This document shows positions 1 to 64,000 of a DNA stretch of 64,000 bases, piece by piece. Position 1 is the first letter of the stretch. The number at the start of each line of letters is the position of its first letter. The notes beneath the pieces are model-generated. The model searched no databases. It was not told where the DNA came from and worked only from the letters and a program-made list of their open reading frames with translations. Source of the DNA: Bacteroidales bacterium (lineage in GTDB: Bacteria; Bacteroidota; Bacteroidia; Bacteroidales; VadinHA17); assembly GCA_021738535.1 (NCBI GenBank), contig JAIPBU010000002.1:1-64000 (forward strand). The letters run 5' to 3'. The translations under genes and the position numbers were made by a program.

Positions 1-28
1 AGTAATGGCTTGTTCTACAATAGTAAAA

Positions 29-94
29 CCCGATTTCTTTCTCATAACTTGAAATTTTGTTAGTGAATAATTTCGAAGTATAGAAAGAATCGGG
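29..94. repeat. Imperfect inverted repeat CCCGATTTCTTTCT ... AGAAAGAATCGGG
   Basis: Arms 29-42 and 82-94 are complementary apart from one extra T. A further perfect hairpin ATCCGC-gaag-GCGGAT lies at 111-126. Confidence 0.5.
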
Positions 95-129
95 TACTTT
101 TAATAAAGCTATCCGCGAAGGCGGATTTA

Positions 130-262
130 GTTCAACAAGTGGTCATAAAACATTGCGCGGATAGTGCTAAATTTGAACGAAATAACAATTACTAAACGGT
201 ATAGCGGTTTGATAGGAAAGTGTTTCGAAATGCGAAACGTTTCATATCACAGGCCGTTGGGC
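130..262 (+). repeat. attC-like imperfect palindrome, copy A, upstream of rsgA
   Basis: 133 nt. Starts GTTCAAC (matches RYYYAAC) and ends GTTGGGC (matches GTTRRRY); these ends pair with G-U wobble. Internal blocks align with copy B at 1367-1498. Confidence 0.5.
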
Positions 263-287
263 TTAATACTAAGATAACACCCTGCAA

Positions 288-1382
288 ATGGACAAAAACA
301 TGACCATAGAAGATTTAGGATATAATGACACTTTAGAAAAACTAAGAAAAGAAAATAATCTTGAGGATTTTGAAATTGGACGAGTAATAGCCGAACACAA
401 GGAAAGATATATTGTAAAGAGCGAAAAGGGTGAATTTGAAGCTGAGATTACCGGAAATCTTAGGTTCACAGCTAAAAGTCGAGAAGACTTTCCTGCTGTT
501 GGTGATTGGGTTGCTTTATTAAATTGTGATTCTGACCTTGCAATCATTCATAGCGTTATTCCCCGAACATCAATTCTTTCAAGACAGGCAGTTGGAAAGT
601 TTGGTGAAATGCAAATAATTGCAACAAATATTGATTTTGCACTTTTGGTTCAAGCAGTCGATAGAGATTTTAATATTAACCGACTTGAAAGATATTTGAC
701 TATTTGTTATTCTTCAAAAGTAAGTCCAATTATCGTTCTCACTAAAACCGACTTGATAGAATCTCAAAACCTTAAAGAAATAATTGAGAAAATTAAACAA
801 CGGATAAAGAATATTCCAATTTTTGCTGTCAGCAATGAAACAAAAGACGGTTATGACTCCATCACAGGATTAATAGAGAAAGGAAAGACATATTGCTTAC
901 TTGGCTCTTCGGGTGTAGGTAAATCAACACTGATGAACAATCTGTCAGGCAAGACCATAATGAAAACAAATTCAATAAGTAAAAGCACAAATAAAGGCAG
1001 ACATATAACTAGTCATCGAGAATTAACTGTTATTGAAAGTGGAGGAATACTTATTGATAATCCAGGTATGAGAGAAATTGGAATAATTGATTCCGCAGAT
1101 GGATTCGAAACCGCATTTGATAAGATTTTCAGTTTTTCACAGAAATGTAAATTCACGGATTGTACGCACACTCGTGAGATTGGTTGTGCTGTGATTGAAG
1201 CAGTAGAACAAGGAGAAATTGACAGAAAATCTTATGAGAATTTTTTGAAAATTGAAAGAGAGAAAGACCATTTTGACCTTACTGTTGCCGAAAAAAGGAA
1301 AAAAGAAAAATCCTTTGGGAAAATGGTAAAGAACTTTAAAAATGACATGCAGAAAATAAGTACTAAGCACAACACGCAATAA
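288..1382 (+). CDS. rsgA: Ribosome small subunit-dependent GTPase A (circularly permuted GTPase)
   Basis: G4 TKTD precedes G1 GSSGVGKST and G3 DNPGM. C-terminal zinc knuckle CKFTDCTHTREIGCAV. Confidence 0.95.
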   Translation: MDKNMTIEDLGYNDTLEKLRKENNLEDFEIGRVIAEHKERYIVKSEKGEFEAEITGNLRFTAKSREDFPAVGDWVALLNCDSDLAIIHSVIPRTSILSRQAVGKFGEMQIIATNIDFALLVQAVDRDFNINRLERYLTICYSSKVSPIIVLTKTDLIESQNLKEIIEKIKQRIKNIPIFAVSNETKDGYDSITGLIEKGKTYCLLGSSGVGKSTLMNNLSGKTIMKTNSISKSTNKGRHITSHRELTVIESGGILIDNPGMREIGIIDSADGFETAFDKIFSFSQKCKFTDCTHTREIGCAVIEAVEQGEIDRKSYENFLKIEREKDHFDLTVAEKRKKEKSFGKMVKNFKNDMQKISTKHNTQ

Positions 1383-1498
1383 AAAACATAGGGCAGAAAG
1401 TGCTAAAATTGAACAATATAGCATTTAATAAACAGCATGGTAAATTGATAGGTAGGAGCTTCGAATGCCCTAAGTTTCTTACTGACACACGTTAGTGC
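1367..1498 (+). repeat. attC-like imperfect palindrome, copy B, downstream of and overlapping the 3' end of rsgA
   Basis: 132 nt. Ends GCACAAC / GTTAGTGC pair with one bulge; internal TAGGGCA pairs with TGCCCTA. Shares AGTGCTAAA.TTGAAC, TAAAC, TTGATAGG and TTCGAA blocks with copy A. Confidence 0.5.
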
Positions 1499-1512
1499 CA
1501 AATAATAAAAGT

Positions 1513-1680
1513 ATGAATGTAACGACTGAACATAATGAACGAATGGCAAAAATGACATTTGCATCAGTTTATCCCTATTACCTAACGAAAGTGGAATAAA
1601 AGGGGAGAACAAAAAAAGAGCTTCATCAAGTGATAGAATGGTTGACAGGATTTGATGAAGGTAAATTACAATTGGCATTC
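1513..1680 (+). pseudogene. DUF2200-family gene remnant with in-frame stop and truncated 3' end
   Basis: One frame reads MNVTTEHNERMAKMTFASVYPYYLTKVE*KGRTKKELHQVIEWLTGFDEGKLQLAF. This resembles the DUF2200 N-terminus, with a TAA at 1597-1599. Confidence 0.7.
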
Positions 1681-1765
1681 AGGATGGATTATACGTTTCG
1701 CCTAAATAAAATATTGTTTAAGTTTGATGCCTGCAAACAGTAAGTTTGAATAAATCTGTAGTGAA

Positions 1766-2665
1766 TTGAAAAAATGGACAGCCGAAAATATAAGCGGGCA
1801 GGATAACAGGAGAGTCATTATTACAGGGGCTAACAGCGGTATAGGGTTTGAGATGGCCAGGGTACTTGCAGGTAAGCGTGCCCGGGTAGTTATGGCATGC
1901 AGGAATCCGGATAAGGCTGAAAAGGCTGCTGCCGGAATCAGGAGGTCTTATCCCGATGCAGACCTGTCAGTAATGCATCTTGATCTGTCTTCACTGGACT
2001 CTGTCAGTACTTTCGCAGCTGATTTTAAGCGAAAGTACAATAGCCTGGATGTGTTAATTAACAACGCCGGTGTTATGGCGACACCATACAGAACCACAAA
2101 GGATGGTTTTGAATGGCAGTTCGGGATTAATCACCTGGGTCATTTTGCACTTACGGGTAAGCTTATTGAAATTCTGATGTCCACACCGGGTTCAAGGGTG
2201 GTTAATATTACAAGCATCGCTCATTTTAATGGTATTATCCATTTTGATGACCTGTCTGCCAGGGAATGGTACAGCCCGATGAAGGCTTACAGGCAATCAA
2301 AGCTGGCCAACCTGCTTTTCAGCAACGAATTGCAATCAAGGCTGGAAAGAAAAAAGGCAGGTGTTATATCTGTGGCAGCTCATCCGGGGCTTAGTTCTAC
2401 AAATATTGTTAAGCTGCCATTTCCTTTGACAGCGCTTAAGGACCTGGTGCTGATGAGTGCACTTAAGGGAGCTCTTCCTGCATTGAAAGGGGCAACAGAT
2501 ATGACTATTAAGGGAGGTGAATATATTGGACCGGCGGGGTTTAAGCAGATGTACGGTTATCCTGCCGTTCTTAAACCACATGAGAAAGCATATGATCCGT
2601 CACTGAGAGAAAAACTGTGGACTGCTTCTGAAGAAATGACAGGGGTTCATTATCCGGTTTTATAG
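1766..2665 (+). CDS. Short-chain dehydrogenase/reductase (retinol dehydrogenase-like)
   Basis: TGANSGIG cofactor motif, NNAG, and YRQSKLAN catalytic YxxxK. Confidence 0.9.
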   Translation: MKKWTAENISGQDNRRVIITGANSGIGFEMARVLAGKRARVVMACRNPDKAEKAAAGIRRSYPDADLSVMHLDLSSLDSVSTFAADFKRKYNSLDVLINNAGVMATPYRTTKDGFEWQFGINHLGHFALTGKLIEILMSTPGSRVVNITSIAHFNGIIHFDDLSAREWYSPMKAYRQSKLANLLFSNELQSRLERKKAGVISVAAHPGLSSTNIVKLPFPLTALKDLVLMSALKGALPALKGATDMTIKGGEYIGPAGFKQMYGYPAVLKPHEKAYDPSLREKLWTASEEMTGVHYPVL

Positions 2666-2717
2666 CTGTTAACATTGAGGGATATACAGAGGCTGAATCC
2701 TGGAAAGGATTTGAATA

Positions 2718-2751
2718 AGATTCTTCACTTCGTTAGATTCTTCACTTCGTT
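2718..2751. repeat. Tandem direct repeat of AGATTCTTCACTTCGTT (2 x 17 bp)
   Basis: 2718-2734 and 2735-2751 are identical; the sequence continues CAGAATGAC. Confidence 0.8.
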
Positions 2752-2763
2752 CAGAATGACAAT

Positions 2764-2796
2764 AAAAAAAGGCTACCCGGTTGGGGTAGCCTTTTC
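2764..2796. terminator. Bidirectional intrinsic terminator between convergent genes
   Basis: AAAAAAAGGCTACCCGGTTGGGGTAGCCTTTT: stem GGCTACCC/GGGTAGCC flanked by A and T tracts. Confidence 0.85.
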
Positions 2797-2816
2797 AACA
2801 ATATATTTAAATAATA

Positions 2817-3776
2817 CTATTCGCTAACATAGTTATAGCCTGCGATCATGGTCTCGGCATCCCAGTTTGCTGCAGGCAGGTCGCCGGTAAACATGCTGTT
2901 GGAACCGAATTTCAGCGATTTAACATCATATCCGAGCACTGCAAGGTAAGCAGACACATATGCACTTGTTTGTCCTGTATAGCAATATACAACTACCGTT
3001 TCATCAGTAGGGAGGGTTTTAAGGTCAGTTGCCAGAGTGAGTGACTCTCCGGGAACATAACAAAATGCTCCTTCTATATGTCCTGGAGCAGTATAATGTG
3101 CTACTGGCCAGTAATTTGCAATATGATAATTTGATGGACTGTCTGTTACAGTTGAGGCTCCAATAGCGTAGGCCCCAAAGCCTTCAGTCATAACTGTTTC
3201 TATTCTGCTATCAAGGATTTCTTCTGCTGTCTCAAAACCTGTATTAATCTCAGGAAGATTTCCTTCTTCAGGCTTTGTGTTTTCAGTTGTTTCCAGGAAT
3301 TGTGCATAATAAGTACTCACATTGCCAGACTAACTGTCAAAATCTGAATGCCATGAGGTCATTCCAAATTTCAGTGATTTAACATTAGTATAGCCTGAAA
3401 GTTTAAGCAATGCAGAGCCAAAAGCTGCTGATTGGCCTGAATAGCAAATCACAACTATTTCATCTGACATATTGCTCACATTTGTTTCCACATGAGACAA
3501 AAGATCAGATGCAGCAACGTTAACAGCTCCTTCAATATGCCCGCTGGAAAAATCTGCAGCGCCTCTGATATCAATCATATATGGAGCCTGCTGTGCTGTG
3601 ATTTCACTATAAAGCTCTGTAGCTGTAATATAGGATGGGAGATTGCTGATAGCAACAACACTTTCTACTTCTTGTGATAACAAGTCAGCTTCTACAATCG
3701 GATCTTCTTTCTTACATGAAGAAACGATAATCAACGCGAATAATGCGCTAAAAAAAATGAATTTAGTCTTTCTCAT
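2817..3776 (-). pseudogene. Tandem rhodanese-like lipoprotein interrupted by one in-frame TAG at 3330-3332
   Basis: ORFs 3330-3776 and 2817-3320 are in the same frame. Read-through is ...SLKFGMTSWHSDFDS*SGNVSTYYAQFLETT.... Each half has a rhodanese-like VVxCYTGQ/VVICYSGQ loop and SLKFG. The N-terminus has a lipobox (VSSC). Confidence 0.7.
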
Positions 3777-3829
3777 AATTATAAAAAATTTTAATAGGTA
3801 TTGGATAATAATTTAATATTCAATAATTT

Positions 3830-5173
3830 TTAATTGGTCCAGTATGATGGCAGTTCATTGTCTACTGTTATATTTCCTGTAGCGTCAACTTCCCAGGAAA
3901 GAAGGTCATCCATAAAGAGATAAAGGTTCTTATTAATAAGCTCACCTCCCTCATTACGTACATGGCAGTTTGTATAGCAGGCATCCTGTGTTTCGGTACG
4001 ACTTGTCCATTTCTGTATATTGTGAGGGGTTGTGAAGTTATAAGTCGGGAATGCTTCAAAATTTGAGTACTCATCCACCCCGTACACTTCCCAGTTATCC
4101 TGGACGGCAAGCGTTCTTCTAACCAGTGTGAACTTAAAACCTTCCTTAGTTTCAGGTATGGGATTAAGAGCTATTTTGTAATCCTGGTATGAAGGTATCC
4201 GTGCTCCGTCACCATGAATATGGCATGCGCCACAGTTATTATAATCCTGTGAATGACATACCTGGCAGTTGAAATCGTCATAGTGCTGGCCATGATACTT
4301 GTTGTCTCCTTTATCATGGCAATCCTGGCACTCAGGTAACTCTGTATATTCATACCTGTGGTCCACTGGCATTCCGTTGCCGTGTAGTTCGGCGCCGGTG
4401 TGGCAGTCTACACATTCAAAGTTAGCCTTTGTCAGGTGTACATCAGGTTCGGTGCCGGCTGCAATACCCAGGTATGCATGTCCACCTCTGGACGTGTGAC
4501 AGCTTATGCAGGTGTTCAGCATGTCCGGGTTCTTTGTAAAATTGTGACCATCTGCCAGTCCGCCACCTGCAATGGGAGGACGGACCACGTGGCAGTTACC
4601 GCAAGTACCGTGGCATGTTGCACAGTTAGCGTTGTATCCCTCTATCTGATGTTGCGGAAGCTGGTCAAAATCTCCGGGTCCGCTGAGACCGCTTCTTATG
4701 GTTACCTTTCTCTTTTGTCCGGTACCGTGGTGCAGGCTGGTGCTGAAATCATCAACAATGTCGCCGTGGCAATCGCCGCATTTCTCTTCATATTGCATGG
4801 AGGGGTGCTTGAGAAAATCGTTTGAGTGGGCAAGTTCCTTGTCGGATGTTTTGTCTACACCATTATGACAGTCAGTACATTCCAGCATATTATGTGTGCC
4901 CGATTTAAAAGCTTCATAACCGTCTCCTTCCATTATTACCCTGTCATAAGGATCGTAATGCGGAGCAGCACCACCACATCCTCCAACAGGGGCTGCCGTG
5001 TCAGGTGAATATACTTCCTGTAAATGTGCATAATCGGTATGACAACCTTCGCAGGTCCCGTAAGGCAAAGTTTCTTTGTCTTTATTTGTCATTTTTGCAC
5101 ATCCTGCAATTAGCAGTGTTACAAAAAGGGGAAGGATTACCGGTTTTAACTTGCTGAATATAATCGTTTTCAT
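3830..5173 (-). CDS. Multiheme c-type cytochrome lipoprotein
   Basis: Ten CxxCH motifs plus one CxxxCH (CYTNCH); lipobox LLIAGC. Start placed at MKTIIFSKLKP (5173) rather than the upstream Met at 5257. Confidence 0.85.
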   Translation of the reverse strand: MKTIIFSKLKPVILPLFVTLLIAGCAKMTNKDKETLPYGTCEGCHTDYAHLQEVYSPDTAAPVGGCGGAAPHYDPYDRVIMEGDGYEAFKSGTHNMLECTDCHNGVDKTSDKELAHSNDFLKHPSMQYEEKCGDCHGDIVDDFSTSLHHGTGQKRKVTIRSGLSGPGDFDQLPQHQIEGYNANCATCHGTCGNCHVVRPPIAGGGLADGHNFTKNPDMLNTCISCHTSRGGHAYLGIAAGTEPDVHLTKANFECVDCHTGAELHGNGMPVDHRYEYTELPECQDCHDKGDNKYHGQHYDDFNCQVCHSQDYNNCGACHIHGDGARIPSYQDYKIALNPIPETKEGFKFTLVRRTLAVQDNWEVYGVDEYSNFEAFPTYNFTTPHNIQKWTSRTETQDACYTNCHVRNEGGELINKNLYLFMDDLLSWEVDATGNITVDNELPSYWTN

Positions 5174-5312
5174 AATGCAGTGTTGTGAAAAAATTAACAA
5201 TTGTGTATAATAACCATCACACGCTGTAAAAATTGCTGTTTTAGGGCTAACTGCCAATACGATACCCTATGGCGTGAGTATTGATTTTTATTGCACTGCG
5301 ACAGCTAAAAAG

Positions 5313-5326
5313 CTGATCTATGTCAG
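5313..5326. promoter_or_regulatory. Candidate Crp/Fnr-family operator CTGATCTATGTCAG
   Basis: Palindrome with TGA-N6-TCA core and A/T flanks, between the divergent cytochrome and crp-like genes, just upstream of TATCTTTG (5345-5352). Confidence 0.5.
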
Positions 5327-5375
5327 TTTTATGAATTGTTTTTCTATCTTTGTACGATAACAAGGAGATACACGG

Positions 5376-6071
5376 ATGGACGAAATTTTAAGATATACTG
5401 CGTGTACAATCAGTTCAAATCATTGTAAGTGTTTTGATAAGCTGACACCTGAGGAGAAAAAGATCCTGGATAAGCACTCTGTTACCATTAAGTACAAGAA
5501 GGGTGAGGTAATATGCAAGCAGGGTAGTTTTGTTTCACAGGTAATGTACGTAGAGCATGGATTGGTAAAAGTATTTCTTGATAATGGTAATAATTCACTG
5601 GTTTTGAAGATCATCCCTGATGGCAATCTTCTGGGACTGGCATCCGTTTCACAGGATTATAAGACCTACCAGTATAATGCAATGGCTTATATTGAGTCAG
5701 ATGTTAAGCAGATTGATATAAATATATTTCGTGAGTTATTGAACAGAAACCCTGAATTTGCAAGGGAGGTAATTGATATCTTAAGTGAAAACAGTGTACA
5801 GATCTATGGCAGGTTTTTCTGTCTTACTCACAAGCAGGCATTTGGAAGGTTAGCCGACATTATATTATGTCTTTCTGAGCGAATATTTAAGAAAAAGACA
5901 TTTGAATTACCTCTCTCCCGCAGGGATCTTGCTGAGCTAGCGGGAATGAGTTCCGAAACTGTTATCAGGATATTAAAGAAGTTTAACGAGGAGGGTCTTA
6001 TCAGTATGAACGGCAAGACATTTATTGTTCACGATTTTGATCGCCTGCAGCAGATCAGTGACAAGGGATAA
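5376..6071 (+). CDS. Crp/Fnr-family transcriptional regulator
   Basis: cNMP-binding fold (GEVICKQGS...YVEHGLVKVF) plus C-terminal HTH (LSRRDLAELAGMSSETVIRILKKF). Confidence 0.92.
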   Translation: MDEILRYTACTISSNHCKCFDKLTPEEKKILDKHSVTIKYKKGEVICKQGSFVSQVMYVEHGLVKVFLDNGNNSLVLKIIPDGNLLGLASVSQDYKTYQYNAMAYIESDVKQIDINIFRELLNRNPEFAREVIDILSENSVQIYGRFFCLTHKQAFGRLADIILCLSERIFKKKTFELPLSRRDLAELAGMSSETVIRILKKFNEEGLISMNGKTFIVHDFDRLQQISDKG

Positions 6072-6074
6072 TGC

Positions 6075-6938
6075 TTAATTATGATCGGCCGGCTCCACAT
6101 GTACGGTTGTTTTAATACCCAGTTCTCTGCTTATTTCTTTTTCAATTTTGGTTACAATAGCATGACTTTCTTCTATTGACAGTTTGCCGTTCATTATTAC
6201 ATGAAAAGTCAGCTCCGCGTGATTGACATAATTATGTATCTGGAACTGGTGGGGCCTTATATCAGCTTCTGCATTTTTGTCTACAATCTTTTTTATTTCG
6301 TTAAGAAGTTCATCACTTGGTTTTTCCCCCAGGAGTTTATCAACGGCTTCTTTTACTATCTGGTAGGCTGCATAAATAAGCATTAATGATATTATTATGC
6401 CAAGGGCACTATCGATCCACCATAAGTAGTTTCTGAGCATTATGCCTGCAAGAACAATTACTGAAGACAGTGCATCGGTACGGTGATGCCAGCCATCTGC
6501 CTTCACTGAGAGATTGTTACTTTTACGAGCCAGGTAAAATGCATACTGTGCAAGCCCTTCTTTTACCAGTATAGAGACTATTGTAACAATAATAGCTATT
6601 ATACCGAAGTTTGCAGATCCTCTTTCATTATATTGTATTATGGAGTCTTTTATAAAACCATATGCTATTATGGCAAGAAGGATACCAATAAAAAGTGAAG
6701 CTATAAGCTCCCATCTTCCATGGCCGAAAGGGTGTTCCCTGTCTGCTTTTTTGGAAGAAAGTTTTGTTCCTGCAATAACGATAACTGAACTTGCAGAATC
6801 GGATAGTGTATGCCAGGCATCGGCAATAAGAGCTATTGACCCTGATACCGTACCTGCCCAGAACTTAAGTCCGAAAAGGGCAATGTTTACGACTATAGAG
6901 GCAATACCTTCATAATATCCGGCTTTATTCTTATTCAT
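6075..6938 (-). CDS. Cation diffusion facilitator family transporter
   Basis: IALIADAWHTLSDS and SVKADGWHHRTDALSS metal-site helices; C-terminal cytoplasmic domain. Confidence 0.92.
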   Translation of the reverse strand: MNKNKAGYYEGIASIVVNIALFGLKFWAGTVSGSIALIADAWHTLSDSASSVIVIAGTKLSSKKADREHPFGHGRWELIASLFIGILLAIIAYGFIKDSIIQYNERGSANFGIIAIIVTIVSILVKEGLAQYAFYLARKSNNLSVKADGWHHRTDALSSVIVLAGIMLRNYLWWIDSALGIIISLMLIYAAYQIVKEAVDKLLGEKPSDELLNEIKKIVDKNAEADIRPHQFQIHNYVNHAELTFHVIMNGKLSIEESHAIVTKIEKEISRELGIKTTVHVEPADHN

Positions 6939-7081
6939 ACTGGCAAGGTTTAGGGTCCGGAGATACTTTTATAGGCTAAATTTTATTCAAATATAACATT
7001 TACTGACAAAAAAAAGACCATCTCTCACATGATCGGATTTGCAAGGTGTTTTGGACTATTTTTGATTTATTCTGCCAATAG

Positions 7082-7113
7082 TTTGTGCAGTCGTATAAAC
7101 TGTATTATATTTG
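7082..7113 (+). promoter_or_regulatory. Bacteroidota-type promoter upstream of tRNA: TTTG-N20-TATATTTG
   Basis: -33-like TTTG at 7082-7085 and -7 TAnnTTTG at 7106-7113; tRNA starts 10 nt downstream. Confidence 0.6.
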
Positions 7114-7122
7114 CACCCACAT

Positions 7123-7194
7123 TGCGGGGTGGAGCAGTGGCAGCTCGTTGGGCTCATAACCCAAAGGTCGGAAGTTCGAATCTTCCCCCCGCTA
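7123..7194 (+). tRNA. Initiator tRNA-fMet (CAT anticodon)
   Basis: Cloverleaf: TGCGGGG/CCCCGCT with unpaired 1-72 (T.T), D-stem GAGC/GCTC, anticodon stem TTGGG-CTCATAA-CCCAA with the three G:C pairs typical of initiators, T arm GGAAG-TTCGAAT-CTTCC. CCA not encoded. Confidence 0.92.
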
Positions 7195-7316
7195 CAAAGA
7201 AAAGCCTTGGCGCGAAGCGCTGAGGCTTTTTTATATGCCGCGTCAAAAACTTGTTTTTGTAAGCAGGCATATAAAAAAGCCTCTCCCATGCCTCGCATGG
7301 TAAGGCTTTTCTTTGT
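7194..7316. repeat. Nested inverted repeats downstream of tRNA-fMet
   Basis: Outer perfect 15-bp arms ACAAAGAAAAGCCTT (7194-7208) / AAGGCTTTTCTTTGT (7302-7316). Inner perfect 18-bp arms GAGGCTTTTTTATATGCC (7222-7239) / GGCATATAAAAAAGCCTC (7266-7283). Confidence 0.9.
7204..7232 (+). terminator. Intrinsic terminator of tRNA-fMet
   Basis: GCCTTGGCGC-GAA-GCGCTGAGGC followed by TTTTTT. Confidence 0.8.
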
Positions 7317-7323
7317 AAAGCAA

Positions 7324-7366
7324 CCCCTCAGAAGATCATGAGCGAAGCGAATAATCTTCTGAGGGG
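7324..7366. repeat. Perfect 13-bp inverted repeat CCCCTCAGAAGAT ... ATCTTCTGAGGGG
   Basis: Arms 7324-7336 and 7354-7366; loop contains GAGCGAAGCGAA. Confidence 0.8.
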
Positions 7367-7370
7367 GAGA

Positions 7371-7406
7371 GTTTATAAGGTTTATAAAGTTTATAAAGTT
7401 GATAGG
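7371..7406. repeat. Short tandem repeat, period 9 (GTTTATAAR)
   Basis: GTTTATAAG GTTTATAAA GTTTATAAA GTTGATAGG read directly. Confidence 0.6.
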
Positions 7407-7408
7407 GT

Positions 7409-7663
7409 TTAAAGAGGTTTTAGAGTTATAAAGTGTGAAAGTTTGAAGGGGTCAAGGTCAATTGGGCAGGTATTCGTTTTTGTTTTGTATGATCCGAAAA
7501 GTAACTTATTTTTACCGTTGTAATCACTCTCGTAGTATTTCTTATGCAATGTTTTGCATACACCATCATAATTGGCATCATTTTTTACTTCGCCTTTTGT
7601 ATAATAGTATGGCCTATTTCTTTTATTGAACTTGAGCCTATTCATATACAGGAATCTAATCAT
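7409..7663 (-). CDS. Hypothetical small protein
   Basis: 84-aa ORF in otherwise empty DNA; no recognised family. Confidence 0.2.
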   Translation of the reverse strand: MIRFLYMNRLKFNKRNRPYYYTKGEVKNDANYDGVCKTLHKKYYESDYNGKNKLLFGSYKTKTNTCPIDLDPFKLSHFITLKPL

Positions 7664-7722
7664 TAGATTTCACCCATTTTCAAACACTTGTCACTTTTCT
7701 CAATTTAGGTAGCAATACTTTT

Positions 7723-7755
7723 TATTTCACAAATATTGTCTAAATTTGTGAAATA
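7723..7755. promoter_or_regulatory. Palindromic operator/promoter of the AbiE-like operon
   Basis: Perfect 12-bp inverted repeat TATTTCACAAAT-N9-ATTTGTGAAATA straddling a TAAATTTG -7 box (7741-7748), 16 nt before the ATG. Confidence 0.7.
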
Positions 7756-7771
7756 CTAAATCAATATATAG

Positions 7772-8371
7772 ATGCAAAGTGTTGAATATAAAATAGAAAA
7801 GACTATTAAATCAAAACCAAGAGGTAGTTTGCTATTCCCTGAAGATTTTAGCCAGAAAGGATCTGCTGAATCTGTGCGTAAAGCTTTGCAGAATCTTAAG
7901 GAAAAGGGAATTATTAAATCGGTCGCTCATGGCATCTATGTTCGTCCTATCATAGACGAGTACATTGGTGAGGTTCTCCCGACAGCAGAAGAAGTTGCAA
8001 AAGCTATTGCAAAGAGAGATAGAATTAAACTAGTCCCCACTGGAGCATATGCTTTACATGCATTGGGACTAAGCACACAGATCCCCTTGAAACTTGTTTT
8101 TTTAACTGATGGAGCACCTCGTACTATTGAGGTTGGCAAAAGAACAATTAAGCTAAAGAAAACAACCCCGCGAAACCTTAAAGCAAGAGGCGAAATAAGT
8201 TCGTTGGTAATACAGGCATTGCGTGAGATCGGAAAAGACAATGTAACAGCAGAAGAACAAGGAAAGATTATTGGATTACTACAAAAAGAAGATCCAGCTG
8301 ACCTGAAATATGACATTTCACTGGCTCCTGAGTGGATAAGAAGAATAATGAAACAAGCTGTATATGATTAG
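7772..8371 (+). CDS. AbiEi/DUF6088-like antitoxin (winged-helix transcriptional regulator)
   Basis: N-terminal wHTH followed by the ...VPTGAYALHALGLSTQIP... region typical of AbiEi/DUF6088; overlaps an AbiEii-type gene. Confidence 0.8.
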   Translation: MQSVEYKIEKTIKSKPRGSLLFPEDFSQKGSAESVRKALQNLKEKGIIKSVAHGIYVRPIIDEYIGEVLPTAEEVAKAIAKRDRIKLVPTGAYALHALGLSTQIPLKLVFLTDGAPRTIEVGKRTIKLKKTTPRNLKARGEISSLVIQALREIGKDNVTAEEQGKIIGLLQKEDPADLKYDISLAPEWIRRIMKQAVYD

Positions 8372-9401
8372 ATTTTACAGATTACCTAACGAAACAAAAA
8401 AGCGTATATATAAGAATGCAGGAGAGAAAAATAATCTGCCTGCATATGCAGTTGAGAAGGATTGGTGGGTTGCCCAAACACTGTCAATACTTAAAAATAC
8501 TGAAATAGGCCAACATTTGGTCTTTAAGGGTGGTACATCTTTAAGCAAATCATGGAATCTAATTGAAAGATTTTCAGAAGATATTGACCTTGCAGTTGAC
8601 AGGGCGTTTTTCGGGTTTGTGGGAGAACTAGGTAAAAACCAGAGAACCAATCTAAGGAAGGCGGCCAACAAATATATCACTGAAACCTTGGTTCTGGAAA
8701 TGATAAAAGCCTTTGAAGAAGCCGGTTTAAATAATGTAAAAATCGAATTAGAAGAGATTAAGACGAGTGATCAGGATCCAGTAATAATAAATGTTAATTA
8801 TCCTGCATTGATTGAATCACCGGGCTACATTCAACCAAGAGTACAAATTGAAATTGGCTGTCGTTCATTAAAAGAACCTTTTGAGGATAGGTCTATCCAA
8901 TCAATTGTAGATTCAACCTATCCAAAAGCCGACTTCAAGCAAGATCCATCTACTATCCCTGCCGTGCTTCCGAAACGCACTTTCTTGGAGAAGATATTTT
9001 TATTACATGAAGAATTTCAGAGACCGAAAGAAAAGATACGGGTGGATAGATTAAGCAGACATTTGTACGATATTTATCAAATCTCAAAAACAGACATCGC
9101 TGATAAGGCATTAGAAGGTAAGGAACTTTATGAGTCAATTGTTAAACATCGACATAGATATACTCGCCTTGGAGGGGTTGATTATAATCTGCATCAACCT
9201 CAATCTATTGACTTCTTGCCATCTGAAGATTTAACGCCAGCATGGAAAGCAGATTATGTGAAAATGCAAGAGCAGATGATTCATGGAGATTCTCCAAAGT
9301 ATGAGGATTTAATAGAAGCTCTGGCAGTACTGAAAGAAAAAATCAATAGTGTTGATTGGAAAATGGAGACTGAATTCCCAATGGCTAATAAACAGAAATA
9401 A
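8364..9401 (+). CDS. AbiEii/AbiGii-family nucleotidyltransferase toxin
   Basis: NTase motif FKGGTSLSKSW...RFSEDIDLAV; starts 8 nt inside the upstream antitoxin gene. Confidence 0.88.
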   Translation: MIRFYRLPNETKKRIYKNAGEKNNLPAYAVEKDWWVAQTLSILKNTEIGQHLVFKGGTSLSKSWNLIERFSEDIDLAVDRAFFGFVGELGKNQRTNLRKAANKYITETLVLEMIKAFEEAGLNNVKIELEEIKTSDQDPVIINVNYPALIESPGYIQPRVQIEIGCRSLKEPFEDRSIQSIVDSTYPKADFKQDPSTIPAVLPKRTFLEKIFLLHEEFQRPKEKIRVDRLSRHLYDIYQISKTDIADKALEGKELYESIVKHRHRYTRLGGVDYNLHQPQSIDFLPSEDLTPAWKADYVKMQEQMIHGDSPKYEDLIEALAVLKEKINSVDWKMETEFPMANKQK

Positions 9402-9456
9402 AGGAGTTTTTGCGTATGGAATAATAATTAGCGGTGGGCGTTTTTTGTAAATGATA

Positions 9457-9504
9457 CATAGCCACCACCCTGGGCAAGCCTTCGGTGGTCAAAGAAAGGC
9501 TATG
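9457..9504. repeat. Imperfect stem-loop CATAGCC(ACC)ACC...GGTGG...GGCTATG
   Basis: Perfect 7-bp outer arms 9457-9463 / 9498-9504 with an inner CCACC/GGTGG pairing. Confidence 0.5.
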
Positions 9505-9717
9505 ACGGACAGAGAGGGAGGCGTAAACTTTTGGGTTTTAAGAATATCATTTCAACCACCGGGTCAAGCTTAGATATTCACGATTTTTAGTATCAATTAC
9601 AATTCCTTCAGGTAAATATTAATTGGAATAAATGAGCTTCAGGGCGCAAATTATTGGAAAAATAACATGGAAGTTATGTATATAGGCCTAACTTTATAGA
9701 AATAATAGAAATATAAT

Positions 9718-11190
9718 ATGCAGGTAAATGTAAATAGGAAAGATACACCTTTCAGTCCTGATGCCAGCAGGGTAATTGCTCGTTTTTTATATACAGGCGA
9801 TAAGCGATCATTAAGCCTGATCAATTCAGTTCTGCAATTAACAGAGAGCGAGGCCTCTTTTGCATTAAGCCAGACACTGCGTGATTATTCAATGAGGCAT
9901 CGAAATATCTCGAAGATATTTGAGAAACATTTCAGCAAAGTAGTTCATTTGTTTCCCAAACTAGGTGTTGATCCTGAAACACTGACTGAAACGCAAAAGA
10001 TTTTGATCGGTTCGTATTTTACAATGGAATACTCCATCGAATCAGCAGCTTTTTTTAATCCCTCTATAGTCGAACATCCTGATCAGACTGAAACCGGCCG
10101 CGGTGAACTAAGAGTTATAATTAGCTTCAGGGCAACAGGAGAAGGACATATATCTTCTATTGTATTTAGAACCGGCGTGCTGGATCAGAATGGAGAGCTA
10201 ACTCTTGAGCCTGTTGGAAATATGCTTGAGGAAGCAGAGCATATACGGCGTCATGTGTATAACAAAGAGCAGTTCAACCGCAAGCTGGAAGAAATGCATA
10301 ATGTAAAAAGTATCATTCCCCCCAGCTTAATACTGGATAAGTTAAAGGATGAATTCACATACGGAGAATTGCGAGCCTGCATTGAAGAAGCCCGAAAAGC
10401 AAATCACCTGGAATCAGAAAAAGAAATGCTTTTTAACCAGATTATATGGTTGGCCTCTTCCCATTATGAATTGGATTTTTCTTTAGATACGAACATAAGC
10501 GAGAGGGTAATCTTCCCGGTATCGGCAAATGAGAAAAATGGAATTGAGGATGCACGTTTCGTGAAATTCACTGAAGAAGATGGAAACCATACATATTATG
10601 CAACATACACAGCATTTGATGGTACCTCCATTCTCCCCAAGATGTTGGAAACGACAGATTTCTATCATTTTAAAGTTCTCCCCTTACATGGGGAAATAGC
10701 ACAGAACAAAGGTATGGCCATGTTCCCGAGAAAGGTGAATGGAAAATATGCCATGCTCTGCCGTCTGGATGGTTTCAATAATTATATTTCCTTTTCCGAG
10801 AATATGACTGTATGGCGAGATGCTACACTGCTGCAACAGCCAAAGTATCCCTGGGAGTTAATTCAGATTGGTAATTGCGGCTCTCCTATTGAAACAGAAG
10901 ATGGGTGGCTGGTGATCACACATGGTGTGGGTCCTATGCGCGAATATGTGCTTGGAGCCTCTTTATTGGACCTTCAGAATCCGGAGAAGCTGGTCGGCCG
11001 GTTAATGCACCCGCTCCTTATTCCAAATGAAAAGGAAAGAGAAGGCTATGTTCCAAATGTGGTTTATTCCTGTGGTTCTCTGATTCATAATGGCGATCTT
11101 ATTATCCCCTATGCGATGTCTGACTATGCATCAACATATGCAACGGTTAATTTAAGAGAGCTTTTAAATGAGCTGAAAAAAAACACATAG
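9718..11190 (+). CDS. Glycoside hydrolase family 130-like protein
   Basis: GIEDARF, YYATYTAFDG, KVNGKYAMLCRLDG, GNCGSPIETEDGWLVITHGVG, and YVPNVVYSCGS pattern of GH130 beta-mannoside phosphorylases/hydrolases. Confidence 0.85.
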   Translation: MQVNVNRKDTPFSPDASRVIARFLYTGDKRSLSLINSVLQLTESEASFALSQTLRDYSMRHRNISKIFEKHFSKVVHLFPKLGVDPETLTETQKILIGSYFTMEYSIESAAFFNPSIVEHPDQTETGRGELRVIISFRATGEGHISSIVFRTGVLDQNGELTLEPVGNMLEEAEHIRRHVYNKEQFNRKLEEMHNVKSIIPPSLILDKLKDEFTYGELRACIEEARKANHLESEKEMLFNQIIWLASSHYELDFSLDTNISERVIFPVSANEKNGIEDARFVKFTEEDGNHTYYATYTAFDGTSILPKMLETTDFYHFKVLPLHGEIAQNKGMAMFPRKVNGKYAMLCRLDGFNNYISFSENMTVWRDATLLQQPKYPWELIQIGNCGSPIETEDGWLVITHGVGPMREYVLGASLLDLQNPEKLVGRLMHPLLIPNEKEREGYVPNVVYSCGSLIHNGDLIIPYAMSDYASTYATVNLRELLNELKKNT

Positions 11191-11334
11191 TTCAGGGTAT
11201 ATTTTACCTTTCTTTACAAGCTAAAGTGATTTTGTGATAATATGAACCTGTTTGTTTTAAGATCGGCATTTAATGCATATATCCCTGTTCTCATGAATAC
11301 CCCGGAATTGGTGATTGAATGAAACTCTTTGTTG

Positions 11335-12345
11335 CTATTTCTGCAGAATTTTACTGTACACTTTAAGGTAATCTTCTGTCATTCTTTGCCGGCTGAATCT
11401 TGAAAATACCCATTCTTTACAGTCATTTCGGTTTATGATTTCGATACCTGTCAGGACCTGTGCGGCTTCGTCAACAGAACTAACCAGGAAACCTGTTTTT
11501 CCATGCAGAACTATTTCAGGCATTGACCCTCTTCTGAATGCGATAACCGGTGTACCGCAAGCCATTGCTTCAACTACACTCAACCCAAATGGTTCGTCGA
11601 AATTGACCGGATGCAAAAGGGCATATGCTTTGCCTAAAAGATCAAGACGTTGCTTTGGTCCTGAATTTCCAACATAGACTATATCGTCGTTATTAATAAA
11701 TGGTTTTACCTTAGCATCGAAGTATTCCTGATCCTGAATAAGTCCGGAGATAATTAGTTTCCGTTTCGTTCTTCTGGCTATTTGTATCGATTCAAAAACT
11801 CCTTTATCGTGGTGGATCCTTCCGAAGAAAAGCAAGTAATCTTCCGGTTCGCTGACAAATTTGAATTCATCGATATTGATACCATTGTATACTGTTGCGT
11901 CGTATCTTAACTCCGGACTCCGGTCTGAATTGCTGATAGCAACATAATGGCTGCTACTGTTATACTTTTTATAAACAGGGATAATTTTTGGAGATGAAAA
12001 ACCATGAATGGTGGTTACCATGGGAGTCTTGAGCAGGCGTGAGTATGTGAGTGGCAGAAAATCAAAATTATTATGAATGATATCAAAGTTGTGGGCACGC
12101 TCCATTAAATGGCTAATATGCAGGCATTCGGCTACCTTTGGGTCAACCGAAGGATCCTCAGCATAGGGGTGTTTGCAAATCGATTCCAGCTTACCTCTTG
12201 TTTTGGAATCACCTGTGGCAAACAGGGTGACTTCGAAACCTCGCTCAACTAATCCTTCGGCAATATTGGAAGAAACCTGTTCCCATGGACCGTATTTACG
12301 GGGAGGGGTTCTCCAGGCTATTGAAGAGAGTATTGCGATTTTCAT
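11335..12345 (-). CDS. GT4-family glycosyltransferase
   Basis: GT-B fold: PRKYGPWEQVSSNIAEGLVERGFEVTLFA; GRIHHDKG; C-terminal EPFGLSVVEAMACGTPVIAFRRGSMPEIV. Confidence 0.9.
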   Translation of the reverse strand: MKIAILSSIAWRTPPRKYGPWEQVSSNIAEGLVERGFEVTLFATGDSKTRGKLESICKHPYAEDPSVDPKVAECLHISHLMERAHNFDIIHNNFDFLPLTYSRLLKTPMVTTIHGFSSPKIIPVYKKYNSSSHYVAISNSDRSPELRYDATVYNGINIDEFKFVSEPEDYLLFFGRIHHDKGVFESIQIARRTKRKLIISGLIQDQEYFDAKVKPFINNDDIVYVGNSGPKQRLDLLGKAYALLHPVNFDEPFGLSVVEAMACGTPVIAFRRGSMPEIVLHGKTGFLVSSVDEAAQVLTGIEIINRNDCKEWVFSRFSRQRMTEDYLKVYSKILQK

Positions 12346-12377
12346 TTTTCTGCTTTTTAAAGCGGTTAAGTTAAGCC

Positions 12378-13331
12378 TTAAAGGGCTTGCCGGGGATTAT
12401 TTAGGCAATGTTCCACAAGGGATTCCAAATTGGCAGTACCCACACACATCACAGTATCGGCAGCGCCCCAGTAAATTTTAACACTCCCGTCGTCCTCCGG
12501 AATAGCTGCACAGGAAAAAACCACATTATGTACATAACCGGTGCGTTCACAGGCTTCTTCAGGCTGCAGGATCCAATTATCACCAACAGCAATAATTTTC
12601 GACGGATCATGCAAATCATGCAGAGCAAGCCCCAGGCGGTAGACAGAACCATCCATAGTTGGAAATACACCATGATAAATGTTTAGCCAACCCCGGGAAG
12701 TTTTTATTGGTGGTGCTCCTGGGCCAATCTTCATTTCATCCCAATGATACTGCAGGGGTTTCATGATGAGTTTCGAATCGCCCCAGTATTTCAGATCGGG
12801 CGAGTAGGATATCCATACCGACCATGGAGATATTTCGGAGTGAGGCCGGTCAAGCCTTGCATAAAGTCCCCCGAACTTTTCCGGGAAGATAACCACGTTC
12901 CTGTAGTCGGCTTCGGTAATCAGGGCATATCTTTCAATAGTTTTAAAATCCCTGGTTTTCGCCAGACCTATACGCACACCGTGTCTGGAATAGGCACTAT
13001 AGGTGATCAGGTATTCACCCTCTAAAAATACAATTCGAGGATCTTCAACTCCAAAGTCTTCATATTCCTTAAATGGCTCATTGCGAGCCGGTACCATGAA
13101 GGGATCTTTATCTGCCCTGAAATGAAAGCCATCATCACTCTCAGCCTTACCAAGTATACTACGTCCGTTGTGCAAGTGGGCACGGAAAATCATTATATAT
13201 TTTTTGTCATGCTTTACAACAGCGGCATTATGGACAGTTGCAACAGGGTACGGCACATCCTCTTTTGTGAGGATTGGGTTTCCGCTGTAGCGTGTGATTA
13301 GCGGAGAATTTTTTATAAAAGACTCGGCCAT
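12378..13331 (-). CDS. Glycoside hydrolase family 130 glycosidase/phosphorylase
   Basis: YSGNPILTKED, AAVVKHDKKYIMIFRAH, FGVEDPRIVFLEGEYLITYSAYS, GPGAPPIKTSRGWLNIYHG, and GYVHNVVFSC. Confidence 0.92.
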   Translation of the reverse strand: MAESFIKNSPLITRYSGNPILTKEDVPYPVATVHNAAVVKHDKKYIMIFRAHLHNGRSILGKAESDDGFHFRADKDPFMVPARNEPFKEYEDFGVEDPRIVFLEGEYLITYSAYSRHGVRIGLAKTRDFKTIERYALITEADYRNVVIFPEKFGGLYARLDRPHSEISPWSVWISYSPDLKYWGDSKLIMKPLQYHWDEMKIGPGAPPIKTSRGWLNIYHGVFPTMDGSVYRLGLALHDLHDPSKIIAVGDNWILQPEEACERTGYVHNVVFSCAAIPEDDGSVKIYWGAADTVMCVGTANLESLVEHCLNNPRQAL

Positions 13332-13341
13332 GATTACTGTT

Positions 13342-15576
13342 TTAATCGTTTACATGCAGTTCCTCGTAAGCCTGTTGTACTGTCAGATGGGAAATCAGAT
13401 ACGCCAGTGAGCTCTCAGCACCCTGATTCCTGTTTACCCCATACTTTTCAAATCCGTCGCAACACCCTTTAGTCTCAAAATCGAAGAGACTCATACGCAG
13501 GTCATTCTCACCCAGAAACCATAAAAAGGAAGTATAGAGTTTAGCCAGGAATTCTTTATCGCCGGTAAGACGATAGGCCTGGTGGTACATTAACACCATT
13601 GCCATGGCATCAATCGGCTGCTGGGCAAATACAGATCGTTTCCCATTCTCCTTATACCATTTTTCATTCCCAATAACGGATAAGTAATTTTCCTTTAGTG
13701 TATGCATAGTCAGGAAATTCATTGTATCAATCCCAACCCGGGATATCCGTTCGTCGTGAAGTATTTCGGCTGATTGCAGCAGCGCCAGGGGTAAAATCCC
13801 ATTATCATAGGCAAGCAGAGATTCGAACCATTTCCAATTCTCGGAACTGTTTTCTTCATAATTTTTGACCAGTCTGTTGGCCATTTTGCGCAGTCTCTCA
13901 GTCATAGAATAATCCCCATAGTTCGATTTCAGATAGTAGCACACTCCGATCATTGTGTTTGCTATACTCCTGATAGACTGCAGTTTTTCGAAGTTAGGCG
14001 ATGCGTTAAAAAACATCAGTCTGCCTGCCTGGAAAAAGGCATCAGTTGGAGCATTGTCCAGCAAATACCCCAATGCCCATATTGTTCTTCCGAACGAATC
14101 TTCCGATCCCAGCTCATCCAGGAAATTCCTATTATAACTAATGAAATTCCGGAACGTTCCATCAGGATTCTGCATATATTGGATGTAGCTCAAATAGATA
14201 GAAGACAACTCCAGGGCCCGGGAATCCCTGGTTTGATGGTAGACCATCAATACCATCAATAAAGCCCTTGCATTATCATCCAGACAGTAACCTTCCTCCA
14301 GGTTTGGGATTCCAAACTTTGCATGTTGTAGAATTCCGGTATCATCGGTGAGCCGGTTAATATGCTTAAGTGAGAATTCCGGCAGGATAGTCAGGTCAAA
14401 AGCAGGCCCTTCCTTTTCAGCAGGTATGCGATTCTCTGCCATAACACGTGATGCCAGTTCAAGATAGTTACTCCCTGATTTTGGCCAGGTGATTTTCCTG
14501 CCATGGGCAGCAGCTTTCTCCTTCAACTCGTTAAGTTCTTCAGGATGTTTTATGAGGCGGATTAAAAGCGAGGTGAGCTGTTTTGAATCGTGGAAATTAA
14601 AAAACAGCCCCCGTCCCTCAGAAAGTAATTCTTCAGCATGCCAATAGGGAGTTGAAATAACTGCTGAGCCAACACCAACAGCATAGGAAAGCGTTCCACT
14701 GGTAATCTGGGACTCGTTGAGATAGGGTGTAATGTAAATATCACACGCGTACAAGTATTTAAAAAGATCCTGTTCGCTAAGGAATTCATTCAGGAATATC
14801 ACATGCTTATCAAGGTTCAGGCTCTTAACCAGTTGTGATAAAAAGACCCGGTACTCCTCACCGGAATGGCGCAATACATTCGGGTGTGTTTTTCCTAAAA
14901 TTATATAAATAAGCTCAGGATACTTTTTAACCACGTCCGGCAAGGCCTTAATAACGGTTTCAATACCTTTATTCCGTCCGATAAAACCAAAAGTTAGCAG
15001 CACTTTTTTGTTCTCAAGTTTAAACTCCTTTCTGGATTCCTCCTGACTAAAATAAATGTCAGGGACACCATGCTCTATAAGAACAATCTTCTCCCCGGGA
15101 ACATTATATCTTTCCACCAGAAATTTAATCGCTTTATTTGTCATCACAACAAGGGTGTGTGCCATTTTACATATCTCAGAGAGAACGGCCTTTTCGTTAT
15201 AGGATGGATTTTTAAGAATAGTATGCAGCGTAACAATCAGTGGAATTTCGAGCCTGTGGAGCATTGGAAGTATATATACACCACTCTGCCCGCCATAAAT
15301 ACCAAATTCATGCTCGAGAATACATATATCGGCGTCACTCTGGTTAATAAACTTTGCTGCATTGATGTAATCTTCCTGGTATTCCTGCCTGATAGTCAGT
15401 TTTACTTCAGCCGGGTATTCATATTCAAGACCACTATCATTCATGGCCACGACAAACCCGGAGCTCTCAGGCATATTATGTCCATGGTTTTCCAGCATGG
15501 AGTTGAACAGATTCCTGGTGAAGGTGCCAATTCCGCATTCTCTGGGCGGGTATGTGCCAATATAGGCTATTTTCAT
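13342..15576 (-). CDS. GT4 glycosyltransferase fused to a C-terminal alpha/alpha-toroid-like domain
   Basis: N-terminal half MKIAYIGTYPPRECGIGTFTRNL...LLTFGFIGRNKGIETVIKALP. C-terminal ~350 aa with EEGYCLDDNARALLMVLMVY...GSEDSFGRTIWALGYLL resembles helical glycosidase toroids. Confidence 0.85.
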   Translation of the reverse strand: MKIAYIGTYPPRECGIGTFTRNLFNSMLENHGHNMPESSGFVVAMNDSGLEYEYPAEVKLTIRQEYQEDYINAAKFINQSDADICILEHEFGIYGGQSGVYILPMLHRLEIPLIVTLHTILKNPSYNEKAVLSEICKMAHTLVVMTNKAIKFLVERYNVPGEKIVLIEHGVPDIYFSQEESRKEFKLENKKVLLTFGFIGRNKGIETVIKALPDVVKKYPELIYIILGKTHPNVLRHSGEEYRVFLSQLVKSLNLDKHVIFLNEFLSEQDLFKYLYACDIYITPYLNESQITSGTLSYAVGVGSAVISTPYWHAEELLSEGRGLFFNFHDSKQLTSLLIRLIKHPEELNELKEKAAAHGRKITWPKSGSNYLELASRVMAENRIPAEKEGPAFDLTILPEFSLKHINRLTDDTGILQHAKFGIPNLEEGYCLDDNARALLMVLMVYHQTRDSRALELSSIYLSYIQYMQNPDGTFRNFISYNRNFLDELGSEDSFGRTIWALGYLLDNAPTDAFFQAGRLMFFNASPNFEKLQSIRSIANTMIGVCYYLKSNYGDYSMTERLRKMANRLVKNYEENSSENWKWFESLLAYDNGILPLALLQSAEILHDERISRVGIDTMNFLTMHTLKENYLSVIGNEKWYKENGKRSVFAQQPIDAMAMVLMYHQAYRLTGDKEFLAKLYTSFLWFLGENDLRMSLFDFETKGCCDGFEKYGVNRNQGAESSLAYLISHLTVQQAYEELHVND

Positions 15577-16089
15577 TTGACCTTGTTTTGTGTATTGTTT
15601 TCTCTTTCAGGGTCTTAATACTCACTTTTTGCTGTGTTGTTTCTTAGTTTCTTTTGATTTTGAAATGATTTTCAATAGTTACTTAGATTAAAGAATGATG
15701 CCTTCATATGCGATTTTCATAATAACATAATTTTAGCCTGATTTTCCAAATCTCTTTTTATTGTCTTCTGGCAGCGAATACATAGCATATTTTTCATGTA
15801 TGTTTTCAAAGAAGGCAGTTTTTTCTGAAAGCACCCAATAACCAAAGTTACTCAATATTTCTGAGATTCCTGAAAATATGATGATTAAGAACCATCTTCC
15901 ATGGCTCAATCCGAACCACTCAAAGCCGATTCATATTGTATGTTACCAGCTCTGGATTTAAGAATTCCCTCCCTCTCCCCAAAATTCAATAAGCGGAAAT
16001 AAATTGTTACTTTTGCTGTTCAGTTTGTTGTGATCTAATTTGCAACTACTATCTTAAGATTTTTTTAATGTGATCAAATATCTACAACT

Positions 16090-16473
16090 ATGCCAAGGGT
16101 ATTTAAAGCAACCAATATTGAAAACGAAGATAAAGAGGTCAAAAAGGACTATCTTGACAGGCATATGCCCCACGTTATATGCCATGATAAGGTAAAAAGG
16201 GGTGATGTCTTCCGTGTTAAGGTGAAGATGGGTGAAAATTATACCCACCCTGACGACCATGATCATTACATCAGCACCATACAGTTATGGAACAGAGAAA
16301 CATTACTGGCAGAAACAAAATACTCATCCGGTGCTTATGGAAACGAGGGATCCAATGTGGAAGTAGATTTCTATATTGCCGCTCCGGAAGTGTCAATGAA
16401 CCTGTCGGCCATGGCTGTATGCACAAAGCACGGGCTGTGGCAAAGTGAGGATAAGCAAGTAAAAGTTATTTAA
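16090..16473 (+). CDS. Class II superoxide reductase-like (SORL/neelaredoxin) protein
   Basis: Iron ligands in HMPHV, HPDDHDHYI and AVCTKHGLW. Confidence 0.9.
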   Translation: MPRVFKATNIENEDKEVKKDYLDRHMPHVICHDKVKRGDVFRVKVKMGENYTHPDDHDHYISTIQLWNRETLLAETKYSSGAYGNEGSNVEVDFYIAAPEVSMNLSAMAVCTKHGLWQSEDKQVKVI

Positions 16474-16513
16474 AAACCTGCAATTTCAGGAAGCATTTTT
16501 GCAGTAATGTATT

Positions 16514-17377
16514 ATGGCAAAAACCGATAATAAAAAAAGAAGCTGGAGGGATAAGTACCGCTTTGCAATTTATAATGACAAGACTTTCGAGGAAGTATGG
16601 CGCATTAGGATGACCCGCTATAACGGTTTCCTGCTGCTTGTTTTTATGATCCTCTTTATTGTTGGGGTCACTACTCTTCTTATTTCTTTTACAAACCTGC
16701 GTGAGTTCATCCCGGGATACCCGGATGGTAATACCCGCAGGAATATTATAATGAATGCACTTCGGCTGGATTCCCTGGAGCGCGAACTTGAGTTACGCGA
16801 CCAGTATTTCATGAACCTGAATGCGATAATTTCAGGCAGGGAACCTGTTGACAGGGTGGCAGGTCAGGACACTATGGCCAGCTATAATGATATTGAATTC
16901 AGTGAATCCGAAGAAGATTCCCTTTTACGGGCGCAGGTTGAACAGGAAGAAAGGTATAATCTCAGCTTTATGGCCGGTAACGAAGACCAGAATTTTAACC
17001 TGTCAAACATACATTTTTTTCCGCCTGTTAAAGGTATTGTCTCAGGTCATTTCAATCCCCGTACAAAACACTACGGAACCGATATAGTTACCTCGCCCAA
17101 AGCGGTTGTATCTGCAACCCTTGATGGCACGGTTATGTTTACCGGCTGGACTATGGAGACAGGATGGGTAATACAGATACAGCATTCAAACAACCTCATA
17201 TCCGTTTATAAGCATAATGCAACCCTGCTCAAGGAACCGGGAGATAATATTGTTGCCGGGGAAGGTATTGCCGTTGTAGGCGACTCAGGAGAACTATATA
17301 CATCAGGCCCGCACCTGCATTTTGAAATATGGTACAAGGGTGAAGCTGTAAACCCGGAAGATTATCTGTTATTCTAA
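16514..17377 (+). CDS. M23-family metallopeptidase-domain membrane protein
   Basis: N-terminal TM helix; HYGTDIV and GPHLHFEIW LytM-type motifs. Confidence 0.88.
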   Translation: MAKTDNKKRSWRDKYRFAIYNDKTFEEVWRIRMTRYNGFLLLVFMILFIVGVTTLLISFTNLREFIPGYPDGNTRRNIIMNALRLDSLERELELRDQYFMNLNAIISGREPVDRVAGQDTMASYNDIEFSESEEDSLLRAQVEQEERYNLSFMAGNEDQNFNLSNIHFFPPVKGIVSGHFNPRTKHYGTDIVTSPKAVVSATLDGTVMFTGWTMETGWVIQIQHSNNLISVYKHNATLLKEPGDNIVAGEGIAVVGDSGELYTSGPHLHFEIWYKGEAVNPEDYLLF

Positions 17378-17397
17378 ATTTTTTACAGGAGGTTAAT

Positions 17398-18561
17398 GTG
17401 AAGAGACTGGCAATTCTTGGTTCAACCGGTTCAATAGGTACCCAGACCCTGGAAGTGATAGATCAACACCCTGACTCTTTCTCAGTGGAAGTTCTGACGG
17501 CCAATAACAACCATGCCCTCCTGGCCGTGCAGGCACGTAAATATTTGCCTGATACCGTAGTTATTGTAAACAGTGACTATTACAATGATCTTAAGCGGGC
17601 ATTATCAGACCTGCCTGTAAAAGTTTATGCCGGGCTGGAAGCCGTTGAGCAGGTTGTGGAACAGGAAAACATAGATACAGTTGTAGCTGCGATGGTCGGA
17701 TTTTCCGGCTTGAAATCCGTGGTGAAGGCCATTGCTGCAGGCAAAGATATTGCTCTTGCAAATAAAGAAACACTTGTTGTGGCAGGGCACATAATTACAT
17801 CAATGGTAGCCAGGCACAAAGTAAGAATTCTTCCTGTTGACTCAGAACATTCGGCAATATTGCAATGCCTGGCAGGTGAGACAGGTAATCCCGTTGAGAA
17901 GATAACATTGACTGCTTCCGGAGGCCCTTTCAGGACATACACGCCAGGGCAGATGCATGAAGTGAGGCCTGAGCAGGCTTTGAAACATCCCAACTGGGAT
18001 ATGGGCAGCAAGATAACAATTGATTCAGCTTCAATGATGAACAAGGGACTGGAGGTTATTGAGGCCAAATGGTTTTTTGACCTTGAGCCCGGGCAGATAG
18101 AGGTAATTATTCACCCGCAGTCAATTATTCATTCTTTCGTTCATTTTGCAGACGGCAGCATAAAGGCCCAGATGGGTTTGCCTGATATGCGCCTCCCCAT
18201 TATTTATGCACTTACTTACCCGGACAGGATGGAGACTGATTTTCCAAGGTTTGATTTTGCAGAGTGTAATAAGCTTAGTTTTGAAGAGGCTGATACAAAA
18301 AAATTTCGTAATCTTGCACTCGCTTATAAAGCACTCGAAAAAGGAGGGAATCTCCCCTGTGTTATGAATGCTGCCAATGAAGTTGCAGTAGAAGCATTCC
18401 TCAAGGGACGTATCGGGTTTATGCAGATGACAGAATTGATTGAAACAATAATGGAAAAGTCTGTGTTTATTAATAATCCGGATATCGAAGATCTTGAGCA
18501 GGTTGATAAAGACAGCAGGCTGGAAGCCCGGAGCTATATTGATAAATTTAAAGTGAAATGA
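17398..18561 (+). CDS. dxr: 1-deoxy-D-xylulose-5-phosphate reductoisomerase (GTG start)
   Basis: LGSTGSIGTQTLEVI, ALANKETLVVAG, PVDSEHSAI, and TIDSASMMNKGLEVIEA. Confidence 0.97.
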   Translation: MKRLAILGSTGSIGTQTLEVIDQHPDSFSVEVLTANNNHALLAVQARKYLPDTVVIVNSDYYNDLKRALSDLPVKVYAGLEAVEQVVEQENIDTVVAAMVGFSGLKSVVKAIAAGKDIALANKETLVVAGHIITSMVARHKVRILPVDSEHSAILQCLAGETGNPVEKITLTASGGPFRTYTPGQMHEVRPEQALKHPNWDMGSKITIDSASMMNKGLEVIEAKWFFDLEPGQIEVIIHPQSIIHSFVHFADGSIKAQMGLPDMRLPIIYALTYPDRMETDFPRFDFAECNKLSFEEADTKKFRNLALAYKALEKGGNLPCVMNAANEVAVEAFLKGRIGFMQMTELIETIMEKSVFINNPDIEDLEQVDKDSRLEARSYIDKFKVK

Positions 18562-19886
18562 CGGTACTTATAAAAATATTACAATTTATTCTGAGCCTTT
18601 CATTGATAGTGATTATCCATGAAATGGGCCATTACTTTTTTGCCAGGCTCTTTAAAACAAGGGTTGAAAAATTCTATCTCTTTTTTGATGCCTGGTTCTC
18701 CCTGTTCAAGTTTAAAAAGGGTGAGACGGAATATGGCATAGGCTGGATACCCCTGGGTGGGTATGTGAAAATCTCCGGGATGATAGATGAGTCTATGGAT
18801 AAGGATCAGATGAAGCAGCCCCCCAAGCCTTACGAATTCCGCTCTAAGCCATCCTGGCAAAGATTGCTGATTATGCTGGGTGGTGTGTCCTTTAATTTTA
18901 TACTGGCCATAGTGCTTTATATTATCGTTCTTTTCTCCTGGGGAGAAACCTACCTCCCGGCAGAGAATGTTAAATATGGTATAGTAACCGATTCTATAGG
19001 CCATGAAATGGGATTGAAAGACGGGGATAAGATACTTGCTGTTGATGGTCAGCGCATTGAAAGATTTAACCAGATAATACCCGATATCATCCTCAACGAA
19101 AGGCAGCAGATGACGGTTGAGCGTGATGGTGAAAAGGTACGGATTGATATCGATAAGAAATTTATACCCTATATTATCAAAGGGCAGGGTATGATAGCAC
19201 CTAGAGAACCATTCCCGCCACTTGAAGTAGATGCTTTTCAGAGAGTCTCCCCCGCAAAACAAGCCGGTTTGCAACGAGGCGATAAAGTTGTGGGTATTGA
19301 TGGGAAAGAGTTTGACTTTTACCATGAATATGCAATGTATATAAGCGAAAAAGCAGGCGATGAAGTAACTGTGAACCTGCTACGGCAGGGGGATAGTCTC
19401 AATATAGACCTCACCCTGACTAACGAAGGGATGATGGGTATCAAACTTAAGCCCTTTGATCGTGCACTTGAATATGAGACCATCAAATATGGCTTCTTTG
19501 AATCCATACCTGCAGGTATTGCCAAAGGATTTAAAAGCCTTGGTGATTACCTGAAACAGTTCAGGCTCATATTCTCAAAAGGAACAAAAGCACATGAATC
19601 ACTGGGTGGCTTTATTACCATAGGAAGCATATTTCCTTCAGTATGGAACTGGCAGGCATTCTGGGAACTGACAGCTTTCCTGTCGGTAATACTGGCTATA
19701 ATGAATATTTTGCCTATACCGGCTCTCGACGGGGGGCATGTTATGTTCCTTCTTTATGAAGTAGTAACAGGCAGAAAACCAAGTGATAAGTTCATGGAAT
19801 ATGCGCAGATTACAGGAATGATTATCCTTCTTGCACTGCTTATTTATGCTAATGGTAATGATATAATACGATTGTTGAATAAATAG
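18558..19886 (+). CDS. rseP: Site-2 intramembrane zinc metalloprotease
   Basis: HEMGH zinc motif, PDZ domains, PALDGGHVMF; ATGA overlap with dxr. Confidence 0.95.
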   Translation: MTVLIKILQFILSLSLIVIIHEMGHYFFARLFKTRVEKFYLFFDAWFSLFKFKKGETEYGIGWIPLGGYVKISGMIDESMDKDQMKQPPKPYEFRSKPSWQRLLIMLGGVSFNFILAIVLYIIVLFSWGETYLPAENVKYGIVTDSIGHEMGLKDGDKILAVDGQRIERFNQIIPDIILNERQQMTVERDGEKVRIDIDKKFIPYIIKGQGMIAPREPFPPLEVDAFQRVSPAKQAGLQRGDKVVGIDGKEFDFYHEYAMYISEKAGDEVTVNLLRQGDSLNIDLTLTNEGMMGIKLKPFDRALEYETIKYGFFESIPAGIAKGFKSLGDYLKQFRLIFSKGTKAHESLGGFITIGSIFPSVWNWQAFWELTAFLSVILAIMNILPIPALDGGHVMFLLYEVVTGRKPSDKFMEYAQITGMIILLALLIYANGNDIIRLLNK

Positions 19887-19906
19887 CTTTTTTTTAATTA
19901 ACTTTG
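19875..19906 (+). promoter_or_regulatory. Candidate promoter of tatA: TTG-N21-TAACTTTG
   Basis: TTG 19875-19877 and TAnnTTTG 19899-19906; ATG at 19938. Confidence 0.5.
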
Positions 19907-19937
19907 TACCAATTACTAATTGTAAACAATTATTATT

Positions 19938-20138
19938 ATGAACGTTCTAGCCGGCATGTTTGGACCAACTGAGATAATCCTTATTGTTCTTGTTGTTGTT
20001 ATTCTATTTGGTGGGCGTAAGATTCCGGAGCTGATGAAAGGTATAGGCCAGGGAATGAAAGAATTTAAGAAAGCCACCAAGGACGAATCCGGGGGTGAAT
20101 CCGGTAAGCAGGAAGAAAAACTGGAGGGAGAGAAATAG
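19938..20138 (+). CDS. tatA: Twin-arginine translocase subunit TatA/TatE
   Basis: [38 protein letters not shown]. Confidence 0.95.
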
Positions 20139-20163
20139 TACATACTATACTATAAAACTAACA

Positions 20164-20190
20164 GGCCTGCTCAAAGCAGGCTTTTTTTTT
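20164..20190 (+). terminator. Intrinsic terminator after tatA
   Basis: GCCTGC-TCAAA-GCAGGC followed by a T run. Confidence 0.9.
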
Positions 20191-20293
20191 ATCTCCAAAT
20201 GCATTAAGTTTGATAAGTGTTAAGCTCCGTAATGTTGTCAATAATAAAGAAGAGCTGACATATTGGATTAAACGAATTATTAATGAAGAGCAT

Positions 20294-21313
20294 ATGAAAA
20301 AGATATTATTCATTTCAGTATTTACTGCAGCACTGCTGCTTGGCTCCTGCGGTGATTCCACACCGGGCGGCAATATGCTTCCCAATGTGTCGGGCAGTTC
20401 AGGCGAGATACTGGTTGTAATGGACAGAGCTGAATGGGAAGGTGAGCTCGGTGAAAAAATCAGGAGCGTACTCGCCGACCCTATTGACAGGTTGCCACAG
20501 CCTGAGCCTGAATTTGACCTTGTGAATGTTACTCCCGGCGCCTTCTCAAAACTGTACCTTACTCACAGGAATGCAGTAATGATTGACAAAAAGGTGGAAG
20601 ACGGGCCTAAGGTAACCTTCCTTGAAGATACCTATGCTCTTTCTCAGCTGATTATTAATATCCAGGGTGAGACTAAAGAGGATATTATGGACCTTCTGGA
20701 TAAAGAGGGACAGGCAATTGTCAATAAGATCAACATTGCTGAACGCGACAGGTGGATAAAAGTCTACAAGAGATCAGTAAACAGTGTAATATTCAATAAG
20801 CTAAGAGACAAATACGGGATGAATATCCATATGCCCTCCAATTTTGCACTCGACGTTGAAGAGCCGGGCTTTATGTGGTTCTCGTATGAAACACCAACCA
20901 CAACACAATCCATACTTATTCATTACTTTGATCTTGACGGGGGCAACTATTTTAACAGGGACAGTATTGAAAGCATCCGTAACAGGATGACGCGTAAGAA
21001 TGTTAAAGGACCGTCTGATGGTTCTTACATGACTATTGAGGACAGAGTCCCCATTCGTTACAGGCAGTTCAGGTTCAGGAACAGGAATTACGCTGAGATG
21101 AGGGGATTATGGACCCTGGAGAACGGGTTTATGGGAGGTCCCTTCGTTAACCTTGTTACTCAGGATGAAGTGAATGACAGGTTTGTGATGGTCGATGCCT
21201 TTGTATATGCTCCTAACGAGGAGAAGAGAGAGCTGTTGCGGCAGGTTGAAGCAATTATCTATACCATCAGCTTTCCCGATGATAAGGAGGTAGTTGTTAC
21301 TCCGGGGAAATAG
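20294..21313 (+). CDS. DUF4837-family lipoprotein
   Basis: Signal/lipobox LLLGSCGDS from the Met at 20294; SGEILVVMDRAEWEGELGEKIR... resembles DUF4837. Confidence 0.8.
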   Translation: MKKILFISVFTAALLLGSCGDSTPGGNMLPNVSGSSGEILVVMDRAEWEGELGEKIRSVLADPIDRLPQPEPEFDLVNVTPGAFSKLYLTHRNAVMIDKKVEDGPKVTFLEDTYALSQLIINIQGETKEDIMDLLDKEGQAIVNKINIAERDRWIKVYKRSVNSVIFNKLRDKYGMNIHMPSNFALDVEEPGFMWFSYETPTTTQSILIHYFDLDGGNYFNRDSIESIRNRMTRKNVKGPSDGSYMTIEDRVPIRYRQFRFRNRNYAEMRGLWTLENGFMGGPFVNLVTQDEVNDRFVMVDAFVYAPNEEKRELLRQVEAIIYTISFPDDKEVVVTPGK

Positions 21314-21324
21314 ATAAAAGCCAG

Positions 21325-22419
21325 TTACTCCACAGCTTCATATTTCTGGTTTCGCTGGTATGGAATATATCCTGCCTCTTTGATGATGGCCTTAAGCTGC
21401 CTGGCATCATACATGGTTGATGAACCTGCTGCACTTACAACATTTTCTTCTATCATTACTGATCCCAGGTCGTTGGCCCCGGAATGAAGTGTTATAAGGG
21501 CCGCTTTTTTACCTGTAGTAAGAATTGACGATTGAATATTTGTAATATTATTAAGCACAATCCTGCTGATTGCAATAAGCCTTATATAATCATTCAGTCC
21601 TGTTCTGTTGAAGACCTTATGCTTCATCGCCAGCACCGTTCCTTCATCCTGGAAAGGCCAGGGAATGAATGTAATAAAGCCATAATGCCCCCCGGGTTTT
21701 TCCTGCTGCAGATCGCGCAGGCGAAGCAGATGCTCTATTCTTTCCTCCATTGTTTCAATATGGCCGTACATCATTGTAGCTGAAGTCGGAAGATTCATCT
21801 TATGGGCTTCCTTCATTACATCCAGCCACTCCCTGCTACCTGCTTTGGCCGGGGATACTATTTTTCTTACCCTGTCAACAAGTATCTCGGCGCCGGCTCC
21901 CGGCAGGCTGTCCAGACCCGCATCCACCAGTTTTTTAAGAATAAAAGAGTAATCTCTTTTTTCAAGTTTAGCCAGGTGTACAACCTCCGGCGGACCAAGT
22001 GCATGCAACTTAAGAAGAGGGAATTCTTTTTTCAGGCTTTTAAACAGATCCGTATAGAAACTCAGGCCAAGAGCAGGATGCATACCCCCCTGCAGCAACA
22101 ACTGATTGCCTCCTCTTTCAAACAGCTCGGTAATTTTTACGCGGTATTCATCAATACCTGTTATATACGCTCCGGGATCATTTGCCTTACGGCAGAAATT
22201 ACAAAATTTGCAATGTGAAAAACAAATGTTGGTAATATTCACATTGCGGTCGGTAATCCAGCCAACCTTTCTTCCTGGAACGTGTTGTTCCCTTAAGATA
22301 CCGGCAGTCATCATCAACCCCGAGAGACTTGATTCACGGTAAAGGGTAAGTGCTTCTTCGGCGTTTAAGGTCTGCCTGTCGAGTGCTTTGGAAACTATGT
22401 AATCCGTCTTTGCCATCAA
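21325..22419 (-). CDS. mqnC: Cyclic dehypoxanthinyl futalosine synthase (radical SAM, menaquinone biosynthesis)
   Basis: CFSHCKFCNFC cluster motif, LLLQGGMHPALGLSFYTDLF, SATMMYGHIETMEERIEHL. Confidence 0.88.
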   Translation of the reverse strand: MMAKTDYIVSKALDRQTLNAEEALTLYRESSLSGLMMTAGILREQHVPGRKVGWITDRNVNITNICFSHCKFCNFCRKANDPGAYITGIDEYRVKITELFERGGNQLLLQGGMHPALGLSFYTDLFKSLKKEFPLLKLHALGPPEVVHLAKLEKRDYSFILKKLVDAGLDSLPGAGAEILVDRVRKIVSPAKAGSREWLDVMKEAHKMNLPTSATMMYGHIETMEERIEHLLRLRDLQQEKPGGHYGFITFIPWPFQDEGTVLAMKHKVFNRTGLNDYIRLIAISRIVLNNITNIQSSILTTGKKAALITLHSGANDLGSVMIEENVVSAAGSSTMYDARQLKAIIKEAGYIPYQRNQKYEAVE

Positions 22420-22496
22420 AAGACAAAGGTAGCTGATTATCTAATATACAGTCAAATTTTATTAACTTTACATCTTTTTAAGCCATATATCCTGCT

Positions 22497-23951
22497 ATGT
22501 ATCCAGTTGTTGAAATAAATAATGAATTATTGCCTGACAGCTCGGTTGCTGTAATAACTGATAAGGGGAAACTTCCTGATTGGTTGGTTCTTACAAAAAC
22601 GGAGAAAGAATATCTTAAGAGATGCCTTACTGACGGGCAGGACGTAATTGCTATTAACTCTTACTTTAAGCTGACTGTTGTTATTTCGCCGGGCAGTTTC
22701 AAAGATACTGACCGGAAATATGAAGAGTTAAGACGAATGGCATCATCGGTAATAAAGATATTGCAGGAACATAAGCAGAAAGACATCTTTATTGCATCAA
22801 CGGGCAATGACGACAAGGAGGTTCTGGCTTTTACGGAAGGGCTGATCCTTAGTTCATACAGGTTCATTAAGTACAGTGGTAAGCATAATAAAAGCAGTGG
22901 TGATACATATCCCACCGATATATTCCTCAGAGGTGCATTTTCAGAGTCAGATGTCAGGTCTCTTGACAATATATGCAAGTCAGTCTTCCTCGCGAGAGAC
23001 CTGGTTAATGAACCAAACAATATGCTTAATGCAGTAGATTTTGCGGCACTGCTCGGTGAAAAAGCTGAAGCGAGCGGTTTGCGTACGGAGGTATATGGCA
23101 AGAAAAAGATTGAAGCACTCAGGATGGGAGGAATAATGGCCGTGAGCAGGGGTAGTATAGACCCGCCTGCTTTCATTATCCTGGAGTGGAAACCTGAAAA
23201 GGCACTTAATAAAAAACCTTTTGTACTCGTTGGAAAGGGAGTGATGTTTGATACGGGAGGAATAAATCTCAAGCCAACGAATTATATTGAGGATATGAAA
23301 TCAGATATGGCAGGTGCCGCAGTGGTAGCATCAACCATGATGGCCATTGCTGAAGACAGGATGGATGTTCACGTAATTGCACTTATCCCTGCCTGTGATA
23401 ACCGGCCGGGACTTGATGCCTTTGTTCCCGGCGATATCATTACCATGTACAACGGGAAAACAGTAGAGGTAATTAATACCGATGCCGAGGGTAGGTTACT
23501 GCTCGCTGATGCTCTCAGTTTTGCCGATAATTATGATCCCTCACTTGTAATCTCAGTTGCTACACTCACCGGCTCTGCAGAAAGTGCTTTTGGTAACCAG
23601 GCTATAGCAGCAATGGGCAATACAGGTAATAAGCATTTTAATATGCTTGATGAAGCGGGTAAGAGGGTTTATGAAAGAATAGCAGTAATGCCATTTTTCG
23701 AGGAATATGCAGAATACATTAAATCAGATATAGCCGAATTGAAAAACCTGGGCAATAAAAAAGCAGGAGCTATAACAGCCGGTAAATTCCTGGAGCATTT
23801 TACCAAAAAACCATATATGCATCTTGATATTGCCGGCTGCTCAATGGCAGATAAGGCTGAATATTACAGGAGTAAAGGGGCAAGCGGGACAGGTGTGAGG
23901 CTTTTGACAGAGTTTTTCAGGTCTATGGAAGCTAGCATGAGGAAACAGTAA
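22497..23951 (+). CDS. Leucyl aminopeptidase family (M17)
   Basis: GKGVMFDTGGINLKP, DMKSDMAGAA, and NTDAEGRLLLADAL. Confidence 0.95.
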   Translation: MYPVVEINNELLPDSSVAVITDKGKLPDWLVLTKTEKEYLKRCLTDGQDVIAINSYFKLTVVISPGSFKDTDRKYEELRRMASSVIKILQEHKQKDIFIASTGNDDKEVLAFTEGLILSSYRFIKYSGKHNKSSGDTYPTDIFLRGAFSESDVRSLDNICKSVFLARDLVNEPNNMLNAVDFAALLGEKAEASGLRTEVYGKKKIEALRMGGIMAVSRGSIDPPAFIILEWKPEKALNKKPFVLVGKGVMFDTGGINLKPTNYIEDMKSDMAGAAVVASTMMAIAEDRMDVHVIALIPACDNRPGLDAFVPGDIITMYNGKTVEVINTDAEGRLLLADALSFADNYDPSLVISVATLTGSAESAFGNQAIAAMGNTGNKHFNMLDEAGKRVYERIAVMPFFEEYAEYIKSDIAELKNLGNKKAGAITAGKFLEHFTKKPYMHLDIAGCSMADKAEYYRSKGASGTGVRLLTEFFRSMEASMRKQ

Positions 23952-23962
23952 AAATTATTTAA

Positions 23963-25072
23963 ATGAAGAACAGAGATCAAATTATTGCAGGGATTACACA
24001 CGGGGATATTAATGGAGTAGGCTATGAGGTCATAATAAAGACATTAGCTGACAACAGGGTGATGGATAGCTGTATTCCCGTTGTTTACGGTTCACCTAAA
24101 GTTGCTGCCTACCACCGAAAGGCGCTAAATATAAGCAATTTCAGTTTTAATAACGTTCGCAACGCAGAAGAAGCAAATCCCAAGAGGGCAAATATTATTA
24201 ACTGCCTGGACGACAATGTGCGTGTTGAACTGGGCAAATCAACCGAAATGGCCGGTGTATCAGCAATCAAGCCTCTTGAAATGGCTGTTGATGACCTGGC
24301 GGCTGAGCGGATAGACATAATTGTTACAGCACCAATTAATAAATTCAACATACAATCAGAGAATTTTAACTTCCCCGGTCATACGGAATACCTGAAGCAC
24401 AAATTTGATGTCAGTGACGTATTGATGCTTCTTGTTTCTGACAATCTGAGGGTAGGTGTTGTAACAGGCCACATACCCCTGAAGGACGTACCTTCAGGCA
24501 TTACAAAAGAACTGGTAGTCAGGAAGATAGAAATAATGAACAAATCCCTCATTATGGATTTTGGTATCAGGAAACCACGAATTGCCGTACTGTCACTTAA
24601 CCCGCACAGTGGCGATTCAGGCTTACTGGGAGAAGAGGAAAATGAAATTATTATGCCTGCTATTGAGGAAGTAGCAGAAAAGGGCATACTTGCTTTCGGC
24701 ACCTATCCTTCGGATGGCTTCTTTGGCTCTTCTGCCTTTACAAACTTTGATGGTGTGCTGGCAATGTATCATGACCAGGGACTAACACCATTCAAAGCAC
24801 TGGCTATGGATGAGGGTGTTAATTATACCGCTGGATTGCCTGTTATCAGAACTTCTCCTTCTCACGGAACAGCTTATGAGCTGGCAGGTGAGGGCAGGGC
24901 TTCTGAAAAGTCATTCAGAAAAGCTCTTTTCCTGGGCTGTGATATATACAAAAACAGGAAGATGTACGATGAAATCAACAGTAATCCCCTGAAGCATCAT
25001 AACCTGGATACAAGATCTGAAGTCCCTGATGAACTACCTCCCGATGAGGAGCCAAATAACGAACAGGAATGA
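23963..25072 (+). CDS. pdxA: 4-hydroxythreonine-4-phosphate dehydrogenase
   Basis: GITHGDINGVGYEVI, FPGHTEYL, LNPHSGDSGLLGEEE, MYHDQGLTPFKALA. Confidence 0.96.
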   Translation: MKNRDQIIAGITHGDINGVGYEVIIKTLADNRVMDSCIPVVYGSPKVAAYHRKALNISNFSFNNVRNAEEANPKRANIINCLDDNVRVELGKSTEMAGVSAIKPLEMAVDDLAAERIDIIVTAPINKFNIQSENFNFPGHTEYLKHKFDVSDVLMLLVSDNLRVGVVTGHIPLKDVPSGITKELVVRKIEIMNKSLIMDFGIRKPRIAVLSLNPHSGDSGLLGEEENEIIMPAIEEVAEKGILAFGTYPSDGFFGSSAFTNFDGVLAMYHDQGLTPFKALAMDEGVNYTAGLPVIRTSPSHGTAYELAGEGRASEKSFRKALFLGCDIYKNRKMYDEINSNPLKHHNLDTRSEVPDELPPDEEPNNEQE

Positions 25073-25650
25073 TTGAATATATCAAAGGAAAAATACACAG
25101 CCTGACGCCTGCATATATTGTTATAGAAACAGGCGGAATAGGGTATTTCATAAACATCTCGCTTACAGCTTTTTCAAAGCTTGAGGACGAAAAGGAATGC
25201 AGCTTGCTGATCCACGAGGTAATCAGGGAGGATGATCACCAGTTGTACGGGTTCATATCTGAAAATGAGAGATCCGTTTTCAGGAACCTTATATCAGTTT
25301 CAGGGGTCGGAGCCAACACTGCAAGAATGATGCTTTCTTCGGTTGAGGCAGCCGGAATAGAGCAGGCAATACTAAGCGCAGACGTTAATGTACTGAAGGG
25401 CATCAAGGGTATAGGATCAAAAACGGCTCAGCGAATTATTGTTGACCTTAAAGATAAGGTAGGTAAAACAGCTGATGCCCATGAAATATTCAGAGAAGAA
25501 GGCAATACTATAAGAGAAGAAGCGTTTACAGCATTAGTGATGCTTGGTTTTCCGAAAAACTCCGTGAGAAAGGCCCTCGACAAACTACTTCGTGAGGACA
25601 GGGATCCTGGTGTGGAGCAGCTGATTAAGAAAGCCTTAAAAATTTTGTAA
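25069..25650 (+). CDS. ruvA: Holliday junction branch migration protein RuvA
   Basis: MIEYIKGKI...SGVGANTARMMLS...IKGIGSKTAQRIIVDLKDK; ATGA overlap with pdxA. Confidence 0.96.
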   Translation: MIEYIKGKIHSLTPAYIVIETGGIGYFINISLTAFSKLEDEKECSLLIHEVIREDDHQLYGFISENERSVFRNLISVSGVGANTARMMLSSVEAAGIEQAILSADVNVLKGIKGIGSKTAQRIIVDLKDKVGKTADAHEIFREEGNTIREEAFTALVMLGFPKNSVRKALDKLLREDRDPGVEQLIKKALKIL

Positions 25651-25667
25651 AAAACCGAACTAAGCTG

Positions 25668-28600
25668 GTGTTGAGATCAGGGTCAGTATATAGTCTGCCA
25701 TTATTAGTTTTATTTACCATTCTTTCCATTTCAGGAACAGTGGTGAAGGCACAGGTTGTGACACCAGATACCACTGTTGATCTCAGGTATCCTTTCAGAG
25801 ACCGTTCAGGCATACCCTGGCAGAAATCTTCCACATCACCCCTGAAACTTGATATGCCTTCAAACTTCAGCAGTGATGTAGTTTATGATCCTGAATTAAA
25901 TGAGTACATTTTTTACGAGAAGATAGGCAATTTTGATATTCGTCAGCCTGTCCATATGAGCCCGGAGGAGTACGGGGATTTCGTCTTTGAACAATCAGTG
26001 CGGGATTACTGGAGGTATAAGGTAACGGGTGATGAATCCTTTGCCCGCCGGTCGCTGATACCCCAGATACAGTTTGGGGGTGAGGCTTTTGATAAAATTT
26101 TCGGCTCGAATACAATAGATATTGTTCCCCAGGGATCGGCAGAATTGATCTTTGGTATTAATATATCGCGTACGGAGAATCCAACACTGTCTGAGAAGCT
26201 GCGTACCATCCCAACCTTTGATTTCCAGGAAAAGATACAGATGAATGTTACAGGGTCAATAGGAGACAAGATGCAGCTGGGTATAAATTACAATACCGAA
26301 GCCATGTTTGATTTTGAAAACCGTACCAAGCTTGAATATTCAGGAGATGAGGATGAGATTATTAAAAAGGTGGAGGCCGGTGATGTTACCCTTCCTCTAC
26401 CGGGAACACTCATAACAGGCAGCCAGAGCCTTTTTGGACTCAAAACCGAAATGCAGTTTGGCAGGCTTACAGTAACAAATGTCTTTTCACAACAAAAAGG
26501 GGAGTCCTCAACCCTGGAAATAAAAGGAGGTGCACAGCTCAACGATTACGAAGTGCGTGCGGATGAATACGAGGCCAACAAGCACTTCTTCCTTTCTCAG
26601 TACTTCAGGGATATTTATAACAGTGCAATGAAGAACCTGCCCGTGATAAGTTCAGGTGTCAATATTGAAAGGATAGAGGTATGGGTAACGAACAAGACAA
26701 GTAATTTCGAGGAGACACGTAACATACTTGGCCTGATGGACCTGGGTGAGAACCAGCAGCATATTTACAATGAGATACCGGAATTCCAGTCTGCTCCGGG
26801 AGCAGGCCCTTACCCGGGCAATGACGTTAACAGGCTTTACGGGAGGCTTTCTTCAACATACACACAGACAAGGGATGTTGACAAGATAACGGATGCTTTC
26901 AGCACATTCGGAGACAATTTCCAGATAGGTACTCATTATGAAAAAATTGAAAACGCCAGGCGCCTGACAGAACGGGAATACAATATTAACAGGCAGCTGG
27001 GCTTTATTTCATTGAATGTAGCCCTTAATAATGATGAGGTACTTGCTGTGGCTTATGAATATACGGTGGGTGGTAAGGTATATAAAGTGGGTGAGTTCTC
27101 AACTGATGGTATATCTGCCCCGAATGCCCTGTACCTTAAATTACTTAAAGGAACAAGCCTTACTCCTCGCCTGCCCACATGGGATTTGATGATGAAGAAT
27201 ATATATGCTCTCGGGGCATACCAGATCGAGCGTAAAGACTTCCAGTTGCATGTACTCTATAAGGATGATGAGACGGGTAATGCCATAAACTATATGCCTG
27301 AAGGTAACTTAAGTGATAAGATACTGTTGCAGGTTCTTGAACTTGATAACCTGAACGGACAGCTTGACAGAGAACCTGACGGGGTATTTGACTATGTTGA
27401 GGGACTTACTATTGATCCTTCAAAGGGGAGGCTGATATTCCCGGTGCTTGAACCTTTTGGTGAGTATCTTGCATCACAGTTTGCTGATCCCGCACTGGCT
27501 GAGCGTTATGCATTTACCGAGTTATATGACTCAACCCAGACAAAGGCTATACAGAGTGCTGAAAAGAATAAATTTTTGATATCAGGTACTTACTCATCTG
27601 CATCAGGATCAGAGATATACCTGAATGCGGTTAATATACCACAGGGTGGTGTAAAAGTAACTGCCGGAGGAGTACCCCTCACTGAGAATGTGGACTATAC
27701 TGTCGATTATAATGCAGGCAGGGTTAAAATTATAAATCCGGCCCTGATAGAATCACAAACTCCAATCCAGGTATCACTAGAGAGTAACCAGTTTTTTGGT
27801 TTCCAGACCAAAACACTGGTAGGTACACATCTCGATTACAGGATCTCAGATGATTTTAATGTGGGGGGTACTATCCTTCATCTCACGGAAAGGCCATATA
27901 CACAGAAAGTTAATTTTGGTGAAGAACCCATATCAAACACTATAATGGGTGTAAATACTTCATACAGGTCGGAAGCACCTTTCCTTACAAGGATGGTTGA
28001 TGCCCTTCCTTTTATTGAGACCAAGGATCCTTCATCAATAACCTTCTTTGGTGAATTTGCCCACCTGATGCCCGGTCATTCAAGGGCAATAGGTGCCTCA
28101 GGTAATTCATATATAGATGATTTTGAGGCCAGCGAGATACCTCTTGACATGAAGACCTACAATGCATGGGTGCTTTCAAGTGTGCCCCAGGGTCAGGATA
28201 ATCTTTTCCCGGAGGCACGGCTTAACAATGACCGGAGAAGTAATTTTAACAGGTCAAAACTGAACTGGTATGTTATTGATCCTCTTTTCCTTCGTAACGG
28301 GTCAACCACACCTGATCATATAAAGAATAATGCTGACCTGCAGTCAAGTCATTTTGTGAGAGAAATTTATGAGAATGAGCTGTTTCCATTCAAAGAAAGC
28401 CCATCCGGTATCCCTACCAATATTGCAGTGCTGAACCTTGCTTTTTATCCTGAAGAGAAAGGACCGTATAATTTTGAAACAACAGGTTCTGCATATTCAT
28501 CAGGTATTAATGCCCGGGGTCAGCTTACCAGTCCTGAATCAAGATGGGGAGGTATAATGAGGGAGATTCTGACAAGTGATTTTGAAACAGCCAATATACA

Positions 28601-31600
28601 GTATATCAAATTCTGGATGATGGATCCTTTTGTAGAGGACCAGGATCATGCTGGTGGTGATCTTTATATAAACCTGGGTAATATATCGGAAGATATACTG
28701 CGTGATTCCAGGAAATCATTTGAAAACGGCCTGCCTATATCCCCGGATGTGGTAAATGTAGATACTACCTCATGGGGTCGCGTGCCAACAGTACAGGCTG
28801 TTGTGCATGCCTTTGATAATGTGCCTGAATCACGAAAATACCAGGATGTCGGTCTGGATGGAATGTCGAATGAGGACGAAAGATCTTTCTTCCGGTCTTA
28901 CCTTCAGGAACTGGAGGGCCTTGTTGACCAGCAAACGCTGGAGGAAATTACAGATGATCCGGCAAATGATGATTTTCATTATTTCAGGGGTTCTGATTAT
29001 GATCGTGAACAGCTTGGCATTCTTGAGAGGTACAAGGAATATAACGGGCTTGAGAAGAATTCACCTACTGCTGAAATGAGCGCGGAGTCGTATCCAACAA
29101 GTGGATCAACCATGCCTGACATGGAGGATATAAACAGGGACAACACGCTGAGTGAAACGGAGAGTTATTACCAGTACAGGGTAAGTCTCAGGCCGGAAGA
29201 TATGGATGTTGGCAGGAATTACATAGTTGACGAGATAGAATATACTGCCACTCTCGCCAATGGGGAACAGTCGGCTGTCAAGTGGTACCAGTTCAAGATA
29301 CCGGTAACTGATTACTCCAGGGTAATAGGTAACATCCAGGACTTTAAGTCTGTTCGCTTTATGCGTATGTTTATGAGGGGTTTCAGTGAGAATATTATCC
29401 TGCGCCTTGCCAAGCTGGACCTGATACGTGCAGAGTGGAGGAAATATAACATATCATTCCTTGAAGGAGGAGAAAGGGTTAGTATCCCCGAACCTGATGA
29501 CGGGAGTTTTGAGATCAGCTCGGTAAGTATTGAGGAGAATGCCGGCAAGGAACCTGTTAACTATGTCCTGCCCCCGGGGTTTAACAGGATAATAGACCCT
29601 TCAAACCCTCAGCTCAGGCAGCTGAATGAGCAATCGATGGCCCTGAGGGTGTATAATCTCGAAGATGGTGATGCAAGGGCAGCCTTTAAGAATGTTAACC
29701 TTGACATCAGGCAATACCGGAAACTGAGAATGGAGGTGCATGGTGAAGAGATTATAGAAGAGCCAATTGCTGATGATGAATTAACTGTTTTTATACGTAT
29801 AGGTTCAGATTACAAGGGTAATTTTTACGAGTATGAACTGCCTCTTAAACTAACAGCCCCCGGGTATTACAATAAGGATGATGATAATGACAGGGCAATA
29901 GTATGGCCTGAAGAAAACAGTTTTAATATTGATCTTTCACTGTTCCAGGAAGCCAAGCAAGCCAGGAATGCAGAAATTAACAGCGCCGGATCCACATTCT
30001 CCAGGAGCGATATATACGTATATCCCCATAATGATGCCCGTATAAAAGTATCGGGAAATCCTAACCTGAGTAACGTGAGAGTGATTATGGTAGGTATAAG
30101 GAACCCGATAAAGACACGCAGCTCATCAAATGATGATGGCTTGAGTAAATCAGCCGAAGTGTGGATCAATGAATTGAGGCTTAGCGATTTTAACGAAGAA
30201 GGTGGCTGGGCAGCTAATGCCAGGCTGCAGACAAGACTGGCAAACCTGGGTACGGTAGACCTTGTGGGCCAAACCAGCACACCCGGTTTCGGTAGTCTCG
30301 AGATGAAAGTAAATGAACGCAGTAAGGAGCAGGTTGCAAAATACGATGTTTCTTCAACAATTGAACTTGGCAGGTTCTTTCCTGAAGAATCCGGTGTAAG
30401 CCTGCCTGTTTACGTGGGATACTCAGAAAGCCATATACAACCCGAATATAATCCCGTTGACCCCGATATACCTTTTAAGGATGCGCTTGAAAACCTTGAA
30501 CCCGAAAAGAGGGATTCACTTAAGACAATTGCGGAAGATTTTACCCGGAGAAAGACAATTACAGTAAGCAATGCAGGAATAAATAAGCAAAAGGAGAAGT
30601 CATATCCCTGGGATATATCAAATTTCTCAGTTAATTATACCTATAACGAGGTTTACAGAAGCAATATAAATACGGAGATCAACCTTGAAAAAAATTACCG
30701 TGGCGGGTTGAATTATTATTATGATTCTAATCCGGAAAACATTGCCCCTTTAAAGAATATTAACCTGTTCCGCAGAAAGGCATTCAGGCTGCTAAGAGAT
30801 TTTAACTTCTACCTCCTGCCCAAGCATGTGGGTATAAGAACAGACCTTAACAGGTATTACAGCGAGGTCAAGACAAGGAATATCAATAATCCTTACATAA
30901 AGATTAAACCTACCTTCCGTAAGGATTTTGAATGGACGCGTTTTTATGATGTCAAATATGATCTTACAAAGCAGCTTAAGATAGATTTTACAGCTACAAA
31001 TATTTCCAGGATTGATGAACCGGGAGGTGGAGTAGACAGGAACAGGTACCCTGACAGGTATGAGGCATGGAAGGACTCAGTAATGATTAACCTGCAAAAC
31101 TTTGGCCGGAACACCCACTACAACCATATCATTAATGTAAACTATAATATACCGGTAAATAAGCTGCCCTTACTAGGCTGGCTTAACAGCAATCTGCGTT
31201 ACAGGGCCAGCTACGACTGGCTTGCGGGTTCACTCTACCCGGACAGTGTAAATATTGATCTTGGTAATACAATTAAGAACTCTAATACAGGACAAATATC
31301 TGCCCAGGCCAACCTCACCAACCTCTATAATAGTTCTGATTTCCTGAAGAATATTGAGAGGAATACAAGGCCGGGTGCTGCCAAAAGGATGAAGAAGGAG
31401 TACCGGACGGTAAAATATACAAGGGAACGCCTTGATTTCAGGGCAGGGGAGAGCAGGAATATTTATCACCGCCTGGGAACTGAGGATGTAAAAGTGAGGG
31501 TTTTCAGGGAAAATGGAACCGAGGTGAAAGGGAAGCTTGAAATAATATCTGATATAAGAGTTTCATATACAACTGCAGAGGATGTGGAGGATGCAAGTAT

Positions 31601-33074
31601 TGAGATTGAAGGAAGAAAAGAGAAAAAGCGAAGCCCCCTGATTATTGCCGGTGAATATTTTGTAAGGGCATTGATGGGTATTCGTAATATTTCAGCAACC
31701 TATTCAGTAGACCAGGGCATGATACTCCCCGGGTATACGCCTGAAACAGAATACCTCGGAATGACAAGGCGAGGTGATGTTTTTGCTCCCGGCTGGGAGT
31801 TTATATCCGGATATAATGATCCGGGTTTCTTTAACCGGGCAATGAATAATGGCTGGATAACTACTGATACACTTCTTAACACAGCGGCTGCATCAATCAG
31901 GAACGAGACATTCAGTATACGCAGTACGGTTGAGCCTTTCCCCGGTCTCAGGGTTGATCTTACTGCAGACAGGCGGTTTGCACAATCTGAGTCAGCTTAC
32001 TTCAGGGCCGACAGGTTTGGTAATTTCCCTGACAGCCTGCGAAACAGGGTTGTGTCAGGGAACTTCTCAATTACAATATTATCCTGGGGTACAGCCTTTG
32101 AGAAGATAAGCGAGGATAACGAATATGTTTCTCCCACTTATGAAAAGTTTAAGGAGAATACGGTTATTATATCAAGGCGCAGGGCAGAGGAGAGGCAAAA
32201 GGTGGATCCGACATACAGCCCGGATATTGACCCTGAAACAGGAAATCCCATCGAGGGGGAATATAAAAACGGCTACGGAATGACCTCCCGGGATGTGCTT
32301 ATACCCTCTTTTCTGGCTGCTTATTCAAAAACTGATCCGGAAAAGGTGGGTCTTGATATCTTCCCCGGGATACTGTCTGTGATGCCTAACTGGAGAATTA
32401 ATTTTGACGGCCTGTCCAAGTTTGATCTTGTGCAGACAGTTTTCCGTTCTGTTAATATTGCTCACCAGTACAGAAGTACTTATACGATTGGTTCATATAC
32501 AACTAACCTGTACTATGATGAGGGAGAGGACGGGATAAGCAGGATCAGGGATCTTAATCTCAACTTTATACCTGAATATGAACTGAATGTGGTTACCATT
32601 AATGAGCAGTTCAGCCCGCTTTTTAATATCGATCTGAACTGGAAAAACAGCCTGACAACACGAATAGAATGGAAGAAAGCGCGTACGGTGAGTCTGAACC
32701 TTGCAAATAACCAGGTTGCCGACGTAAGGAACAATGAATTTGTTATAGGGGCAGGGTACCGTTTTGATGATGTGCAGATAATCCTTAAGACAGGAGGCAG
32801 GCGCAGGCCTTTAAGCAGCGACCTCAATATAAGGCTGGATTTCTCCATAAGGGATAATAAGACTATATCGAGAAAACTCATTGAGGATGTAAACCAGCCT
32901 GTGGCGGGACAGAGGATATTCTCGATCAGGACTACAGCCGATTATGTTTTGAGTGACAGGTTTAACCTGCAGGTTTTCTTTGATCATAACCTGAACGACC
33001 CTTTTGTAGCCACCACGTATACAACCTCGAACACAAATTTTGGCTTCAGTCTTAAGTTTACACTGATACAATAG
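25668..33074 (+). CDS. sprA: Type IX secretion / gliding-motility outer membrane protein SprA
   Basis: 2468 aa; MQLGINYNTEAMFDFENRTKLEYSGDEDEIIKKVEAGDVTLPL and GNSYIDDFEASEIPLDM are SprA-typical; next to ruvA and gcvH. Confidence 0.95.
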   Translation: MLRSGSVYSLPLLVLFTILSISGTVVKAQVVTPDTTVDLRYPFRDRSGIPWQKSSTSPLKLDMPSNFSSDVVYDPELNEYIFYEKIGNFDIRQPVHMSPEEYGDFVFEQSVRDYWRYKVTGDESFARRSLIPQIQFGGEAFDKIFGSNTIDIVPQGSAELIFGINISRTENPTLSEKLRTIPTFDFQEKIQMNVTGSIGDKMQLGINYNTEAMFDFENRTKLEYSGDEDEIIKKVEAGDVTLPLPGTLITGSQSLFGLKTEMQFGRLTVTNVFSQQKGESSTLEIKGGAQLNDYEVRADEYEANKHFFLSQYFRDIYNSAMKNLPVISSGVNIERIEVWVTNKTSNFEETRNILGLMDLGENQQHIYNEIPEFQSAPGAGPYPGNDVNRLYGRLSSTYTQTRDVDKITDAFSTFGDNFQIGTHYEKIENARRLTEREYNINRQLGFISLNVALNNDEVLAVAYEYTVGGKVYKVGEFSTDGISAPNALYLKLLKGTSLTPRLPTWDLMMKNIYALGAYQIERKDFQLHVLYKDDETGNAINYMPEGNLSDKILLQVLELDNLNGQLDREPDGVFDYVEGLTIDPSKGRLIFPVLEPFGEYLASQFADPALAERYAFTELYDSTQTKAIQSAEKNKFLISGTYSSASGSEIYLNAVNIPQGGVKVTAGGVPLTENVDYTVDYNAGRVKIINPALIESQTPIQVSLESNQFFGFQTKTLVGTHLDYRISDDFNVGGTILHLTERPYTQKVNFGEEPISNTIMGVNTSYRSEAPFLTRMVDALPFIETKDPSSITFFGEFAHLMPGHSRAIGASGNSYIDDFEASEIPLDMKTYNAWVLSSVPQGQDNLFPEARLNNDRRSNFNRSKLNWYVIDPLFLRNGSTTPDHIKNNADLQSSHFVREIYENELFPFKESPSGIPTNIAVLNLAFYPEEKGPYNFETTGSAYSSGINARGQLTSPESRWGGIMREILTSDFETANIQYIKFWMMDPFVEDQDHAGGDLYINLGNISEDILRDSRKSFENGLPISPDVVNVDTTSWGRVPTVQAVVHAFDNVPESRKYQDVGLDGMSNEDERSFFRSYLQELEGLVDQQTLEEITDDPANDDFHYFRGSDYDREQLGILERYKEYNGLEKNSPTAEMSAESYPTSGSTMPDMEDINRDNTLSETESYYQYRVSLRPEDMDVGRNYIVDEIEYTATLANGEQSAVKWYQFKIPVTDYSRVIGNIQDFKSVRFMRMFMRGFSENIILRLAKLDLIRAEWRKYNISFLEGGERVSIPEPDDGSFEISSVSIEENAGKEPVNYVLPPGFNRIIDPSNPQLRQLNEQSMALRVYNLEDGDARAAFKNVNLDIRQYRKLRMEVHGEEIIEEPIADDELTVFIRIGSDYKGNFYEYELPLKLTAPGYYNKDDDNDRAIVWPEENSFNIDLSLFQEAKQARNAEINSAGSTFSRSDIYVYPHNDARIKVSGNPNLSNVRVIMVGIRNPIKTRSSSNDDGLSKSAEVWINELRLSDFNEEGGWAANARLQTRLANLGTVDLVGQTSTPGFGSLEMKVNERSKEQVAKYDVSSTIELGRFFPEESGVSLPVYVGYSESHIQPEYNPVDPDIPFKDALENLEPEKRDSLKTIAEDFTRRKTITVSNAGINKQKEKSYPWDISNFSVNYTYNEVYRSNINTEINLEKNYRGGLNYYYDSNPENIAPLKNINLFRRKAFRLLRDFNFYLLPKHVGIRTDLNRYYSEVKTRNINNPYIKIKPTFRKDFEWTRFYDVKYDLTKQLKIDFTATNISRIDEPGGGVDRNRYPDRYEAWKDSVMINLQNFGRNTHYNHIINVNYNIPVNKLPLLGWLNSNLRYRASYDWLAGSLYPDSVNIDLGNTIKNSNTGQISAQANLTNLYNSSDFLKNIERNTRPGAAKRMKKEYRTVKYTRERLDFRAGESRNIYHRLGTEDVKVRVFRENGTEVKGKLEIISDIRVSYTTAEDVEDASIEIEGRKEKKRSPLIIAGEYFVRALMGIRNISATYSVDQGMILPGYTPETEYLGMTRRGDVFAPGWEFISGYNDPGFFNRAMNNGWITTDTLLNTAAASIRNETFSIRSTVEPFPGLRVDLTADRRFAQSESAYFRADRFGNFPDSLRNRVVSGNFSITILSWGTAFEKISEDNEYVSPTYEKFKENTVIISRRRAEERQKVDPTYSPDIDPETGNPIEGEYKNGYGMTSRDVLIPSFLAAYSKTDPEKVGLDIFPGILSVMPNWRINFDGLSKFDLVQTVFRSVNIAHQYRSTYTIGSYTTNLYYDEGEDGISRIRDLNLNFIPEYELNVVTINEQFSPLFNIDLNWKNSLTTRIEWKKARTVSLNLANNQVADVRNNEFVIGAGYRFDDVQIILKTGGRRRPLSSDLNIRLDFSIRDNKTISRKLIEDVNQPVAGQRIFSIRTTADYVLSDRFNLQVFFDHNLNDPFVATTYTTSNTNFGFSLKFTLIQ

Positions 33075-33166
33075 GACCTATAAAAATGTGTTTTTGATTG
33101 TATCAATAAAATTAAAAGTCTATTTTTGGGCTAGCTTAGCAGTAAACTTTAAAAACTGATAATAAT

Positions 33167-33544
33167 ATGAATGTACCTGACAATTTAAAGTACACAAAAG
33201 ACCATGAATGGATACGCGTTGAAGGCGATCATGCCTTTGTAGGCGTAACAGATTTTGCCCAGGGAGAGCTTGGCGATGTTGTATTTGTTGAGATTGAAAC
33301 CGAGGGTGAATCACTTGATAAAGAAGAAGTTTTCGGTACTATTGAGGCCGTTAAAACTGTATCTGACCTTTTTATGCCTGTAGGCGGAGAGGTTATTGAA
33401 GTTAATCCTGGTCTTGAAGACAGTCCTGATCTTGTAAACAAGGATCCTTACGGTGACGGCTGGATGGTTAAGATCAAAATCAGTGACTCATCAGAGCTTG
33501 AAGAGCTTCTTGATCCGGGTGCTTATAAAGAGCTTATAGGATAA
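33167..33544 (+). CDS. gcvH: Glycine cleavage system H protein
   Basis: [14 protein letters not shown] and lipoyl-lysine region [21 protein letters not shown]. Confidence 0.97.
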
Positions 33545-33707
33545 CTGTATTTATTACAATTCTGAGTGCCGGCGAAGAATCTGATCCCGGCACTTATTAC
33601 CGGGATGCATTTCAGTCAGGTATCTCGTTAGCTGGCTGTGGCAGGCATACTTCGATGATGCTCATGATGACAATTTTTTTGTGGTTGCCACACCGAATGC
33701 TATTTCA

Positions 33708-36695
33708 CTAGAGAGTTTTCTTTACTTCTATTTCTTTGTAACCTTCAATAACATCACCTACTTTAATGTCGTTGAAGTTTTTGATATTAAGCCCGCATTC
33801 ATATCCTGCTGCCACTTCTTTTGCATCATCCTTGAAACGTTTAAGTGAACCAAGCACACCGGTATAAATAACTATACCATCCCTGATTACGCGAACCTTG
33901 GTGTTCCTGTTTATCTTGCCCTCCCTGACAAAGCAGCCTGCAATTGTACCAACTTTCGTTATTTTGAAGGTGTCTCTTACCTCAACCGTACATGTTATTT
34001 CCTCTTTCACTTCGGGTGAAAGCATACCCTCCATTGCGGATTTTATTTCGTTGATGGCATCATAAATAATGGAATAAAGACGTATGTCTATTTCCTCTTT
34101 TTCTGCCAGTTTACGGGCCCCAAGTGACGGGCGTACCTGGAATCCTATGATAATGGCATTTGATGCTGCAGCAAGAAGTATGTCTGATTCGGAAATCTGT
34201 CCGACAGCCTTATGCTGAATATTGACCTGTATCTCTTCAGTAGACAGTTTAATGAGGGAGTCGCTTAATGCTTCAACCGAACCATCAACATCTCCTTTAA
34301 CAATAATATTGAGCTCCTGGAAATTGCCAATGGCTATTCGTCTGCCAATCTCATCAAGGGTAATATGTTTTTGAGTACGCATACCCTGCTCTCTCTGCAG
34401 TTGCATCCTTTTATTTGCTATTTCCTTGGCTTCCCGGTCAGTTTCCATTACGTTGAATTTATCACCTGCCTGCGGTGCACCGTCCAGACCGAGCATCAAT
34501 ACCGGTGTGGCTGGTCCTGCTTCATTAATCTGATGACCCCTTTCATTGTACATTGCTTTGACATGGCCATAATAGGATCCTGCCAGCAAAATGTCGCCTA
34601 TTTTCAGGGTTCCGGCCTTTACCAGGATGGTTGCAATATAGCCGCGACCTTTATCCAGTGATGATTCAATGACTGTACCTGTTGCTTTCTTATTGGCATT
34701 GGCTTTTAGTTCAAGCAGTTCAGCTTCAAGCAGCACCTTTTCAAGAAGTTCTTCAATATTCAGTCCCCCCTTGGCAGATATCTCCTGGGACTGGTATTTC
34801 CCTCCCCAGTCTTCAACCAGGTAATTCATATTGGCCAGTTCTTCTTTAATCTTTTCAGGGTTAGCCGTAGGCTTATCTATTTTATTAATAGCAAAAATTA
34901 TTGGTACGCCTGCAGCTGCTGCATGGTTAATAGCCTCCACTGTCTGTGGCATAACGCCGTCATCAGCGGCCACTACAATTATTGCAATATCAGTGATCTG
35001 CGCACCCCGGGCCCTCATTGCTGTAAAAGCTTCATGACCGGGTGTATCCAGGAAGGTTATCTGCCTGTTACCGTCAAGTGAAACACTGTAGGCACCTATG
35101 TGCTGGGTAATGCCTCCTGCCTCACCGGCAATGACGTTGGTCTTCCTGATATGGTCAAGCAATTTTGTTTTACCATGGTCAACATGACCCATCACCGTTA
35201 CTATTGGTGAACGGGGCTTCAGCTCTTCCGGTTTATCTTCCTCTTCCTTAACTGCATCAAGCAGCTCTGCACTTATGAAGTTTACCTCGTAACCGAATTC
35301 TTCTGCAACAAGCGACATGGTTTCTGCATCCAGTCGCTGGTTGATAGATACAAACAACCCAAGGTTCATACATGTTGCAATAATGTCGGTGGCAGGTACA
35401 TCCATCATTGTTGCCAGTTCACTTACTGAGACAAACTCTGTTACTTTCAGTACTTTCTTTTCCTGTTCCTGCTTTTCTATCTCCTCCCTCTGTTTCTGGC
35501 TTATGGCATCTCTCTTTTCCCTCCTGTGCTTTGAACCTTTTGATTTACCCTTAGAAGTAAGCCTGGCGAGTGTTTCTTTTACCTGCTTCTGTACATCTTC
35601 TTCATTTACCTCGGGGCGGGTATGACTTTTTCTTTTTCTTTTATCTTTCCTTGGTTCACCCTGCTTGAGGCTTACTTTCTCCTTATCTTTCCTTATCCTT
35701 TTCCTTTTCTTTTTTGATGAACCCTTTTCTGCATCAATATTTACCTTTTTAGGTTTCTGGGTCCTTTTCTGTTCTGTTGGGAGATCTATCCTTCCAACAA
35801 CTGTTGGCCCTGAAAGCTTCGTGATCCTGGTTTTGATAAACTGATCCTTATCCTCCTCTGCCTCTTTTTTTGCAGCAGGCTTTTCTTCTTCCTGCTTTTC
35901 TTCTTTAGAGCCAGCAGTGGTTTCTTTCTTTTTATCTGCGGCTGCAGTTTCTTTTTTATCTGCTTCCTTACCTTCCTTTTTATCACCTTTGCTTTTATCA
36001 GTGGTTTCGGGCTTTTCTGATTTTGTCTTTTCCTTCTCTTTTTCCTCTTTTTCCTTTTTGTCCTCTGCCTCTGCTCTTTTCTTAGCCTTTTGTTTTTTCT
36101 CCTTGTCCAGGTCGATCTTGCCTACAACATTGATTCCAACCCCAGGTTTCTTTTCTTCCTTTGATGTATCTTGTTTTTTGCTCTCTTCCCTGGCATCTTC
36201 TTTTTCAACACTGCCAGCATCTTTTTCTTCTTTATCCTTAGTATCAGTTACAGTTTTCTTTTCTTCGGCTGCTTTTTCAGCTTCTTTTTTTGCTTTTATT
36301 TTTGCTTCTTCTTCGGCTTTTTCCCTGGCTTCTTTTTCCCTGGCTTCTTTTTCCTCAGCTTCTTTCTTTTCCTTCTCTTCAGCTTTTGCCTGCTCCTCAA
36401 GCTTTTCTATTTCCTCTTCTTCCTCTTCACTGATACCCTCCGGGTGGTCAATGGAAACAGTTTCTTTCTTCCTGCTCAGTTCGTTGAGGGTCAGCTTCTC
36501 AGATTCTTTCTTTACGCTGATATCAGTACTGTATTCTTTGAGAAGAAGTTCATAAGCTTCAGCGGGTATTTTTGAGTTGGGGTTAGGACTTATCTCATAA
36601 CCCTTTTTTTGCAGGAATTCCACAATAGTGGATATCCCCACGTTAAATTCGCGTGCAGCTTTACTTAATCTCGTTGCTTTTTTTCCCTCTGCCAT
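33708..36695 (-). CDS. infB: Translation initiation factor IF-2
   Basis: [44 protein letters not shown]; long K/E-rich N-terminus. Confidence 0.98.
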
Positions 36696-36723
36696 AAAGT
36701 TCTATTTCTGTTTACAGAAAATT

Positions 36724-37962
36724 TTATTCAAATTCAGCTTTCAGTATATTAATTACTTCTGTAATTGTTTCTTCTTCAAGGTCAGTTCTCTTAACAAGGT
36801 CTTCGGTAGTCAACCTGAGAACAGATTTAGCAGTATCACAGCCAATGGATCTGAATTCATCGATAATCCATCCATCTATTTCATCGGAGAATTCTTCAAG
36901 GTTGACATCTTCTTCATCCTCACTGCCTGGTTCCCTGTATACATCTATCTCAAAACCTGTAAGCTGGCTTGCCAGTTTAATATTCAGTCCTCCTTTACCG
37001 ATTGCAAGAGATACCTCGCTCGGTTTAAGATATATTTCAACCCTGTTATCATCTTCAAAAAGCTTTAGTGAAGTGATTTTTGCCGGGCTAAGAGCTCTTG
37101 AAATATATAATTGCAGGTTTGTAGTATAGTTAATTACATCAATATTCTCATTTCTTAACTCCCGGACAATGCCATGAATACGTGATCCTTTCATTCCCAC
37201 ACATGCTCCGACAGGATCAATTCTTTCATCATAGGATTCAACTGCCACCTTGGCTCTTTCACCCGGCACCCTGACGATTTTTTTGATTGTAATCAGGCCA
37301 TCGAAGATTTCCGGCACTTCAAGTTCAAATAATCTTTCAAGGAAAACGGGGGATGTCCTGGAAAGGATAATAAATGGAGTGTTGTTCTTCATTTCCACCT
37401 TTATCACAACAGCCCGGATTGTATCTCCCTTGCGGAAGTGATCTGACGGTATCTGTTCTGATTTTGGAAGTATCAGCTCATTACCATCATCGTCAAGTAT
37501 AAGTATTTCTCTTTTCCATACCTGGTAAACCTCTCCTGTTACAATATCTCCAATACGATCTTTGTATTTCATGTAGATATTGTTTTTCTCAAGGTCAAGT
37601 ATTCTTGTCGTGAGATGCTGCCTCAGGGCAAGAATAGCTCTTCTTCCAAAGTCGTGCAACTTGACTTCATCGGAAACTTCTTCACCCACCTCATAATCTT
37701 CATCTATCTTTTTTGCATCTGACAGAGATATCTGTATGTTGGGGTCCTCCAGTTCGGAATCTTCAACAACTTCCCTGTTTCTCCAGATCTCAAAATCACC
37801 CTTGTCAATATTGACAATTATATCAAAATTCTCATCCGAGCCATATTGCCTGGCCAGCAGACTCCTGAAAACATCTTCCAGCACACTCATCATTGTTGCC
37901 CTGTCAATGTTTTTCAGCTCTTTAAATTCTGAGAAGGTATCGATCAAATTTAAATTTTCCAT
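36724..37962 (-). CDS. nusA: Transcription termination/antitermination factor NusA
   Basis: S1 and KH domains (GACVGMKGSRIHGIVRELRNENIDVI; LAIGKGGLNIKLASQLTG). Confidence 0.97.
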   Translation of the reverse strand: MENLNLIDTFSEFKELKNIDRATMMSVLEDVFRSLLARQYGSDENFDIIVNIDKGDFEIWRNREVVEDSELEDPNIQISLSDAKKIDEDYEVGEEVSDEVKLHDFGRRAILALRQHLTTRILDLEKNNIYMKYKDRIGDIVTGEVYQVWKREILILDDDGNELILPKSEQIPSDHFRKGDTIRAVVIKVEMKNNTPFIILSRTSPVFLERLFELEVPEIFDGLITIKKIVRVPGERAKVAVESYDERIDPVGACVGMKGSRIHGIVRELRNENIDVINYTTNLQLYISRALSPAKITSLKLFEDDNRVEIYLKPSEVSLAIGKGGLNIKLASQLTGFEIDVYREPGSEDEEDVNLEEFSDEIDGWIIDEFRSIGCDTAKSVLRLTTEDLVKRTDLEEETITEVINILKAEFE

Positions 37963-37979
37963 CTCCTACAAAATCTTAA

Positions 37980-38444
37980 TTATTTGAACCTTATTTTTTC
38001 TTTTACTGATTTTACTTCATCAAAATTGTATGAAACCTCTTCGGTCTCTGTTTTCTTCCCGCCCTTTTTACCCCCGGGCTTCTTTTCTGCATCCACCTCA
38101 AATCCTTCGCCGGCAACATTTTTCAGTACTCCCCTGACCTTCTTCCCTTCACGGTCCACTACTTCCACGGTGTTACCTATATTCATTTCAAATTGCTCTC
38201 TCACCTTGAATGCTTCACTTAAACCCGGGGAGGAAACACTTAGCTCAAAATCTTCTTCATCGCGGTCAAGTGCTGCCTCAATATACCGGCTCATGGCTGC
38301 ACATTCATCAATAGTAATGCCTGATGGTCTGTTTACAAGGACTGTTATCTTGTTAGTTGTGGATATACGTATGTCAACAAGAAATATGTCCTTGTCTCCA
38401 ATATAACTATCCACCAGGTTTTTAACTGTCTCCTTGTTTATCAT
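37980..38444 (-). CDS. rimP: Ribosome maturation factor RimP
   Basis: Position upstream of nusA-infB; FELSVSSPGLSEAFK motif. Confidence 0.92.
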   Translation of the reverse strand: MINKETVKNLVDSYIGDKDIFLVDIRISTTNKITVLVNRPSGITIDECAAMSRYIEAALDRDEEDFELSVSSPGLSEAFKVREQFEMNIGNTVEVVDREGKKVRGVLKNVAGEGFEVDAEKKPGGKKGGKKTETEEVSYNFDEVKSVKEKIRFK

Positions 38445-38465
38445 ATCAATTACCTATAATAAAAT

Positions 38466-38483
38466 AGGGGACTCAGGTCCCCT
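38466..38483. promoter_or_regulatory. Hairpin in the rimP-nusA-infB leader
   Basis: AGGGGAC-TCAG-GTCCCCT perfect 7-bp stem, 22 nt upstream of the rimP ATG on the minus strand. A minus-strand TACTTTTG -7-like box lies at 38512-38519. Confidence 0.5.
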
Positions 38484-38548
38484 AAGAAGTCAAACACCCC
38501 TCAATCGCTCGCAAAAGTAAGCATTAAATATGAAATACCCAAAAGCTT

Positions 38549-38578
38549 GTTATTCTGAGCCCCAGCGAGGAATGTCTT
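38549..38578. repeat. REP-like dispersed repeat copy
   Basis: GTTATTCTGAGCCCCAGCGAGGAATGTCTT; its reverse complement resembles AGATTCTTCACTTCGTTCAGAATGAC at 2735-2760. Confidence 0.5.
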
Positions 38579-38609
38579 ATACAGTCATTTTTCTGAGGCC
38601 GGTCATTTA

Positions 38610-39329
38610 TCAAATGAATTTTTCTCTTTTCTGCAGGTTAAATAATCCCAGGAGCAGGAAAACAATTATTGAAATGAATAGTATAATCCTGTTATCCCGG
38701 ACAATGCCCTTCCAGGCAGTTTCGCTGATGTTCTCATTTATACTGAAAGGGTTCAGGAACACATTCCATTTGCTTGTTTCAAGTGGCTCCTGCAGTATTA
38801 AAAAGAACATTCCAAATATTATCATTAACACTGCTGTACCATTGCCGTTCTTAACCATGGTGGATACCATAAATGACATTACACCCAGGAAGAATACCGG
38901 GAACAGAACATGATAAGTTACTGCAAAAACAGGCATTTTAATTACGAGAAATGATGACAGGGCGGTGAAGCCAAGCAGGATAACAAAGGTAATAAGGTAA
39001 ATAAGTGCTATGCGAACAAGCCAGACTTTATACCTGTAATCGGGTATGCCGAACAGTATCTCTATAGTCCTGGCATCCTGGTCATTCTGTATTCCGAACA
39101 CGGTGGGGTAGAATACCAGCAGGATACCGCAGAAAACAAAGACGCCATACAGGTCTTCCACTCTTGATACCTGCTCTGAAAATACATAAATAATATTAAG
39201 CCCTACATAGAAAACAAGGGCCCCCAGCAGAAACCAGATAAACTTATTTGCAAAAATAATCTTCAGGTTATACCTGGTCATTCTGAGAATAATGTCAATT
39301 GTATTTAATATACTTTTAGTCCTGCTCAT
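38610..39329 (-). CDS. ABC-2-type transporter membrane subunit
   Basis: ~6 TM segments, FANKFIWFLLGALVFYVGLNIIY...; start overlaps the 3' end of the RND-ABC fusion gene by 14 nt. Confidence 0.8.
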   Translation of the reverse strand: MSRTKSILNTIDIILRMTRYNLKIIFANKFIWFLLGALVFYVGLNIIYVFSEQVSRVEDLYGVFVFCGILLVFYPTVFGIQNDQDARTIEILFGIPDYRYKVWLVRIALIYLITFVILLGFTALSSFLVIKMPVFAVTYHVLFPVFFLGVMSFMVSTMVKNGNGTAVLMIIFGMFFLILQEPLETSKWNVFLNPFSINENISETAWKGIVRDNRIILFISIIVFLLLGLFNLQKREKFI

Positions 39330-42300
39330 CTTGCACTTTCATTTTATTCTTTCTCAGCAACCACAGGTATGAGTCTTCAAGGTTTGGATTTACCTCAATA
39401 GCATCTTTATGTGGCTTTGTTGCAGATATACATCTTACCCTCACACTACCTTTTTCAGACATATGATGTACTATAAGTTGCTCATTTGAAACTTTCCGGA
39501 ACTCAGAGCCGGGAATACTGAACTGCCATACCCTTCCTTCAGCTTCTTTTGTCATTGCACCTGGATGCCCAAGGTATTTAAGCATGCCTTTATCAAGTAC
39601 AGCCACATTATTGCATGAGCTCGATATGTCTTCTATTATATGTGTGGAAAAAATAACTACTCTTTCGCGGCTCAGTTCAACAAGCAGGTTCCTGAATCTT
39701 ATTCTTTCACGTGGGTCAAGTCCTGCCGTTGGTTCATCTACCACAAGTATCCTGGGAAGGTGCAGCAATATCTGTGCTATTCCTATTCTCTGCTTCATCC
39801 CACCTGAATATGAGGATATTTGCTCATCCTTTCTTTCAAACATATGTACGGCATCAAGTACATATTTAACTCTTTCGTTACGAATATGCCTGTCAGATAT
39901 ATTTTTCAATATTGCCTGGTGGTGCAGAAATTCCTCGGCAGTCATGTTTTCATAGCTGCCAAATTCCTGGGGAAGGTAGCCAATCAAACCCTGTAATTCT
40001 TCTCTTTTCTCGGCTACATCCAGACCGTTAATCCATATCTTACCGTAACTCTGATCGAGAATACCACAGATTATCCTCATCAGGGTAGTTTTTCCTGCAC
40101 CGTTTGGTCCAAGCAGCCCGAACATTCCTTTACCAATCTCCATGGAAACCCCTCCCAGGGCCTTAAAGGGTTTTCTTACTTTGCCGATCAGGGGTATACT
40201 GATAACTAACTTATAATATGCTTTTCTTAGTTTCCTGTGCTTCCCTTTCAGCCTGTAAATATCGGTTCCTTTCTCGTTGAGCTTTCTTCCTGTATACCAT
40301 ATTGCCAGGAGCATGTACCATATTGCTCCAACTACAATAACAGACGCAATATTATCCCATTTGAAGAAGAAGATTATAAGGTTCAGCAGCGGTGCAATCC
40401 ATAAAACAATTGCGTTAAGAACCTTTCTTATGACTGGTCTGATCCCGGTGTTTTTGTTCATCACGCCGGAAAGGGGATTCCATATCACAATAAGCATTAA
40501 CCAGCTGATGATGCTGAAGAAGAAGATCCAGAAATTCTTTTCAAGATAGAAATATGTAAAATATACAAGGAAGCCCATTAAGGGAATCTGCCATATGTAT
40601 GTATCAAGATCTCGCATTGAGTCAGGCTCTTTTTCGAAACCCAGTCTCTGCCGTATTTTTTTACCGGCTTTCCATTCTCTTACCATCCTGGGATCACGGT
40701 CATAAATTTTCACAAGGCTCCTGACAACTATTTTTATTGGTTCATTCCTGTCTATTACCGTTTCACGTGCTTTTCTCAGGCTTGTTTTAATGAACCATGT
40801 GACTGCAGGCACCAGGATTATTGCCAGTATGGTTGTTATCAGCTGCCACATGAACCTGTGGATGTTAAAGTATATAAGAACTATTGCTAACACAAAGGAT
40901 ACCGCCATGGCTGTCTTTATTTTCCAGTTCCGGGATTTGATCCACGAAATTGAATTTTCCAGCCCGGTATAAAATGTTGGAATAAAGACAAGGGTTAACA
41001 GCGTGCTTAAGGCCAGACCTCCTATTACGGTAATGGCAAATGATGCTCCAATTGTTGAGGCATATTCTGACTTGCCCATTGCAAGGGGCATTAATGCTAC
41101 TATTGTTGTTATGGCAGTTATCAATATGGGTCTCACCCTTGCCAGTCCGGCTGTCATGAGGGCCCGTGATCTGCGGTACCCTTTTTTTCTCAGTATATTT
41201 GAATAGTCGATTAATATTATTCCGTTATTGACAACCACACCAAGCAGTATAAGGAATCCGGTTAAAGTATTGGCATTGAGCAGTGAGTTACCTGTGAGTA
41301 TAAGAATCAGCAAGGAACCCAGGGCTGCCAGGGGAATTGAAAGCATCAGAACAACGGGTGTGCTCAATGATTCGAAAATCGCAGCCAGTATCATGTAAAT
41401 AAGAAGAAAGGCAATTGCAATGAGATAATAAAAATCTTTCAGCTGGTTTTCTTCATGTACAACTTCAATCGCTATACCGGAGGGTATATTAATATCAGAT
41501 ACAAGTTGGTCTATTTCTTCCCGGGCACTTTCAAGGAGAGGTTTGGAATCGTTTATCTCATCGTTAAACCTGTATGTTAACGTTATACTCTTTTCCTGGT
41601 TTTCACGGTGGATATTGCCCATGCCGTAGGAAAAGACTATAGATGCAATTTGTTGCATTTCAGTAACGTTGCCACTGTTACCTTCTACGCGGAGGCTTTG
41701 CAGATCGTCAATACTTTTATATTCCTCTTTATCATCTTCCTCACTATCATACTTGATAATTATGTCATATTCATCATTCCCCTGCCTGAATTTCACTCCT
41801 GTTGAATGTTCAGGCTGAAAGGAGGCAAGCTCCTGCGCCACATTGGCCATGCTGATATTATTGCGACTCATTAACCCGGTATCAAAATTGAGCAGGACCT
41901 CAGGGGTATTGTCCTGTATGTTTAAGCTGACCGAGCGTATTGTAGTAAGGTCTTCCATATAATACTCAAGGTCATCAGCAATATTCCTCATTCTTGTGAA
42001 ATCCTGCCCTTTAATAATAATACTCTCAGTCTGTGTGCCAATACCAAGCATTCTCGTAAAACTCTCTCCCGGGTTGGAACCCCCGCTGCCTCCTCTCATG
42101 GAGCCGCCTGATGATGAAATATCATTCATACTGATTTCAGTATCACCGAAATCATTTGTCCGTTCGTAGATATCATTTTTTATTTCGCTGAGCTTACGGT
42201 TACTATCATCCTCCCAGTCTTTTTTGAGTTTTACCGTAATTGTAGCCTGGTCTTCTTCGATCTTTGATATTATGTCTCCCCTTTCAGGTAGATTATCCAG

Positions 42301-44046
42301 CCTTTTTTCAAGCTCCGTTACCAGTGCATCCGTTTTTTCAAGTGTTGATCCCGAAGGCATTACAATATTAACGGGAAAACTGTCAGTTTCAATTTCTTCC
42401 AGTTTATTAATGCTAAGGCCCAGTCCTATCAGCAGTGCTGCAAAGAATACAACTAGAGCGCCTATAATAGTTGTTGCAGGTTTCCGCATACTTGCTTTAA
42501 GAATAAGCAGGTATGATTGAATGAGCCGGTCGTGGATGGATAGCTTTTTAAAAATACGGGATCTGCTGTTATCCGACCATGACAGCAGGTGATGTGTTGC
42601 CATTGGGATAAGAAGCAGGGCTACCATCAGGGAGACCACCAGGGTTGAAATAATGGAAACGCCAATGTTTTTACCTATTATCTTTACAAGGAAATTATCT
42701 GAAAACACAAATGGGAGGAAAACGGTTATAGTAGTAAGAGTGGCCGCTATTACCGAGCGGTACACTTCTCGTGTTCCTTCCTTTACTGACCGGTCGCTGC
42801 CAGCCCCGCTGCCGGCCAGCCGGTAAATATTTTCAAGGACAACAACAGAATTATCTATAAGCATACCTATGGCGAGAGCCATGCCCACCAGGGTAAGGCT
42901 GTTTACAGTTATACCGGCAGCATAGAAAAAATTAAAGGCCGTAAATACGGAAACCGGTATTGAGAAGGCAATAATAAAAACAAGCCTCAGGTTGCGGAGA
43001 AAAAACCATAATATAATTACTGCCAGGAGTCCTCCCACAAGGGCAAGGTTAATTATCTGGTCTATATTTTTCTCCATCACCTCGGCGTTATTACTCTGTA
43101 CAACAACCTCCACGCCTTTAGCTTCCAGGTTGCTGTTAAGCTCATCTATAACATCCAGGGTATGGTGAGACAGGTCAATAATATTAGCCTGGTTATCGTA
43201 AACAAGGTTTATTGTGACGGCATCCAGCCCGTTTACACGGCTGTATGATTCTTCTTCGCTCACCCCGAAAAATATTTCTGCAACATCTCTTAGGAGTACA
43301 GGCCCGGACCGGTCAATTATAATATTACCAATTTCCGTAACGTCAGAATATTCAGCAGAGACATTTACAAAATACCTTTTCCCTGATTCATATACATTGC
43401 CTGCAAAGACCCGGTCATTACTGTTGGAAGCAATAAGTGATCTTACCCGGTTCATTGTGATTCCTTTTGCCCTGCAGGCTTCCTCATCGAGCCTGATCTC
43501 AATAGAACTTTCCCTGCCTCCGAATACTTCAACGCCTGCAATGCCATCAATATTTTCCAGCTCAGGTTTAATATTTTTATCTGCAATATTCCTAATCCTG
43601 TCTACCCCGCCGCTGCCACGTACCTGGAGATCCATAAACTGGCTGTTTATCTGCTCAAGGTCTATCTTGATTATGTTGATAATAAACTCTTCGGGCAGGG
43701 TGTTTGATAATGCATTTACCTTTTCCTGCAGTTTGAGGTATGAATATTTAAGGTCTGCATTCTGACGGTAATATATCATTACCATACCATACCTGGATGT
43801 AACTGTTGATTCTATCTTTTCAACATCATCAAGTGTGCCAACAGCTCCTTCCACAGGGATCACAGCCTGGTTTTCAATATAGGAAGGATCTACATCCAGC
43901 ATTGAGTTTACCTGTACAATGAGGGTGGGGAGCTGGGCATTTGGATACAGTTCAACCTGTAATTGCTGGTATGAAATATAGCCAAGCAGTGTCAGCCCAA
44001 TAAAGAGCATGCTGATGAGGGTCTTTCTTTTTATAATAAAATCCAT
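39316..44046 (-). CDS. RND (AcrB/HAE-type) efflux permease fused C-terminally to an ABC transporter ATPase
   Basis: 1576 aa in one frame. RND portion has GMALAIGMLIDNSVVVLENIYR and two TM/porter halves; a TM-rich linker follows; then an ABC domain with GLLGPNGAGKTTLMR (Walker A, ~40081-40126), SSYSGGMKQRIGIAQ and ILVVDEPTAGLD. Confidence 0.92.
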   Translation of the reverse strand: MDFIIKRKTLISMLFIGLTLLGYISYQQLQVELYPNAQLPTLIVQVNSMLDVDPSYIENQAVIPVEGAVGTLDDVEKIESTVTSRYGMVMIYYRQNADLKYSYLKLQEKVNALSNTLPEEFIINIIKIDLEQINSQFMDLQVRGSGGVDRIRNIADKNIKPELENIDGIAGVEVFGGRESSIEIRLDEEACRAKGITMNRVRSLIASNSNDRVFAGNVYESGKRYFVNVSAEYSDVTEIGNIIIDRSGPVLLRDVAEIFFGVSEEESYSRVNGLDAVTINLVYDNQANIIDLSHHTLDVIDELNSNLEAKGVEVVVQSNNAEVMEKNIDQIINLALVGGLLAVIILWFFLRNLRLVFIIAFSIPVSVFTAFNFFYAAGITVNSLTLVGMALAIGMLIDNSVVVLENIYRLAGSGAGSDRSVKEGTREVYRSVIAATLTTITVFLPFVFSDNFLVKIIGKNIGVSIISTLVVSLMVALLLIPMATHHLLSWSDNSRSRIFKKLSIHDRLIQSYLLILKASMRKPATTIIGALVVFFAALLIGLGLSINKLEEIETDSFPVNIVMPSGSTLEKTDALVTELEKRLDNLPERGDIISKIEEDQATITVKLKKDWEDDSNRKLSEIKNDIYERTNDFGDTEISMNDISSSGGSMRGGSGGSNPGESFTRMLGIGTQTESIIIKGQDFTRMRNIADDLEYYMEDLTTIRSVSLNIQDNTPEVLLNFDTGLMSRNNISMANVAQELASFQPEHSTGVKFRQGNDEYDIIIKYDSEEDDKEEYKSIDDLQSLRVEGNSGNVTEMQQIASIVFSYGMGNIHRENQEKSITLTYRFNDEINDSKPLLESAREEIDQLVSDINIPSGIAIEVVHEENQLKDFYYLIAIAFLLIYMILAAIFESLSTPVVLMLSIPLAALGSLLILILTGNSLLNANTLTGFLILLGVVVNNGIILIDYSNILRKKGYRRSRALMTAGLARVRPILITAITTIVALMPLAMGKSEYASTIGASFAITVIGGLALSTLLTLVFIPTFYTGLENSISWIKSRNWKIKTAMAVSFVLAIVLIYFNIHRFMWQLITTILAIILVPAVTWFIKTSLRKARETVIDRNEPIKIVVRSLVKIYDRDPRMVREWKAGKKIRQRLGFEKEPDSMRDLDTYIWQIPLMGFLVYFTYFYLEKNFWIFFFSIISWLMLIVIWNPLSGVMNKNTGIRPVIRKVLNAIVLWIAPLLNLIIFFFKWDNIASVIVVGAIWYMLLAIWYTGRKLNEKGTDIYRLKGKHRKLRKAYYKLVISIPLIGKVRKPFKALGGVSMEIGKGMFGLLGPNGAGKTTLMRIICGILDQSYGKIWINGLDVAEKREELQGLIGYLPQEFGSYENMTAEEFLHHQAILKNISDRHIRNERVKYVLDAVHMFERKDEQISSYSGGMKQRIGIAQILLHLPRILVVDEPTAGLDPRERIRFRNLLVELSRERVVIFSTHIIEDISSSCNNVAVLDKGMLKYLGHPGAMTKEAEGRVWQFSIPGSEFRKVSNEQLIVHHMSEKGSVRVRCISATKPHKDAIEVNPNLEDSYLWLLRKNKMKVQDEQD

Positions 44047-44052
44047 ATCCTT

Positions 44053-47000
44053 CTACCCGGCTTGAGTTGTTAAACTATTCTTTTTTCCTGCTATTGATTC
44101 CTTAAGGCTGTCGAGCAACCAGTATACGCAGGGTATAACCACAAGAGTCAGTATGGTTGAAGTTACCAGTCCCCCTATAACCGCCAGGGCCATTGGAGAC
44201 CTGAGCGATGCACTTTCACCGAAACCAAAGGTAAGTGGGAGAAGGGCAAGTATTGTTGTGAGACTGGTCATTATGATAGGTCTTATACGCTGGCTTCCTG
44301 CCTCAATGATGGCATCCTTTCGCTTTCTTCCTCCTGATCTGAGCTGGTTTATCCTGTCGATGAAAATTATTGAGTCATTGACGGCGATGCCCGCAAGCAT
44401 TATTATGCCTATGTAAGCCATAATATTCAGTGACTTACCCATCAGATAAAAAATCCATACTGACCCGACCGCCGCCAGTGGTATGGTAAGTAATATAACG
44501 AAGGGATGAACGAGCGATTCAAACTGTGATGCCAGAACCATATAAACCAGTATAATGGACAGTATAAGAGCAAAGGTCAGGTTTTCCATAGATTCTTTGC
44601 GCCTCAGTTCATCACCGGTGATAAGCGTTGAGTAATCGGGGGGCAGGGTAAGCTGGTCAAGTATCATATTTGTTTCATCAACAACCCTGTCGAAAGCTAC
44701 TTCCTCGTTAACCATTGCATATATATAAGATGTTCTGACCTGGTTGTTCCTGTTGATTTCACGTGGAGCCCTTACCTGTTTTATTTCTGCAAGCTCACTT
44801 AATGGGAGTGAAGCTGATCCTGCATCAATGAGAATACTCCCAAGGCTTTTAAGCGGCAGCTCTTCAAGCCTGACGCTAATGTCCTTCATTTCTCCTCCCT
44901 GCTCAAATTCGCCCGCATCCGAGCCGCTCAGGTAATCCCTGACCTGGCTTATTATGCTTTCAACCGTTACCCCGTAAAAGCTGGCCCTGTACCGGTCTAT
45001 AACAACATCTACCTCGGGTGTCCCTTCATCAAGTGAGCTTGTGATGTTAAAAACAGTTGCCAGTTCTGACATTTTAAGCCTGATCTCTTCCGTGATTTTT
45101 TCAATCTCATCCAGGTCTTCCCCGTGTACTTCAACAACCAGGGGTGCTTTAGCGGTACCAAGTGTTGTTTGCAGGGCTGTTTCTTCCCTGGTGAAACTTA
45201 TTTCGGCATCCCTGATATTCTCAAGTTTTTCCTGTAGCCTGTCAATTATCTTATCTGTTACTTGTGCATATTCTTTTGCCAGGAATACTTTTATTGTTGC
45301 AGTATTTTCATCCCTGAAAAGGTCAGACTCATTTGATCCCGTTGTGGTTTTCTGACCTGAGTGGGTGTAAATCATTGCCACCCTGTCGCCCAGCATGCCA
45401 TTAATGATTTGTTCAATTTTTTCTGCTGTTTCAGCCGTTCGTTCAAGTCGTGTACCTTCTTTTAGTTTAAGCTCAATTGAAAACTCGGATGACTGGGTAC
45501 GGGGCATGAATTCGCTTCCTACACGTGGCAGTATGTATGCAGTTGCTCCAAGAAGAATTAGTGATAAGATTATCACCAATCCTCTTGCATGCAGAATTTT
45601 TTCAAGCCATGCTCCATACCACCTGAAGCTGACAGATTTTTCTTTCCTTTTTTCCTTTTTTTCACTGAAGAAGGTTGTAACAAGAAGGGGTATAACCAGT
45701 ATGGCAACAAAAAGGGAGGAAATTAGTGAGAAAGCAACAGTCCATGCCTGGTCCTTAAAGAGTTCGCCTGAGGCCCCCTGCAGGTAGACTATTGGAAGAA
45801 AGACAACTATTGTGGTAATGGTTGAGGCTGTAATAGCCCCTCCAACCTGTGCTGTTCCTGAAATTGCTGCTTCACGCAATGGCATTCCCGATTCATAATT
45901 CCTGAAAATATTTTCCAGGACGACAATTGCATTATCCACCAGCATGCCGGCTCCCAGTGCCAGTCCTCCCAGGGTCATAATGTTGATGCTCAGGCCGTTG
46001 AAATACATCAGGTTAAAAGTTGCGATTATTGAAACGGGAATTGCTATGCTTACAACCAGTGTTGTTCCGATACGCCTGAGAAAAATAAACAATATAAAAA
46101 CTGCCAGTATTATACCAATAAGTGCTGTTTCTTCAACTTCACCAATAGCCTGGTCAATAAACTGACCCTGGTCCTGCACGTTGATAAATTCATAACCCGG
46201 CAGGGCACTCTTCAGTGTTTGTATTGATTCTTCAAGTTCCTCTACAGCATTTACAGTATTGTAACTTGGCTCTTTGTAAACAGACAGGGCCACGCATCTT
46301 TCACCGTTAATAGTAACTATGTTGTCTGGATCCTTGTTAACCATTGAAATGTCAGCAACATCGCCCAGGTAAACCGGCACTCTTTCTGCTGCATCCAGTG
46401 TTTCTGCTGTACTTCCTGCCTGTGATCCTTCAGCAATTTCCCGGTAGCCCAGGATAATCTTTTCAAGGTCAGAGATATCTTCAATAACACTTACTCCCTT
46501 CACAACGTATTTTGTACCCAGGTCGTTGATAGAGCCTCCTGATACATTCCTGTTGTAACTGCTTATTTTCTGAGAAATGTCACCGGTTGACAAGCCAAAG
46601 GATTCAAGCATATACCTGTTGGTTTGTATTACCACTTCGCTCTCCTCATGCCCTGATAACTGGATATCAGCTATTCCTTCCAGTCTTATGAGTTCATTCC
46701 TGATATAGTTTTCGGCTGTTTGCCTGAGTTCATCCATATCAGTTATTCGTTGGTGCCTCAGGCCAATTATCATAACCGGACTTGCATTGGGATCATACTG
46801 GGTAATATTGAATTCATCAAGGTCAGCATTCTGGCTGAATGAACTTATATCTTTCTGCAGATCAAGGAATGCTTCATCCATATCCTTATTCCATGAATAT
46901 TCAACTATTACCTGCGCAGTTCCAACCATTGATACAGAGGATACATTTATTGCATCCTTTTGTCTCATGGCAATGGCTTCAACCTGGTCTACGAACTGTT

Positions 47001-47184
47001 GCTCCATTTCTTCAGGAGGGCGCTCACCTGCCTGCAGTTCTATATAAATCCTGGGGTTGTTCAGATCCGGGAAAAGATTTGTTCCCAGTTTACCGAATGA
47101 TATTACTCCAAGCAGGATGATACCGAGTACCAGCATTAAAACTGTTACAGGGTTATCAACTGCAAATCTGGCTATTTTCTTCAT
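44053..47184 (-). CDS. RND (AcrB/HAE-type) efflux permease
   Basis: MKKIARFAVDNPVTVLMLVLGIILLGVISFGKLGTNLFPD; GGLALGAGMLVDNAIVVLENIFR; 1043 aa. Confidence 0.95.
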   Translation of the reverse strand: MKKIARFAVDNPVTVLMLVLGIILLGVISFGKLGTNLFPDLNNPRIYIELQAGERPPEEMEQQFVDQVEAIAMRQKDAINVSSVSMVGTAQVIVEYSWNKDMDEAFLDLQKDISSFSQNADLDEFNITQYDPNASPVMIIGLRHQRITDMDELRQTAENYIRNELIRLEGIADIQLSGHEESEVVIQTNRYMLESFGLSTGDISQKISSYNRNVSGGSINDLGTKYVVKGVSVIEDISDLEKIILGYREIAEGSQAGSTAETLDAAERVPVYLGDVADISMVNKDPDNIVTINGERCVALSVYKEPSYNTVNAVEELEESIQTLKSALPGYEFINVQDQGQFIDQAIGEVEETALIGIILAVFILFIFLRRIGTTLVVSIAIPVSIIATFNLMYFNGLSINIMTLGGLALGAGMLVDNAIVVLENIFRNYESGMPLREAAISGTAQVGGAITASTITTIVVFLPIVYLQGASGELFKDQAWTVAFSLISSLFVAILVIPLLVTTFFSEKKEKRKEKSVSFRWYGAWLEKILHARGLVIILSLILLGATAYILPRVGSEFMPRTQSSEFSIELKLKEGTRLERTAETAEKIEQIINGMLGDRVAMIYTHSGQKTTTGSNESDLFRDENTATIKVFLAKEYAQVTDKIIDRLQEKLENIRDAEISFTREETALQTTLGTAKAPLVVEVHGEDLDEIEKITEEIRLKMSELATVFNITSSLDEGTPEVDVVIDRYRASFYGVTVESIISQVRDYLSGSDAGEFEQGGEMKDISVRLEELPLKSLGSILIDAGSASLPLSELAEIKQVRAPREINRNNQVRTSYIYAMVNEEVAFDRVVDETNMILDQLTLPPDYSTLITGDELRRKESMENLTFALILSIILVYMVLASQFESLVHPFVILLTIPLAAVGSVWIFYLMGKSLNIMAYIGIIMLAGIAVNDSIIFIDRINQLRSGGRKRKDAIIEAGSQRIRPIIMTSLTTILALLPLTFGFGESASLRSPMALAVIGGLVTSTILTLVVIPCVYWLLDSLKESIAGKKNSLTTQAG

Positions 47185-47217
47185 TATTTAATCTCTTTTC
47201 ATGGGACAGGCGGTTTA

Positions 47218-48270
47218 TTACTTGAGGATTTTCACCCTGGCATTATGACTCAGTGTTTCAAAGCCATCGCTTACAACCCTTTCATTTGGTTCCAGGCCTC
47301 TCAGTACCTGGACTGATTCATTATTTTCAAGGCCCGTTTGAATAACTCTTTCCCGTGCCACACCTTTTTCAACAACAAAAACCGTCATTCCTCTTTGTCT
47401 TGAGAGGATAATATCTTTGGGTATTACTATGGCTGAATCAGCCCTGCTGGTTATTATGTCAGCTTTAACAAACATTCCCGGCCTGAGCTTTAAGCCCGGG
47501 TTGTTTATTTCTATTTTGCCTTTAAATGTTCTTGTTTCAGGGTTTATGGCCGGCGAAAGCTGGCTGATACGGCCATTCAGGGTGTCACCGGGCAGTGCAT
47601 AGTTTGTTATCCTTACCTCTTTGCCGGTACTTATATCATTGATATATCTTTCAGGAAGGTTTATATCAAGCATCATTTTCTTGTAATCCATTAGCCCTGC
47701 TATGGTTTTTCCGGTTTCTATTTCTGATCCCTGTGTGTAGTAGGGTAACCCGGTTATAACAGCATCAAAAGGAGATGTAATATTCATTTTTTCCATCTGT
47801 ATGCGGGCATTCTTTACTGAAATCTGGGCATTGGCATAATCATAACCGGACTGCTTGAGGTCGTTAAGCGTAACCCCCCCCTTCTCATACAGGGATTCCT
47901 GCTTTTCAAGTTTACTTTTTGCAAGCTCAAGGTTTAGTTCATGTAACTCAAGCTTGACATTGTTTTCATACTCCTCATCCTCAAGACGTGCTATCAGCGA
48001 GCCTTTACTGACCCTGTCGCCCAGTTCCCATTTCCTGCCTGTAGCCGGGTTTTCTTCAAGGTAATACCTGGCAGGTATTTCTGATTTCAGCTCAACATCA
48101 ACAACCGGGTACACAGTGCCGGTTGTATTTATATATTCTTCAATAGATTTCAGTTTAATATCATCTACCGATACCGGTATTTCTACATCGGCTTCCAGGC
48201 CAGGGTCCTGGTTGTTGCATCCCGTAATAAGGATGAATAATAGTGCCGGAATGATCAATTTTATTTTCAT
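47218..48270 (-). CDS. Efflux RND periplasmic adaptor (membrane fusion protein) lipoprotein
   Basis: Lipobox LITGC; lipoyl/hairpin and ITSPFDAVITG motif; immediately upstream of the RND gene. Confidence 0.93.
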   Translation of the reverse strand: MKIKLIIPALLFILITGCNNQDPGLEADVEIPVSVDDIKLKSIEEYINTTGTVYPVVDVELKSEIPARYYLEENPATGRKWELGDRVSKGSLIARLEDEEYENNVKLELHELNLELAKSKLEKQESLYEKGGVTLNDLKQSGYDYANAQISVKNARIQMEKMNITSPFDAVITGLPYYTQGSEIETGKTIAGLMDYKKMMLDINLPERYINDISTGKEVRITNYALPGDTLNGRISQLSPAINPETRTFKGKIEINNPGLKLRPGMFVKADIITSRADSAIVIPKDIILSRQRGMTVFVVEKGVARERVIQTGLENNESVQVLRGLEPNERVVSDGFETLSHNARVKILK

Positions 48271-48284
48271 GATATGATTATGTT

Positions 48285-49754
48285 TTATAATTCTGTATTG
48301 TTGTTTTCATTTTCAGTGCTTACAGGCTGTTGAGCTTCAAAATCGTAGAGTGTCTGTATCTTCAGGTTAAGAAGCTCAAGCTTATATGATATCAGAGCAT
48401 TGGTAAGTGCCAGCTGTTTTTCGGAAAGCTGGTTCTGGTAAATGTTGAGATCCATTCCTGTAAGATCGCCGTTTTCGTATTTCTCAAGATTGAGCTCATA
48501 TGTCAGCTGTGCATTCTTCACATTCTGTTTTGCAATCTCAATCTGATTCTTAAGGTTTGTAAGGTTCCTGTATACCTTGCGGATATTGATTATAATATCA
48601 TTCTCCTCCTGCTCATAATTGATCCTCTGTGATTCAATGGATGCCTCTGCAGCCTTGATTCGTGATTCTCTTTCTCCCCAATCCCACAGGGGGATGGAAA
48701 AGGAGAGTGATACCTGCTGGTTATCGGTAGGGCTGGCATAAATATTACCTAAATTTTCATTATCACCGAATAAGCCCACAGACAGGTTCAGGTCGCCGTG
48801 AAACTCATTAAGCGCCTTTGTTTGTATAAGTGAGAACTCAGAATTTTCAATATCAATCTCTCTCTGCCTGAGCTCCATCCTGTTTTTAAGTCCGTGATCA
48901 AGGGCAAATGCAATATCCACGTCTACAGTGTCAACACTTATATCCGGGATTACAATTACATCATCATACAGGCTCATGCCAATAAGTAGTTTAAAATCAT
49001 CTTTGGCATCCTCCAGGCTAACTCTCTGGTTATCCACATCGGAGTTTGATGTAGCCAGGTTCAGTTCAGCCTGGAAGAGTTCTTCCCTGGCCGACAGGCC
49101 CGCATCAACCTTGTTTTTTATGATCTCATAACTCTTCTTCATGTTCTCATAAGCTTCCTTCTCAATAATAAGGCTTTGCTGCTGCTGGTAAACCAGGTAG
49201 AAATACTGGGCTACCTGTCTTTCCAGTGACAGCCTCTGTATTGCATAGTTAAGTCTTGAGTTTTCCAGTGCCAGCTCAAGCTCCTTGATCCTGAGCTTAG
49301 TACGGTTATAGGTAAAGAGGGGCTGGTTGATATTAAGTGAAAGATTATTACTGAAACCTTTCGTTCGTGTATCATTGTATTCACTGTAAGAATTTTGCCA
49401 TGACAGTGTATTTGTAAGTGAAATTGTTGCATCGGTAGCAACAATGGGCTGAGAAATCCTGAATGTTCCCAGGCTGGATGTGGTCTCCCTCGTATTCCAT
49501 TGTGAAATAAGATCATTAAACTCCCTGTTGTGTGTGTAGCTGAAAGGGTTTATTGACAATGAAAAGTTGGACTTAAGAGCTGCTCTCTGAGCATTAAGAT
49601 TTTCTCTGCTTCTCTCCAGGTTGAGCCTTGTCATTTTTATGGACGGGCTGTTCTCTTCTGCAATTGCCATTGCGGATTCAAGAGTAAGTCCCTGCTGTGC
49701 ATAGATCCCCATAAAAAGGCAGGATGTAAATACTATTAAAACTATTTTTTTCAC
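48285..49754 (-). CDS. TolC-family outer membrane efflux protein
   Basis: Signal peptide ending YAQ; two OEP repeats (SLSINPF..., LSLSFSIPLWDWGERESRIKAAEASIESQR). Confidence 0.93.
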   Translation of the reverse strand: MKKIVLIVFTSCLFMGIYAQQGLTLESAMAIAEENSPSIKMTRLNLERSRENLNAQRAALKSNFSLSINPFSYTHNREFNDLISQWNTRETTSSLGTFRISQPIVATDATISLTNTLSWQNSYSEYNDTRTKGFSNNLSLNINQPLFTYNRTKLRIKELELALENSRLNYAIQRLSLERQVAQYFYLVYQQQQSLIIEKEAYENMKKSYEIIKNKVDAGLSAREELFQAELNLATSNSDVDNQRVSLEDAKDDFKLLIGMSLYDDVIVIPDISVDTVDVDIAFALDHGLKNRMELRQREIDIENSEFSLIQTKALNEFHGDLNLSVGLFGDNENLGNIYASPTDNQQVSLSFSIPLWDWGERESRIKAAEASIESQRINYEQEENDIIINIRKVYRNLTNLKNQIEIAKQNVKNAQLTYELNLEKYENGDLTGMDLNIYQNQLSEKQLALTNALISYKLELLNLKIQTLYDFEAQQPVSTENENNNTEL

Positions 49755-49772
49755 TTGATTATTTTTTTACGA

Positions 49773-52700
49773 TTAATTATACATATTTTGCTTAACCCAT
49801 TTAATGGCATCTCCGTTAACGGTTCTTCCTTCTGAGCTGTTTGTAAGAATTACTCTTGCAGAGTCAGGAGACAGGTAATACGATCCAAGATGGTTCCAGC
49901 CGTTATCTGCATTTTCCCAGTCCACTATAACATCTTCCTCACCGTCATCATGCTCAACTGTAAAGTGCAGGTCTTTCATCGCATTCCTTCCGCCTCCCCT
50001 GTCAGCAGTCATCCTGCCTCCTCTTTTGCCTATGTATGTGTATACGTCGTAATAACCGGGCTGATCAATACTGGCTGTCCAGCTTACATGTCTCTCACCC
50101 TTGCCCGCCCTGGTGTATACAGCTGATTTGACATATTCACCGTAATAATTACTCCTGATTGTCTTTTGCCAGTATTCAGGTGCCCACCATACAAACATTT
50201 CCCTGTAGTCACTTCCCTGTTCGGAGCCTATATTAAGCCATTGCTTCAGTCGGCCCGATGATAATTCCTGGTAAATACGGAAGCCAGGATCTTCATTATC
50301 CACTATTGTTTCATTTGACTCATGCATAAGTGGCAGCTTGTCCAGCACTTCTTCATTTTCAGTATTTTCATCTGTTTTACCTTCCATAGCATCCATAAGA
50401 GGAAACTGCAGCTCTCCCGGGTTATTCTTTGAAAACAAAGTATTTATTATCATTGCCCTTGGCTCAGCATCGAGTATAATACTTATCCTTTTTGCCTGCT
50501 CTGCATCAAGCATAATAATTTTTTCGGGATCGTCTGCCTGCATATTACTACCCGTCATCCCCATGCGCAAACTGCCTCTGCCGGATGCATTCATAGTGAT
50601 AGAAACATTACCACCCCTGCCTCCACCCGGGCCTCTTCCCCCTGTACGGAAAGATGCATTGAAGATTCCGGGTGTGCTCTCAGGGTTTGATGCCGTGAAA
50701 TTAACCCTGTACCTTGTTCTGTTACCAACAACAACCTCGTTTACAGAAATGTCGGTAAAAAGAAAACCTGGTTGACCAACGCCCTCATACCAGTTATCGA
50801 TATGGGCAAACAGGTCAAATCCAAATCTTTCTTTCAGATCCCTGCTGAACTTATTTATATCAATGTTACTGAACTGATTCTGTTCGAGGTAAGAGTAAAA
50901 CCAGCCGTTGAATTCTTCGATACCTGCTTCAGCCCTCATGAGGTTAAAAAGGTAATCTCCTTTTAATGAGAGGATTATGCTTGTGGTGTCGTTTGAGGGA
51001 TTCATTGCCAGTATATCTTTCATGCTGTGCTCACGCAGAATTGTGTTTGCTTTGTCGTTTTCAGTCATTCCCCCGAGGAACATCCTCTGAAAGCCGGATT
51101 GTGGAGTCTCCGTTTTTTGCAGGTGGGTTTCAAAAACAGCATTTATCACCGGGTACTTTTCTGAGTAAAAATTGTTTTTATAAAAATAGAAACTGGGCCC
51201 CAGCAGGTATCTGCCACGTACCTGTGTGCGATCACCTCCCCTGTTAAACCTGAATTCAGAGCTCGTTATAAAAGTATTCCTGACAAAATTATTGAAAGCC
51301 CTGACCTGTATCTCCTTATCAGTTATTACCTGGTTGCTCCTTTCCATTCTTTTCTTCTGCCTTTTAATGGTCCGGTAGAAGCCTGCATCATTCATGGTTG
51401 CCAGCTTCTCAGGGACAAATATCATTGATGGCTGAACCTCTGCTCTTGTCTGTGTGTTTTTCTTCTCAACGGAATTAAAATGTACGGGTACCTCGACAAG
51501 GCTTAAACTGCCAAAGGGATATTCTGCGTTGAAATTTGTCTCCAGCTCGGTAATAATACCTGATATCAGGTGGCCTATTGTATCATTTAATTCCTTGAGA
51601 TCATCCCTGAAATAATCGTGCCCTTCGTAGTAGTGGGCAATAAAATCAATTGAATCAACTGTGATAGTATCACTGCTGTATTTCCCCTGTGCCAGGCTCA
51701 GTCCTGTTAAAGGGCTATTATTCATGAAATACCAGTAGTCTTCATCAGATGACCTCTCTCCCTGGGAAACTGCCACAAGCTTATTGTTGCGTTTTACTTT
51801 GAGACTGTAATTGGTAAAGTCTACATCAATCCTGGCGGGATTGTCCGGGTAATAGTTTAAACCGGATACCGGGTACCAGTGGGTTTCCGGAGTGAGGAGG
51901 AGATACTCATCTCTTTGTATCACATGTTTTCTGTCTACTCTCACAGGGCCTATGCTGAGGCTGTTTTCTTTTATGTCATCCGTGTACCAGGGATAACAGA
52001 ATGCCTCTTCTATTGATCCGTTGTATTTAAAAGAAATGTTTATTGATGAATCCGGGGCAAGCGGAGAAGATGGATTTATTGTTATAATATGACCATCAGT
52101 ATTATAAGTGCCTGTGCCCTCTATGTCTATATTACTAATCTTAAGACCGCTGTTAAGGGAGAACAAAATCTGTTCTACTTCTTTTCCTGTATTGTTGCGA
52201 CAACTAAGATTTGCAATGGCCTTTATCTCTTTGTTCATGTATTCAATTTCAATATCTGCCGAGGTGGTCTCCAGGAAATTGCTGCCCTGGTATAGCCTGT
52301 TGGTCTCAATTACTTCATGTTTGAGTTTTTCATCACTGAAGTAATCGTTCAGGAAATAGAAAGCTGAAAAAGCTGAAATAACTGCAAACACAATAACCGA
52401 GGTAATGGAAATTAAACGATGGCTTACTGATTGTGGCAGTCTCTTAAACATTAAGATGGTAAGGGAAATAAACAAAAGGCCCAGTGAAGTGTACATTATC
52501 CTTTGCGAGACTATTATACCCGGCTCACTGAAACCCGATATTGTCGATTTAAATACGGGAAAACCGAAGAGCATATAATCAAAAAAGGAGTTCAGCCTGT
52601 TAAAAAGGTAGAACATATTAAGAGCGGCAAGTCCCAGGAGTAAGAGGAAGGTAACAGCCTGGTTTTTTATAAGTGTCATTAGTATGTAAGCAAGACCCAG

Positions 52701-53183
52701 GCTGAATATCAGTGTGGGGATGCTTATAAGCAGGATATATTCGAAGTAGGCTGCAATATCGATAGATGCCTGTGGTGAAATAATGTTTATTATAAGGCAT
52801 ATTAACAGCACCAGAAGGTTTACCCCCAGAAAAAGCCTTAAAATACCGAGCGTTTTTCCGGTAATATATTCCAGGTTCGACATTGGCCTTGTATATAGAA
52901 CTTCATTGGTATCCAGCTTTTTGTCTCTTTTCAGAAAGTCGGAGGCAAGGAATATTACTATAAGCGACTGGGCAATATTTATCATGTACAGGTTGATCTG
53001 GGGCAGTGTGGAGGGTATCGCAAGTGTCTGCCATGCTTCATTCCCTACAGGGCTGAACATGCCAATATTCATGAGAGTAAGAATAAATAGGGCTCCCAGG
53101 GAGAATAGTCTGAAAAGCCAGCTGCGGCGAAGGGTTTTTGCCTCATACCGGGCAACTGTCCTGATGTTGTGTACGGAGATCAT
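49773..53183 (-). CDS. ABC-2-type permease with M1-peptidase-like extracytoplasmic region and C-terminal golvesin-like domain
   Basis: 1136 aa. N-terminal permease TMs; a middle region as in permease/M1 fusions but with no HExxH in the translation; C-terminus AVYTRAGKGERHVSWTASIDQPGYYDVYTYI...YYLSPDSARVILTNSSEGRTVNGDAIKWV is golvesin_C-like. Confidence 0.75.
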   Translation of the reverse strand: MISVHNIRTVARYEAKTLRRSWLFRLFSLGALFILTLMNIGMFSPVGNEAWQTLAIPSTLPQINLYMINIAQSLIVIFLASDFLKRDKKLDTNEVLYTRPMSNLEYITGKTLGILRLFLGVNLLVLLICLIINIISPQASIDIAAYFEYILLISIPTLIFSLGLAYILMTLIKNQAVTFLLLLGLAALNMFYLFNRLNSFFDYMLFGFPVFKSTISGFSEPGIIVSQRIMYTSLGLLFISLTILMFKRLPQSVSHRLISITSVIVFAVISAFSAFYFLNDYFSDEKLKHEVIETNRLYQGSNFLETTSADIEIEYMNKEIKAIANLSCRNNTGKEVEQILFSLNSGLKISNIDIEGTGTYNTDGHIITINPSSPLAPDSSINISFKYNGSIEEAFCYPWYTDDIKENSLSIGPVRVDRKHVIQRDEYLLLTPETHWYPVSGLNYYPDNPARIDVDFTNYSLKVKRNNKLVAVSQGERSSDEDYWYFMNNSPLTGLSLAQGKYSSDTITVDSIDFIAHYYEGHDYFRDDLKELNDTIGHLISGIITELETNFNAEYPFGSLSLVEVPVHFNSVEKKNTQTRAEVQPSMIFVPEKLATMNDAGFYRTIKRQKKRMERSNQVITDKEIQVRAFNNFVRNTFITSSEFRFNRGGDRTQVRGRYLLGPSFYFYKNNFYSEKYPVINAVFETHLQKTETPQSGFQRMFLGGMTENDKANTILREHSMKDILAMNPSNDTTSIILSLKGDYLFNLMRAEAGIEEFNGWFYSYLEQNQFSNIDINKFSRDLKERFGFDLFAHIDNWYEGVGQPGFLFTDISVNEVVVGNRTRYRVNFTASNPESTPGIFNASFRTGGRGPGGGRGGNVSITMNASGRGSLRMGMTGSNMQADDPEKIIMLDAEQAKRISIILDAEPRAMIINTLFSKNNPGELQFPLMDAMEGKTDENTENEEVLDKLPLMHESNETIVDNEDPGFRIYQELSSGRLKQWLNIGSEQGSDYREMFVWWAPEYWQKTIRSNYYGEYVKSAVYTRAGKGERHVSWTASIDQPGYYDVYTYIGKRGGRMTADRGGGRNAMKDLHFTVEHDDGEEDVIVDWENADNGWNHLGSYYLSPDSARVILTNSSEGRTVNGDAIKWVKQNMYN

Positions 53184-53187
53184 TGGT

Positions 53188-54084
53188 TTAGATTTTTAAG
53201 CTTAATCCCTTTGTTTTGTGCTCCATGTAATATACATAGGCATGTTCAAGGTTTGGTTCTATTATTTTGCCGTCAAAGCCGGGGGATTCGTCAGCTACAA
53301 CCTGAGCATCCCATCCCATCTCACTGGGCATGGAAGAAATAATATGTAACCTGTCTTTAATTTCGTCGTATTGTTCCTGTGTAAGGCTCAGGTTAAAGAC
53401 GTGACCTTCTGCAGCTCCGGTTAATTCAGAAGGAGATCCCGAAAAAATCATCTCACCTCTGTTCAGAAGGGCCATTTTCTGACATGTTGATGAAATGTCA
53501 CCTACAATATGTGTTGACAATATAATGGTTACATCATTCTGGCTGAGATCAGAAAGTATATTCCTGAACCTGATCCTTTCATCGGGATCAAGACCTGTTG
53601 TTGGTTCATCCACAACAATAATCCGCGGGTTGCCAATCAATGCCTGGGCAATGCCCAGTCTCCTTTTCATCCCCCCCGAGAGTTTGTTCGCCTTTCGGTC
53701 ACGTACTTCTAGCAGACCAACCCTGTCAAGCAACTCATCAACCATGTTGATGCGCTCTTTCCTGTTTCTGATCCCGGCAAGCGATCCTGCATAATCGAGA
53801 AATTCCCAGGTCCTGAATCGTGTGAAGAATCGAAAATCCTGCGGAAGGTAACCAAGGTATGAGCGTAACTTCTTCCTGTTTTTGCGGATACTCTCTCCGT
53901 TTATCAATACATCACCTGATGATGGTTTCATAAGTGCCACCAGCACTTTCATAAGTGTTGACTTGCCTGCACCGTTCGGACCAAGAAGACCGAACATCCC
54001 TTCTTCAATAAGCAGGTTGATGTTTTTTACGGCATGATTACCGTTCCTGTATACTACATTAAGATCATTAATTTCGATCTTCAT
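53188..54084 (-). CDS. ABC transporter ATP-binding protein
   Basis: GLLGPNGAGKSTLMK, LSGGMKRRLGIAQAL, IIVVDEPTTGLD; 4-nt gap to the permease gene. Confidence 0.95.
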   Translation of the reverse strand: MKIEINDLNVVYRNGNHAVKNINLLIEEGMFGLLGPNGAGKSTLMKVLVALMKPSSGDVLINGESIRKNRKKLRSYLGYLPQDFRFFTRFRTWEFLDYAGSLAGIRNRKERINMVDELLDRVGLLEVRDRKANKLSGGMKRRLGIAQALIGNPRIIVVDEPTTGLDPDERIRFRNILSDLSQNDVTIILSTHIVGDISSTCQKMALLNRGEMIFSGSPSELTGAAEGHVFNLSLTQEQYDEIKDRLHIISSMPSEMGWDAQVVADESPGFDGKIIEPNLEHAYVYYMEHKTKGLSLKI

Positions 54085-54260
54085 CTGGTTAATAGTTGTT
54101 TATTACAGTTTATATGACGTCTAAAGGACGAATAATATTTCAAAATGATGGTAATATTTTATCAAAATATATGTTATAAATATGATAAGCCCATCAAAAA
54201 TCAAATAATTATCAGCTTGTAAAAGATATTTCTACTTTTGTAAAACAAAGAAAAAAAGAA

Positions 54261-55517
54261 TTGAGTCCCGGAATTAACAAACTGAAGATTTTAAATGATC
54301 CTGTTCATGGCTTCATCAAGATCCCTTTTGAATTTATTTATGATCTTATTGAAGACCCCTGGTTTCAAAGGTTGAGGTTTATCAGGCAGCTGGGACTGAC
54401 TGACCTTGTTTATCCCGGAGCCACACACAGCAGGTTCATTCATAGCATCGGTACACTATATCTTATGGATCAGGCTTTAAATACCCTTATTAGTAAGGGG
54501 GTTGATATTAGTGAACAGGAATATGAGGCCGCTCTTATTGCAATTCTGTGTCATGACCTTGGTCATGGTCCCTTCTCTCATTCTCTTGAATTCAATTTTT
54601 CAGGTGCAGTAAGTCATGAAATGATTTCACAGGCTATAATGGGCCTTCTTAATGAAAAATATGAGGGCAGGCTTACTATGGCCATGAAGATGTTTAGTGG
54701 AAAATACGAAAGAGATTTTTTTAACTCGCTTATATCCAGTCAGGTTGATATGGACAGGCTGGATTACCTTGTTAGAGACAGCTTTTATACCGGTGTTATA
54801 GAAGGCTCAGTTGGTTCTGACCGTATAATAAGCATGCTGAATGCAGTTGATGATAAACTCGTAGTTGAGGAAAAAGGAGTTTATTCAATAGAGAAGTTTC
54901 TTATTGCACGCCGTTTTATGTACTGGCAGGTGTATATGCATAAAACAGTACTTGCCGCAGATCAACTCCTGCGAAGATTAATAGAAAGGGCCAGAAAGCT
55001 GCTGAACGATGGTAGAAATATTAAATCAGCCGTTTCAGTTGACTATTTTCTGAAAACAGGCTATGATAATAAATTGCAGTCTGATAAGGATGTAAATAAG
55101 TTTACCGAAATGTTTTTCAGGCTGGACGATAATGAACTGGTGTCTTCTGTGCGTGGGTGGATAGATAGTGGCGACAGGATTCTTTCAGACCTGGCGCTTT
55201 CTTTTATCTACAGGCGACTGCCTGCAATTGAGCTCTCTGAAAGCCCCGTTAGCAGTGAAAAAAGAGACAGGATTATCGAAACTCTTTCAAAAAAGAATGA
55301 TTTCCGCAGAGGGGATATTGACAGTTATGTGTATACAGGATGTATCTCGAACCAGACATATGCACCCGCAGCACCAAGTGTAAAAATTCTTACACGCGAA
55401 GGCTCACTCAGGGACTTAACAGAGCTTTCAGGCATAGTGAAGCATGAAGCATTGTCAAAGGATACTAAAAGACATTTTTTGTGTTATCCCAAAGATATCA
55501 GGGATATGGAAACTTAA
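54261..55517 (+). CDS. HD-domain phosphohydrolase (dNTPase/SAMHD1-like), TTG start
   Basis: HSRFIHSIGT...LCHDLGHGPFSHSLE...DMDRLDYLVRDSFYTGV. Confidence 0.9.
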   Translation: MSPGINKLKILNDPVHGFIKIPFEFIYDLIEDPWFQRLRFIRQLGLTDLVYPGATHSRFIHSIGTLYLMDQALNTLISKGVDISEQEYEAALIAILCHDLGHGPFSHSLEFNFSGAVSHEMISQAIMGLLNEKYEGRLTMAMKMFSGKYERDFFNSLISSQVDMDRLDYLVRDSFYTGVIEGSVGSDRIISMLNAVDDKLVVEEKGVYSIEKFLIARRFMYWQVYMHKTVLAADQLLRRLIERARKLLNDGRNIKSAVSVDYFLKTGYDNKLQSDKDVNKFTEMFFRLDDNELVSSVRGWIDSGDRILSDLALSFIYRRLPAIELSESPVSSEKRDRIIETLSKKNDFRRGDIDSYVYTGCISNQTYAPAAPSVKILTREGSLRDLTELSGIVKHEALSKDTKRHFLCYPKDIRDMET

Positions 55518-55547
55518 TATAATTGTGATGTTTATTTAAAATTTTAT

Positions 55548-56582
55548 ATGATGAAATTTAAAGCTAATGAGATAGCAAAATATCTGGATGGTATAATTGA
55601 TGGTGATGAGGAAGCTACTGTCAATACCGTAGCAAAAATTGAAGAAGGCCACAAGGGTGCTCTTTCTTTCCTGTCAAATATGGCATATGAAAAATATATT
55701 TATACCACGGATTCATCAATTGTAATTGTGAACAATGATTTCGTACCGTCTTCACCGGTCAGGGCAACATTGATTAAAGTGGATAATGCTTATGAAGCCT
55801 TTGCTACTTTACTTAATATATACCAGCAGTCTAAACCCCGTAATACAGGTATTCATAAAAGTGCGGTTATCGAGGAATCAGCAAAGATAGGAGAGGATGT
55901 TTATATTGGTGCACATGTATATATTGGCGAGAGTGTTATCCTTGGTAACGGGTGTTCTGTATATTCCAATTCAAGTGTGGGCGACAAATGCAGAATTGGT
56001 GATGGTACCAGTATCTATGCAGGTGTAACAATATACCATGAGTGCGAAATAGGTGAAAACTGCACCATACATGCAGGAACAGTTATCGGAAGCGACGGAT
56101 TTGGCTTTGCCCCCGGGGCAGAACAAAATTATACAAAGATCCCTCAGCTTGGAAATGTAATAGTTGAAGATAATGTTGAGATAGGAGCAAATGTGGTTAT
56201 TGACCGTGCAACAATGGGATCGACAATAATCAGGAAGGGAGTTAAACTGGATAACCTGATACAGGTAGGACATAATGTTGAAATAGGAGAGAATACCGTT
56301 ATGGCCGGTCAGACCGGGGTGGCAGGTTCAACTAAAATAGGCAGGAACTGTATGTTTGGCGGTCAGGTTGGGATCACAGGCCATGTCAGCGTGGCTGACG
56401 GTACAAAGGCAGCTGCCCAGACCGGTATCAGCGGACCTGTTAAAAAGGAAAATACGGTGCTCTACGGATCTCCTGCTTTTGAGTACAGGAAATTCCAGCA
56501 ATCATATATAGTATTCAGGAAGCTGCCCGATCTGAAGTCCCGGGTTGATAAACTGGAAGACCAGGTTAAGAACAATAAATGA
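55548..56582 (+). CDS. lpxD: UDP-3-O-(3-hydroxymyristoyl)glucosamine N-acyltransferase
   Basis: Left-handed beta-helix hexapeptides; GSDGFGFAP; IQVGHNVEIGENTVMAGQTGVAGSTKIG. Confidence 0.96.
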   Translation: MMKFKANEIAKYLDGIIDGDEEATVNTVAKIEEGHKGALSFLSNMAYEKYIYTTDSSIVIVNNDFVPSSPVRATLIKVDNAYEAFATLLNIYQQSKPRNTGIHKSAVIEESAKIGEDVYIGAHVYIGESVILGNGCSVYSNSSVGDKCRIGDGTSIYAGVTIYHECEIGENCTIHAGTVIGSDGFGFAPGAEQNYTKIPQLGNVIVEDNVEIGANVVIDRATMGSTIIRKGVKLDNLIQVGHNVEIGENTVMAGQTGVAGSTKIGRNCMFGGQVGITGHVSVADGTKAAAQTGISGPVKKENTVLYGSPAFEYRKFQQSYIVFRKLPDLKSRVDKLEDQVKNNK

Positions 56583-56707
56583 TATAATCAATTCTGTTCC
56601 AAATTAATAGTGTTGATATAAACCATGTTAGAACGGTTTTTTATAGCACGTTCGAAAAAATTTTTATTTCTTTGCACGCATATTAATAAGTAACATACCA
56701 GTATTTT

Positions 56708-58105
56708 ATGAGTATTAAGAACCAGAGAACTCTTGCCAGCGAAATAAGCCTCAGAGGAAAAGGATTACATTCAGGTATAGATGTAAATATTACATTCAAG
56801 CCGGCCCCGGTGGATCATGGTTATGTTTTTTGCAGGGTTGACCTGCCGGAAAAACCACTTATACATGCAAGGGCTGATAATGTAACGGATACTACCAGGG
56901 GAACAACCCTTAATGAAAACGGGGCATCTGTGGCAACAATAGAACATGTGCTTGCATCCTTTTACGGGATGAACCTTGATAACATACTTATCGAGATTGA
57001 CGGACCTGAAGCACCTATTATGGGTGGCAGCGCAATGAAATTTGTGGATGCTATCGAAGAGGCAGGGATAGTGGAGCAGGATTCATTGAGAAAATATTTT
57101 GAAGTAAAGGAGAAAATTGTTTATTCGGATGAAGATCACGGTGTTGACCTTATTATATATCCTGATGACCATCTCAGCATAAACGTCCTTATTGATTATA
57201 ACAGCAGGATACTGGGTAACCAGTATGCTGTTCTTGACAGGAAGGATGACTTTGCCAAAGAAATATCAGCCAGCAGGACATTTGTTTTCTTCCATGAACT
57301 GGAGCCCCTCTTTAAAGCCGGCAGGATAAAAGGAGGTGATCTTGATAATGCTATTGTGATACTGGAAAAGGAAGTGCCCCAGTCAGAGCTTGACAGGATA
57401 GCAAAAATGTTTGACAAGCCTAATATCAATGCACACAAGGAAGGGATACTCAACAATACCGCTTTGCGCTTCCCTAATGAACCGGCAAGGCATAAGCTCC
57501 TTGATCTGCTGGGCGATATGGCCCTTGTTGGTCAGCATATAAAGGGTAAGATTGTGGCAACTCGTCCCGGTCACCAGGCAAATACCAATCTTGCCAAACT
57601 GGTACGTCAGGAGATCAAAAAAGCTGCCTCCAAGAAAGATATCCCTGTTTATGATCCCACGGAAAAACCTGTCTATGATGTAAATGAGGTTAAGAAAAGA
57701 CTCCCTCACCGTTATCCTTTTCTCCTTGTTGACAAGGTCATACACAAAGATGAAAATACAATTATAGGAATAAAGAATGTGACTTTTAACGAAATGTTTT
57801 TCCAGGGTCACTTCCCGGAAGAGCCTATTATGCCGGGTGTTTTGCTGGTTGAGGCAATGGCGCAGGTTGGGGGTATGCTTGTACTCGGCAGCGTGGAGGA
57901 ACCGGAAAAGTGGTCAACGTATTTTCTTAAGATTGATAAGGTGAAATTTAAGCAGAAAGTTGTGCCGGGTGATACACTGATAATAAAGCTTAATATGTCT
58001 GAACCACCCAGGAGGGGTATTGTGTCTATGTATGGCCACGTTTATGTCGGAAACAAAATTGTTGCCGAGGGCGAACTTGTTGCACAAATAATTAAGAATA
58101 AATAA
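56708..58105 (+). CDS. lpxC/fabZ: Bifunctional UDP-3-O-acyl-N-acetylglucosamine deacetylase / 3-hydroxyacyl-ACP dehydratase (LpxC-FabZ fusion)
   Basis: LpxC: SLRGKGLHSG, TIEHVLASFYG, HKLLDLLGD. FabZ: LPHRYPFLLVDKV, FQGHFPEEPIMPGVLLVEAMAQ. Confidence 0.97.
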   Translation: MSIKNQRTLASEISLRGKGLHSGIDVNITFKPAPVDHGYVFCRVDLPEKPLIHARADNVTDTTRGTTLNENGASVATIEHVLASFYGMNLDNILIEIDGPEAPIMGGSAMKFVDAIEEAGIVEQDSLRKYFEVKEKIVYSDEDHGVDLIIYPDDHLSINVLIDYNSRILGNQYAVLDRKDDFAKEISASRTFVFFHELEPLFKAGRIKGGDLDNAIVILEKEVPQSELDRIAKMFDKPNINAHKEGILNNTALRFPNEPARHKLLDLLGDMALVGQHIKGKIVATRPGHQANTNLAKLVRQEIKKAASKKDIPVYDPTEKPVYDVNEVKKRLPHRYPFLLVDKVIHKDENTIIGIKNVTFNEMFFQGHFPEEPIMPGVLLVEAMAQVGGMLVLGSVEEPEKWSTYFLKIDKVKFKQKVVPGDTLIIKLNMSEPPRRGIVSMYGHVYVGNKIVAEGELVAQIIKNK

Positions 58106-58107
58106 CT

Positions 58108-58887
58108 ATGGTCTCGAAACAGGCTTTTATACATCCCGATGCCCGTCTTGGCAGTAATGTTACCGTGGATCCCTTTGCGTATATTGCCGGCGATGTTGTT
58201 ATAGGCGACGGTTGCTGGATTGGCCCTAATGCTACAGTTATGGATGGTACCCGTTTGGGGAAGAATTGTAAGGTTTTCCCGGGGGCTGTTATTTCAGCTA
58301 TCCCGCAGGATCTGAAGTTTAAAGGCGAGATAACTACTGTTGAAATAGGCGCTAATTGTACTTTCCGGGAAGGGGCTACTATTAACAGGGGCACAGTGGC
58401 ACTGGGAAAAACTATCATGGGAGATAACTGCCTGATGATGGCCAACTCGCATGTGGCACATGACTGCGTGATAGGTAATAATTGTATACTGGTAAATAAT
58501 GTACTGCTTGGAGGAGAGGTTCATATTGACGATTTTGCCATTATGGGAGGAGGATCAGCCGCACACCAGTTCTGCAGGGTGGGAGCCCATGCCATGATAA
58601 GCGGTGGCGCCATGTTCAAAAAGGATATTCCCCCCTATGCTATTATTAACCATGACCCTGTGGGTTATGTGGGTCTTAATAAGATCGGGCTTAAGCGCCG
58701 GGGCTTTACACAGGAAAAGATAGATGAACTGGAAGAGATATACAAGGTTGTCTATTTCAGTGGCAGAAATATAAGCCAGGCACTGGAGCATCTCAGGCAT
58801 AATTTTACCCCAACAGAAGAACTGAATTATATTATTGACTTTATCTCATCCTCAAAAAGAGGTATTCTGAAATCTGCAGTAGGGTAA
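58108..58887 (+). CDS. lpxA: Acyl-ACP--UDP-N-acetylglucosamine O-acyltransferase
   Basis: Hexapeptide helix; VAHDCVIGNNCILVNNVLLGGEVHIDD; VGLNKIGLKRRGF. Confidence 0.96.
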   Translation: MVSKQAFIHPDARLGSNVTVDPFAYIAGDVVIGDGCWIGPNATVMDGTRLGKNCKVFPGAVISAIPQDLKFKGEITTVEIGANCTFREGATINRGTVALGKTIMGDNCLMMANSHVAHDCVIGNNCILVNNVLLGGEVHIDDFAIMGGGSAAHQFCRVGAHAMISGGAMFKKDIPPYAIINHDPVGYVGLNKIGLKRRGFTQEKIDELEEIYKVVYFSGRNISQALEHLRHNFTPTEELNYIIDFISSSKRGILKSAVG

Positions 58888-58942
58888 ACAACTTTTCTGC
58901 ATTTCACCCAATAAATCTTACCTTTGCCCAAAATTTATCCTT

Positions 58943-59920
58943 ATGGCAGAAGAAAAAAAATCAGGTGAGAAAGGGTTTGGGAAATATATTCTTATTAATG
59001 AGATAAAGGAGCAGTATGCTTCTGCTTTCTCCGGTGATAGGCTGAAACCAAAGGTTTCAAATATACTCTACCTGGAGGGAATACATTTTAACCTGATGTA
59101 TTTTCCTGTTCAACATCTTGGTTATAAGTCCGTTATCAATGCAATTGCAGATCTTTATGCCCGCGGCCTGAAGCCCGAAAATATTTATGTGAATATTGGC
59201 CTTGGTGCCCGCTTCAAAAAGACAGATATTGAGTTGCTTATTGAAGGTATAAGCCTTGCATGTAAAAAATATTTAGTTAGCATAGCTGAGCTTGAAATTA
59301 GTACTTCACTGACAGGTCTGGCAATAAGCGTGGCAGCTGAGGGTAAGGAGGAGAGTAAGATGAAAAGATCACAGCCTGCAGCAACAGACCTTATCTGTGT
59401 TACAGGCGACCTGGGTGCGGCATATCTTGGCCTGGAGATACTCGAGAGGGAGACACAGGTATATGAGCAGACAGGTGGAGCACAGCCCGAACTGAAAGGA
59501 TTTGAATACGTAATTGGCAGGCAACTGAAACCGGAGCTGAAATATGACCTGCTGCAACAGTCAGGGGATGCCGGTGTAACTGCGGGGATTATCCGCACTG
59601 TACGGGACGGACTTGCGTCTGAGATCCTGCATATTGCTAATACTACAGGCTTTGGATGCAGGATATACCATGATAAGCTGCCAATCGACAGGGAAACAGA
59701 AGCAGCCAGTAAAGAGCTTGGCTTTGAGACTATTATATCAGCCCTTAACGGGGGCGATGATTTCGAATATGTAATTACCGTTCCGGTAAAACAGCATGAG
59801 CTTATTGAGAAGATTGAAGGAATCAGTATCATTGGGCATCATGTTCCGAAAGAAGAAGGAAACAGCCTTGCCCTGCAGGATGGCAGCCTGGCAGAGCTGA
59901 AAGCACAGGGGTGGGAATGA
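58943..59920 (+). CDS. AIR synthase-related / thiamine-monophosphate kinase-like protein
   Basis: PurM-like fold: INAIADLYARGLKPENIYVNIGL; DLICVTGDLGAAYLGL; LNGGDDFEYVITV. Confidence 0.75.
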   Translation: MAEEKKSGEKGFGKYILINEIKEQYASAFSGDRLKPKVSNILYLEGIHFNLMYFPVQHLGYKSVINAIADLYARGLKPENIYVNIGLGARFKKTDIELLIEGISLACKKYLVSIAELEISTSLTGLAISVAAEGKEESKMKRSQPAATDLICVTGDLGAAYLGLEILERETQVYEQTGGAQPELKGFEYVIGRQLKPELKYDLLQQSGDAGVTAGIIRTVRDGLASEILHIANTTGFGCRIYHDKLPIDRETEAASKELGFETIISALNGGDDFEYVITVPVKQHELIEKIEGISIIGHHVPKEEGNSLALQDGSLAELKAQGWE

Positions 59921-59982
59921 TAACCAGGTTTTGATTTCCTTAGAGTGTGAGTAGGTTCGGATATTTGTTTATATTTGGATAG

Positions 59983-61899
59983 ATGATAAAGGCTGTAAGT
60001 GAATTATTCGGTGACCTTTTCAATAGTTCGGGAGAATTTGCTCCCAGGAATGAATTTAACAGGATCACACTGTCTTTTAAGGATAATAAGGAATCCTTGT
60101 TCAGAAAAGATTATTTCAGGTCTTCGATAGGCCTTATGAGATTGTCTTTCCTGCTGGGTATAGCCTATTACTCAGTGTTTGCTTTTCTGGATACTATTGC
60201 CGTACCTGAAGTCCGGAAGGAATTGTTTATTATCCGCTTTTTTGTAGTCTGCCCTGTTATTCTGATCATCTTTTTGCTGTCTTATACAAAGAATTTCCAT
60301 AAATGGTGGCAGCTGGGTTCAAGCATCGCAACCATAGTTTCCGGTCTGGGCATAGTCGTTATGACCATAGTATCGTCTGAGCTTGCACGAGTACACTATT
60401 ATCCGGGAGCAATGCTGGTACTGTTTTATTGTTATATGCTCATAAAATTGAGGTTTATCTGGTCAACAGTGTCAGGATGGCTAATTTTCATTCTCTACCT
60501 TGTTGCAATAATTACATATGGTGGAATAAACCAGGATGTAGCCAGGATAAATCTTTTTTTCCTGGCAAGCGCAAATATATTAGGCATGTTTGGCGGATAT
60601 TCATTAGAATACTATACACGCAAGGATTTTTTCTACAGGTACCTGTTAAAGCAGGAAAGAGAAAAAACAGAGCAGGCCAATGAAAGACTGGAGAAAAGGG
60701 TACAGGAAAAAACAATAAGCCTCAGGAAGGATATTGTTCGAAGACAAAAGATAGAAAAAGAATTGGTGTGGGCTAAAAACAAAGCGGAAGAGAGTGATCG
60801 TTTAAAATCGGCATTTCTTGCCAATATGAGCCATGAAATCCGAACCCCGATGAACGGAATACTTGGATTTACAGATTTACTGCTTGAGCCTGACCTGGAT
60901 AGTGAAGCCAGGGATCAGTATCTTCAGACAATCAAGAACAGTGGCCTTAGAATGTTGAATACAGTAAATGACCTTGTGGAGATATCAAAAATCGATGCGG
61001 GTATTACCGGTCTTAACTTTGCCCCTGTTAACATCAATAAAAAAATACGGGAGATTTGTGATTTTTTTGAACCCGAAGCCCATCAAAAAGGATTAAACTT
61101 AATTCCTGAGATCTCATTGCCTGATAAGGACAGTTTAACTATAACTGATGAATCCAAGATTGAATCAATCTTTACAAATCTCATTAAAAATGCTCTTAAA
61201 TATTCAGTTAAGGGGACAATCAGATTTGGATATGACCTAAATGATAATGTATTCCGTTTTTATTGTATGGACGAAGGTATCGGTATACCTGGAAGTCGTC
61301 ATGATGGGATCTTCAACCGTTTTGAGCAGGCAGATATTGCTGATAAAGATGTTTATGAAGGTAGCGGTCTGGGACTGGCAATTACGAAGTCTTATGTGGA
61401 GATGTTGGGAGGGAGCATATGGGTTGAATCTGAAGAGGGAGAGGGTTCCGTCTTTTATTTTACATTGCCGGCAGAAAGTGAGGATGGCTCAGGGATAACT
61501 AAACGTGAAAACAGAGAACCAAACAAAAACCTGGTTGTTAATAAAGGAAAAATACTTATTGTTGATGATGATGTAACTTCTTTACAGTACTTGCAGATTA
61601 TTCTCAAGTCTGAATTTGAAACTGTATATACAGCCCATAACGGGGAGGAAGCATTAAGAATAGTCCATGAATCGGAAAATATAGATTATATCCTGATGGA
61701 TTTAAAAATGCCCGGTATGAGTGGATATGAAGCTACAAGGAAGATCAGGGAAAAGAACCCGGAAGTCAGGATAATAGCCCAGACAGCATATGCCCTTGAA
61801 GGTGACCGTGATATTGCAATAGAAGCAGGTTGCGATGGGTACATCTCAAAACCGGTAAGAAAAGAGCAGCTGTTTGAAATATTGAATATTGCAAAATAA
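59983..61899 (+). CDS. Hybrid sensor histidine kinase/response regulator
   Basis: N-terminal ~6 TM region, HisKA FLANMSHEIRTPMNGILGF, HATPase GSGLGLAITKSYVEMLGG, C-terminal receiver ILMDLKMPGMSGYEATRKIR. Confidence 0.95.
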   Translation: MIKAVSELFGDLFNSSGEFAPRNEFNRITLSFKDNKESLFRKDYFRSSIGLMRLSFLLGIAYYSVFAFLDTIAVPEVRKELFIIRFFVVCPVILIIFLLSYTKNFHKWWQLGSSIATIVSGLGIVVMTIVSSELARVHYYPGAMLVLFYCYMLIKLRFIWSTVSGWLIFILYLVAIITYGGINQDVARINLFFLASANILGMFGGYSLEYYTRKDFFYRYLLKQEREKTEQANERLEKRVQEKTISLRKDIVRRQKIEKELVWAKNKAEESDRLKSAFLANMSHEIRTPMNGILGFTDLLLEPDLDSEARDQYLQTIKNSGLRMLNTVNDLVEISKIDAGITGLNFAPVNINKKIREICDFFEPEAHQKGLNLIPEISLPDKDSLTITDESKIESIFTNLIKNALKYSVKGTIRFGYDLNDNVFRFYCMDEGIGIPGSRHDGIFNRFEQADIADKDVYEGSGLGLAITKSYVEMLGGSIWVESEEGEGSVFYFTLPAESEDGSGITKRENREPNKNLVVNKGKILIVDDDVTSLQYLQIILKSEFETVYTAHNGEEALRIVHESENIDYILMDLKMPGMSGYEATRKIREKNPEVRIIAQTAYALEGDRDIAIEAGCDGYISKPVRKEQLFEILNIAK

Positions 61900-61977
61900 A
61901 CTTGAAACAACTTCCGGCTCCTGGCTGTTAAAATAGAAGGCAACAAGTAGTATTAATAACAGTATAAATAAAGTATT

Positions 61978-62325
61978 ATGAAGATTATAAGTATTGATAA
62001 GGTAGAGAAGAACAAAGTTAACATGGAAGGAGCCGAAAAGGCATGGAAACAGGTTCCCCTGGGTAAGGATGACGGGGCGCCCGTATATTCATACAGGGTG
62101 TTTACTGTTGATCCGGGCGGACACACACCCTATCACAACCATCCCTATGAGCATATGAATTTTATTATCGAGGGAGAGGGAGCACTGGTTAATGAAAAGG
62201 GAGAGGAAACACCTTTAAAGGCAGGCGATTTTGCTCTTGTGAAGCCCGATGAAAAACACCAGTACCGTAACAAGGGAGATAAACCACTTAAGCTTATCTG
62301 TGGTGTGCCTAAGGAGTTTGAATAA
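61978..62325 (+). CDS. Cupin-domain protein
   Basis: DPGGHTPYHNHPYEHMNFIIEGEGALV...GDFALVKPDEKHQYRNKG. Confidence 0.9.
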   Translation: MKIISIDKVEKNKVNMEGAEKAWKQVPLGKDDGAPVYSYRVFTVDPGGHTPYHNHPYEHMNFIIEGEGALVNEKGEETPLKAGDFALVKPDEKHQYRNKGDKPLKLICGVPKEFE

Positions 62326-62378
62326 GTATTAATATATAAAATATCATTCCCAAAGGCTAAAGAAACATAGCCTCCATT

Positions 62379-63995
62379 TTATTCAAGGAGGACTTTCTTA
62401 TTCTTCGGGTATTTTACAGTATAGCTTAGGATGAATTCTTGAGTGTCTCTTGCCGCGATGCTTGTCTGCCATTTTACCTCGCCGCTGAATTTATTCATTG
62501 TTCCTCCGGAAAGCTCAGTTGCTTCAACCTCAATATCCTTATTCCTGGATATCGGCACCTGGCCATAGACATCAATATCAATGTCTTTTGATTTATTATT
62601 TCTTATTCTGATCCTGTAAGAACGTGTTTCCACTTTATTGAGCCCAATCAGACGTGTTGATGTGAATTCTTTCAATCGTTCCCTCTCAATGGTGATTCCC
62701 TTATCTGTTCCAAGTGAAACATTTAGTGTGTCTGATATCTGCGTGGTATTTATCACACTTGTTCCGGTAAAGGTATTGCCAAAGTAAATATTAGCTTCCC
62801 CGTTGAGCAGGTTAAGAGCTTCCCAGTCAGGGATATCCGCTGTCAGGAATGCCTCTTTCCTGAGCTTTGGCACGGTTTTATATTTATAGCTTGCGTCAGT
62901 TGATAATCGCTGTAATTCCGTAACAAGATTATTGCCGTCAGAATTCACAGTTTGTGGTATATTGACTTCGAATGAGAAGCCCCTGGTATTCGTAATTAAA
63001 TTAACGGGAGGGATTGATGCTTCCTCCTGTTCGGTGTCATACTCAAAAGTAACAGCTTCCTGCTCTGCTACATCCATTGCTTTAGGTTGTTTTGCCATTG
63101 TGCGGGCTGAGGTACCCAATCCTTTGGTCCTTACTTCATAGAAATCAAGGTAATTAGGGTGGAGTGCGGGTAAAGTACCGGATTCCGAAGGATCAGCATC
63201 TGAAAAGACTAATATAGCTTTTTTCCAGTCAATGCCTGTATTCTGCCATACATTGGCTTTATAAATGATATTAACATCTTCTTCTATGTCATTTACCCTG
63301 ATATCATATGATGGGTACCATCCTGCATTCCCGGCTAAATAACTTAGTGTAAGTAATGCCCTTGTTGGCTGATCCGCAGAAACAGAAATTATTACCTCTG
63401 ATGTCGGCATCCTGGATAATCTCAATGCCCCCTGCAATTGATTCTGAAGTTTTTGTTTCTCATCCTTGTATTTATTTATCAGTCTGTTCTTATTTAGTAT
63501 TCCTATTCTTATTTCTTCAAGATTTGCGGTATATACTTCTGTTATGCTTGCCAGTTCTTGTGCAGTTATTTTTTCATTTGCACCACCTATCACTTTATTT
63601 GCAGAAAGGAAAGCTTCTTTTTCTTTTAGTATTTCAATATCAGTCTGCTCATCTTCAATTTTTAGTTTCAGGTCATCAATTTTCTTCCTGATTTTTTTGA
63701 CAGCTTCGCTCTCCTCAGCATTCTCGAGGTAATTTTGGTGGAGCTTAACTGAGAGGATCATGAAATTCCCTTCACCTTTCACCTGCAGGCTTGAAGCATT
63801 TGCATATGGTGAAAGTCCGGGTATTCTCAAAATGAATTTTCCCTTTGCTATGTTAATGTCTGCCTCTCTTTCAAGCTGTGCCCTGTCGGGGAAAATGGTA
63901 ACCTTTGTTATTTTGCTTTGAATGTCAGTATATTCCTGGGCTGATAAGATGCCTGAGGTTATTAGTATAAAGATAGCTATTGCGGTGGTTTTCAT
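62379..63995 (-). CDS. DUF4139-domain (mucoidy inhibitor MuiA-like) secreted protein
   Basis: VTIFPDRAQLEREADINIAKGKFILRIPGLSP N-terminal domain; coiled coil; YLAGNAGWYPSYDIRV. Confidence 0.85.
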   Translation of the reverse strand: MKTTAIAIFILITSGILSAQEYTDIQSKITKVTIFPDRAQLEREADINIAKGKFILRIPGLSPYANASSLQVKGEGNFMILSVKLHQNYLENAEESEAVKKIRKKIDDLKLKIEDEQTDIEILKEKEAFLSANKVIGGANEKITAQELASITEVYTANLEEIRIGILNKNRLINKYKDEKQKLQNQLQGALRLSRMPTSEVIISVSADQPTRALLTLSYLAGNAGWYPSYDIRVNDIEEDVNIIYKANVWQNTGIDWKKAILVFSDADPSESGTLPALHPNYLDFYEVRTKGLGTSARTMAKQPKAMDVAEQEAVTFEYDTEQEEASIPPVNLITNTRGFSFEVNIPQTVNSDGNNLVTELQRLSTDASYKYKTVPKLRKEAFLTADIPDWEALNLLNGEANIYFGNTFTGTSVINTTQISDTLNVSLGTDKGITIERERLKEFTSTRLIGLNKVETRSYRIRIRNNKSKDIDIDVYGQVPISRNKDIEVEATELSGGTMNKFSGEVKWQTSIAARDTQEFILSYTVKYPKNKKVLLE

Positions 63996-64000
63996 TTCCT

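Follow-up and report, generated by a model that had tools for sequence, protein, structure and literature searches.

An RND permease and an ABC ATPase joined in one conserved Bacteroidota protein, encoded in an operon that may specify a two-stage exporter

One polypeptide of a Bacteroidales bacterium unites a full RND permease with a complete ABC ATPase, and its gene lies in a seven-gene operon that, on balance, we read as encoding a single composite envelope exporter. RND pumps run on ion-motive force, whereas ATP powers ABC transporters, and the two are studied as separate classes. The stretch of DNA analyzed, here called the window, comprises 64,000 nucleotides (contig JAIPBU010000002.1, positions 1 to 64,000). 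The fusion gene is one uninterrupted frame, as an earlier note made from the letters of the window had read it. Both domains are complete: Pfam ACR_tran covers residues 2-1027 (E 4e-164), i.e., a full-length match as in HAE-type RND permeases, and ABC_tran covers residues 1299-1441 (E 1e-27). The Walker A, signature, and Walker B motifs recognized in that note are all present; the fused ABC domain carries Walker A GPNGAGKTT, the Q-loop Gln, SGGMK, the Walker B Asp-Glu, and the H-loop His, and these motifs are invariant in 30 orthologs except for one S/T in Walker A. Foldseek matched the domain to ABC ATPases (E 1.6e-17). The frame begins 6 bases past the stop codon of the gene for an ordinary RND permease (RND1), and its 3' end is overlapped by 14 bp by an ORF of 239 aa (38610-39329). 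The chain is divided as follows:

39316..44046, minus strand: RND-ABC fusion protein, 1576 aa in one frame, single-frame in relatives too
40957..44046, minus strand: RND permease part, residues 1-1030 (from the ACR_tran match)
40765..40926, minus strand: extra transmembrane (TM) hairpin, TM13-14, residues 1041-1094 (hydropathy; AlphaFold helices H12-32 and H36-65 in the model of residues 1030-1576)
40702..40731, minus strand: predicted strand beta-1 and A-loop Tyr1115, residues 1106-1115, VVRSLVKIY region (modeled strand E77-86, profile gain, invariant Tyr)
40168..40701, minus strand: predicted insert within the ABC domain, spanning residues 1116-1293; TM15-18 lie at about 1153-1259 (hydropathy, AlphaFold)
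39319..40167, minus strand: rest of the ABC domain, residues 1294-1576, with beta-2, Walker A, signature, and Walker B (Pfam ABC_tran, Foldseek)
40084-40110, minus strand: Walker A of the fused ABC domain
39793-39807, minus strand: signature of the fused ABC domain

That a sequencing or assembly error lies behind the fusion is very unlikely. The earlier note had named a stop codon or frameshift between the RND and ABC parts as the point to be checked, and the same uninterrupted chain recurs in relatives and isolates: single frames of ~1500-1640 aa occur in the genus, in the family, in other families, and in seven isolates, by which an artifact of sequencing, assembly, or frameshift was ruled out. 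In a search of 40 relatives, the linker-ABC part was found with 76-77% identity in all three other genomes of the same genus searched, and with 54-69% elsewhere in the family, in other genera. Among named genomes, a scan detected the fusion chain on 29 contigs. The isolates, in which the frame is 1567-1592 aa long, are Draconibacterium mangrovi, Prolixibacter bellariivorans, Bacteroides faecichinchillae JCM 17102, Bacteroides sp. 224, Parabacteroides massiliensis, Marivirga sericea DSM 4125, and Maribellus maritimus. When the order was sampled evenly, a match reaching into the linker was present in 40 of 295 genomes, and in a sample of the phylum in 6 of 395 (the bacterium's own genome included in both). 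The fusion was also found in two MAGs labeled Zixibacteria and Latescibacterota; misbinning is possible for the former, and the chain in the latter is divergent (36-37%). The architecture, for which the note had suggested a database search, is widespread in sequenced Bacteroidota; a characterized homologue of the fusion was not found.

In a phylogenetic tree, the fused ABC domains form one clade (SH-aLRT 99), so the fusion probably arose once. An unfused version was present in none of the genomes examined, from Bacteroidota to the Zixibacteria and Latescibacterota MAGs. The ATPase-only matches in the order's other genomes belonged either to two-gene ABC-2/M1 systems or to operons truncated where a contig ends, and no intermediate was found among them. 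An apparent split version in one assembly (G005), with an ORF of 454 aa, was rejected because it results from an N-filled assembly gap and not from biology. This run of N (L044:6118-6217), which makes the fusion look split, calls for caution in automated surveys.

The TM-rich region at ~40200-40950, taken in the earlier note for a linker of the two halves, is more than that, as the ABC domain appears to start within it, at residue ~1106 (~base 40731). Between the RND part and Walker A lies the motif I.I.NLVKIY, the Tyr of which is invariant in 30 orthologs, and which resembles the first strand and A-loop of ABC domains (compare IEINDLNVVY, which starts the operon's free ATPase). The position of this missing start was assessed with a profile from 47 contiguous ABC ATPases (obtained by genome scan), against which the remaining fused ABC domain was scored with each 14-residue segment of the linker, taken every two residues, placed in front of it. 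Piece 1102-1115 gave the highest mean profile gain (+8.4 bits, vs 3.1 for the next region) and was the best position in 30 of 30 orthologs, which are related and do not constitute 30 independent tests. An AlphaFold model of residues 1030-1576, based on a 30-row alignment (pLDDT 82, pTM 0.66), contains a strand at 1106-1115, then helices including four long hydrophobic ones, and a second strand at 1294-1304. Since all other strands of the model belong to the ABC domain, the isolated strand 1106-1115 would have to pair within that domain. The distance from the A-loop Tyr to the Walker A Lys is 193-231 residues in the 30 orthologs vs 29 in the free ATPase; a contiguous N-terminal beta subdomain, with the A-loop ~30 residues before the Walker A Lys, is therefore lacking in the fused ATPase.

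The insert itself is not constant. In two genomes of one family (L148 and L149), its first two helices are absent and only two TM helices are left, while the motif is kept; two other genomes (L146 and L147) have a longer hydrophilic loop. TM helices are thus lost in pairs and their number stays even, as is expected if both pieces of the ATPase must be cytoplasmic. By profile and model, it is well supported that an insert with two to four TM helices divides the fused ATPase, which would mean that membrane helices can be accommodated by the ABC fold between its A-loop and second strand. A published description of an ABC ATPase cut by membrane helices was not found in the open-access literature searched. 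The structure of the insert also bears on the notion that the fusion merely secures co-expression, with RND and ABC parts working independently, a passive membrane linker between them, and a homotrimer carrying three ATPases. This notion, which the completeness of each half (recognizable alone) and the strong variation of parts of the insert in length and sequence would suit, is rather unlikely, given that an insertion inside the ABC domain is unlike a passive linker, that no genome examined has the unfused version, and that the fused ABC domains form a single clade. Processing of the fusion into two proteins within the cell was also considered.

On the minus strand, the order of the genes is ATPase, ABC-2/pseudo-M1 permease, TolC, membrane fusion protein (MFP), RND1, RND-ABC fusion, and Perm2. 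Beside the fusion gene, the operon comprises:

53188..54084, minus strand: free ABC ATPase, 298 aa (P0002), first gene of the operon (Pfam ABC_tran E 3e-32, motifs intact)
49773..53183, minus strand: protein of 1136 aa with an N-terminal ABC-2 membrane domain, an M1-aminopeptidase-like periplasmic part, and Golvesin_C (Pfam in orthologs)
48285..49754, minus strand: TolC-type outer membrane factor, 489 aa (Pfam OEP E 3e-53)
47218..48270, minus strand: periplasmic adaptor/MFP, 350 aa (NCBIfam RND_mfp above cut-off)
44053..47184, minus strand: RND1, ordinary unfused RND permease, 1043 aa (Pfam ACR_tran E 1e-217)
38610..39329, minus strand: Perm2, probable ABC-2-type membrane domain, 239 aa, beginning inside the fusion gene (AlphaFold/Foldseek)
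38465..38484, minus strand: terminator-like stem-loop, 8 pairs then TTTTATTATA (consensus scan, not by itself proof of function)

The stem-loop, between Perm2 and rimP, likely marks the end of the operon. All seven genes occur in the same order at the loci of 10 relatives, and the last six at 23 of the 29 named loci, the remaining ones being cut by contig ends; in 28 of the 29, Perm2 lies directly behind the fusion gene. The flanks of the operon vary, and rimP-nusA-infB follows downstream only in the window and near relatives. Both an MFP and an outer membrane factor, the companions of HAE-type RND permeases, are part of the operon.

Itself aside, the fused ABC domain has its closest relative of the same genome in the free ATPase (40%). 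The free ATPases of the operons also form one clade (SH-aLRT 100; tree), and the fact that each of the two ATPases constitutes a single clade indicates that both co-evolved and have long traveled together within the system. The ORF starting inside the fusion gene had been noted as an ABC-2 partner of the fused ATPase; its ABC-2 type is supported by its fold. Perm2 has no Pfam match, and one ortholog matches ABC2_membrane_4 (6e-4). Its AlphaFold model (pLDDT 89) was best matched in Foldseek by PmtCD, NosY, and ABCG membrane domains, at weak E-values of about 0.006-0.1; ABC-2/type V membrane domains made up the top matches, and no different fold occurred in the first 33. A Perm2 profile did not match the operon's other ABC-2 domain, and a sequence search of solved structures returned nothing. 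By this fold match at weak E-value, Perm2 is assigned a predicted ABC-2 fold. Orthologs of the 1136-aa protein match ABC2_membrane_2 in 9 of 12 cases (best E 2e-7), Peptidase_M1 likewise in 9 (best 5e-6), and Golvesin_C in all 12. ABC-2 membrane domains are thus encoded with the ATPases (family match for 49773-53183, weak fold match for Perm2), and two ATPases plus two membrane domains amount to the parts list of one ABC exporter.

The HExxH zinc motif is absent from 12 of 12 RND-linked orthologs of the 1136-aa protein and intact in those ABC-2/M1 relatives without an RND operon that were checked; the M1-like domain of 49773-53183 is a predicted pseudo-peptidase tied to the RND context. Outside the operon, the nearest relatives of the ATPases in the phylum are often encoded beside a gene for an ABC-2/M1 aminopeptidase of ~1200 aa. 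These two-gene Bacteroidota systems share the layout of ABC-2 and M1-like domains, and their ATPase is 41-44% identical to the fused one, but they have no RND, MFP, or TolC, the ATPase is contiguous, and HExxH is intact. It is plausible that a transporter of the ABC-2/M1 kind was recruited to an RND operon, that its peptidase activity was lost, and that one ATPase was joined to the RND. Another fusion of this ATPase group was observed in a different Bacteroidota genome (L150:1922-5896), a protein of 1324 aa encoded beside an ABC-2/M1 gene, in which ~1000 residues without Pfam match precede a C-terminal ABC ATPase (1045-1189).

Lipids, glycans, and peptides are common cargo of type V ABC transporters. 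Loss of HExxH in the RND-linked copies, with its retention in the RND-free relatives checked, would accord with a device for envelope assembly or secretion of such compounds, as opposed to a small-molecule efflux pump, in which the inactive M1-like domain and Golvesin_C act in the periplasm as the receptor of one dedicated substrate. Across the loci, however, the operon is not accompanied by any biosynthetic or cargo gene, and its patchy presence in the order (the 40 of 295 genomes) argues against an essential envelope function. Such a device, which is compatible with the composite exporter with respect to mechanism and differs from it in cargo, appears quite improbable.

RND1 is 28% identical to the fusion's RND half. 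Known heterotrimeric RND pairs, encoded by tandem genes, share about 50% (PMC10872679), and MdtB2C sets the precedent for a 2:1 heterotrimer from tandem genes (PMC4462101). The operon resembles that of MdtBC-TolC (E. coli, HAE-1) in its tandem RND genes with an MFP, its proposed 2:1 heterotrimer, and its TolC-type exit, but MdtBC has no ABC parts and no C-terminal extension, its RNDs are ~50% alike, and its relay reads DDK and not DNN. Residues D407, D408, K940, R971, and T978 of AcrB correspond to D, N, N, R, and T in both the fusion (D398, N399, N940, R970, and T977) and RND1; D407, R971, and T978 are kept, whereas D408 and K940 are both Asn, so that the AcrB proton relay is incomplete. Asn occupies the K940 column in 28 of 28 aligned fusion orthologs. 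The earlier note had described this half as a proton-motive-force transporter; it is a full RND permease, but its use of protons is not a given, and AcrB-type proton coupling of both RND chains is not certain.

Whether the missing D408 and K940 specifically mark an RND driven by ATP was considered, and the idea was rejected: the relay pattern recurs in another RND of this genome, and no conclusion was drawn on the energy source. This also weakens the proposal of a regulatory role, or clutch, for the fused ATPase, which would gate the RND trimer by ATP or nucleotide instead of powering an ABC export step. Joined covalently to the RND, and with membrane helices before and after its A-loop, the ATPase would be suited to conformational signaling, and D408 and K940 are indeed missing. 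Nevertheless, every ATPase motif, the signature and H-loop among them, is invariant, ABC-2 domains are always found in the operon, with Perm2 right behind the fusion, and the Asn pattern recurs in an unrelated RND; a clutch is considered unlikely.

We lean, with some reservation, toward the seven genes encoding one composite two-stage envelope exporter (ATP and proton), of which we infer assembly, pairings, stoichiometry, coupling, energetics, direction, and substrate. The two ABC-2 domains (the N terminus of 49773-53183 and Perm2) would assemble with the two ATPases, free and fused, into a heteromeric type V ABC transporter, and RND1 would assemble with the RND half of the fusion into a heterotrimer, for which MFP and TolC would provide the conduit across the outer membrane. 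The fusion chain would be the physical bolt between ABC exporter and RND pump, the TM helices flanking the A-loop holding the fused ABC domain at the membrane and unable to drift from the RND. In the first stage, substrate in the cytoplasm or inner leaflet would be moved at the expense of ATP to the inner membrane's outer face; in the second, the adjoining RND would pick it up there and expel it via MFP-TolC using ion-motive force. The earlier note had envisaged the fused ATPase energizing Perm2 and thereby tethering it to the RND trimer; Perm2 does lie downstream, but the second ATPase, the second ABC-2 domain, and the second RND had been missed. It had also raised the odd stoichiometry of three ATPases on one trimer. 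The operon's second ATPase and second RND favor another arrangement: pairing of the fused ATPase with the free one is more probable than three copies of it on a homotrimer. A trimer of RND1 and fusion in a 2:1 ratio, as in MdtB2C, would carry one tethered ATPase, matching the one free ATPase, and the puzzle of three ATPases per trimer would be removed if it is so assembled. In favor of the composite exporter count the single frame with intact catalytic motifs, the invariant gene order, the two ATPase clades, the two ABC-2 domains, the tandem RND genes, the split ABC domain, and the two-gene relatives. Counted against it were the 28% RND identity, Asn at D408/K940, the weak E-values of Perm2 and the failure of its profile to match the other ABC-2 domain, and the pTM of 0.66. 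The stricter version, a new transporter class in the form of an obligate chimera in which the shared chain bolts the ABC exporter to the RND heterotrimer, ATP and ion-motive force act in succession along one path, and ABC and RND cycles are mechanically linked by the membrane insert beside the A-loop, is put forward tentatively, as somewhat doubtful.

Every part of the system is of a known kind; their combination would surprise a transport specialist. A search confined to open-access literature yielded no description of an RND-ABC fusion or of the seven-gene operon. Among exporters of the NosFY/PmtCD/ABCA type, the fused ATPase comes nearest to ABCA and NosF in both sequence and fold, and Perm2 to PmtCD and NosY in fold; here, unlike in those, an RND permease shares its chain with one of the ATPases, which TM helices split between A-loop and beta-2. 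MacAB-TolC is likewise an ABC-driven tripartite efflux system with MFP and TolC (PMC8277102), but the MacB ATPase is fused to its own permease and there is no RND subunit. A conserved chain of RND and ABC permits a direct test of whether primary and secondary transporters can be coupled in one export path. The system can further be used to probe how a tripartite pump receives its substrate from a flippase of the inner membrane, and whether fixed-stoichiometry RND heterotrimers are commoner than thought. With homologues in culturable Bacteroides, Parabacteroides, Prolixibacter, and Marivirga, it is testable. Elsewhere in the window, an LpxC-FabZ-type fusion (56708-58105) holds LpxC and FabA-like domains in one chain, and a very long ORF of 2468 aa occupies 25668-33074 on the plus strand.
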